A DNA stretch of 32,916 nt, taken from Bryobacterales bacterium. GTDB lineage: Bacteria > Acidobacteriota > Terriglobia > Bryobacterales > Bryobacteraceae. The notes under the pieces are model-generated. The model was not told the origin of the DNA and did no database searches. It saw only the letters and a program-made list of their open reading frames with translations. The translations under genes were made by a program, and so were the position numbers. The stretch's first letter is position 1, and each line of letters opens with the position of its first letter. Shown here one piece after another: positions 1 to 32,916 of this stretch. The stretch spans positions 1 through 32,916 of the forward strand of contig JAUYBU010000534.1 of assembly GCA_030693045.1 (NCBI GenBank), written 5' to 3'.

Positions 1-538
1 TCTCGCCGGGATACAAGTCCCAGAGCCCGGTCGCACGCAGCGTGATCTCGCGATCGGCGCCCAGCAGCCGGCAGCGCGCGGCCTTCTGCTTGACCGACAG
101 AACGGCGAACTCGGCGGGACCGCGCAGGTCCAGGGGGGCCGCGGCGGACCGGGGCCGGGGTTTGCGTTCCCGAACACGAGCCAGCGTCTCGGGTGGGAAG
201 GCCGCGAGTCCCATCCACTTGCGGTAGGCGGCAAGGTAACGCGCGCCTTCCGCGCTCGGAGAGATCGCCACCTCGGAGGCCGCGACGTCGTATTCGCTGC
301 CGTCCGCGCGGCGGCACGTCACGCTTAGCCCGCGCCGCCGGTTGCCGTCGTAGTCGAACCCGATCAGCGAGACCGGCTCGCCGATGATGAAGGCCTCGCA
401 CGGCAGAGCAAGGTGGCCCTGGCAGGCCTGCTGAAACGCCCAGAACCGGTCGTCTTCTCCGCCTGCCTCGGCCGTGATCTCGCCGATGAGTTCATCCAGA
501 AAGGCCGGATCCAGGCCGTGGCGGATCACCTTCTTCAT
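1..538 (-). CDS. hypothetical protein, 3' end outside the window
   Basis: The frame is open from an ATG at 538 down to the left edge without a stop, giving at least 179 residues. The start is supported by a GGGAG ribosome-binding site about 9 bases upstream. The product is soluble, with no signal peptide or membrane segment. Its N-terminus (MKKVIRHGLDPAFLDELIGE) is followed near residues 50-65 by a GEPVSLIGFDYDGNRRRG stretch and near residues 70-85 by a short beta-rich segment. I do not recognise a family with confidence. It follows arsC in the same direction after a gap of about 240 bp, so it could be read from the ars operon, but nothing in it points to arsenic. Confidence 0.6.
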   Translation of the reverse strand, partial: MKKVIRHGLDPAFLDELIGEITAEAGGEDDRFWAFQQACQGHLALPCEAFIIGEPVSLIGFDYDGNRRRGLSVTCRRADGSEYDVAASEVAISPSAEGARYLAAYRKWMGLAAFPPETLARVRERKPRPRSAAAPLDLRGPAEFAVLSVKQKAARCRLLGADREITLRATGLWDLYPGE

Positions 539-775
539 GAATCGTCTCTCCCTTGGCGCCGGCTCCAGCACGCCTTAGCGCGCTCGAAGTCCGAGATCGC
601 GGCGTCGCACTATCCACCTCTTTTCGCGTTCTCGCCGGCCATGTTTCAGTCTGCCATAGCCGGCAGCGGCGGAGGGCGTCCGGAAGCTCGCCCGGTGTCA
701 AGCCTGGGGTCCGCGGTAGCGGGCCGCCGGCCAGAGGTACCGGGCGGCGAATTGCCAGGAGTTTCCGGGTTTGCA

Positions 776-1195
776 TCAAGGCGTTTGGTCGACGAATCGC
801 CGGACGCATCCGGCGATCTCGTCCCGCACGCGGCGGAACACGGCACGCCGTTGTTGGACCGATCCTGTCGCCGCGGCCGGGTCTTCAAAACTCCAGTGCA
901 GCCGCGCGGCCGCGCCGGGAAAGAGGGGACAGGTCTCCCTGGCGGAGTCGCAGACCGTAATCACCCAGTCGAATGCCTGGGCGACGAACTCACCGACGTG
1001 CCTGGAGCGATGAGTGGAGATGTCGATCCCGATCTCCTGCATTACCTCGATCGCGCCCGGGTTGAGGCCGGCCGGGCGGGTTCCCGCGCTCAACACCTCG
1101 AAGTGATCCCCAGCCAGATGACGGAGCAGTCCCTCGGCCATTTGGCTCCGGCACGAGTTACCGGTACACAGAAACAGGACCCGGCGCTTCCCCAT
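776..1195 (-). CDS. arsC: thioredoxin-coupled arsenate reductase (LMW-phosphatase fold)
   Basis: This 139-residue protein reduces arsenate to arsenite in the cytoplasm. It has the low-molecular-weight phosphatase P-loop CTGNSCRS at residues 10-17. Cys10, Cys15, Cys82 and Cys89 (VCDSARETCP) match the residues of the thioredoxin-linked pI258-type ArsC, in which Cys10, Cys82 and Cys89 relay the disulfide. A WSFEDPAAATG segment carries the expected general-acid Asp. The length is normal for the family. It is the last recognised ars gene, starting 9 bp after the acr3 stop, so arsenite made here is the substrate of the adjacent exporter. The small thioredoxin encoded at 9149-9379 is a plausible but unproven electron donor. 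Confidence 0.95.
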   Translation of the reverse strand: MGKRRVLFLCTGNSCRSQMAEGLLRHLAGDHFEVLSAGTRPAGLNPGAIEVMQEIGIDISTHRSRHVGEFVAQAFDWVITVCDSARETCPLFPGAAARLHWSFEDPAAATGSVQQRRAVFRRVRDEIAGCVRRFVDQTP

Positions 1196-1204
1196 GCTCT
1201 TAGG

Positions 1205-2290
1205 TTACGACGCCGCCGTGCGGCACGTGTCGATAGTGTCGAAACGGCCGCCAAAGAACTTCTTGTTTATCCACAGCGAGACGTTCACCAGCGAGATCAA
1301 CACCGGAACCTCAACCAATGGTCCGATGACGGCGGCGAAAGCGGCGCCGTGATGGATGCCGAAGGTCGCGATGGCGACGGCGATGGCGAGTTCGAAGTTG
1401 TTCGACGCCGAGGTGAACGAGAGCGTGGCGGCCTCGGCATACTGAGCGCCCACCTTCTTACTCATCCAGAACGACGCGAAGAACATCAGCAGAAAGTAAA
1501 TCGTGAGCGGGATGGCCACGCGTACGACGTCGAATGGCAACTGGACGATCATCTCGCCCTTCAGCGAGAACATCACCACGATGGTGAACAGCAGAGAGAT
1601 CAGTGTGATGGGGCTGATCCGGGGAATGAACTTCGTCTCGTACCAGGCCTTGCTCTTTGCCCGGATCAGGAAGAAACGGGTCAACATGCCGGCGATGAAG
1701 GGGATGCCCAGATAGATGAAGACGCTCTTGGCGATTTCGCCCATCGAGATGTCCACCTCCACCGCCTTGAGTCCCAGCCAGCGCGGCACGGTCGCCAGGA
1801 AGAAGTACGAGTAGACGGAGAAGAAGAGCACCTGGAAAATCGAGTTAAAGGCGACCAGCCCGGCGGCGTATTCGCGGTCGCCGCGCGCCAGGTCGTTCCA
1901 CACGATGACCATGGCGATGCAGCGCGCCAGGCCGATCAGGATCAGGCCGGTCATGTATTCCGGCTTGTCTCGCAAGAAGGTCACGGCCAGCACGAACATC
2001 AGCACCGGCCCAACCACCCAGTTTTGAATCAGAGAAAGCGCCAGCACGCGGCGATGCTGGAAGACGCGGCCGAGTTCCTCATACTTCACCTTCGCCAGCG
2101 GCGGATACATCATCAGGATCAAGCCCACGGCGATGGGGATGGATGTCGTACCCACACTGAAGCGGTTCAGGAAGGGCACGATGCCGGGGATGAGATACCC
2201 GCCGCCCACACCCACAATCATTGCCGTGAAGATCCAAAGCGTCAGATACCGGTCGAGAAAAGAAAGGCTGGGGGAATTCTGTTGTGTCAT
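1205..2290 (-). CDS. acr3: Acr3-family arsenite efflux permease
   Basis: This 361-residue inner-membrane protein with about ten hydrophobic segments belongs to the Acr3 branch of the BART superfamily and exports arsenite. Two family hallmarks are visible: the conserved cysteine in [14 protein letters not shown] (Cys124) and the conserved glutamate in [16 protein letters not shown] (Glu300), both needed for transport in characterised Acr3 proteins. The N-terminus is short and cytoplasmic, as usual. It lies between the octaheme cytochrome (10 bp upstream) and arsC (9 bp downstream). No ArsB is present, so Acr3 is the likely membrane partner of the ArsA ATPase encoded earlier in the operon; that pairing is inferred. 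Confidence 0.95.
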
Positions 2291-2300
2291 GGTTTCACCA

Positions 2301-4676
2301 TCAATTCGCTGATACGCGAAATACCGAACGGACTAGCTGGATTGTGGCCAGCGCGGCCAGAAGCAGCAGCGCGAGGTCAAACACCGTATAGGAGATCCAC
2401 GCGAGGCCGGTAAGCATCACCGCCCCGGCGATGGCGGCGATGGCGGCGACCCACAGGATAAGCTTGCGCAAGGCGCTCTTGCCTGCGGGCAGAGCCAAGG
2501 CGGCGGCCACGAGAATGAGACCGGCGGCGACCCAGAAGTGGTTGGCGTCCACCGTGAAGCGGTTGAACGTCATGTAGGCGAACAGTTGCGGCGTTAGCAG
2601 CGTGACGATCAAGCCGATCACACCTAAGACCAGCGCGAGAACACCGGCTTGCCGCGCCCGCGACGGAGTCACATGCGGCTGGCGCTGGAAGAAGTAGCGC
2701 GCCAGCAGGCCGAACCCCGCCACCGCCAGCAAGCTCAGCAGCAGATAAAGCGCGGGCTTGACCCAAGCCTCGCGGATGGCGCCGAGCGAAACCTGCGTAG
2801 CCGATAGTCCGATGACCTCGTAGTTCCTCCCCCAGACGCTCTTTCCGTACTCGTCGAAGGGCCTCCGCAGATTCCGTCCATCAAAGAAGGCGGCGTTGAA
2901 CGCGTGGCAGTCCGTGCAACCTCCCGCTCCGAGCGCGGACCGGGCCGGCAGCACGTTATGGCTGTACTTGTAGACGGAAGCGTAAGGCGTCGCCTCGAAA
3001 GCTTCCTTGGGCATACTCCGATAGTTAGACGACGAGTAGTATTTGCGGCTGTCGTTGATATAGACCAGGCGCCGCCCATCCATCGGGAAGTTAGTTGCCT
3101 TCAGATAGGACAGGGTGGCCTCCAGCAGAGCGTCGATTTCCTCGGGCCGGTTCACTTCCACCATCCCGTCGCCGTTGTCGTCGCGGATTCTGGCGAGTTG
3201 AGGATACTTCGATGGGTCGTTCTTGTGCTGGAGCCACATCGAGTAGAAATCCTTCATGAAGAGCTGGTTCAGCCCCGGCTTCCCCTGTTCTTCAAAGCCC
3301 ACCCAAGCGGAGTGGACGCGATCCACCGGGAAGATCTTGCCCTTGTACCGCGCCAGAGACGGCCGAAACTCGTCCACCGGCTGATCCTTTACCGTAAAAA
3401 GATCAAGCTCGCCGTAGTGGTTCCAGAACTTCATGTCCTGGTCGTAAAAAGTCCAGATCCGCTTTGGGGGCGGCGTGATGCGCGGTGCGCCGTTGAAGAC
3501 GTCGCTGGCCTGCACCAGCGCGGCTTTGGTGTAACGATGCGGAATGTGGCAGGTGACGCAGGCAATCTTGTCCAGGTGCAGCGGAGGCAGCCAGGAATGC
3601 CTGGCGATCGGCGCTCCGAGAGTACCTTCCTGGTGGCACGACTCGCAGCTCCGGACGGTGTTGTCGAGATCGTTGCGGACCCATCCCGACGGATCGTCAC
3701 CCTTGCCGATCTGATGGACTTCCTTGCCACGAATGCGCGCGTCGCTGGCGTGGCTGCCTGAGGTATGGCAATCGACGCATCTCAGTCCTTTCGCCAGGTG
3801 GACATCCGTGTGAGCGGAGAACGAGGCGCCCCGCTTCTTCCAGTCCGGTTTGGCATGGCAGTTCAGGCAAGTCTCGTTCCGAGGCGCCGGAGCGATGTGG
3901 AGTACGACATTCCCGTTCTCGTCGAAGAGATCCTTTTTGTACTCGACCTTCGGCTTCTCGCCGGCGGCCACCTTCCCGGTGATCGCGCCGAAGCCCGCGC
4001 CCTCGGTGGCCGCCCAGCGGAAGTTCAGGTTCGCAAGCTGGGCGTTGCGTTTCTTGTAGTCGTATTCGGGCATGTGGCAGAGCAGACAGTCCGCCTCGAT
4101 GACGCCCGTTTCCGACCAGCGCGCCTTGAAATAATCGCCGTCCAGCCCGTTGTCGCCGCCCGGGGTAAGACCGGACGCGGCGTCGCTCATGCGGTGGTCA
4201 TATCGTTTGCCGTCGCGGTCGTACTCCATGGGTCCGCTGCCGGGGTGACAGTTGCCACAGGTGGCGGTGACGAAGTCGAACGACGTCATGTCTATTGCGC
4301 GGGCGCTCGCGTTCTTTTTCGGCGCCAGTTGCCGGTACAACGGCGCGGGGGAACACCAGTTGCCGCCATAGTTGCCGGGGCTGCTGGCCCAGTTGTAGCG
4401 GGCGGCGAACTCCGGCGGCATCTTCTCACCCTTGCCCTGCGTGAAATGAAAACCCTGGGTGATCTTGTCGTAATCGTGGCAGCCTTTCGCTCCACAGGTT
4501 TGCTTCGGCGAATAGGGTGCGGTCGCATTCGCTCCCGACCCCGGGTTGATGACAGCGCCCGCCTCATCGCGCAAGGGGAATGGCGGACAGACGCCGAAGG
4601 GCTGGCGCGGGGTCTGCGCGAGCGCCGGAAACACGTAAAGAGCAGCGATCAAAACGCGTGTAAGTTGAGTGTTCAT
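2301..4676 (-). CDS. membrane-anchored octaheme cytochrome c
   Basis: The 791-residue product starts with a cleavable signal peptide (about residues 1-20, ending ALAQ). Seven CXXCH haem sites lie at residues 140, 197, 270, 300, 344, 373 and 587, and a CX4CH site (CGAKGCH) at 61-67, so eight haems are possible. An EF-hand-like acidic loop ([15 protein letters not shown]) is near 499-513. Four C-terminal transmembrane segments lie at about 641-661, 676-700, 713-731 and 738-785, so the haem domain should face the periplasm. The start has an AGGAG site 9 bases upstream. The atypical haem and the haem count recall octaheme reductases such as tetrathionate, nitrite and hydroxylamine enzymes, but the membrane tail is unlike those I know. 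Its place between the ArsP-like permease and acr3 suggests an arsenic or sulfur redox role, which is inference. Confidence 0.85.
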
Positions 4677-4688
4677 CGAGCCAAACTC

Positions 4689-5672
4689 CTACCGCATGAG
4701 TGCATTGAATAGATACCCCACACCGATAATTCCCGCGGTCATCAGCGCGATGAACGTGCCGAGAAGCCGCGGGCGTAACACCTTTCGCAAAATGATCATC
4801 TCCGGCAGCGAGAGCGCGGTGACGGCCATGGTGAATGACAGAACAGTGCCGAGCGGCAAGCCTTTGTTGACCAGCGCCTCGGTGATGGGCAGCACACCTG
4901 CCACATTCGCGTACAGTGGAACGCCGATCATGACGGCGATCGGAACGGCAAACGGGTTCCGCGGCCCGGCCCACCGGACGATGAGATCCTGCGGAACGTA
5001 CCCGTGGATGCCCGCGCCGACGCCAATGCCGCCCACGATGTAGGGCCAAACTGTCTTGAAGATCTCACGTGAGGACTTCCATCCCTCTCGCATTCGCACG
5101 CGAAGTGGAATGCCAGGATTGGCTGCTGAGGAGTCCGCATCGTCGAAGGACGCCTGAATCTCCCAGATAAAGGGCTCCACCCACTTCTCAAGTCGAAGCA
5201 GTCCGATGGTGATCCCGCCGATGATGGCGAGTGTGACGCCGAAAGCGACATAAATGGCGGTGACCTTGAATCCGAACAGGCCCCACAACAGAGCCATGGC
5301 GACTTCGTTCACCATGGGCGCCGCGATCAGATACGAGAATGTCACGCCCAGTGGCACTCCGCCTTTCAGAAAACCGATAAAGAGCGGCACCGCCGAGCAA
5401 CTGCAAAACGGAGTGAAGATGCCCACTCCGGCCGTCAGGATGTTACCGAAGAAGTTGCGTCTGCCCCCCAGCCAGCGGCGCACGTTTTCCGGTTGCAGCC
5501 ACGTCTGGAGCGTGCCGACTGTGAAGCTGATGACCAGCAGCAGCAACATCACCTTCGGCACGTCGTAGAAGAAGAACTGCAAGCTGGCGCCGAAGTGCGA
5601 CTCAACGGACAGCCCGAAGAGGTTTGTCACGATCCACCGTGACAGCCAGTCGAAGAGAGTGAAGGGGTTCAT
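4689..5672 (-). CDS. arsP: ArsP/DUF318-type organoarsenical permease
   Basis: This 327-residue polytopic protein has about eight hydrophobic segments in two halves, joined by a charged loop near residues 175-205. The motif TPFCSCSAVPLFIGF near residue 90, followed by GVPLGVTFSYLIAAPMVNE, is diagnostic of the DUF318/ArsP permease family; a second-half repeat (GVPLYANVAGVLPITEAL) is also clear. Characterised ArsP members export trivalent organoarsenicals such as methylarsenite and reduced roxarsone, while other members of the family are assigned to other metals. The ars setting supports the ArsP role. The stop is 12 bp before the octaheme cytochrome start. Confidence 0.85.
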   Translation of the reverse strand: MNPFTLFDWLSRWIVTNLFGLSVESHFGASLQFFFYDVPKVMLLLLVISFTVGTLQTWLQPENVRRWLGGRRNFFGNILTAGVGIFTPFCSCSAVPLFIGFLKGGVPLGVTFSYLIAAPMVNEVAMALLWGLFGFKVTAIYVAFGVTLAIIGGITIGLLRLEKWVEPFIWEIQASFDDADSSAANPGIPLRVRMREGWKSSREIFKTVWPYIVGGIGVGAGIHGYVPQDLIVRWAGPRNPFAVPIAVMIGVPLYANVAGVLPITEALVNKGLPLGTVLSFTMAVTALSLPEMIILRKVLRPRLLGTFIALMTAGIIGVGYLFNALMR

Positions 5673-5884
5673 TTCTTGATTCAGTTCTCAATCGATCTTC
5701 AGCGGATGCGGTTGCTCGATCGCTCTTCGGCAGGTTCCACGGAGAACCAGCCGCGCGGCGGTCGGGAGTGCAACGGTCTTGCACACCGGCGCCCGCATCT
5801 CGAGACGCTTCGGCACAACCTCGGCATGCTCCAGGCACAGCGCCGCGGAACTCCGAAAGCGCCAGACACGATCGGCGGGGCTGG

Positions 5885-6583
5885 TCAGACTCCCGCTTTT
5901 CGGAGCGACAGGGCCAGTTCCGCGACTCGCCGGCCCAGGCTCCTGGCCGTGGCCAGGCCCGCCTCGTCCTTGCTGATATCGTCTTTCGTGCTGACCAGGA
6001 TTCCGCCCAGCCGCGAGGTGGGCCTTCCCTCGCTGACGATGATCATGTCCTGGCAAAGCATGGCGGCGTGGATCGTTTGAAGCGTCAACTCCTGCCCGCC
6101 GTTACGCGCGGCCCCCACCGCCACCGCCCCGCCGACCTTGTTGCGCAGAGCGAAACTCCCGCGAAAGGCCATCCATCGATCCAGGAACGCCTTGCACAGC
6201 GAACTCATGTTGCTGAAATAGACGGGCGTGCCAATGATGATGCCCCCCACATTCGGCCCGCGCAGTTTAGCCTCGATCTGCGGGAAATCGTCCCGTTCCC
6301 CCGGAGCCAGGGGAATGCCGGCGGCCAAGTCGCCTGGGATTTTGAGGCCCCCTAAGTCGATCAGTTCGATCTCGATATCCGGCCCGGCCCCTTTGGCCGC
6401 CTCGAGGCAAACCCGCACCGCCGCCGCCGTGGTCCGATCTTTGCGGGGGCTGCACGAAATGCCGATGATCTTCACGGTTTTCGCCGGGCTGGCGCCGGCG
6501 CCCCCCTGCGCGTGAGCCAGACCGCCGGGAATGGCGGCGCCCGCCGCCCCAAAGAAAGTACGTCGCGTCCAAATTGCCGACAT
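5885..6583 (-). CDS. Tat-exported flavodoxin-like / NADPH-FMN reductase family protein
   Basis: The 232-residue product begins with a twin-arginine signal (TRRTFFGAAGAA, residues 6-17) and a hydrophobic stretch ending near residue 26. The mature part is a flavodoxin-like fold: a phosphate-binding loop GISCSPRKDRTT (residues 41-52), then IIIGTPVYFSNMSSLCKAFLDRW near 115-137, a common FMN-site and subunit-contact motif. It probably binds FMN and carries electrons to a quinone, metal or arsenical acceptor. Export through Tat is unusual for this family, whose members normally draw on cytoplasmic NAD(P)H, and would fit a folded flavoprotein acting in the periplasm. It lies 22 bp after arsG. It is not ArsH, which lacks a Tat signal. 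Confidence 0.85.
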   Translation of the reverse strand: MSAIWTRRTFFGAAGAAIPGGLAHAQGGAGASPAKTVKIIGISCSPRKDRTTAAAVRVCLEAAKGAGPDIEIELIDLGGLKIPGDLAAGIPLAPGERDDFPQIEAKLRGPNVGGIIIGTPVYFSNMSSLCKAFLDRWMAFRGSFALRNKVGGAVAVGAARNGGQELTLQTIHAAMLCQDMIIVSEGRPTSRLGGILVSTKDDISKDEAGLATARSLGRRVAELALSLRKAGV

Positions 6584-6605
6584 CAGATCCTCCTTTCAGT
6601 TACGA

Positions 6606-7292
6606 TCACACCTCAAAGATGTACGTGAGCGAGTAGTACACGCCCACCGCGATGAACACCACGCCGGTGACACGGCGCGCCCACAACTCGACGCGCGCCA
6701 CGCGGTCGAAGACGGAACTGATCGCGCCGGTTCCGAAGGCCGCCAGAAATGCGAAGCCCAGCACCGGCAGTCCGGTGCCGATGCCGTACAAAGAGGGCAT
6801 CACAACCCAGGCGCCGCTCGCGACGGCGAGCGGGATGAGACTGCCGAAGAACAGCGCCGCCGAGACCGGACAGAACGATAGCGCGAAGACCGAGCCAAGC
6901 GCGGCCGCGCCCCACAGGCCCCAGCGATCGGCCCCTCGCTGGACTCTCTCGCCGATCCCGCCCGTGCCTGGATTCCACTTGAGCAGTTCCAGCACGAACA
7001 TCCCGGCGATAATCAGCACCGGCCCCAGTAACTGGTTCATGTGGCGTAGCAATGCGTCAGACACTCCAACGATGGAGGCAAGACTGGTGGCCAACAGCAC
7101 TCCCAAAACCGCATAGGTGAACATGCGGCCAGCGGTATACAGCAGGCCGGCCATGATCACGCGCCGGGTGTCGGCGAGACCTTTGCCGATGTAGGCGATC
7201 GCGACGATGTTCGAGGCCAGCGGACATGGGCTGATCGAGGTGAGAATCCCCAGCCACAGAGCGGTGGCCGCCGCCACGAAAGGAGCTTCCAT
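6606..7292 (-). CDS. arsG: ArsG-family aromatic arsenical efflux permease
   Basis: This is a 228-residue membrane protein with six hydrophobic segments. A conserved SPCPLASN motif is near residues 18-25 and a second Cys-Pro motif, SFCPVSAALFFGS, near 140-150, as in CcdA/DsbD-like transporters. Together with the two genes just upstream it matches the arsEFG set, in which ArsG exports the trivalent aminoaromatic arsenical made by ArsEF. The reading frame extends upstream, but the ATG at 7292 is chosen because it overlaps the arsF stop as TGATG (translational coupling) and because residues before it look like a shadow of arsF. Confidence 0.85.
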   Translation of the reverse strand: MEAPFVAAATALWLGILTSISPCPLASNIVAIAYIGKGLADTRRVIMAGLLYTAGRMFTYAVLGVLLATSLASIVGVSDALLRHMNQLLGPVLIIAGMFVLELLKWNPGTGGIGERVQRGADRWGLWGAAALGSVFALSFCPVSAALFFGSLIPLAVASGAWVVMPSLYGIGTGLPVLGFAFLAAFGTGAISSVFDRVARVELWARRVTGVVFIAVGVYYSLTYIFEV

Positions 7293-7789
7293 CAGAGCTT
7301 CCGCAGATAGCCGCGGACCTCCTTCTCGACGTATCCCTGCATCAGCTCCGGAGTCCCTACCAACTCCCAGGTATCGTTCAGAACTTTGTATTCCTTCTGC
7401 TGACCGTCCTTGATGAGCGCCAGCACCAGGGACCGCGTGAACAACTGGTAATCTTGAATATAGTGGCGGTTTTCGAGAAGCTGGACGTTCACCAGCCGCC
7501 ACTCCAGACGGCCGGCGGCGAGATCTTTCGCAAACTTCTGCTGAATGACCGCCTTGGAGTAAGTCTCTATGGCCTTGCAGGTCACGCAGCGCACCGTGAC
7601 ATGGAAGTAGTAGGCGATGACCTTCGTCCCTTGTTCCCGAGGTGCGCCAGGTGAAGCCGCGGGCGCTGCTTGAGCGGCTGCGGTGGCGCTAGAAGCCTGT
7701 GCCGGCCGGTCGCCGCGCAGGAACATGTATCCCAAGCTGACGGCGACAAAGGCGAGCAGAAGCGCCGTAACGACTTTTCGTAAGTTCAT
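7292..7789 (-). CDS. arsF: ArsF-family nitrophenyl-arsenical reductase subunit
   Basis: The 165-residue product has an N-terminal membrane anchor (residues 5-24), an Ala/Pro-rich linker (about 28-50) and a thioredoxin-like domain with a redox CxxC (CVTC, residues 68-71). It matches the ArsF family, which acts with ArsE in reducing nitroaromatic arsenicals such as roxarsone and nitarsone to their trivalent amino forms before export by ArsG. The anchor suggests the CxxC domain lies in the periplasm; which side of the membrane the reaction occurs on is not settled by the sequence. The ATG overlaps the arsE stop by 4 nt and the stop overlaps the arsG start by 1 nt. Confidence 0.85.
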   Translation of the reverse strand: MNLRKVVTALLLAFVAVSLGYMFLRGDRPAQASSATAAAQAAPAASPGAPREQGTKVIAYYFHVTVRCVTCKAIETYSKAVIQQKFAKDLAAGRLEWRLVNVQLLENRHYIQDYQLFTRSLVLALIKDGQQKEYKVLNDTWELVGTPELMQGYVEKEVRGYLRKL

Positions 7790-8184
7790 GTTTCGACGCC
7801 CGCCTGCGCCTCCTTCAGGAGTTCGCGAAGCCGGCCGGCAACCTGCGCGACGCGCTCGCCGGACACGGGCGTCTTGCCCTTCTCGATGCCCAGGTCAATC
7901 ACGCGAAAGTGGATGAAGTCGTTGAATCCGCCCTTCTCCATGGTTTTCCGCGCGCAGTCGCTATCGCAGCCGTCGACGACTAACATGCGGTTCGCGGTCT
8001 TCGTGTTGACCACAATGAGTTCCACATCTCCGGCGATTCCAGCCAGGCAGAACATCTTCGCTTCTTTCGCTTTGTGAAGCGCGCGGACCGCAAGGTCGGC
8101 GATCTCCGCGGTATCGGCGGCGCCCGAGCAACAGAACATCAGGTCCGGCGCCGCGTCGCACCCGCACTTTGAACGAATTTTCAC
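7786..8184 (-). CDS. arsE: ArsE-family DGC-domain zinc-binding protein
   Basis: This 132-residue soluble protein has seven cysteines: Cys7 and Cys9 (KCGCD), the pair Cys18-Cys19, Cys46, Cys73 in the DGC motif (VVDGCDSDCARK) and Cys77. This is the DGC (putative zinc-binding) family, to which ArsE belongs. With ArsF it forms the nitroreduction half of the ArsEFG system. The start is GTG at 8184, placed 8 bases after a GGGAG site; an ATG 8 bases upstream is out of frame and closes at once. The last codons overlap arsF by 4 nt. The residues suggest metal or arsenic binding, but the ligand is not known from sequence. Confidence 0.8.
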   Translation of the reverse strand: MKIRSKCGCDAAPDLMFCCSGAADTAEIADLAVRALHKAKEAKMFCLAGIAGDVELIVVNTKTANRMLVVDGCDSDCARKTMEKGGFNDFIHFRVIDLGIEKGKTPVSGERVAQVAGRLRELLKEAQAGVET

Positions 8185-8211
8185 GTTGCCATCTCCCTTC
8201 TTTAGTCCTAC

Positions 8212-9030
8212 TCAGACGTCCACTGTGTCCATCTCAGCCCCGGCGACACCAAGGCCCCTGCAGATTTCGATTAAAGCGCCACGCAGGCCGGCGTATTCCG
8301 GAGAGAAGACAGGCTCACATTGAGAGGGCGTTGCCTCTCCCCGCCACAACCGGATGGCGAACGCCATGCAAGTTCGCTCTCCGCAGGCCTTGCAGTTCGT
8401 GCGGGGCAGCCGTTCGTAAATCTCGAGAGCGGGCGGCTTGGACTTCATGTCGTACGACGGCGGGATGGCCGCACGTCGTGCCCAGACAGAATTCGCAAGC
8501 ACCCGGAGAAACTCGAACGTGCGCCAGCCATCCACCAGGTCGTCCGCCTTTCCGATGGTCACGCGGCGAGGATAGAGTGTGATGAGCCGGTGCTTGTCCA
8601 TGAACGTCAGGAAGACAGACTTCGCGTTAAAACACGCGCTACGAATCTCGGTATTCAGATAGGGAAGAACCGCGGTCAGATCGCCTGAGATATGCGCGAT
8701 GAGACGGACTTTAGTCACATCCGCCATGCACGGAGCCAGGAACATGACGACTGCTTGCCCGAAAATATCTTCCTGGAACTCCCGCGGGGGGCGCTGGGGA
8801 ACCGCGACCGTCCCAAGCTTGCGATCTACCCACCCGGCCACGGCAATCAACTCTTCGTCGCGGCTCTGGAGTGTCGCGAGTCCGTACGGATCGCAGATAA
8901 GAGCCGGCGCTCCCACAAAGGAATAGCCCGGATCGGGAGATAACACCCCGTATGACAGCCGCGCGAAGTCCATGCGTGATTTCGCTTTTTCGAACTCGCT
9001 GCTCCTCGGAAAGGCGACGACAATATCCAT
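8212..9030 (-). CDS. ferredoxin-like protein with a C-terminal [4Fe-4S] motif
   Basis: The 272-residue protein has no signal peptide. Its C-terminal part has the cysteine pattern CX2CX4CX16C (Cys213, 216, 221, 238; LPRTNCKACGERTC), the pattern of the Fe-S domain in RnfB and in the corrinoid iron-sulfur protein. The first 200 residues are not assigned; they include SFVGAPALICDPYG near 37-50 and a GQAVVMFLAPCMADVTKVRL stretch near 91-110. It is placed between the thioredoxin and arsEFG, so an electron-transfer role feeding ArsEF is reasonable but inferred. Its ATG overlaps the stop of a small upstream ORF as TGATG and has no good ribosome-binding site of its own, so it is probably translated by coupling. 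Confidence 0.75.
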   Translation of the reverse strand: MDIVVAFPRSSEFEKAKSRMDFARLSYGVLSPDPGYSFVGAPALICDPYGLATLQSRDEELIAVAGWVDRKLGTVAVPQRPPREFQEDIFGQAVVMFLAPCMADVTKVRLIAHISGDLTAVLPYLNTEIRSACFNAKSVFLTFMDKHRLITLYPRRVTIGKADDLVDGWRTFEFLRVLANSVWARRAAIPPSYDMKSKPPALEIYERLPRTNCKACGERTCMAFAIRLWRGEATPSQCEPVFSPEYAGLRGALIEICRGLGVAGAEMDTVDV

Positions 9031-9107
9031 CAGCGACGCCCCACGCGCGTTTCCCCTTGCGGGCCGTCCGGCACTCCGTCACAGAAGCGCTTGGGGGTGG
9101 TTTTCAT
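9030..9107 (-). CDS. 25-residue small ORF coupled to the Fe-S protein gene
   Basis: An ATG at 9107 preceded by AGGAG about 10 bases upstream opens a 25-codon frame (start MKTTPKRFCDGVPDG, one cysteine) whose TGA overlaps the ATG of the Fe-S gene as TGATG. It fills the only sizeable gap between arsA-thioredoxin and the Fe-S gene. It may be a small protein, a leader that sets translation of the next gene, or the decayed stub of a gene. No family is recognised. Confidence 0.4.
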   Translation of the reverse strand: MKTTPKRFCDGVPDGPQGETRVGRR

Positions 9108-9148
9108 CGGAATCGGTTCTCCTCGCGTATGTGTGAATGTTGGGCGAT

Positions 9149-9379
9149 CTAACGGAGTAACTCGCGGATCTCAGCCGGAGTCGCCACTTTACCTGCCAGC
9201 TTCACTCTGCCGTCCACGGCAAGCGCCGGCGTCATCATCACGCCGAACTGAACGATGTCTTTGATGTCAGTGACTTTCTCGAGTTGGTAGTCCAACCCCA
9301 TCTCACGCGCGGCGGTTTCGGCGTTCTCCGTGAGTTGCTTGCATTTGGCGCAGCCGGTACCGAGTATCTGTATCTTCAT
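9149..9379 (-). CDS. small CxxC thioredoxin-like protein
   Basis: This 76-residue protein has the compact thioredoxin fold of the TM0996/MTH895 redox family. Its active-site motif is CAKC (residues 10-13, in ILGTGCAKCKQL), and the cis-Pro region is VMMTPALAVDG (about 47-57). It has no signal peptide. The ATG overlaps the arsA stop by 4 nt (ATGA), so its level is tied to ArsA. In other ars operons small thioredoxins of this sort are found with organoarsenical genes; it could reduce ArsC, ArsF or the arsenicals themselves. Which of these is not determinable here. Confidence 0.85.
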   Translation of the reverse strand: MKIQILGTGCAKCKQLTENAETAAREMGLDYQLEKVTDIKDIVQFGVMMTPALAVDGRVKLAGKVATPAEIRELLR

Positions 9380-11172
9380 GTGTCCGCTCCTTCGGCGTCA
9401 GTCCCCGCTCTGCTGTTCGCCAACCGGCGCAGCCGCTCCGGTCCCACCGGCGCTTCGGCGCTCCATGGAATCAGTGCGAGGCGAGAGGAAAACCGGTCGC
9501 GCACCTCGGCGATGAAGGGCCACTCGCGCGCTCCCCGCTCGACCAGCACCGGATCGCGGAACCCGCTGCCGGCGAAACTCTGGTTCACCACCCAGGCGAA
9601 CGGCTGGATTCCGGCGCGCAGCAGATCTTCCCGCAGGCGGGCCGCCTCATGCACCGGAGTCGCCTCGGGCAGCGTGACCAGAAGCACGCGCGTGAAGCGC
9701 GCGTCGCGCAGGCGCGGCAGCAGGTGACGCACCGCTTCGGGTACGTCGCTGGTGGTGCGCGCGACGTCGCGGTGATAGGCTTCGGCCGCATCCAGCAGCA
9801 GCAGGGTGTGCCCGGTGGGAGCCGTGTCAAGCACCACGAAGCACTCTTCGCCCTCGGCGACCGTGCGGGCGAAGGCGCTGAACACGGCGATCTCTTCGGT
9901 GCAGGGCGACCGCAGATCTTCTTCAAGCAGAGCGATGCCCTCGGCGTCCAGTTGCGCTGCGGACCGGGCCATGACCTCGGCGGTGTATCGCGCCGTTTCG
10001 ACGGCCGGGTCGATGCGGCTGACCTGAAGCTTGGGGACCGGTTCCCCGACCGTCACCGCCAGGTGGGCCGCCGGATCGGTGGTGCTCAGGTGCACGCGGT
10101 GGCCGCGGTGCGCAAGTTCGATGGCGATGGCCGAGGCCACGGTGGTCTTGCCGACGCCTCCCTTGCCCATGGTCATGACCACGCCATGGCCGGCCGCTTC
10201 GATTGCGTCAATCAGATCGGACAGCGGAATGGCGGAGGGGGGAACCCGGTACGCGCCGAAATCGGTGAATGAGGATATGGTCCCGGGTTTCAGCATTCCG
10301 CGGAGTTGGGCGATGCCCATCGGTGCGCAGGCGAGCAACGGAATGTCCAGGCGCGGCAACACTGCCAGACCCGCGGGGATGCCCTCGACGGCCTGCCGGC
10401 CGCGCGCTTCCAGGGCCCGGGCGGCGGGGTCGCCTTGGTCCTGAGCGACGAAGAGGCCGTTGAGAATGAGGCATTGATTGGACACCCCGAGTTGAGACAA
10501 CTCGGCCCGCGTGCGGTCGGCTTCAGTAAGTGCGGAAGGCTCGGGGCGGCTGACCAGAACCACGGTGGACGTGGAACCGTCGGCCAGGGCGTGCAAGCTG
10601 GATTCGTAGAGCGACCGCTGCGCCTGAAGACCGGCGAGCGGCCCCAGACAGGATGTTCCGGTGGTGTTGGTGGCGATGAAGCCGGTCCACGCCCCCGGCA
10701 GTTTGAGCAGGCGCAGAGTATGTCCGGTCGGAGCGGTGTCGAATAGGATATGGTCGAATTCCGAAGTGGCGTGGGCGTTCCCCAGTAACTTCATGAACTC
10801 GTCGAAAGCCGCGATCTCGACGGTGCATGCGCCCGAGAGTTGCTCCTCGATGCTGTTCACCGCGGCATCCGGCAGCACGCCGCGGTACGGCCCCACCACT
10901 CGTTCGCGATAGGCCTTCGCGGAAGCTTCGGGATCGATGTTCAGCGCACACAATCCGGCCGCGCCCGGAACAGCCATTGGCTGGCCCGTTAACTCGACCC
11001 CCAGCACTTCGTCGAGGTTAGAAGCCGGATCGGTGCTGACCAGCAGAATCCGTTTTCCGGACTCGGCCAGGACCAGTGCCGTCGCACAGGCCAGCGAGGT
11101 CTTGCCGACACCGCCTTTGCCGGTGAAGAACAGGATTCGCGTCGCGCGGCCGAGTAAGTCGGTGTAAGTCAC
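9376..11172 (-). CDS. arsA: ArsA tandem arsenite-transporting ATPase
   Basis: The 598-residue soluble ATPase has two homologous halves with deviant Walker A loops GKGGVGKT at residues 18-25 and 336-343 and a DTAPTGHTL switch in each half. The three arsenite-binding cysteines of E. coli ArsA are conserved: Cys116 (LSGACTVEIA), Cys175 (TSCLGPLAG) and Cys424 (RSPCTEEIAV). It energises efflux through a membrane partner; with no arsB here, Acr3 is the obvious candidate. The frame runs on upstream to 11700, but the GTG at 11172 is chosen because it overlaps the arsD stop as GTGA and because the upstream extension is an antisense-like shadow of arsD and arsR. Confidence 0.95.
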   Translation of the reverse strand: MTYTDLLGRATRILFFTGKGGVGKTSLACATALVLAESGKRILLVSTDPASNLDEVLGVELTGQPMAVPGAAGLCALNIDPEASAKAYRERVVGPYRGVLPDAAVNSIEEQLSGACTVEIAAFDEFMKLLGNAHATSEFDHILFDTAPTGHTLRLLKLPGAWTGFIATNTTGTSCLGPLAGLQAQRSLYESSLHALADGSTSTVVLVSRPEPSALTEADRTRAELSQLGVSNQCLILNGLFVAQDQGDPAARALEARGRQAVEGIPAGLAVLPRLDIPLLACAPMGIAQLRGMLKPGTISSFTDFGAYRVPPSAIPLSDLIDAIEAAGHGVVMTMGKGGVGKTTVASAIAIELAHRGHRVHLSTTDPAAHLAVTVGEPVPKLQVSRIDPAVETARYTAEVMARSAAQLDAEGIALLEEDLRSPCTEEIAVFSAFARTVAEGEECFVVLDTAPTGHTLLLLDAAEAYHRDVARTTSDVPEAVRHLLPRLRDARFTRVLLVTLPEATPVHEAARLREDLLRAGIQPFAWVVNQSFAGSGFRDPVLVERGAREWPFIAEVRDRFSSRLALIPWSAEAPVGPERLRRLANSRAGTDAEGADT

Positions 11173-11474
11173 TCGACTCCAGTCATGTGGGCCAGTTCCT
11201 CGCGAGTGGGATAGCATCCCTTGCTGACGATGGCGCCGTTCAGAAGGATCAAAGGAAGGCAGCGGTTTCCGTATTGAGCCAGCGCCGCCGTCACGGTTGG
11301 GTTGGCGGCGTAGGCCTGCGGCTGCTGGGCCAAATTGAATCGCTCGACTACCAATCCCTGCCCGGCCAGCCAATGGAAATCCGCCGCGAAGCGGACCAGG
11401 GTGGGATCCACGCCCGGGCCGCAGATTCCGGTGGAACAGCACATGGGAGGATCGAACACTTCCAGTTTCTTCAT
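11169..11474 (-). CDS. arsD: ArsD arsenic metallochaperone
   Basis: The 101-residue protein has the canonical N-terminus with Cys12, Cys13 and Cys18 (PPMCCSTGICGPGVD), the three cysteines that bind As(III) and hand it to ArsA in characterised ArsD proteins. Thioredoxin-like features follow (LPLILLNG near residues 72-79). The ATG at 11474 is chosen over one 45 bases upstream because it sits about 9 bases after GGAG and gives the family's usual start. Its TGA overlaps the arsA GTG. Distal CC pairs found in some ArsD proteins are absent. Confidence 0.92.
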   Translation of the reverse strand: MKKLEVFDPPMCCSTGICGPGVDPTLVRFAADFHWLAGQGLVVERFNLAQQPQAYAANPTVTAALAQYGNRCLPLILLNGAIVSKGCYPTREELAHMTGVE

Positions 11475-11528
11475 GAATCCGGTCTCCTCTTCGCTCTTCG
11501 TCGAACGACGATTTGCCATCCAATAACC

Positions 11529-11882
11529 TCAAATGATCGCCACCAGCGCCTTCAGCCGCCGCAACACCTCGTAGTTGATACAGTAGCCCACGCGCGAGCC
11601 CTCTTCCCGGCTGCGGATCAAGCCGCAGTCCTTCAGAATCCGAAGGTGCTCGGAGACGGTCGATTGCGCCAGCGGCAACTCGTCCACAATCTGGCTGCAA
11701 ACCCGCGCTTCCTTGCGAGACAAAAGGCGCAGTATGCGCACGCGGGCCGGATGGCCGACCGCCTTGGCCAGCACCGCCAACTCTTCGTCCGCCCCTGGAC
11801 CTTCAATGGGCCGCGGCCCCGCTTCGGGTTCGGTCTCCGAGGGCGGGCAACATACGGCCTCAATTTCGGTTTCTTGTTTCAT
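11529..11882 (-). CDS. arsR: ArsR-family As(III)-responsive repressor
   Basis: This 117-residue winged-helix repressor has its recognition helix region around LPLAQSTVSEHLRILKDCG (residues 69-87). The arrangement of cysteines is Cys11-Cys12 at the N-terminus and Cys62 at the start of helix 3 (ARVCSQIV), which resembles the CgArsR type (N-terminal pair plus one cysteine) rather than the E. coli CVC-DLC type. It is the first gene of the ars operon and probably represses itself and the genes below by binding the inverted repeat just upstream. The start has no clear ribosome-binding site. Confidence 0.92.
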   Translation of the reverse strand: MKQETEIEAVCCPPSETEPEAGPRPIEGPGADEELAVLAKAVGHPARVRILRLLSRKEARVCSQIVDELPLAQSTVSEHLRILKDCGLIRSREEGSRVGYCINYEVLRRLKALVAII

Positions 11883-11886
11883 CGCT

Positions 11887-11904
11887 TATCGTCGATTCAC
11901 GATA
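11887..11904. promoter_or_regulatory. candidate ArsR operator (6-6-6 inverted repeat)
   Basis: TATCGT at 11887-11892 and its exact reverse complement ACGATA at 11899-11904 are separated by six bases. The repeat covers the -10 box and the predicted start of transcription, where a repressor would block RNA polymerase. Confidence 0.55.
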
Positions 11905-11927
11905 CTATACCGGCGGGATCGTGTCAA
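11899..11927 (-). promoter_or_regulatory. candidate sigma-70 promoter of the ars operon
   Basis: On the minus strand a perfect TTGACA (-35, 11922-11927) is followed after 17 bases by TATCGT (-10, 11899-11904). The predicted transcription start near 11892 leaves a leader of only about 10 nt before the arsR ATG at 11882, consistent with the missing ribosome-binding site. Confidence 0.6.
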
Positions 11928-11948
11928 TCCCTGGCCGAACGCGGGCCG

Positions 11949-12852
11949 CGCTCACTCGTAGCGCAGCGCTTCGACCGGGTCCAGGCGCGAGGCCTTGATG
12001 GCAGGGGCCATGCCTGCGACCAGGCCGATGGCCAATAACACGGCGGTGGAAATCATTACCGAGGCGGCCGAGACCTGCAGGTGGACGCGGCCCGCGCTCT
12101 CCGCCCCGGTCTGTTTGAAGAGCGGTCCCAGTAGCGGCATCGAACTCAGCGCCCAGGTGAGGCCGGCTCCGAACAGGATGCCCAGCAAAGCCCCCGCTCC
12201 GACGATGACCAGCGCTTCTATCAGGAACTGCGCCAGAATGGTGCGGCGGCGGCCGCCGATGGCTTTGAGCATCCCGATCTCGCGGGTGCGTTCCATCACC
12301 GAGGCCAGCATGATATTGGCCAATCCTATGGCCCCGATGGCCAGCGTCAGCGAGCCGATGAAGGCCAGCAGGGCCTTGAGCGCCATGCCCATGCCGTCGA
12401 TGATTTTCATGAACTTGTTGAAAGCTATGATTTCGATCGCCTTCTGATCCTGCGGCGAAAAGCGGTGCAGCCCGGCCAGCGTTGAGCGCACCTGGCGGAT
12501 GGCCTCCTCGCGCACCGCCGGCGTCACCGGCGACCAGACGATGAGATCGACATACCGGATGTCGCGGAACAGCGCCATGGTCTCGAACGGAATGAACACA
12601 CACATGTTGTCCGGAGCGTTGTAGCTGGCCAACTGCCCTTTAGTCTGGAGCACGCCCACGACGGTGAACCGCAGCCCGTTGAGCGTGATCTGCTCGCCCA
12701 CGGGCGGAATGGCGCTGAACAGTTCGAAGGCGGCCTGCGAACCGAGCACCGCCACGCGCTCGCGGCGCTGCGTGTCTTCGTGGTTGAACCAGCGGCCCGC
12801 GGCCATGCGGATGTTTCGCACGGCTTGATACTCCGGCCAGACGCCACGGGTC
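11949..12852. repeat. direct repeat, copy 1 (904 bp, permease 3' part)
   Basis: Aligns without gaps at a constant offset of 2814 to 14763-15666. The encoded segments differ at about eight of roughly 300 residues. Similarity ends sharply at 12852, where the sequence switches to an antitoxin-like relic. Confidence 0.9.
11952..12852 (-). pseudogene. 5'-truncated MacB-like permease
   Basis: This is the C-terminal ~300 residues of a permease nearly identical to the one encoded at 14766-16031. It keeps part of the periplasmic MacB_PCD domain and the three C-terminal membrane segments (including EIGMLKAIGGRRRTIL and the terminal DPVEALRYE) but lacks the first transmembrane helix. The frame continues to an ATG at 12875 through a short unrelated sequence, so a chimeric product is possible, but without the first helix it is unlikely to work. 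It lies just upstream of the arsR promoter region. Confidence 0.85.
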
Positions 12853-12936
12853 CCCAAGCCGCGTTTCTTCCCCAAAGAGCCTTTGCTGGATGTCCCACGT
12901 CATCCGCACACAGTCAGAATCCTTCTTCGGTTTCAC
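12853..12936 (-). pseudogene. 5' relic of a small antitoxin-like gene
   Basis: From a GTG at 12936 the minus strand encodes VKPKKDSDCVRMTWDIQQRL and a few more residues, matching the start of the 72-residue protein encoded at 13653-13871 (MKPIKDFDCVQMKWDIQQKL). The similarity stops where the truncated permease begins, so this is the stub of a second copy, cut by the recombination that brought in the permease fragment. Confidence 0.7.
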
Positions 12937-12985
12937 AAACGACTTGCCCCGGGCTGCTAACATCCAGGGAGCCGGGAACGGAAGT

Positions 12986-13255
12986 TCACTTCAGAACTTC
13001 CACAATGGCGACTTCCTTGCTTAGCACATTGTTCACCAAATCGTTGAGGGAAACGCCCCGGCGCATCGCGATAGTGGAAAGATAGGCATGCAATTCATCG
13101 GTCAAGTAGATGGCGTGACCGCGGTAGAACCTGCCACGAACCGCATTTGCCGGGATCTCCCGAATCGGGGGAATGTCCGAATAGTCGATGTCTTCATCAC
13201 GCTGACCGGTCACGGCAAGGATATCTTCGCGTTGCCTGTCAGAGAGCTTCGACAT
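12986..13255 (-). CDS. brnA: BrnA-type antitoxin
   Basis: The 89-residue protein follows the BrnT toxin gene and overlaps it by 17 nt. Its C-terminal part (IYLTDELHAYLSTIAMRRGVSLNDLVNNVL) has the look of a ribbon-helix-helix DNA-binding domain, typical of BrnA, which neutralises BrnT and represses the operon. The ATG at 13255 is chosen: the frame extends upstream, but that part is a shadow of brnT. Confidence 0.75.
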   Translation of the reverse strand: MSKLSDRQREDILAVTGQRDEDIDYSDIPPIREIPANAVRGRFYRGHAIYLTDELHAYLSTIAMRRGVSLNDLVNNVLSKEVAIVEVLK

Positions 13256-13526
13256 ATTGCTTCCTTTCTTGCGGGTCTGCACGGCGGGCGGAAACGATCC
13301 GGACGATCTCGTCGGAACCTTCGGGCCGGTAAGTGTGGACGACGGTAACGATCGCTCTTCCGTCGACTGCCCCGATCGCGTGCCAGCGTTCCTCGCCATC
13401 TTCCACCCGTTCCACGAATGTCAGGCAATTCGGATCGTCGAACACGAGCATTGCGGTTTCAAACCCGATACGATGCTTTCTCCGGTCAATCTCGTCCTTT
13501 TCTTTGCCCCATTCGAACACCAGCAT
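13239..13526 (-). CDS. brnT: BrnT-family ribonuclease toxin
   Basis: This 95-residue protein has the BrnT pattern: FEWGKEKDEIDRRKHRIGFE at residues 4-23 (WD..K...N..KHG.SFE-like), then AMLVFDDPN, ERWHAIGAVDGRAIVTVVHT and the C-terminal RIVSARRADPQERKQY. BrnT is a RelE-fold RNase that blocks translation under stress. It overlaps the antitoxin gene in the usual toxin-first order. The ordinary length and intact motif suggest a working module. Confidence 0.85.
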   Translation of the reverse strand: MLVFEWGKEKDEIDRRKHRIGFETAMLVFDDPNCLTFVERVEDGEERWHAIGAVDGRAIVTVVHTYRPEGSDEIVRIVSARRADPQERKQYVEAL

Positions 13527-13532
13527 CTGGAG

Positions 13533-13643
13533 CTAGATTGTCGCGCAAATACGGCGAGCCGCACCAGCAAGCACAGCGTTGCCGATCAGATCGCCATCTT
13601 CGTGGCGATAGCTGGTACGCCATTCCGTCTCCGTGAGCTTCAC
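13533..13643 (-). pseudogene. possible N-terminal relic of a helicase/PLD-type gene
   Basis: A GTG-started frame of 36 codons begins VKLTETEWRTSYRHEDGDLI and then loses similarity before a TAG. That opening resembles the N-terminus of large phospholipase-D/helicase proteins found in defence and mobile loci, but the match is from memory and short. It lies between brnT and the PIN module. Confidence 0.3.
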
Positions 13644-13652
13644 CGGGGCAGT

Positions 13653-13871
13653 TCAACTCCGGCCGGCCATCTGGCCGAGGAGTTCGCTCGCTTTCCTGCG
13701 TTCCTCTGTCTCCATTCGCTGGAGGAATCGGCCTAGGATGGGATTGTTCCGTACCCGCTCATCCCGCCGGCGGCGGGCTTCTTCCGGGCCGAGCAGGCGT
13801 TCTTCCTCCAGGAGCTTTTGCTGGATGTCCCATTTCATCTGTACGCAGTCAAAATCCTTTATTGGTTTCAT
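13653..13871 (-). CDS. small protein partner of the PIN toxin (putative antitoxin)
   Basis: The 72-residue charged, helical protein (MKPIKDFDCVQMKWDIQQKL, then a Glu/Arg-rich stretch) starts within the end of the PIN-domain gene, with a 4-nt overlap. Small proteins with this opening are commonly found beside PIN-domain genes, so it is probably the cognate antitoxin in a toxin-first arrangement. I do not know a characterised member. A truncated second copy is at 12853-12936. Confidence 0.6.
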   Translation of the reverse strand: MKPIKDFDCVQMKWDIQQKLLEEERLLGPEEARRRRDERVRNNPILGRFLQRMETEERRKASELLGQMAGRS

Positions 13872-14329
13872 AGGCTGATCACTTCATAGGGAGAGTAGAT
13901 GCGTGGACTTTGATAGCCATGGATGGTGTTGACGCCTTCGTACCCCATGATCTTCTCGTAGTGCACGATATGTTTGAAATTCCAGCTGACTATGATGTCC
14001 ACCAACGCAATGGTGGCTACCGCAATGTGGGCCGCGTCATTTCCACACGCCGGCCCTACGACTCCGGCTGCCAAGTAGGCCGATCTTAGCCGCTTCGAGT
14101 CATCGGAAGAAACAACTCGTTCCATTTGTTTGGCGGGAACTGTATCCAAGAGGGACGAGACGAACTGAGGAGCCGGATCGAGTTCTTCTAATGTCACGTC
14201 GGAAACAACCAGTACGAAAGTTCCGCCCCGGACCTGCTCAAAGAATCGGATGCTCGCTTCACTGAACTTCTCCTCGAAGCACCCGCCGAACACCGAGGTA
14301 TCCGCATACACACGAAGAGGTGTCTTCAC
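13868..14329 (-). CDS. PIN-domain toxin (VapC-like)
   Basis: The 153-residue protein has the PIN fold signature: Asp9 in RVYADTSVFGGCF, an acidic VTLEELDPAP segment near 64, and GNDAAHIAVATIALVDIIVSWNFKH near 116-140 with the conserved acidic and Trp-Asn-Phe residues. PIN toxins are Mg-dependent RNases. The start is a GTG at 14329, overlapping the stop of an upstream relic frame as GTGA. It forms a two-gene unit with the downstream 72-residue protein. Confidence 0.8.
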   Translation of the reverse strand: MKTPLRVYADTSVFGGCFEEKFSEASIRFFEQVRGGTFVLVVSDVTLEELDPAPQFVSSLLDTVPAKQMERVVSSDDSKRLRSAYLAAGVVGPACGNDAAHIAVATIALVDIIVSWNFKHIVHYEKIMGYEGVNTIHGYQSPRIYSPYEVISL

Positions 14330-14544
14330 AACTCCCCATTATCGTCCGTTGCGGCCGGCAATTCCAGCGGCATCTGCTCCGGAATCTTCGGCGAAGGCAC
14401 CGCTTTGGCGAAGGCCAGCTTGCGCAGGCGCTGCAGCGCTTCGAAGTCGTTGGCCGTGCGGGGACGGATCGGGCGGACGGCGGGCGCGGATTTCCGCGGA
14501 GACCCATGGAAACGGTTCGGACGGATTCCGGCCGCCCGGGTCTC
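14326..14544 (-). pseudogene. C-terminal relic of an unknown gene
   Basis: This frame of about 72 codons has no plausible start. It ends with a coding-like sequence (RTANDFEALQRLRKLAFAKA, then a Pro-rich tail) and a TGA that overlaps the PIN GTG by 4 nt. The overlap suggests it was once a gene in the same operon whose 5' part was lost where the GGGGACAC repeats now stand. No family recognised. Confidence 0.3.
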
Positions 14545-14603
14545 TCAGCGATGATTTCCACGAAACCAGCCCGGAGTGTAGCCAGGTCCCGGGTCTCTGA
14601 AAT

Positions 14604-14668
14604 GGGGGACACGCCTGTGTCCCGGGTTGAGCGATGGTTTCCGTAAGATTAGCCCGGAGTGTCCCCAG
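14604..14668. repeat. GGGGACAC palindromic element, copy 1
   Basis: This unit of about 65 bp begins with a hairpin (GGGACAC-gcct-GTGTCCC) and ends in GGAGTGTCCCC, complementary to its start. It recurs 86 bp further on and again at 17402. A more decayed version seems to precede it at 14541-14600. Confidence 0.75.
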
Positions 14669-14689
14669 GGGCCGGGTCTCAGGTCGCTT

Positions 14690-14754
14690 GGGGGACACGC
14701 CTGTGTCCCGGGTTAAGCGATGGTTTCCGTAAGATTAGCCCGGAGTGTCCCCAG
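14690..14754. repeat. GGGGACAC palindromic element, copy 2
   Basis: Nearly identical to copy 1 through AGCGATGGTTTCCGTAAGAT and the GGAGTGTCCCC end. With copy 1 it fills most of the 436-bp gap between the PIN gene and the intact permease. Confidence 0.75.
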
Positions 14755-14762
14755 GTGGGGTC

Positions 14763-15666
14763 CGCTCACTCATACCGCAGCGCTTCGACCGGGTCCAGGC
14801 GCGAGGCCTTGATGGCAGGGGCCATGCCTGCGACCAGGCCGATCACTAGCAGCACGGCGGTGGAAATCATTACTGAGGCGGCCGAGACCTGCAGGTGGAC
14901 GCGGCCCGCGTTCTCCGCCCCGGTCCGTTTGAAGAGCGGCCCCAGCAGCGGCATCGAACTCAGCGCCCAGGTGAGGCCGGCTCCGAATAGGATGCCGAGC
15001 AGCGCCCCGGCTCCGACAATGACCAGCGCTTCCACCAGGAACTGCGCCAGAATGGTGCGGCGGCGGCCGCCGATGGCTTTGAGCATGCCGATCTCGCGGG
15101 TGCGTTCTATCACCGAGGCGAGCATGATATTGGCCAATCCGATGGCCCCGATGGCCAGGGTCAGCGAGCCGATGAATGCCAGCAGCGCCTTGAGCGCCAT
15201 CCCCATGTCGTCGATGATTTTCATGAACTTGTTGAAAGCCATGATTTCGATCGCCTTCTGATCCTGCGGCGAAAAGCGGTGCAGCCCGGCCAGCGTCGCG
15301 CGCACCTGGCGGATCGCCTCCTCGCGCACCGCCGGCGTCACCGGCGACCAGACGATGAGATCGACATACCGGATGTCGCGGAACAGCGCCATGGTCTCGA
15401 AGGGAATGAACACGCACATGTTGTCCGGAGCGTTGTAGCTGGCCAACTGCCCCTTGGTCTGGAGCACGCCCACGACGGTGAAGCGCAGCCCGTTGAGCGT
15501 GATCTGCTCGCCCACGGGCGGAATGGCGCTGAACAGTTCGAAGGCGGCCTGGGAACCCAGCACCGCCACGCGCTCGCGGCGCTGCGTGTCTTCGTGGTTG
15601 AACCAACGGCCCGCGGCCATGCGGATGTTGCGCACGGCTTGATACTCCGGCCAGACGCCCCGGGTC
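14763..15666. repeat. direct repeat, copy 2 (within the intact permease gene)
   Basis: Matches 11949-12852 in the same orientation without gaps. The two copies bracket the toxin-antitoxin cluster. Confidence 0.9.
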
Positions 15667-16031
15667 TGATAGGAGTTCTCGCGCGTGCCGCGCGTGCCGC
15701 TCATGCCGCCGCGAAAAGCTTCGGGCGACATCGGCCCGACCAGCGAGACCGCGTCGCGGATGGCGCCCAGGTCGGCCAGCTCGATCTGGATGCGGCGACC
15801 CGAGCGCATGCCGCCGGCCTGGAGGCTGGTCTGGCCGCCGGAGGTGAGAATCAGGTCCTGGCCGACGGCTTTGAACGAATCGGTCATGGCGCGGGCGAAG
15901 CCGTCGCCGTAGGACATCGGAATCACGAAACAGGCCAAGCCCCAGCCCAGGCTCAGCACGGTGAGCAGGGTGCGGCGGCGGTGGAACTTCAGCGACGCCC
16001 CGATCTCGGTCAGAATCTCGCTCCAGCGCAT
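14766..16031 (-). CDS. MacB-like ABC transporter permease
   Basis: The 421-residue protein has the MacB/FtsX layout: one N-terminal membrane helix (about residues 20-40), a large periplasmic domain (MacB_PCD, about 45-265) and three C-terminal helices (about 280-410) with EIGMLKAIGGRRRTIL and DPVEALRYE. Such permeases work with a separate ATPase to drive export or mechanotransmission across the envelope. It follows a second permease by 3 bp. No ATPase gene is in the window next to them, so the substrate and complex are unknown. Its 3' part is duplicated at 11949-12852. Confidence 0.9.
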   Translation of the reverse strand: MRWSEILTEIGASLKFHRRRTLLTVLSLGWGLACFVIPMSYGDGFARAMTDSFKAVGQDLILTSGGQTSLQAGGMRSGRRIQIELADLGAIRDAVSLVGPMSPEAFRGGMSGTRGTRENSYQTRGVWPEYQAVRNIRMAAGRWFNHEDTQRRERVAVLGSQAAFELFSAIPPVGEQITLNGLRFTVVGVLQTKGQLASYNAPDNMCVFIPFETMALFRDIRYVDLIVWSPVTPAVREEAIRQVRATLAGLHRFSPQDQKAIEIMAFNKFMKIIDDMGMALKALLAFIGSLTLAIGAIGLANIMLASVIERTREIGMLKAIGGRRRTILAQFLVEALVIVGAGALLGILFGAGLTWALSSMPLLGPLFKRTGAENAGRVHLQVSAASVMISTAVLLVIGLVAGMAPAIKASRLDPVEALRYE

Positions 16032-16034
16032 GGG

Positions 16035-17306
16035 TCACCTCTCGAATCGCAGCGCTTCGACCGGCGTGAGGTTGGACGCGCGCCAGGCGGGCGGCAAGGC
16101 GGCGGCGATGGCCACCGTCCCCAGCGCCAGGATCGCCGTCAGGGCCGTGCGTGTGTCCACCGGCAGGCCGGCGAAGAAGGCCGGCATGGGCAGCGAATTG
16201 ACGGCCGAGGTCAGCACGGCGATGAACCCGAGGCCGGCCACACCACTCAGCAGCGCCAGAACCGCGCCCTCGAGGAAGAAATCGACCAGGATGCGGCGCG
16301 AGGTCGCCCCCAGCGCCTTCTTGAGGCCGATCTCGTTGGTGCGTTCGGTGACCGCCATGAGCATGGTGTTCATCACCCCCAGCCCGCCCAGGCTGAGCGT
16401 GACCAGCGCGACGGCGGCCAGGAAGATCTCGGTGGAATCGTAGACGCTGTCGAACAGCTCGGCCAGCTCGACGTAGTCGGCCACGAACAGCGCGGTGGTG
16501 TCCTGGGGGTCGAAGCCGTGAATCCGGCCGAGCACCTGTTTGACCTGCCGGCGCGCTTCTTCCCAATGTTTCACAGTCATTGGCTGGTAGATTATGGCGC
16601 TCAGCCGCCCGCGCTCGTGCGCTTCGGCGTTGGGCGGCGCGTCGCGCTTGAGGCAGGGCGCCGGAATCAGGATTTTGTCGTTGTCCCAGCCGTCGTAAGA
16701 AGAGTTCTGTTCCTTCTCGGCCATGGCGCCGATGACCTGGTAGGGGTAGCCGTTGACGCGCACGGTGCGGCCGACGACGTCGCCGCGGTCGGCGAACAAC
16801 TGCTTGCGGACGTTGTGCCCGACGACGCACACGCGGCGCTCCTCGCGCACGTCGGCGGCGGCGATCTGCCGGCCCACGCCCACCGGCAGGTTGCGCAGCT
16901 TCAGGTATTCGGGGCTGACGCCCACGGCCAGGTAGCGGCCGGAGTTGAAGTCGCTCGCCACCGGCGTTGCGTAGCGCTTGACCTCGCCGGCGACAAGCCC
17001 CACCGCGGGGCACTGCGAGCGGATCGCCTCGAGGTTTTCCTCGTACAGCCGGATGGAGCGCCCGGCGCGCTGCCCACCGGCCTGGCGCGACGTTTTGCCC
17101 GGGAACAGCGCGACCATGTTGTTGCCGATCTGCTCCCAGTTCTTGCGCTGTCCGGCGCGGAAGCCGTCGGCCAGGGCGCTCATCAGGGCCAGCGAGGCCA
17201 CGCCCCAGGCGATGCCGAACATGGTCAGGAAGCTGCGCAGTTTGTGCCGCCAGAGATTGGCGGCGGTCTGGCCCAACAGCGCGCGAAGAAACTCGAACGG
17301 CTTCAT
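16035..17306 (-). CDS. MacB-like ABC transporter permease
   Basis: This 423-residue protein has the same architecture as the next gene: N-terminal helix (SFLTMFGIAWGVASLALM, about 25-42), MacB_PCD periplasmic domain, then three C-terminal helices starting near 290, with TERTNEIGLKKALGATSRRI and the end TPVEALRFER. The two permeases, 3 bp apart, probably form a heterodimer. Upstream are repeat elements rather than an ATPase gene, so the unit may have been separated from its ATPase or use one encoded elsewhere. Confidence 0.9.
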   Translation of the reverse strand: MKPFEFLRALLGQTAANLWRHKLRSFLTMFGIAWGVASLALMSALADGFRAGQRKNWEQIGNNMVALFPGKTSRQAGGQRAGRSIRLYEENLEAIRSQCPAVGLVAGEVKRYATPVASDFNSGRYLAVGVSPEYLKLRNLPVGVGRQIAAADVREERRVCVVGHNVRKQLFADRGDVVGRTVRVNGYPYQVIGAMAEKEQNSSYDGWDNDKILIPAPCLKRDAPPNAEAHERGRLSAIIYQPMTVKHWEEARRQVKQVLGRIHGFDPQDTTALFVADYVELAELFDSVYDSTEIFLAAVALVTLSLGGLGVMNTMLMAVTERTNEIGLKKALGATSRRILVDFFLEGAVLALLSGVAGLGFIAVLTSAVNSLPMPAFFAGLPVDTRTALTAILALGTVAIAAALPPAWRASNLTPVEALRFER

Positions 17307-17352
17307 CGAATGGGAGTACGATGCCGGCCGGACGGAAGTTCCCCGGCCCCGA

Positions 17353-17541
17353 AAATGGGGACAGTAACAAATAACCCCTTTTCCGGGGTCTCAGGTCGCT
17401 TGGGGGACACGCCTGTGTCCCGTGGAAAGCGATGGGTTGCGTAAGATTAGCCCGGAGTGTCCCCGGGGGAGCCGGAAAAGGGGTTATTTGTTACTGTCCC
17501 CTTTTCTGGAAAAGGGGTTATTTGTTACTGTCCCCTTTTCC
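17353..17541. repeat. cluster of dispersed repeats between permease and LPS genes
   Basis: The cluster holds one forward GGGGACAGTAACAAATAACC unit (17353-17384), one GGGGACAC palindromic element (17402-17465) and two inverted copies of the first unit (17474-17506 and 17508-17541). The forward and inverted units face each other around the palindromic element. No gene is seen here. Confidence 0.8.
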
Positions 17542-17799
17542 GAGGGGCTCGAAGGGGCGGTAGCGGTTGGCCGACAGCAGCTCGCGCGCCGCCGTCTCGG
17601 ACGCCGGCGCGACATAGAAGAACGCCCCAACCCGCTCGGACACGAACACGAAACCGCCGCGGTAGCTGTCGGCTTCGACCAGGTAGTCGTATCCGGCATC
17701 GGTCAGCAGCGCTTCCAGCTTCAACGCCTGGTTCAGCTTCTTGGCGATGTAGACCAGAGCCAGTTCCTGGTCCGCGAAAAACTCCGCCGACTGCCGCAT
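17518..17799 (-). CDS. hypothetical small protein with repeat-derived C-terminus
   Basis: The 93-residue soluble protein begins after a strong GGAGGAAAC ribosome-binding site. Residues 1-85 look like an ordinary small alpha/beta protein (ALVYIAKKLNQALKLEALL, GFVFVSERVGAFFYV); a family is not recognised. The last eight residues (LGKGDSNK) and the stop come from the GGGGACAGTAACAAATAA repeat, so the natural C-terminus has been replaced or the gene lengthened by the repeat. It is the last gene of the LPS-core unit, 10 bp after the methyltransferase-like gene. Confidence 0.65.
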   Translation of the reverse strand: MRQSAEFFADQELALVYIAKKLNQALKLEALLTDAGYDYLVEADSYRGGFVFVSERVGAFFYVAPASETAARELLSANRYRPFEPLGKGDSNK

Positions 17800-17809
17800 G
17801 TTTCCTCCA

Positions 17810-18367
17810 TCACAAGGCTGCCGCTTTCCAGGCCAGCAGCGCCACGCCGGCCAGAAAACCCAGCAACGCCTGGTACTCCCGGTTGTGCAGGTAGAGACCG
17901 GCGCGGAATCTGCCGGCGTCGCCCCACCGCCGCGCCCGCGGCCACAGCAGAGGCACGTTCACGGCATACTCGGCGTAGCGCGGAAACAACTTCCGCAGAT
18001 GCTGTTCCTCGAGTTCGATCGCCGGCAGGTAGATCAGCGCAAACACCGCCCCGGACAGCGCGGCAAGCTCCAGGCGGTGCGCCGCGATCACCAGTCCCGC
18101 GGCCACGATCAAGGTCCCCAGGTAGAGCGGGTTGCGCGTGCGGGCGTAAGGACCGGACGTCGCCAGCCGCTCGTTTTTCGCCAGGTGGCCGGCCGCCCAG
18201 GCACGCAGCGCCAGCCCGGCGAGCGCCACCGGAACCCCCATCGCAAGCGTCGCCGCGCTGGGCCGCGAAAGCCACGCGAAGGCCCCCGCCAGCAGGAATC
18301 CACAGGGCACGCGAAGCCTCTGCACCAGGTCCGCATAAGGCTTCGGAAACCAGTAGCGGCCCCTCAC
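17810..18367 (-). CDS. isoprenylcysteine-methyltransferase-like membrane protein
   Basis: The 185-residue protein has four to five hydrophobic segments. The stretch LATSGPYARTRNPLYLGTL (near residues 68-86) and the later ELEEQHLRKLFPRYAEYA (about 118-135) are the SAM-binding signatures of the ICMT/PEMT family, which methylates prenylated or lipid substrates; bacterial members mostly have unknown substrates. The GTG start overlaps the heptosyltransferase stop (GTGA), so it is coupled to LPS-core synthesis. Confidence 0.8.
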   Translation of the reverse strand: MRGRYWFPKPYADLVQRLRVPCGFLLAGAFAWLSRPSAATLAMGVPVALAGLALRAWAAGHLAKNERLATSGPYARTRNPLYLGTLIVAAGLVIAAHRLELAALSGAVFALIYLPAIELEEQHLRKLFPRYAEYAVNVPLLWPRARRWGDAGRFRAGLYLHNREYQALLGFLAGVALLAWKAAAL

Positions 18368-19308
18368 GCCAGGGCTCCCGTCAAAGCCTCAAACACCATG
18401 TCCGGCGTGATCTCGCGCATGGACCGGTCGATCTCCTTGCGGCGCTTGTAACTGGTTACCGCGTTGGCGCTTCGAAGCACTCTGATGGACTCGCCGCAGG
18501 GGCCGTTGCGGGCCGGGTCGGTGGGACCGAACACGGCCACGCCGGGCTTGCCCAGCGCCGCCGCCAGATGCAGCGGGCCGCTGTCGATGCCCACCACGGC
18601 CGCCGCGCGCCGCGTCGCATCAATCAGCCCGGAAACCGCCGAACAGTGAACCGCAACGTCCGGCAGATTCGCCAGCGCCCCAAGCGACTGCGGCGGCGCG
18701 TTCAACACCAACACCAGATTCCGTTCCTTGAGCCGCCGCCCCAGCCGCGGGTAAAACTCCAGTGGCCACTGTTTGGAGGGCCACCCGGCCATCGGGCAGG
18801 CCAGCACGAAAGGCCCCTCCGGCAGCCGGCCCTGCGGCTCGCCGAGCGGCAACGGAAAGGCGCGGACGACGTTCGACGCGCCGGCGCCGGCGGCCACCTC
18901 CAGATGGCGATCGATAATGTGCGCCGCCCTGGCCTGGACCTTGGTCGAGTAGAACAGCGCCGCCAGCCGCTCGCGCGCCTGGCTCTGATGCGGGCCGCAG
19001 ATCTTCTCGGCGCGGGACGCCGCCGCGACCAGGGCGGACTTGATGAGGCCCTGGAAATCGACGGCCAGGTCGAAACGCCTCTCGCGCAGCCTGCGCCGCA
19101 GCGCCAGAAAGCCAGCCAATGACCTCTCGACCTCGAAGACCTCGTCGACGAACGGATTGCCTTCGATCAGCCCCGCCCACTTCCGCTCGATGGCCCAGAC
19201 CAGTTGGCTGTGGGGAAAACTGTGCTTGAGCGTGGCCACGGCGGGCAGCGTGTGGACGATGTCCCCCATCGCGCCCAGCCTGACCACAAGGATGCGGGGG
19301 CCGGCCAT
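18364..19308 (-). CDS. waaC: family 9 glycosyltransferase, heptosyltransferase I-like
   Basis: This 314-residue protein has the GT9 two-domain Rossmann layout. The N-terminal ILVVRLGAMGDIVHTLPAV (residues 6-24) holds the catalytic-region Asp, and VDFQGLIKSALVA follows near 84-96. The nucleotide-sugar site is GIDSGPLHLAAALGKPGVAVFGPTDP near 238-265. These features fit heptosyltransferase I, which adds the first heptose to Kdo in the LPS core at the cytoplasmic face. The exact acceptor in this organism is not known. It is the third gene of the core unit. Confidence 0.85.
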   Translation of the reverse strand: MAGPRILVVRLGAMGDIVHTLPAVATLKHSFPHSQLVWAIERKWAGLIEGNPFVDEVFEVERSLAGFLALRRRLRERRFDLAVDFQGLIKSALVAAASRAEKICGPHQSQARERLAALFYSTKVQARAAHIIDRHLEVAAGAGASNVVRAFPLPLGEPQGRLPEGPFVLACPMAGWPSKQWPLEFYPRLGRRLKERNLVLVLNAPPQSLGALANLPDVAVHCSAVSGLIDATRRAAAVVGIDSGPLHLAAALGKPGVAVFGPTDPARNGPCGESIRVLRSANAVTSYKRRKEIDRSMREITPDMVFEALTGALA

Positions 19309-19314
19309 GGTCGC

Positions 19315-19689
19315 CTACCCGGCCGCCTGACGCTGATGGACGCGGACGACCAGATCCCGGGTCCGCCGCGCGTCGGCGATTTCCTCGCCATCCAATAGCG
19401 CGGATGGCAACTGCGCGATCCACGCGGGGTCGCCTTCCTCGACTACGACATGGCTGACCGCGCTCAGCGCAGCCACCAACTCGGCCCGCGCGCGCGCCGG
19501 AAGCAGCGGCCGCTCGGGAGTCCGGACCACCACCAGCAACCCCTCCGCCGTGGCCGCGATCTCCGCCAGGCGCGCGGCGTGCGCGGCGGTCAACGGGTCG
19601 AAGTAGCCGGTAACCACCGTGAGCCGCGCGCCGGCGCCGGCGATGCGTTCGGCCGCGGCGCGCTCGATGATCTTCGCCCGTGTATCCAC
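19315..19689 (-). CDS. divergent RfaE2-like nucleotidyltransferase
   Basis: The 124-residue protein starts at a GTG and has one HIGH-type nucleotidyltransferase motif region, VVTGYFDPLTAAHAARL (about residues 25-41). This resembles GCFDxLHxGHxxxL of the ADP-heptose cytidylyl/adenylyltransferase RfaE2, but the first histidine of HxGH is lost and the glycine is replaced. It is shorter than RfaE2 (about 150-160 residues). Its place between two heptosyltransferase genes suggests a role in making or sensing ADP-heptose, though it may be catalytically altered. Confidence 0.65.
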   Translation of the reverse strand: MDTRAKIIERAAAERIAGAGARLTVVTGYFDPLTAAHAARLAEIAATAEGLLVVVRTPERPLLPARARAELVAALSAVSHVVVEEGDPAWIAQLPSALLDGEEIADARRTRDLVVRVHQRQAAG

Positions 19690-19695
19690 TTGTTC

Positions 19696-20697
19696 CTATT
19701 TCAGCAGTTCGAGCGCCTCGTGCGCCACACGCCCCGCCGCGACGCGGGTCATGCAGCGGTGGTCGATGGGGCACTCGCGCAACAGGCAGGGGCTGCAATC
19801 GACCGGTTCGCGCACGATGCGCGAGAATTCTCCGGCCGGTCCCGTGGCGTCGTCGTCGGTGGCGCCGAACACAGCCACGGTTGGCACGCCGAGCGCCGAG
19901 GCGATGTGCATGGCGCCCGAGTCATTGGTCAAGAAAACCCGGCACGCGGCGGCCAGATCGATGAACTGGCGCAGGCTGGTCTGGCCGGCGAAGTTGACCA
20001 CCCTCGCGCGCCCGGCGATGAGGCGTTCCACCTGTTCGCACAATAGCCGCTCATCGGCCGACCCGAACAGCGCCACCGGCGCGCCGATCTTCGACGCCAC
20101 TTCGACGGCCGCTTCGGCGAAACTCTCCGGCGGCCAACGCTTGGCGCTCCCGTAGGCCGCCCCGGGGCTCACCCCGACCCACGCTTCACCAGTCGCGCTC
20201 CGCGCGACGCCGACCAGCCGGACCGTGTCGCCCGATGAAAACCCGGACACCACTCCGGCGCGCCGCAACAGCTCGAGGTAGTAGAAGCGCTGATGGCGCC
20301 CAATCTCGCCCGGCTTGGGCACGGGCACGGCGTCGGTGAGCAGCAGTCCGCGGCCGTCGCGGTCGTATCCAATGCGGCGTGGAATGCGCGCCAGCCAGGC
20401 CAGGGCCGCCGCTTCGAAGGCGTTTTGCAGAAGGATGGCGCAGTCGAACTTGCGCGCGCGCAGATCGGCGGCCGCGCGCCATTTGCCGGCCAGATCATTC
20501 GCGCCGCGCTCGGCGGTGTAGGGAATCACCATGTCGGCGAACGGCTCGCGCGCGTAGAGGTCCGCCACCCATGGGCGCGCCAGCACCGCGATGTGCGCTT
20601 CGGGAAATCGCGCGCGAATCGCGCCCAGAGCGGGCAACGACATCACCGCGTCACCGACCCAGTTAGCCGCCCGAACGAGTATCCTGGAAAACTGCAT
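19696..20697 (-). CDS. waaF: family 9 glycosyltransferase, heptosyltransferase II-like
   Basis: The 333-residue GT9 protein has ILVRAANWVGDAVMSLPAL (residues 6-24), the WaaF-type signature with the conserved Asp, then GVSPGAAYGSAKRWPPESF near 173-191 and the nucleotide-sugar site TNDSGAMHIASALGVPTVAV near 257-276 with FGATDDDATGP after it. It should transfer the second heptose to the LPS core. It is the first gene of the core unit. The ATG at 20697 lies on a CATG shared with the oppositely directed gene. Confidence 0.9.
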   Translation of the reverse strand: MQFSRILVRAANWVGDAVMSLPALGAIRARFPEAHIAVLARPWVADLYAREPFADMVIPYTAERGANDLAGKWRAAADLRARKFDCAILLQNAFEAAALAWLARIPRRIGYDRDGRGLLLTDAVPVPKPGEIGRHQRFYYLELLRRAGVVSGFSSGDTVRLVGVARSATGEAWVGVSPGAAYGSAKRWPPESFAEAAVEVASKIGAPVALFGSADERLLCEQVERLIAGRARVVNFAGQTSLRQFIDLAAACRVFLTNDSGAMHIASALGVPTVAVFGATDDDATGPAGEFSRIVREPVDCSPCLLRECPIDHRCMTRVAAGRVAHEALELLK

Positions 20698-22774
20698 GGC
20701 GAATTCCCTATTATCTCGCCTGGCGCCCTACGCCGTACTGCTCGCCGGCGTGCTGGCCTTCTTCCGCCGGGTGCTGCTGTCGCCAAATTACATAATCCCA
20801 TTCGACCTGCCCGGCTACCACCTGCCGCTGGCCCACTATGCCGCCCGGAGCCTGGGAATGGGCGAGCTTCCGCTCTGGGATCCGTACACCTACTGCGGCC
20901 TGCCGTTCTACGCCAACCCGCAGGCGCAGACCTTCTATCCGCCCGCCTGGATCGTCTTCGCATTGGCGAACCTGTTGGGTTTCGACAAGCTGCCGTGGCT
21001 GTTGCACTGGGAAGTCGCAATCCACGTCTTTATCGGGGGCGCCGGCGCGTACCTGCTGCTGCGCCGGCTGGGCGCGGACCGCATGGCCGCGGTGTTCGGT
21101 GGAACCATCTACCAGTTGGGCGGTTTCTTCGCCGCGCAGGCGCAGCACCTGGGCGCCGTCTGTGGCGCGGCGTGGCTTCCCTTCGCCTGGCTCGCCGTCA
21201 TCGGGGTCTGCGAGAAACCGTGCCGGCGCCGTACCGCGGCTCTTGCGGCGGTTCTGGCGCTGGCGATATTGGCTGGTTTTCCGGCCATGACCATCGTGGT
21301 CATGGCATCGTGCTGGATCCTGGCGCTCGCGCTGGCCGCCTGGCGCCAGGCTTCGTTCCGGGCTTTGATCGCGGTTTCGGCTGCCTCGGCCTGGAGTCTG
21401 CTGCTGGCGGCCGTTCAGTTGCTCCCCACGCGGGAACTGATACCGCTCAGCCAGGCGAGCCTGCGCTGGCAATGGGGGAATGACGCCGGTGGCGTCCCCT
21501 GGCAGGGGCTCGTCTCGCTGGTGGCGCCCAACTACTTCGACCTGTTCGACCCGAGCCGCTACAAGCTGCCCTGGAACCCGACGTTTCTGTACCTGTACTG
21601 CGGCCTGGCGGCCGTGACACTGGCCCTGGCCGCGCTGGCGCGCCGCGACCGGCGGGCTGGCCTGTTGGCCACCGTCACGCTGGCCACCGGTCTGGTCATG
21701 ATGGGCGACACGACGCCGGTTGGAAGGGCCGTGCTGCATGTTCTGCCGCCCGCGCTCAAGTCACCGCTGTATCCCGAGTTCTTCAGTGCATCCTTCGTTC
21801 TCGGCGTGGCGTCGCTGGCGGCGCTTGGCGCGGCGCGCTGGATCACCCGGCGCGGCGTTGTCTGGGGTGCGGCCCTGATTGTCCTGACCATTGCCGACCT
21901 GGTCTGGACCGGCTCGAACCGCTTCTGGAATACCCAGACCTTCGCCGACGCCGCCCCGGCCACCGAGCGGACCTTCGAAGGTTCCGCCGAAACGCTGGCC
22001 GGGGTGCGCCGCCTGGTGAACCAGACCTCGCCCCCGGCGCGCGTGGATGTCAGGGACGATTCCGTCAACTGGGCTCATCATGCACCCCTGATACGCATTC
22101 CAACCGCCAACGGCGACGATCCGCTGGTCATCAACCGCTTGCTGGCCGTGCGGCGCCTGTTTGCTCCCGGCAACGCGTGGGAGCGCTACCACGAGGTCTC
22201 GCGTCTCGACTCGCCGGTCCTAGACCTGGTGAATGTACGCTACCTTCTGACCTACGCGCCCGATACGGCGCTGCGTATTGTGCACCCGAAATTCCGGCTG
22301 GCAGCCAACCTGCCGGGACACCAGGTATATGAGAACCTGGCCGTATTGCCGCGCTTCTTCCTGGTCGGGGAAACACGCCGCGCTGGTTCACCCGGCGAAG
22401 CGCTCGAGATGCTCGGCTCGCCGGGCTTCGATCCGCGGCGCGTGGCGGTGGTCGAGGACGCCGGCGCGATGACCGGCGCGGCCGGATCGGTTCGTGTCGA
22501 GCGCTACTCAGCCAGCCGTCTGGCATTGGAGACCGAAGCCGCCGCGCCGTCGTTCCTGGTCACCTCCGAGACCTGGTACCCCGGCTGGCGCGCCGCGATC
22601 GACGGCCGCGAGCAGCCGCTGGTGATGACCAACGGCGCTTTCCGCGGGCTTGCCGTTCCAGCCGGCCGCCACCGCGTCGAGATGCGCTTCGCGCCCGCGA
22701 TTCTGTGGTGGGGCGCGGCGCTCAGCGCCGCCGGTTGCCTGCTGTTGGGCTGGGCGCTGACGACGCCGCGCTGA
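20696..22774 (+). CDS. YfhO-family polytopic membrane protein (GT-C-like)
   Basis: This 692-residue protein has about a dozen membrane helices between residues 10 and 430, and then a soluble C-terminal domain. Features include IIPFDLPGYHLPLAHYAARS near 31-50, LPLWDPYTYCGLPFYANPQA near 59-78, and the C-terminal ETWYPGWRAAIDGREQPL, all typical of YfhO-like proteins. Family members are proposed GT-C glycosyltransferases acting at the outer face of the membrane. The ATG at 20696 is chosen over an upstream one at 20591 because it begins the membrane-anchoring helix directly. It diverges from the LPS core genes. Confidence 0.85.
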   Translation: MANSLLSRLAPYAVLLAGVLAFFRRVLLSPNYIIPFDLPGYHLPLAHYAARSLGMGELPLWDPYTYCGLPFYANPQAQTFYPPAWIVFALANLLGFDKLPWLLHWEVAIHVFIGGAGAYLLLRRLGADRMAAVFGGTIYQLGGFFAAQAQHLGAVCGAAWLPFAWLAVIGVCEKPCRRRTAALAAVLALAILAGFPAMTIVVMASCWILALALAAWRQASFRALIAVSAASAWSLLLAAVQLLPTRELIPLSQASLRWQWGNDAGGVPWQGLVSLVAPNYFDLFDPSRYKLPWNPTFLYLYCGLAAVTLALAALARRDRRAGLLATVTLATGLVMMGDTTPVGRAVLHVLPPALKSPLYPEFFSASFVLGVASLAALGAARWITRRGVVWGAALIVLTIADLVWTGSNRFWNTQTFADAAPATERTFEGSAETLAGVRRLVNQTSPPARVDVRDDSVNWAHHAPLIRIPTANGDDPLVINRLLAVRRLFAPGNAWERYHEVSRLDSPVLDLVNVRYLLTYAPDTALRIVHPKFRLAANLPGHQVYENLAVLPRFFLVGETRRAGSPGEALEMLGSPGFDPRRVAVVEDAGAMTGAAGSVRVERYSASRLALETEAAAPSFLVTSETWYPGWRAAIDGREQPLVMTNGAFRGLAVPAGRHRVEMRFAPAILWWGAALSAAGCLLLGWALTTPR

Positions 22775-22780
22775 TTCGGG

Positions 22781-25700
22781 TTACCAGGTCAGGCGCAAAC
22801 CGAACTGCAGGGCGCGGGCGCCGTTGCCGGACACCGAAGCGTCGATGATTCCGGTGCCGCTGGAGGGCGTCTTCGGAATGCCGGGCATGTTCAGCGTATT
22901 GAAGAAGTCCACGTTCAAACGGAAGAACACGCGCTCGGTGACCGGGATCACTTTGAACAGAGACGCATTCACGTTCCAGTTGAACAGTCCCATCTGATAC
23001 TGGTTGCGCCAGGGGTTCAAGTTGTCGTTGAACGAGGTGCGCTGGGTGGTGCCGTTCTTCATCGGAATCCAGACCGTGTTGCTGTCGTAGTAGGGGAAGT
23101 TCGGGTCCGCCGGGCTGCCGCCGTCTTTGGGCATCTGGATGAGGGGCACGTGGGACGGCTTGTAGTTGGCGGGCACGCCCATGACGCCGTTCGGCAGACC
23201 CGTCCTTGGGTCGGTGCTGTTAATGCGGTTGGCCGGGATGTAGCCGTTGTAGTACAGGTAGCCGTCAAAGCAGGTACCGCTGCGGCAGTCCTTGATCGGG
23301 TACTTGGTGCCGTAAATCTCGACCTTGTTGGGGGTGACCCAGTTGGAGGTCGGCAGACTCCACCAGGAACTGGTAAAGGAGCCCTGACCGGCCAACTGCC
23401 ACCCGCCGACGATGCGGTTGAGCACCGGACCGGCGGCGCCGGCCAGGTGTTTGCCCTTGCCGAAGGGCAGGTCCACGATCCAGTTGTAGTTGATGCGGTG
23501 CTTGGGAATGTCGGTGTCCCGCATGTAGTAGAGGAACCGCGCGAGCTGGTTGAAGTCCGTCGGCACGGCGCCGGGCATGAACGTGTTCGTCGAGGGCACG
23601 ATGGAGTCCGACCAGCCGTTGCCGCCGGCGCGGAAGTTGTTACTCATGACATAGAACACCTGGAAGCCGTATCCCTTCGAGTAGCGGCGCTGCAATTCGA
23701 ATTGGAAGCTCTGGGCATTGGACCAGCCGACCTTCCGGTACTCCTCGATGGCGCCGTAAACGGTCTGTTCAAAGGCGCGCGTCGCGGTGTTGGAGTAGAT
23801 GCCGGTAGGCAGAGGCAGCCCGGTGGTGGAGTACCAGATGAAGCTACTCGGCGACTCGTTGTAGGAGTCGTACATATCCATGCGCGAGCCGTGCGTGCCG
23901 ACGTAGCCTATGCGCGCCACGGTGTTCTCCCACACTTCGCGTTCCAGGGTCAGGTTCCACCCGTGGGCGCGGGAGGTGGGCTGGCGGGGGGAGAAGTAGC
24001 TGATGCGGGAATCGCCGCGGGAGACGCTGCCCGGCTTGCTGGTGTCAATCACGCTTTTGGTGTTGACGCCGGCGATGTACTGCGGCGACGAGCGCAGACC
24101 CCAGGAAGGCAACAGGTCGGGAGTCTGGGCCGAGTTGCTGATGGAGTAAGTAAAGGCCGCCGTGGTGGGCGGGTTCGACCGCGCGCGGGCGTTGAAAGCG
24201 CGCAGCGGCATGTCGTAAGCGTACAGGCCGTAGCCGCCGCGAAGCACCATCGGGTGATTGCCGGTGGTGAGGCGGTAGGCAAAGCCGGCGCGCGGGTTGA
24301 AGTCCAGCTTGTTGAGGTACATCAGCTTGGATGGGAGTCCGAAGTCGGAAGGCCGCCCGAACTTCATGCCGATGTCGGTGTAGATCTTCTGGATCGCCGG
24401 GGTGGTGGCGCCTTCCTTGTACATGGTCTCCCAGTCGGCGCCGTTGATGATGGTCTTGCTGGCCTTGTCGAAACCGGTCAGGACGTTGTTGGCCTCGCGC
24501 AGCGGGATGAACAGTTCGTAGCGCATGCCCAGGTTGAGGGTCAGGCGCGAGTTGACGCGGAAGTTGTCCTGGAAATACCCCGACAGCGAGCCGTCCCAGC
24601 CGGTGTACCACTTGCGGACGAACTGCACGCGGTAGCTTTGGAGCAGTCCGATGAACAGGTCCGCGGACTGGTGCCCGGTGAAAGGAACCGCGGAGTAGGC
24701 CGAACCGGAAGTCGGGTCGAACAGCCCGGTTCCCTGGCTGGAAAAGGCGTAAGCGCCCTGCACCATCTGCTGATCGGGCAGGATGTTCAGCGCCTCGTAG
24801 CGCATGCGGCCGCCGAACTGGAATTCGTGGCGTCCGTGGATTTTGGTCAGGTTCTCGTCGAAGTTGTAGATCTGGTTGATGGCGTTGCGCCGGTTGGCGG
24901 CGGTGATGTACTCCATGCCCACGCCGGTGCCGGTCATGTTTGGGAAACCGTACTCGTTGAACGGATTCGGCAGCCCGAGGGTGTCGGCCCACTTCTTGTC
25001 GTCGCCCACGTTGAAGAAGTTCAGGTCCTCCGAGCCGACGTTGAACGAAGTCTCGGAAAAGAACGTGGGCGAGAAGGTGTGGTTCCAGTTGATGACGCCG
25101 GTGTAGTTGCGGATGGGCCGCCAGTTGCCGTTGGCCGAGCGGTCGAGGGTGGTGGGAGAGTTGTTGTTGCCGGACTGCGCGAAGGAGTCGCGCACGCCTT
25201 TGGTGAACCGGATGGCCAATTGATCACGCTCGGATATGCGGTGATCCACCTTGGCCGTCAGGGTCCATTCCATGCGGTTGTTGGGGGCGGGATACACGTA
25301 GTTATTGGCCACCAGCGGATTCACTTCCGGCATGTTGGGAATCGGGGTGACACTATAGAGGTATTTTGCCAGCGGACTCTGCCGGCTCATGGGGACTTGG
25401 TTGTTCGTGTAAGGCACGCGGGTCCAGTTGGCGGCGGCTGAACCTGTGCTCCAGGGGTCGTAGAGGGTGTACTTGCGTCCGCTGGAGTTCTCCAGACTGC
25501 TGAAATCGCCTTTTCGCCATTCTTCGCGGGGCAGCGCGGCGCGCCGGGTGGCGGCGGTGAAGCTCCGGAACGCCTCATAGGAGGCGAACCAGAAGGTCTT
25601 GTTCTTGCCGTTGTAGAGCTTCGGCAGATACACCGGGCCGCCGCCGGAAGCGCCGAATTCGTTGCGCACCAGATGGGAGGGCCGCGACGAAAAATCCTGG

Positions 25701-26467
25701 CGGGTGCGAGCCACGCCGAAGCCCAGATTGTTGTTGCGCGCCACTTCGAACAGCGTCCCGTGGAACTGATTGGTTCCGCCGCGGGTGTTGACGATGACCG
25801 TGCCGGGCCGGTTCATCTTGGCCGAGGAGTTGCTGGTCTCGACGCGGAACTCCTCGATGGTGTCCATGCCCGGCGGGCGGCCGGCGATTTCGCCGGTGTC
25901 GCGATTGGCCAGCACCGCGCCGTCCTGAAGAAATTCGACGCCCCAGCGGATGCCCCATACGCGGGGCACATAGGACTCGCCGTCGATGCCCGGCGTGGTC
26001 TGCATCACCAGCGACTGGAACATGCGCCCGCTGATGGGCAACTGCTCGATGCGGGCGCGGTCGGTGACCTGGGCCAGCGTGGGCGCGGTGGTGGTCACCA
26101 GGGGGGCGACATCGGCGGCGACGGTAATTTCGGTGGCCGCCGAGCCGACCTTCAGGCTTACATCGACCACCGCGGTGGCGCCGGTCTGGAGCAGGAATTC
26201 GCCCCGGAAGGTTTCCATGCCGGGGGCTTCGATCGAGATGGACCAGGCGCCGTTCTGCGCGGCCGGAAACTGGTAGAAGCCGACCTCGTTCGAGGTGGTG
26301 GAGAACCGGCCGTCGGTGGCGACGTGAACGACGTTCACTTTCGCCCCGGGCACGACGGCGCCGGACAGGTCTTTGACGGTTCCCTGGATTTTGCCGAGCG
26401 TTTGCGCGCCGGCAAATGGGGCTGACACGGCCAGCCAAAACAGGATTGCGAGTACTCGGAGTCTCAT
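22781..26467 (-). CDS. Oar-like TonB-dependent outer-membrane receptor
   Basis: The 1,228-residue protein has a signal peptide (residues 1-21, SAPFAGAQ), a carboxypeptidase-regulatory-like domain (about 27-115; GKIQGTVKDLSGAVVPGAKV), a plug region (about 120-250; QLPISGRMFQSLVMQTTPG and TRGGTNQFHGTLFE), and a long beta barrel ending in an aromatic residue (GARALQFGLRLTW), as outer-membrane proteins do. These large Oar-like receptors are abundant in Acidobacteriota and are thought to import glycans, siderophores or other large ligands; the ligand is not predictable here. It converges on the YfhO-like gene with a gap of only 6 bp. Confidence 0.9.
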   Translation of the reverse strand: MRLRVLAILFWLAVSAPFAGAQTLGKIQGTVKDLSGAVVPGAKVNVVHVATDGRFSTTSNEVGFYQFPAAQNGAWSISIEAPGMETFRGEFLLQTGATAVVDVSLKVGSAATEITVAADVAPLVTTTAPTLAQVTDRARIEQLPISGRMFQSLVMQTTPGIDGESYVPRVWGIRWGVEFLQDGAVLANRDTGEIAGRPPGMDTIEEFRVETSNSSAKMNRPGTVIVNTRGGTNQFHGTLFEVARNNNLGFGVARTRQDFSSRPSHLVRNEFGASGGGPVYLPKLYNGKNKTFWFASYEAFRSFTAATRRAALPREEWRKGDFSSLENSSGRKYTLYDPWSTGSAAANWTRVPYTNNQVPMSRQSPLAKYLYSVTPIPNMPEVNPLVANNYVYPAPNNRMEWTLTAKVDHRISERDQLAIRFTKGVRDSFAQSGNNNSPTTLDRSANGNWRPIRNYTGVINWNHTFSPTFFSETSFNVGSEDLNFFNVGDDKKWADTLGLPNPFNEYGFPNMTGTGVGMEYITAANRRNAINQIYNFDENLTKIHGRHEFQFGGRMRYEALNILPDQQMVQGAYAFSSQGTGLFDPTSGSAYSAVPFTGHQSADLFIGLLQSYRVQFVRKWYTGWDGSLSGYFQDNFRVNSRLTLNLGMRYELFIPLREANNVLTGFDKASKTIINGADWETMYKEGATTPAIQKIYTDIGMKFGRPSDFGLPSKLMYLNKLDFNPRAGFAYRLTTGNHPMVLRGGYGLYAYDMPLRAFNARARSNPPTTAAFTYSISNSAQTPDLLPSWGLRSSPQYIAGVNTKSVIDTSKPGSVSRGDSRISYFSPRQPTSRAHGWNLTLEREVWENTVARIGYVGTHGSRMDMYDSYNESPSSFIWYSTTGLPLPTGIYSNTATRAFEQTVYGAIEEYRKVGWSNAQSFQFELQRRYSKGYGFQVFYVMSNNFRAGGNGWSDSIVPSTNTFMPGAVPTDFNQLARFLYYMRDTDIPKHRINYNWIVDLPFGKGKHLAGAAGPVLNRIVGGWQLAGQGSFTSSWWSLPTSNWVTPNKVEIYGTKYPIKDCRSGTCFDGYLYYNGYIPANRINSTDPRTGLPNGVMGVPANYKPSHVPLIQMPKDGGSPADPNFPYYDSNTVWIPMKNGTTQRTSFNDNLNPWRNQYQMGLFNWNVNASLFKVIPVTERVFFRLNVDFFNTLNMPGIPKTPSSGTGIIDASVSGNGARALQFGLRLTW

Positions 26468-26478
26468 ATATAGCTGGG

Positions 26479-26508
26479 ATCATACATGAATCTGACCGCC
26501 CTCCGCAA
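26479..26508 (-). promoter_or_regulatory. candidate promoter of the TonB receptor gene
   Basis: On the minus strand TTGCGG (26503-26508) and TATGAT (26479-26484) are separated by 18 bases. The start of transcription would be only about 5 nt before the ATG at 26467, so the message would be nearly leaderless. Confidence 0.35.
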
Positions 26509-26514
26509 GATTCA

Positions 26515-26872
26515 AAATGGGGACAGTAACAAATAACCCCTTTTCCGGAAATGGGGACAGTAACAAATGTCCCCTTTTCCGGGCGGGTCCGCCAGGGGCG
26601 TTGAGATACGCGCCGCAGGGCTTCGGGTGGGCTTTCAGGCCGGGGCGCCCTTCTGGCCGGGCGAGACGTGAAGGCCGCCGCACGGTCGAAAAGGGGTTAT
26701 TTGTTACTGTCCCCCTTTCCGGAAAAGGGGACAGTAACAAATAACCCCTTTTTCCGGGCGCGGGTCCGCCAGATGCGTCGAGATACGCGCCGCAAGGCTT
26801 CGGGTGGGCTTTCCGGCCGGCTTGGCGAGCGCCGCACGGTCGAAAAGGGGTTATTTGTTACTGTCCCCATTT
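26515..26872. repeat. tandem elements with inverted GGGGACAGTAACAAAT ends
   Basis: The 408-bp gap between the TonB and enolase-superfamily genes is almost all repeat. A forward end unit lies at 26515-26547. It is followed by two composite elements (26546-26720 and 26721-26872), each with a forward end, a core of about 100 bp (GTCCGCCAG, GAGATACGCGCCGCA, GGCTTCGGGTGGGCTTTC) and an inverted end. There is no coding capacity. The layout is like a miniature inverted-repeat element. Confidence 0.8.
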
Positions 26873-26875
26873 TGC

Positions 26876-28150
26876 TCATTTTGCTTGGGTTTGCTTTTCG
26901 ACGCGGGCCGGGTCGAACTCGATGCCGAAGCCGGGCCGGTCGGGCAGCGCGATGCGGCCCGCGACCGGCGTCGGCTGGTTCTTTTCGAAGTAATAGTAGT
27001 TGTCGGTCATCTTCGTCACCAGGAACTCGACCAGCGGGCAGGTCATCGGCGATTGCGCCGCCACCACGTGCAGCGGAGTGTGCATCGCGTGGCCGTGCGG
27101 GATCACCTGCGCATCGTAGATCGAGGCGACGGCGCAGATCTTCACCAGTTCGCTGACGCCTCCGCACCATTCCGGATCCGCCTGAACCACGGAAATGGCG
27201 CCGGCCCGCAGGAACTCGTTCACTTCCCAGCGCCCGTAAAGATGCTCTCCGGTGGCCACCGGCACCGAGGTCGCCTTGCGCAGCGCGGCGAAACTGTCGA
27301 TCTTTTCCGAAACGAAGGCCTCCTCGATCCAGCGCGGGCGGTACTGCTCGACCTGCTTGGCCCAGGCGATGGCGTAGTCCAGGTTCCACCCGTTGAAGGC
27401 GTCGATCATCAATTCCGTTTCCGGACCCACCGCTTCGCGCAGCACGCGGACCAGCTCGACGTTCTTCATCAGTCCCGCCGCCCCGTCGCCGGGGCCGTAA
27501 GCGCAGAACCATTTCTGGTGGCGATAGCCCTGTTTCTTGATCTCGATGGCGCGCGCCCGCGCCGGTTCCGGTTCGACCGAGTAGCCCAGGCAGCTTGCAT
27601 AGGCCTCCACGTCCCGGCGCGTCGGGCCGCCCAGCAGACGATAGACGGGAGCTTCGAAATAGCGCCCGCGCAAGTCCCACAGCGCGTTGTCCACCGCGCT
27701 GATGGCCATCATGAAAATGCCGCGCCGGGAGTGGCGGTTGGAGCGATGCATCTGGTCCCACAGCGCTTCGACTGCCAGCGGGTCCTTGCCAATCAGGAAC
27801 CGGCGCAACTGCTGGTCGACGACGATGGCGGCCTCGGTGTCGATGGGGCCGTAAACGCCTTCCAGGCCGGCGTCGGTCTTGATCTTGAGGTAGAGCGCCC
27901 GGGCATCCACGGTTCGCTTGGCCGGCGTCCCTTCGTGAAACGGTTTCGGCCGGTACTCGTCGTAGACGTGGAGCGGCTGAACCTGGTGCTGGCCGGTCAC
28001 GCCCGCGACGATCTCGCGCCGCCCTTCCAAGCGCCAGAACTCGACGGCGGCGATTTTCAGTCTGCCGCTGGGGCGGGATTGGATGGCTTCCAGTCTCGGC
28101 AGTGCCAGCGGCGCCGCGCCGGCCAGGGTGAACAACGTGCGTCTGTGCAT
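26876..28150 (-). CDS. exported enolase-superfamily (mandelate racemase-like) enzyme
   Basis: The 424-residue protein has an N-terminal signal with a twin-Arg-like start (HRRTLFTLAGAAPLALP). It carries the enolase-superfamily lid domain (about 30-165, with FMMAISAVDNALWDLRG near 147-163) and barrel. Metal ligands are Asp250 (LMIDAFNGW), Glu276 (WIEEAF) and Glu302 (TGEHLYG). His352 (VIPHGHAMH) is the probable catalytic base, as in the mannonate/galactonate dehydratase group. It should dehydrate a sugar acid; the substrate is not fixed by sequence. An exported dehydratase is unusual but common in Solibacter-like genomes. Confidence 0.85.
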   Translation of the reverse strand: MHRRTLFTLAGAAPLALPRLEAIQSRPSGRLKIAAVEFWRLEGRREIVAGVTGQHQVQPLHVYDEYRPKPFHEGTPAKRTVDARALYLKIKTDAGLEGVYGPIDTEAAIVVDQQLRRFLIGKDPLAVEALWDQMHRSNRHSRRGIFMMAISAVDNALWDLRGRYFEAPVYRLLGGPTRRDVEAYASCLGYSVEPEPARARAIEIKKQGYRHQKWFCAYGPGDGAAGLMKNVELVRVLREAVGPETELMIDAFNGWNLDYAIAWAKQVEQYRPRWIEEAFVSEKIDSFAALRKATSVPVATGEHLYGRWEVNEFLRAGAISVVQADPEWCGGVSELVKICAVASIYDAQVIPHGHAMHTPLHVVAAQSPMTCPLVEFLVTKMTDNYYYFEKNQPTPVAGRIALPDRPGFGIEFDPARVEKQTQAK

Positions 28151-28163
28151 GAGGAAGATTGTA

Positions 28164-28931
28164 TCACTCGCCGCAGACCAGGCAGCACCAACCCTGGAGT
28201 TCCAGCAGGTCCAGGCGGGGCAGGGAAATGGCGTGATCGACCTCGGCCAATTCCCCGGCGCGGAATCCCGAGAGAATCGCCCGGCCGCCGGGCTTGAGCG
28301 CGCGGCGGATGCCGGCCGCGATGGCGGCGATGGTCACCAGGTTGATGTTGGCGACCAGCGTGTCGGCGGCGGCGTCGCGCACGGCGCGTAGGCTGCCGGC
28401 GAACAGGTGCGCCCGGGTGCGCTGTCGCGCATAGAGCACCGCCTCCGGGTCGATGTCGCAGCCGATGGCGCGCCCGGCGCCCAGCAACAAGGCCGCTTCG
28501 GCGAGAATCCCGGAGCCCGTTCCGACGTCCAACAGCGTGTCGCCGGGCCGCAGCCAGCGTTCCAGAGCTTCCAGGCAGAGTTGCGTGGCCTCGTGATAAC
28601 CGGTGCCGCAGGCGGTGCCGGAATCGATCGCCAGCCGCAGACGGCCGGCTGGGACCGGATCGTCGCGCCAGGCCGGAACCAGGAAGAATCGCCGGCCGAC
28701 TTCCAGAGGCTCCCAGCCTTGGCGCGAGACCGCGACCCAGTCGCGATCCTGTTCGGCGCACCACTCGCCGTTCCAGGCCCGCGCGTCGAACACTTCGTCG
28801 AACCAGGCCCGCAGCCGGCAACCGCCGCCCGGTGCGTCTTCTTCGACCACGCCCAGCGTGCCGCGCTCCCACAGTTCGGCCAGGATGCGGTCCTTGGCCT
28901 GGGGCGCGCAGAGGATCAGAAGCGAGACCAC
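28164..28931 (-). CDS. prmA: PrmA-like ribosomal protein L11 methyltransferase
   Basis: The 255-residue protein begins at a GTG. After a small N-terminal domain it has DSGTACGTGYHEATQLCLEA (about residues 103-122), a version of the PrmA motif DPGxAFGTGxHxTTxLCL, then the SAM-binding LLDVGTGSGILAEAA (133-147) and ANINLVTIAAIA near 195-206. PrmA trimethylates ribosomal protein L11. Several motif residues differ from the usual form (Ser for Pro, Cys for Phe), so substrate identity is likely but not certain. It lies 13 bp upstream of the enolase-superfamily gene start. Confidence 0.8.
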   Translation of the reverse strand: MVSLLILCAPQAKDRILAELWERGTLGVVEEDAPGGGCRLRAWFDEVFDARAWNGEWCAEQDRDWVAVSRQGWEPLEVGRRFFLVPAWRDDPVPAGRLRLAIDSGTACGTGYHEATQLCLEALERWLRPGDTLLDVGTGSGILAEAALLLGAGRAIGCDIDPEAVLYARQRTRAHLFAGSLRAVRDAAADTLVANINLVTIAAIAAGIRRALKPGGRAILSGFRAGELAEVDHAISLPRLDLLELQGWCCLVCGE

Positions 28932-29009
28932 GATTCAATTGTAGTAGGCTGGCGATCTGAGTTCCGAGGTTACGTAGCCTGTCCCCGAATTAGGTAAACT
29001 CGGCAGATT

Positions 29010-30131
29010 ATGCGAAGAGTTCTTCTTGGACTGGGGCTGGCCGGGTGTCTGGCCGCCCAGCGGCCGGTCGGCGATGCCGAGGTGGCGCGGGTGCACCGCT
29101 CGGCGATGCTCATCGATACGCATAACGACGTTCCGCTGCGCACCGTGCGCGGCTACGACATCGGCGCGCCGGACCAGCGCGGGCACACCAGCATCGCGCG
29201 CTTGAAGCAGGGCGGGGTGGGCGCGGTGTTCTTCGCCGTCTATGTCGCTCCCAGCTACGCCAAGAGCGGCGGCGCGGCGCGTCACGCGCTGGAAGTGATC
29301 GACTCGGTCCGGCGCGACATCGTCGATAAGTACCCCAAAGATTTCACGCTCGCCACCAGCGCCGCCGAAATCGAGCAAGCGCACAAACAAGGTAAGATCG
29401 CCGCGCTCATGGGCGTCGAAGGGGGCCATGCCATCGAGGACAGCCTGCGCGTGCTGCGCACTTTTTACGACCTGGGCGCGCGCTACATGACGCTCACGCA
29501 CGCCAACACCAACAACTGGGCCGACTCCTCGGGCGACATCAATCGCGCCGGCGTCGAACACCACAATGGCCTGACCAAGTTCGGCCGCGAAGTGATCGCC
29601 GAGATGAACCGCCTGGGAATGATGGTTGACGTCTCGCACGTCTCGGACAAAACTTTCCGGGACGTGCTCGAGACCAGCGCCGCTCCGGTTCTGGCCACGC
29701 ACTCCAATTGCCGCGCCCTGTCGAACATCCCCCGCAATATGACCGACGAGATGATCGCGGCCATCGCGCGCAAGGGCGGCCAGGTGAATATGAACTTCGG
29801 CTGCGAGTTCCTGTCGCAGAAATCGGCCGACGCCTCGCCGTGGATCAACCCTAGCGTCGCGGCTGGGGCCCGCATGCCGCGCGCGACGGTTCAGGACGTG
29901 GTCGCGCACATCGACCACGTGGTGAAACTCGCCGGCATCGACCACGTCGGCATCGGCACCGATTTCGACGGCATCGGGTGCACGCCCGAAGGCCTGGACG
30001 ACCCGGGCAAGTTCCCGAACCTGACCCGCGCGCTGCTGGAGCGCGGCTACCAGCCCGCCGACATCCGGAAGATCTACGGCGGCAACATGCTGCGCCTGAT
30101 GCGCGCCGTCGAACAAGCCAGGCAGCGCTGA
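29010..30131 (+). CDS. renal-dipeptidase-like membrane dipeptidase (family M19)
   Basis: This 373-residue protein is a binuclear-zinc dipeptidase. His38 and Asp40 (LIDTHND), the bridging Glu in LMGVEGGHAIED (about residue 134), His in VDVSHVSDKTF (about 212) and His in ATHSNCRALSN (about 233), and Asp in GIGTDFDGIG (about 321) are all present. The N-terminus (MRRVLLGLGLAGCLAA) has a lipobox-like LAGC at 10-13, so it may be a lipoprotein. It hydrolyses dipeptides, often containing D-residues, in the periplasm. A D-amino-acid type PLP enzyme is encoded next, which could be related. Confidence 0.9.
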   Translation: MRRVLLGLGLAGCLAAQRPVGDAEVARVHRSAMLIDTHNDVPLRTVRGYDIGAPDQRGHTSIARLKQGGVGAVFFAVYVAPSYAKSGGAARHALEVIDSVRRDIVDKYPKDFTLATSAAEIEQAHKQGKIAALMGVEGGHAIEDSLRVLRTFYDLGARYMTLTHANTNNWADSSGDINRAGVEHHNGLTKFGREVIAEMNRLGMMVDVSHVSDKTFRDVLETSAAPVLATHSNCRALSNIPRNMTDEMIAAIARKGGQVNMNFGCEFLSQKSADASPWINPSVAAGARMPRATVQDVVAHIDHVVKLAGIDHVGIGTDFDGIGCTPEGLDDPGKFPNLTRALLERGYQPADIRKIYGGNMLRLMRAVEQARQR

Positions 30132-30136
30132 GGCTG

Positions 30137-30316
30137 GTGAGCCCGGCGATTCTCTACCGCCGGGGGAGCGAGCAGGTGTACTGGTTCGCCGGCGGCGGCT
30201 TCGGCGGGCGAATCGACCGGATGTACGACCGGTGTCCTGGGCGGCGTCTATACGTGGTGGCCGCCCACGTGGCGCCAGACGCCGGAGCGAAGCTGGGGAT
30301 CGGTTACCGGTTCTGA
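30137..30316 (+). pseudogene. possible C-terminal relic of a beta-barrel protein
   Basis: From a GTG at 30137 the frame encodes about 59 residues with the pattern YWFAGGGFGGRIDR and an end AGAKLGIGYRF, which looks like the last strands of an outer-membrane beta barrel finishing in Phe. No upstream part is present between it and the dipeptidase gene. It may be noise. Confidence 0.25.
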
Positions 30317-30341
30317 GGCGGAAGGTGTAAAACTGGTTGAC

Positions 30342-31502
30342 ATGCCCACACGACGGACATTTCTGGCTGCCGCGGCGGCGGCGCCGATTGCGCCGAAGGC
30401 GGCGGGGACTCGCGGGGAGTTGCCGACGCCCGCGCTGCTGCTCGACCTGGACGCCTTCAACGCCAACCTCGATAAGATGGCGGCGCATTTGAAGAAGCAG
30501 GGCCGCGCCTTCCGCCCGCACGCCAAGACGCACAAGTGCCCGGAGATCGCGCGGCGCCTGCTCAAGGCCGGGGCGGTGGGCGCTTGCGCCGCCAAAATCA
30601 GCGAAGCCGAAGCGCTGGCCGCCGGTGGCGTCACCGGACTGTTGCTGACCTCGGCCATGATCGGCCGCGATCGAATTCGGCGCGCGATCGGCCTGGCACG
30701 ACGCCGGCCCGAAACCATGTTCTCGGTGGACGACGCGCGCAACGTGCGCGATCTGAACGACGCTGCTGGCGCGGCGCGGCTGAAACTCAACCTGGCTATC
30801 GACCTATTGGTTGGCAACCGCACCGGCATTGAGCCCGGCGCGCCGGCGGCCGAACTGGCGCGCCTGATCGCGAAGCTGCCGAATGTGAAGCTGGCCGGCT
30901 TGCAGGCTTACGCCAACAACGCCGCGCACGTCATCGGTTTTGAAGCGCGCCGCAGTTTCTCCCGGGCGGCCATGGCGCGCGCCGTCGAGACCCGCCGGCT
31001 GATCGAGAAGAGCGGCATCGCCTGTCCGCTGGTCACCGGCGGCTCGACCGGAACCTACAACATCGACAGCCAGATCGACGGCGTCACCGAACTCCAGCCC
31101 GGCAGCTTTATATTCATGGACATCGACTACAACCGCATCGGGGGCGCCGACGGCGCGGTGTACCGAGACTTTCGCAACGCTCTCACGGTGCTGACCACGG
31201 TGATCAGCAAGCCGTCCAAAGACGCCGCCATCGTCGACGGGGGTTTCAAGTCCTTCTCGACGGACAAGCCCTTCCCGCCGGAAACCAAGAACCTCGCGGG
31301 GGTCACCTACGCGTGGGCCGGCGACGAGCACGGCAAGCTGACCGCGGCCCAGGGGCCGGTGCCGGTCGAGTTGGGCGACCGGGTCGAGTTCATCGTCCCG
31401 CACTGCGACCCGACGGTGAACCTCTACGACAGCATTTACGTCATGAAGGGCGAGGCGGTCGAAGCGGTCTGGCCGATCACCGCGCGGGGGAAGAGCCAGT
31501 AG
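30342..31502 (+). CDS. DSD1-family PLP enzyme (D-threonine aldolase / D-serine dehydratase-like)
   Basis: The 386-residue product starts with a twin-arginine signal (TRRTFLAAAAAAP). The N-terminal barrel is of the alanine-racemase fold, with the PLP lysine Lys62 in RPHAKTHKCPE and the phosphate-binding GGSTGTYN near 230. The C-terminal domain ends with PHCDPTVNLYD (His354 and Cys355), the metal-binding pair of the D-threonine aldolase and D-serine dehydratase group. It should cleave or dehydrate a D-hydroxy-amino acid, in the periplasm if the Tat signal is used. The last 50 bp are duplicated at 32188-32237, flanking a decayed TA cassette. Confidence 0.85.
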   Translation: MPTRRTFLAAAAAAPIAPKAAGTRGELPTPALLLDLDAFNANLDKMAAHLKKQGRAFRPHAKTHKCPEIARRLLKAGAVGACAAKISEAEALAAGGVTGLLLTSAMIGRDRIRRAIGLARRRPETMFSVDDARNVRDLNDAAGAARLKLNLAIDLLVGNRTGIEPGAPAAELARLIAKLPNVKLAGLQAYANNAAHVIGFEARRSFSRAAMARAVETRRLIEKSGIACPLVTGGSTGTYNIDSQIDGVTELQPGSFIFMDIDYNRIGGADGAVYRDFRNALTVLTTVISKPSKDAAIVDGGFKSFSTDKPFPPETKNLAGVTYAWAGDEHGKLTAAQGPVPVELGDRVEFIVPHCDPTVNLYDSIYVMKGEAVEAVWPITARGKSQ

Positions 31503-31503
31503 G
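31454..31503. repeat. 50-bp direct repeat, left copy (3' end of the DSD1-family gene)
   Basis: Starts GGCGGTCGAAGCGGTCTGGC and includes the gene's stop TAG. It matches 32188-32237 with two or three mismatches. Confidence 0.85.
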
Positions 31504-31982
31504 TGGCGAAGATCCGCCGGCTCGGCGTGTTGCGGGACACCTACTCGGAAGCTCTGATCGGGCCGGTTGTGCACGACGAAGTGGTCATTGCGGGAAAGTG
31601 CATCGGCGCTGCTGGGGTCGAGCGCGTCGAGCAGGCTCTCGACAGCGGCCGGCTTCGCCTGGTGCGCCCGACCCCGGCCGAACGACGGCTGACCACAAGA
31701 ATCCTGCAGACGTCAAGGCTTCACCACGGTGAAGCGGAGGCGTTGGCGATTGCCAAGCAACGAGGTCAACTGCTGGTCGTGGACGACAAAGAGGCGCGCA
31801 GCATGGCCGGCGCTTTGGGACTGGATTTCGTTGGCGCCGCCGGTGTCCTGCTGGAGGCGTTCCTTGAGGAACACCCGACCCTCGAGGGCTTGGAAGGGGC
31901 ACTGATGGACCTGTCACGCGTGACCTGGCTGTCGCCGGGCGTGGTCGCGACCGTTCTGAAGGTAGCCCGGGAGGAACGATGA
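31503..31982 (+). pseudogene. DUF3368/PIN-like toxin lacking its N-terminal strand
   Basis: A GTG-started frame of 159 codons starts directly after the DSD1 stop. The sequence (VHDEVVIAGKC, HHGEAEALAIAKQRGQLLVVDDKEAR, GLDFVGAAGVLLEAF) matches DUF3368-type PIN proteins. It begins about 18-20 residues into the fold, so the first strand with its catalytic Asp (normally VxSDxSPLI) is missing. The toxin is therefore probably inactive. It overlaps the antitoxin relic by 4 nt (ATGA). Confidence 0.7.
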
Positions 31983-32168
31983 GAAACGAGCAGATGGTCG
32001 GCGCGAGGCTCCCCAGCTACGCTCGCCCGGGCCGCGGCGGAGGCCGGCGTCACCCTCAGAGAGATGACGGCCTACGTGCGCGCCAACAAGATTCCGGCGC
32101 AGTACGACACCGGCGATCTGAATGAGGACCTGGCGCGCATCGGCGCACGGCGGCGGCCTGCAAGGTGA
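31979..32168 (+). pseudogene. UPF0175-type antitoxin with internal deletion and frameshift
   Basis: The ATG at 31979 opens a short antitoxin-like start (MRNEQMVGARLP), which then breaks. In the next frame, LARAAAEAGVTLREMTAYVR and KIPAQYDTGDLNEDLARI are typical of the C-terminal half of UPF0175 antitoxins. About 50 residues of the middle are missing and the frame is shifted at the join. The stop is the TGA at 32166. Confidence 0.65.
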
Positions 32169-32187
32169 TTCCCGCTGCGTTTCGCTT

Positions 32188-32237
32188 GGCGGTCGAAGCG
32201 GTCTGGCCCATCACCGCACGGGGGAAGAGCCAGTAGG
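32188..32237. repeat. 50-bp direct repeat, right copy
   Basis: A near-exact copy of the last 50 bp of the DSD1-family gene, including GGGGGAAGAGCCAGTAGG, follows the decayed antitoxin. The two copies enclose about 680 bp of TA remnant. Confidence 0.85.
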
Positions 32238-32275
32238 CGCCGCCGCGACCGCGGCCAGGATGCGCGGAATGCTCT

Positions 32276-32797
32276 TCACCTGGTTGCTCCACCCCCGACT
32301 ATGGTGATCTCGGTCAGTTCCCGGCGGTCCAGCCGCTTTCCGAGATAGTAGCCGGCGATGGTGCCTCCCAATGTCACTCCGATTCCAATCGGAACGATCT
32401 GTTGCGGCGCCGGACTGTAATGATGCATCGAAACGCCAACGGCCATCCCGCCCAGGAGCGCGGCCGGCAAACCGGGCGTAAGCAGGAGCCTCCAGTGCTT
32501 CGAGTACCGCCCCATCCGAATCACGGAGATGGAAGACCGCGGTATCGACGTCTTCCCCTTGCGGACAACTTTGTCGTCGGTGCTCCAGGTGACGTGGAGA
32601 CGCAAAGCCTCGGGCTCGACGCCGAGGACTTTTCCCTCGACTGCCGTTCCCGAGGACAGCCTCATCGATATCTTGCGGTCCGCCACCGCCGGACCCAACT
32701 CGGACCAGGGCAGCCGCAGCTTTATTCTCTCTCCCGCACGGGCGGGGATCTGGCCCGCGGTTACGAGAAGCGCGACAACCAGCGACAGGTGTCCCAC
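32276..32797 (-). CDS. hypothetical exported protein with two C-terminal membrane segments
   Basis: The 173-residue product starts with a signal peptide (LSLVVALLVTAGQIPARAGE) and then a small beta-rich region (about residues 24-95; ISMRLSSGTAVEGKVLGVEP), which looks like an SH3-like or Sm-like barrel. Two hydrophobic segments lie at about 105-122 and 133-152, followed by KRLDRRELTEITIV. No family recognised. It reads on the opposite strand to the DSD1 gene and its TA remnant. Confidence 0.6.
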   Translation of the reverse strand: MGHLSLVVALLVTAGQIPARAGERIKLRLPWSELGPAVADRKISMRLSSGTAVEGKVLGVEPEALRLHVTWSTDDKVVRKGKTSIPRSSISVIRMGRYSKHWRLLLTPGLPAALLGGMAVGVSMHHYSPAPQQIVPIGIGVTLGGTIAGYYLGKRLDRRELTEITIVGGGATR

Positions 32798-32854
32798 GCC
32801 GTTCCAGTCGTTCTGAGTGTCAGGATAGACCCGGAGTGCAAGAAATGGAAGCCG

Positions 32855-32916
32855 TCAGTTTTTCGAATAGACCAGGTCGCCGCTGAGCCAGGGGCGCTCA
32901 ATTTCGATGCGTTTGG
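32855..32916 (-). CDS. C-terminal end of an unknown gene
   Basis: The frame is open from the right edge to a TGA at 32855 and encodes KRIEIERPWLSGDLVYSKN at its end. It is coding-like and in the same direction as the exported hypothetical protein, 58 bp further. Too short to assign. Confidence 0.4.
   Translation of the reverse strand, partial: KRIEIERPWLSGDLVYSKN

Follow-up and report, generated by a model that had tools for sequence, protein, structure and literature searches.

To our knowledge, the enzymes credited with redox chemistry on arsenic are molybdoenzymes, thiol reductases and enzymes that depend on oxygen or NADPH. Several multihaem enzymes serve below for comparison. Octahaem tetrathionate reductase (OTR) of Shewanella has a lysine-ligated catalytic haem 2, the octahaem sulfite reductase MccA/SirA carries a two-cysteine site beside its catalytic haem, the nitrite reductases NrfA/ONR are recognized by a catalytic CXXCK haem motif, and HAO contains a tyrosine-crosslinked P460 haem. 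Of these, OTR, MccA and NrfA work as reductases; reduction driven by quinol suits anaerobes that use menaquinone. A review describes the CX15CH motif of MccA and reserves for catalytic cytochromes a range of polypeptide per haem that includes about 8.5 kDa (PMC7096707). The open-licence papers searched contain no description of the octahaem gene reported below as an ars component.

The gene is located in a window of 32,916 nucleotides, which is the whole stretch of DNA analysed (contig JAUYBU010000534.1 of a Bryobacterales bacterium). It is the tenth gene of a tight ars operon of 12 genes on the minus strand, ordered arsR, arsD, arsA, Fe-S-motif protein, DGC protein, arsF, arsG, Tat-exported FMN reductase, arsP, octahaem gene, acr3 and arsC. 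The features of the operon are the following, in window coordinates.

11899..11927, minus strand: sigma-70-like promoter match just before arsR, the only one in the region
11529..11882, minus strand: arsR-like regulator, from reading of the translation
11169..11519, minus strand: arsD-like gene, from reading of the translation
9376..11144, minus strand: arsA ATPase, family model, start approximate
8212..9030, minus strand: protein with an Fe-S motif, PF04060, assigned to no named family
7786..8184, minus strand: DGC-domain protein, domain match
7292..7789, minus strand: arsF-type protein with a CxxC motif, family model
6606..7292, minus strand: arsG-type permease, family model, start taken at the ATG at 7292
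5885..6583, minus strand: FMN reductase-family protein with a twin-arginine signal, PF03358, R7R8 in 7/7 homologues
4689..5672, minus strand: arsP-type permease, PF03773, with no second copy in the host genome assembly
2301..4676, minus strand: octahaem cytochrome c of 791 aa, with a signal (~1-21), a haem domain (~22-625) and a predicted five-helix membrane tail (626-791)
1205..2290, minus strand: acr3, arsenite efflux, 459 bits (cut-off 283)
776..1195, minus strand: arsC, thioredoxin-type arsenate reductase family, 150 bits (cut-off 174)

Family models back ArsC, Acr3, ArsP, ArsG, ArsF and ArsA, and the assignments of ArsR and ArsD come from their translations. Most intergenic gaps are shorter than 30 nt, with two longer ones, 345 nt between arsA and the Fe-S protein (9031-9375), to which no gene was assigned, and 212 nt before arsP. 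The octahaem gene is separated from arsP by 12 nt and from acr3 by 10 nt, and the Shine-Dalgarno-like GGTAGGAG lies upstream of its start. An earlier sequence-only reading of this DNA had placed the gene inside an ars operon, and both the family models of the neighbours and the tight spacing bear this out. The promoter match before arsR is weak, since 1.6 such sites are expected by chance. ArsG conserves, in 25 of 26 sequences, the first cysteine of the pair expected of a full CcdA-type thiol carrier, and of that pair only the first. The product of 5885-6583 is a Tat-exported flavoprotein within an ars operon; its family, PF03358, is also that of ArsH. The host genome encodes an arsenite methyltransferase (ArsM) on another contig. 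Repeats lie by the operon: a 300-nt direct repeat of 90% identity (11932-12231 and 14746-15045) that overlaps a frame of permease-like (FtsX-type) sequence, together with 82-nt repeats in two families (14588-14755 and 17386-17467; 12854-12935 and 13789-13870).

The minus-strand frame at 2301-4676 is a single open frame, and the plus strand is interrupted there by stops. The haem domain is 77-84% identical in the four nearest homologues, and the gene is evidently under strong purifying selection. A chance origin of the frame is excluded because the haem motifs are kept in nearly all of about 50 homologues. The N-terminus of the protein is a Sec-type signal of 21 residues, and the elements discussed below are located as follows.

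4587..4589, minus strand: C30, a non-haem cysteine present in 51/51 sequences of the ars clade and in none of the distant octahaem relatives examined
4476..4496, minus strand: haem 1 motif CGAKGCH (CX4CH), residues 61-67, CX2CH in many ars-linked relatives
4353..4355, minus strand: C108 in GGNWCSP, between haems 1 and 2, 52/52 in the ars clade
2304..2801, minus strand: membrane tail, residues 626-791, with conserved K640, D710, H713, G751 and D767, no Pfam match

Eight haem sites are present, the CX4CH site and seven of the CXXCH type (CGNCH, CLLCH, CLNCH, CVDCH, CESCH, CVTCH and CTDCH), as the sequence-only reading had counted them. Its further suggestion that the CX4CH site may hold a special haem is abandoned. 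Haem 1 is CX4CH in the subclade of the window protein itself and CX2CH in many other ars-linked members, so the longer motif is a linker variant only. Neither CXXCK, the mark of NrfA/ONR, nor CX15CH, the mark of MccA, is among the eight motifs. The haem part comprises about 8.5 kDa of polypeptide per haem, and about 210 residues separate haems 7 and 8.

The descent of the protein was approached through profiles and structures. The OTR family model TIGR04315 gives 43.2 bits, far below its cut-off of 375, but in an hhalign comparison with the OTR-type proteins gathered here haems 2-7 fall in register (probability 99.1, E 5e-19). The protein is therefore a remote member of the superfamily and not of the OTR family. 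A lysine replaced in the motif after haem 2 had been considered as a difference from OTR, but the OTR rows themselves do not keep that lysine constant, and the idea was given up. The sequence search of solved structures returned no convincing relative and none of the MccA type, and Foldseek searches with the whole protein and the haem domain of the predicted model returned spurious matches only. Searches of plasmids and of PHROGs gave no match. Among the OTR-type proteins, those at L144-L147 are about 965 residues long and carry 14 haem motifs. Other distant octahaem relatives, on gammaproteobacterial and Nitrosomonas contigs (L099, L100, L102, L105), are followed by more multihaem genes with six, seven and eight haems, a series that is perhaps an electron conduit.

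The distribution of the gene was followed by a genome scan with motif patterns taken from an alignment of three orthologues. The scan yielded 56 loci with 46-73% identity and a further nine that are far off (25-35%). The 56 belong to at least 10 phyla, including Acidobacteriota, Myxococcota, Thermodesulfobacteriota, Planctomycetota, Verrucomicrobiota, Kiritimatiellota, Bacteroidota, Ignavibacteriota, Gemmatimonadota, Spirochaetota and KSB1. These phyla are intermixed on the tree, and the clade has apparently spread horizontally; on a quick tree, the far rows join the ars set on long branches with weak support. Nearly all loci are contigs of metagenome-assembled genomes, in which the binning can be wrong and the adjacency within a contig stands. 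A whole-protein homology search in the host phylum found six strong genomes (57-72% identity) before a drop to 38% or less. In two of the six, where the flanks are long, ars genes are clearly present, and ArsR is found on one short contig; the other three short contigs show no ars genes by HMM, and one of them (L125, the contig of L064) has ArsG by tblastn. The weaker matches of this search show nothing beyond single weak HMM matches to ars genes.

Neighbours within about 10 kb were counted in the loci longer than 5.3 kb (n=50), with family HMMs built from the loci. ArsP, ArsE, ArsF, ArsG or Acr3 is found near 39 of the 50 clade loci, compared with 0 of 22 distant octahaem relatives (Fisher 1e-10; non-independence among the rows makes this value indicative only). 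ArsP heads the list of neighbours (33/50), followed by ArsR (32), ArsG (25), ArsE (20), Acr3 and ArsF (18 each), ArsC (14) and ArsM (13), and the ars neighbours are nearly always on the strand of the octahaem gene. The Tat-exported FMN protein occurs in seven loci, including the window. Also found repeatedly nearby are an alginate-export-type porin (22/50), a ProC-like protein, thioredoxin, rhodanese, FmdE, TauE, CDF and RND efflux genes. Ten of the 50 loci lack core ars genes, some of them having rhodanese, a porin or no known neighbour. This survey was called for by the sequence-only reading, which would have been contradicted by homologues that act on a known, unrelated substrate and for the most part lie away from ars loci; the recurrence in ars loci points the other way. 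Judged from gene content, the octahaem cytochrome is a recurrent component of ars loci beyond the background of related cytochromes, and the link is evidently not accidental.

Several smaller observations were made in these loci. The ProC-like NADP-binding protein (PF03807) is present in 16 of the 50, often beside thioredoxin (e.g., L061, L062, L063, L065, L072, L090 and L095). In Bacteroidota, L069, L074 and L078 contain a compact ArsR-rhodanese-octahaem set with no other core ars genes close by. The contig of L046 holds a second octahaem copy at 17374-19829, in two frames (a GVC-type N-terminal part and then a six-haem part), which is either broken or affected by a sequencing error.

Two non-haem cysteines are invariant in the clade. 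C108 is inside one of the search patterns, and its constancy is in part a product of how the sequences were selected; between haems 1 and 2 a constant cysteine is found in OTR-type proteins too. C30 lies outside the patterns and, as far as sequence comparison goes, is special to the ars clade. A role of C30 as a lipoprotein anchor was rejected, since no lipobox is formed by the residues ahead of it and, in L046, a lipobox-like site occurs separately, before C30.

The tail was examined in an AlphaFold2 model (57-row alignment, mean pLDDT 84, pTM 0.81). Five helices of membrane length are predicted (626-664, 671-694, 713-731, 735-756 and 761-786) and hydropathy gives five peaks, one more than the four helices first read from the sequence; most full-length relatives have four or five peaks. 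Among 42 five-helix tails, K640, D710 and G751 are constant, H713 is kept in 41, and R635, E636 and D767 in 40. By the positive-inside reading, the conserved residues would lie at the periplasmic side, adjoining the haem domain. The tail should not bind haem b, because H713 is the only conserved histidine and the histidine pairs that haem b needs are not found. The tail of L058 and of L091 consists of one helix, and a separate gene for cytochrome b561 (PF01292) comes next; in L054 the cytochrome b561 (PF01292) is fused on, and L060 and L080 show such arrangements by sequence alone. That a module known to face quinone can stand in for the tail is the strongest sign that the tail works with the quinone pool, and it lends support to the proposal, made at the outset, that the C-terminal helices form such a link.

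The preferred reading is a dedicated ars-locus octahaem cytochrome c of the wider OTR/HAO superfamily that acts as a periplasmic quinone-linked oxidoreductase for an arsenic species, and its probability is put at about 0.5. The export signal, the eight haem sites, the membrane tail, the operon position, the recurrence in ars loci, the homology of haems 2-7 and the two clade-invariant cysteines are features of the sequences themselves. The arsenic substrate is suggested by the neighbourhood together with the sequence, and neighbourhood is not function. In the proposed mechanism, the cytochrome would be held on the outer face of the cytoplasmic membrane and would exchange electrons between the quinone pool and a periplasmic arsenic species. 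The tail would offer a candidate quinone site on the periplasmic side (K640, D710, H713, G751, D767), in the role of cytochrome b561. By analogy with OTR, where haem 2 is the catalytic position, the catalytic centre may be placed at haem 2, near C108 and perhaps C30, and these two thiolates could hold As(III) or a thiolated arsenical. Quinol would then reduce a pentavalent, methylated or thiolated arsenical, and any trivalent product entering the cell would be cleared by ArsP and Acr3. The balance tips slightly towards reduction and away from oxidation of trivalent arsenicals (about 55:45), because OTR, MccA and NrfA are reductases and quinol-driven reduction fits menaquinone-using anaerobes.

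Oxidation is close behind as a direction, and as a self-contained rival account it is less probable than the preferred reading but ranks first among the alternatives. Trivalent (methyl)arsenicals exported by ArsP and Acr3 would be oxidised to a charged pentavalent form that re-enters poorly, with the electrons passed to quinone or another periplasmic acceptor; the cytochrome would be an oxygen-independent counterpart of ArsH, possibly partnered by the Tat-exported FMN protein. Against this, menaquinone is an unfavourable oxidant near the As(V)/As(III) potential (the reaction runs uphill), and reductases make up most of the characterised superfamily, with HAO and HDH as exceptions. The rank of ArsP as the commonest neighbour, the ArsM genes in 13 of the 50 loci and elsewhere in the host genome, and the FMN protein in the window and six further loci favour oxidation, as does the proposal that MAs(III) is an antibiotic in anoxia, where ArsP confers resistance to it (PMC11653729). 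A reductase of a non-arsenic substrate, such as tetrathionate, polysulfide, sulfite, selenite, antimonate or a nitro compound, that travels with metal(loid) islands is a still less probable explanation. The kinship with OTR and the rhodanese, TauE, RND, CDF and FmdE neighbours agree with it; rhodanese and TauE, being sulfur-related, make a sulfur substrate possible, and together with the ten loci without core ars genes they make a non-arsenic or thioarsenate substrate possible. Nevertheless, ars genes are by far the commonest neighbours, and the link is specific to the clade of the window cytochrome. It is quite improbable that the protein is no catalyst but an electron-transfer partner, one that feeds or drains either the Tat-exported FMN protein or the thiol proteins ArsE, ArsG and ArsF: ArsE, ArsF and ArsG are frequent neighbours with conserved cysteines, but the polypeptide-to-haem ratio falls in the catalytic range and the FMN protein is found in just seven loci. 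Chance co-location with the ars operon, which has the ten loci without core ars genes and nothing further in its favour, is hardly credible against 39 of 50 loci versus 0 of 22 and the tight operon spacing.

If the preferred reading is true, a multihaem cytochrome established in ars loci across many phyla that are largely anoxic would add a new enzyme class to the arsenic cycle, and octahaem chemistry on arsenicals would be new. It could explain how anaerobes handle thioarsenates or methylarsenite, a proposed antibiotic in anoxia (PMC11653729). The gene offers a marker as well as a concrete hypothesis on a cysteine pair. More specifically, a haem-based, oxygen-independent enzyme that converts methylated or thiolated arsenic in the periplasm beside ArsP, with quinone-linked electrons and a two-cysteine site, is a tentative proposal whose odds fall somewhat short of even.

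Compared with known systems, the window protein shares with OTR the eight haems, haems 2-7 in register and the constant cysteine between haems 1 and 2, and it differs in the much larger haem domain, the stretch between haems 7 and 8, the membrane tail, the ars context and C30. With MccA/SirA it shares eight haems, and the proposed pairing of C30 and C108 would recall the two-cysteine site of that enzyme; the window protein has CX4CH, and its relatives CX4CH or CX2CH, in place of CX15CH. The octahaem proteins at L033-L038, from the same bacterial family, are fused or adjacent to cytochrome b561, and in the best of these the haem part is about 38-42% identical, but they lack C30 and C108 and have no core ars genes nearby. 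ArsH, ArsI, ArsC, Arr, Aio and ArsEFG act on arsenicals, with ArsF and ArsG present in the window operon and ArsE in related loci; we know of no octahaem catalytic subunit in any of these systems.
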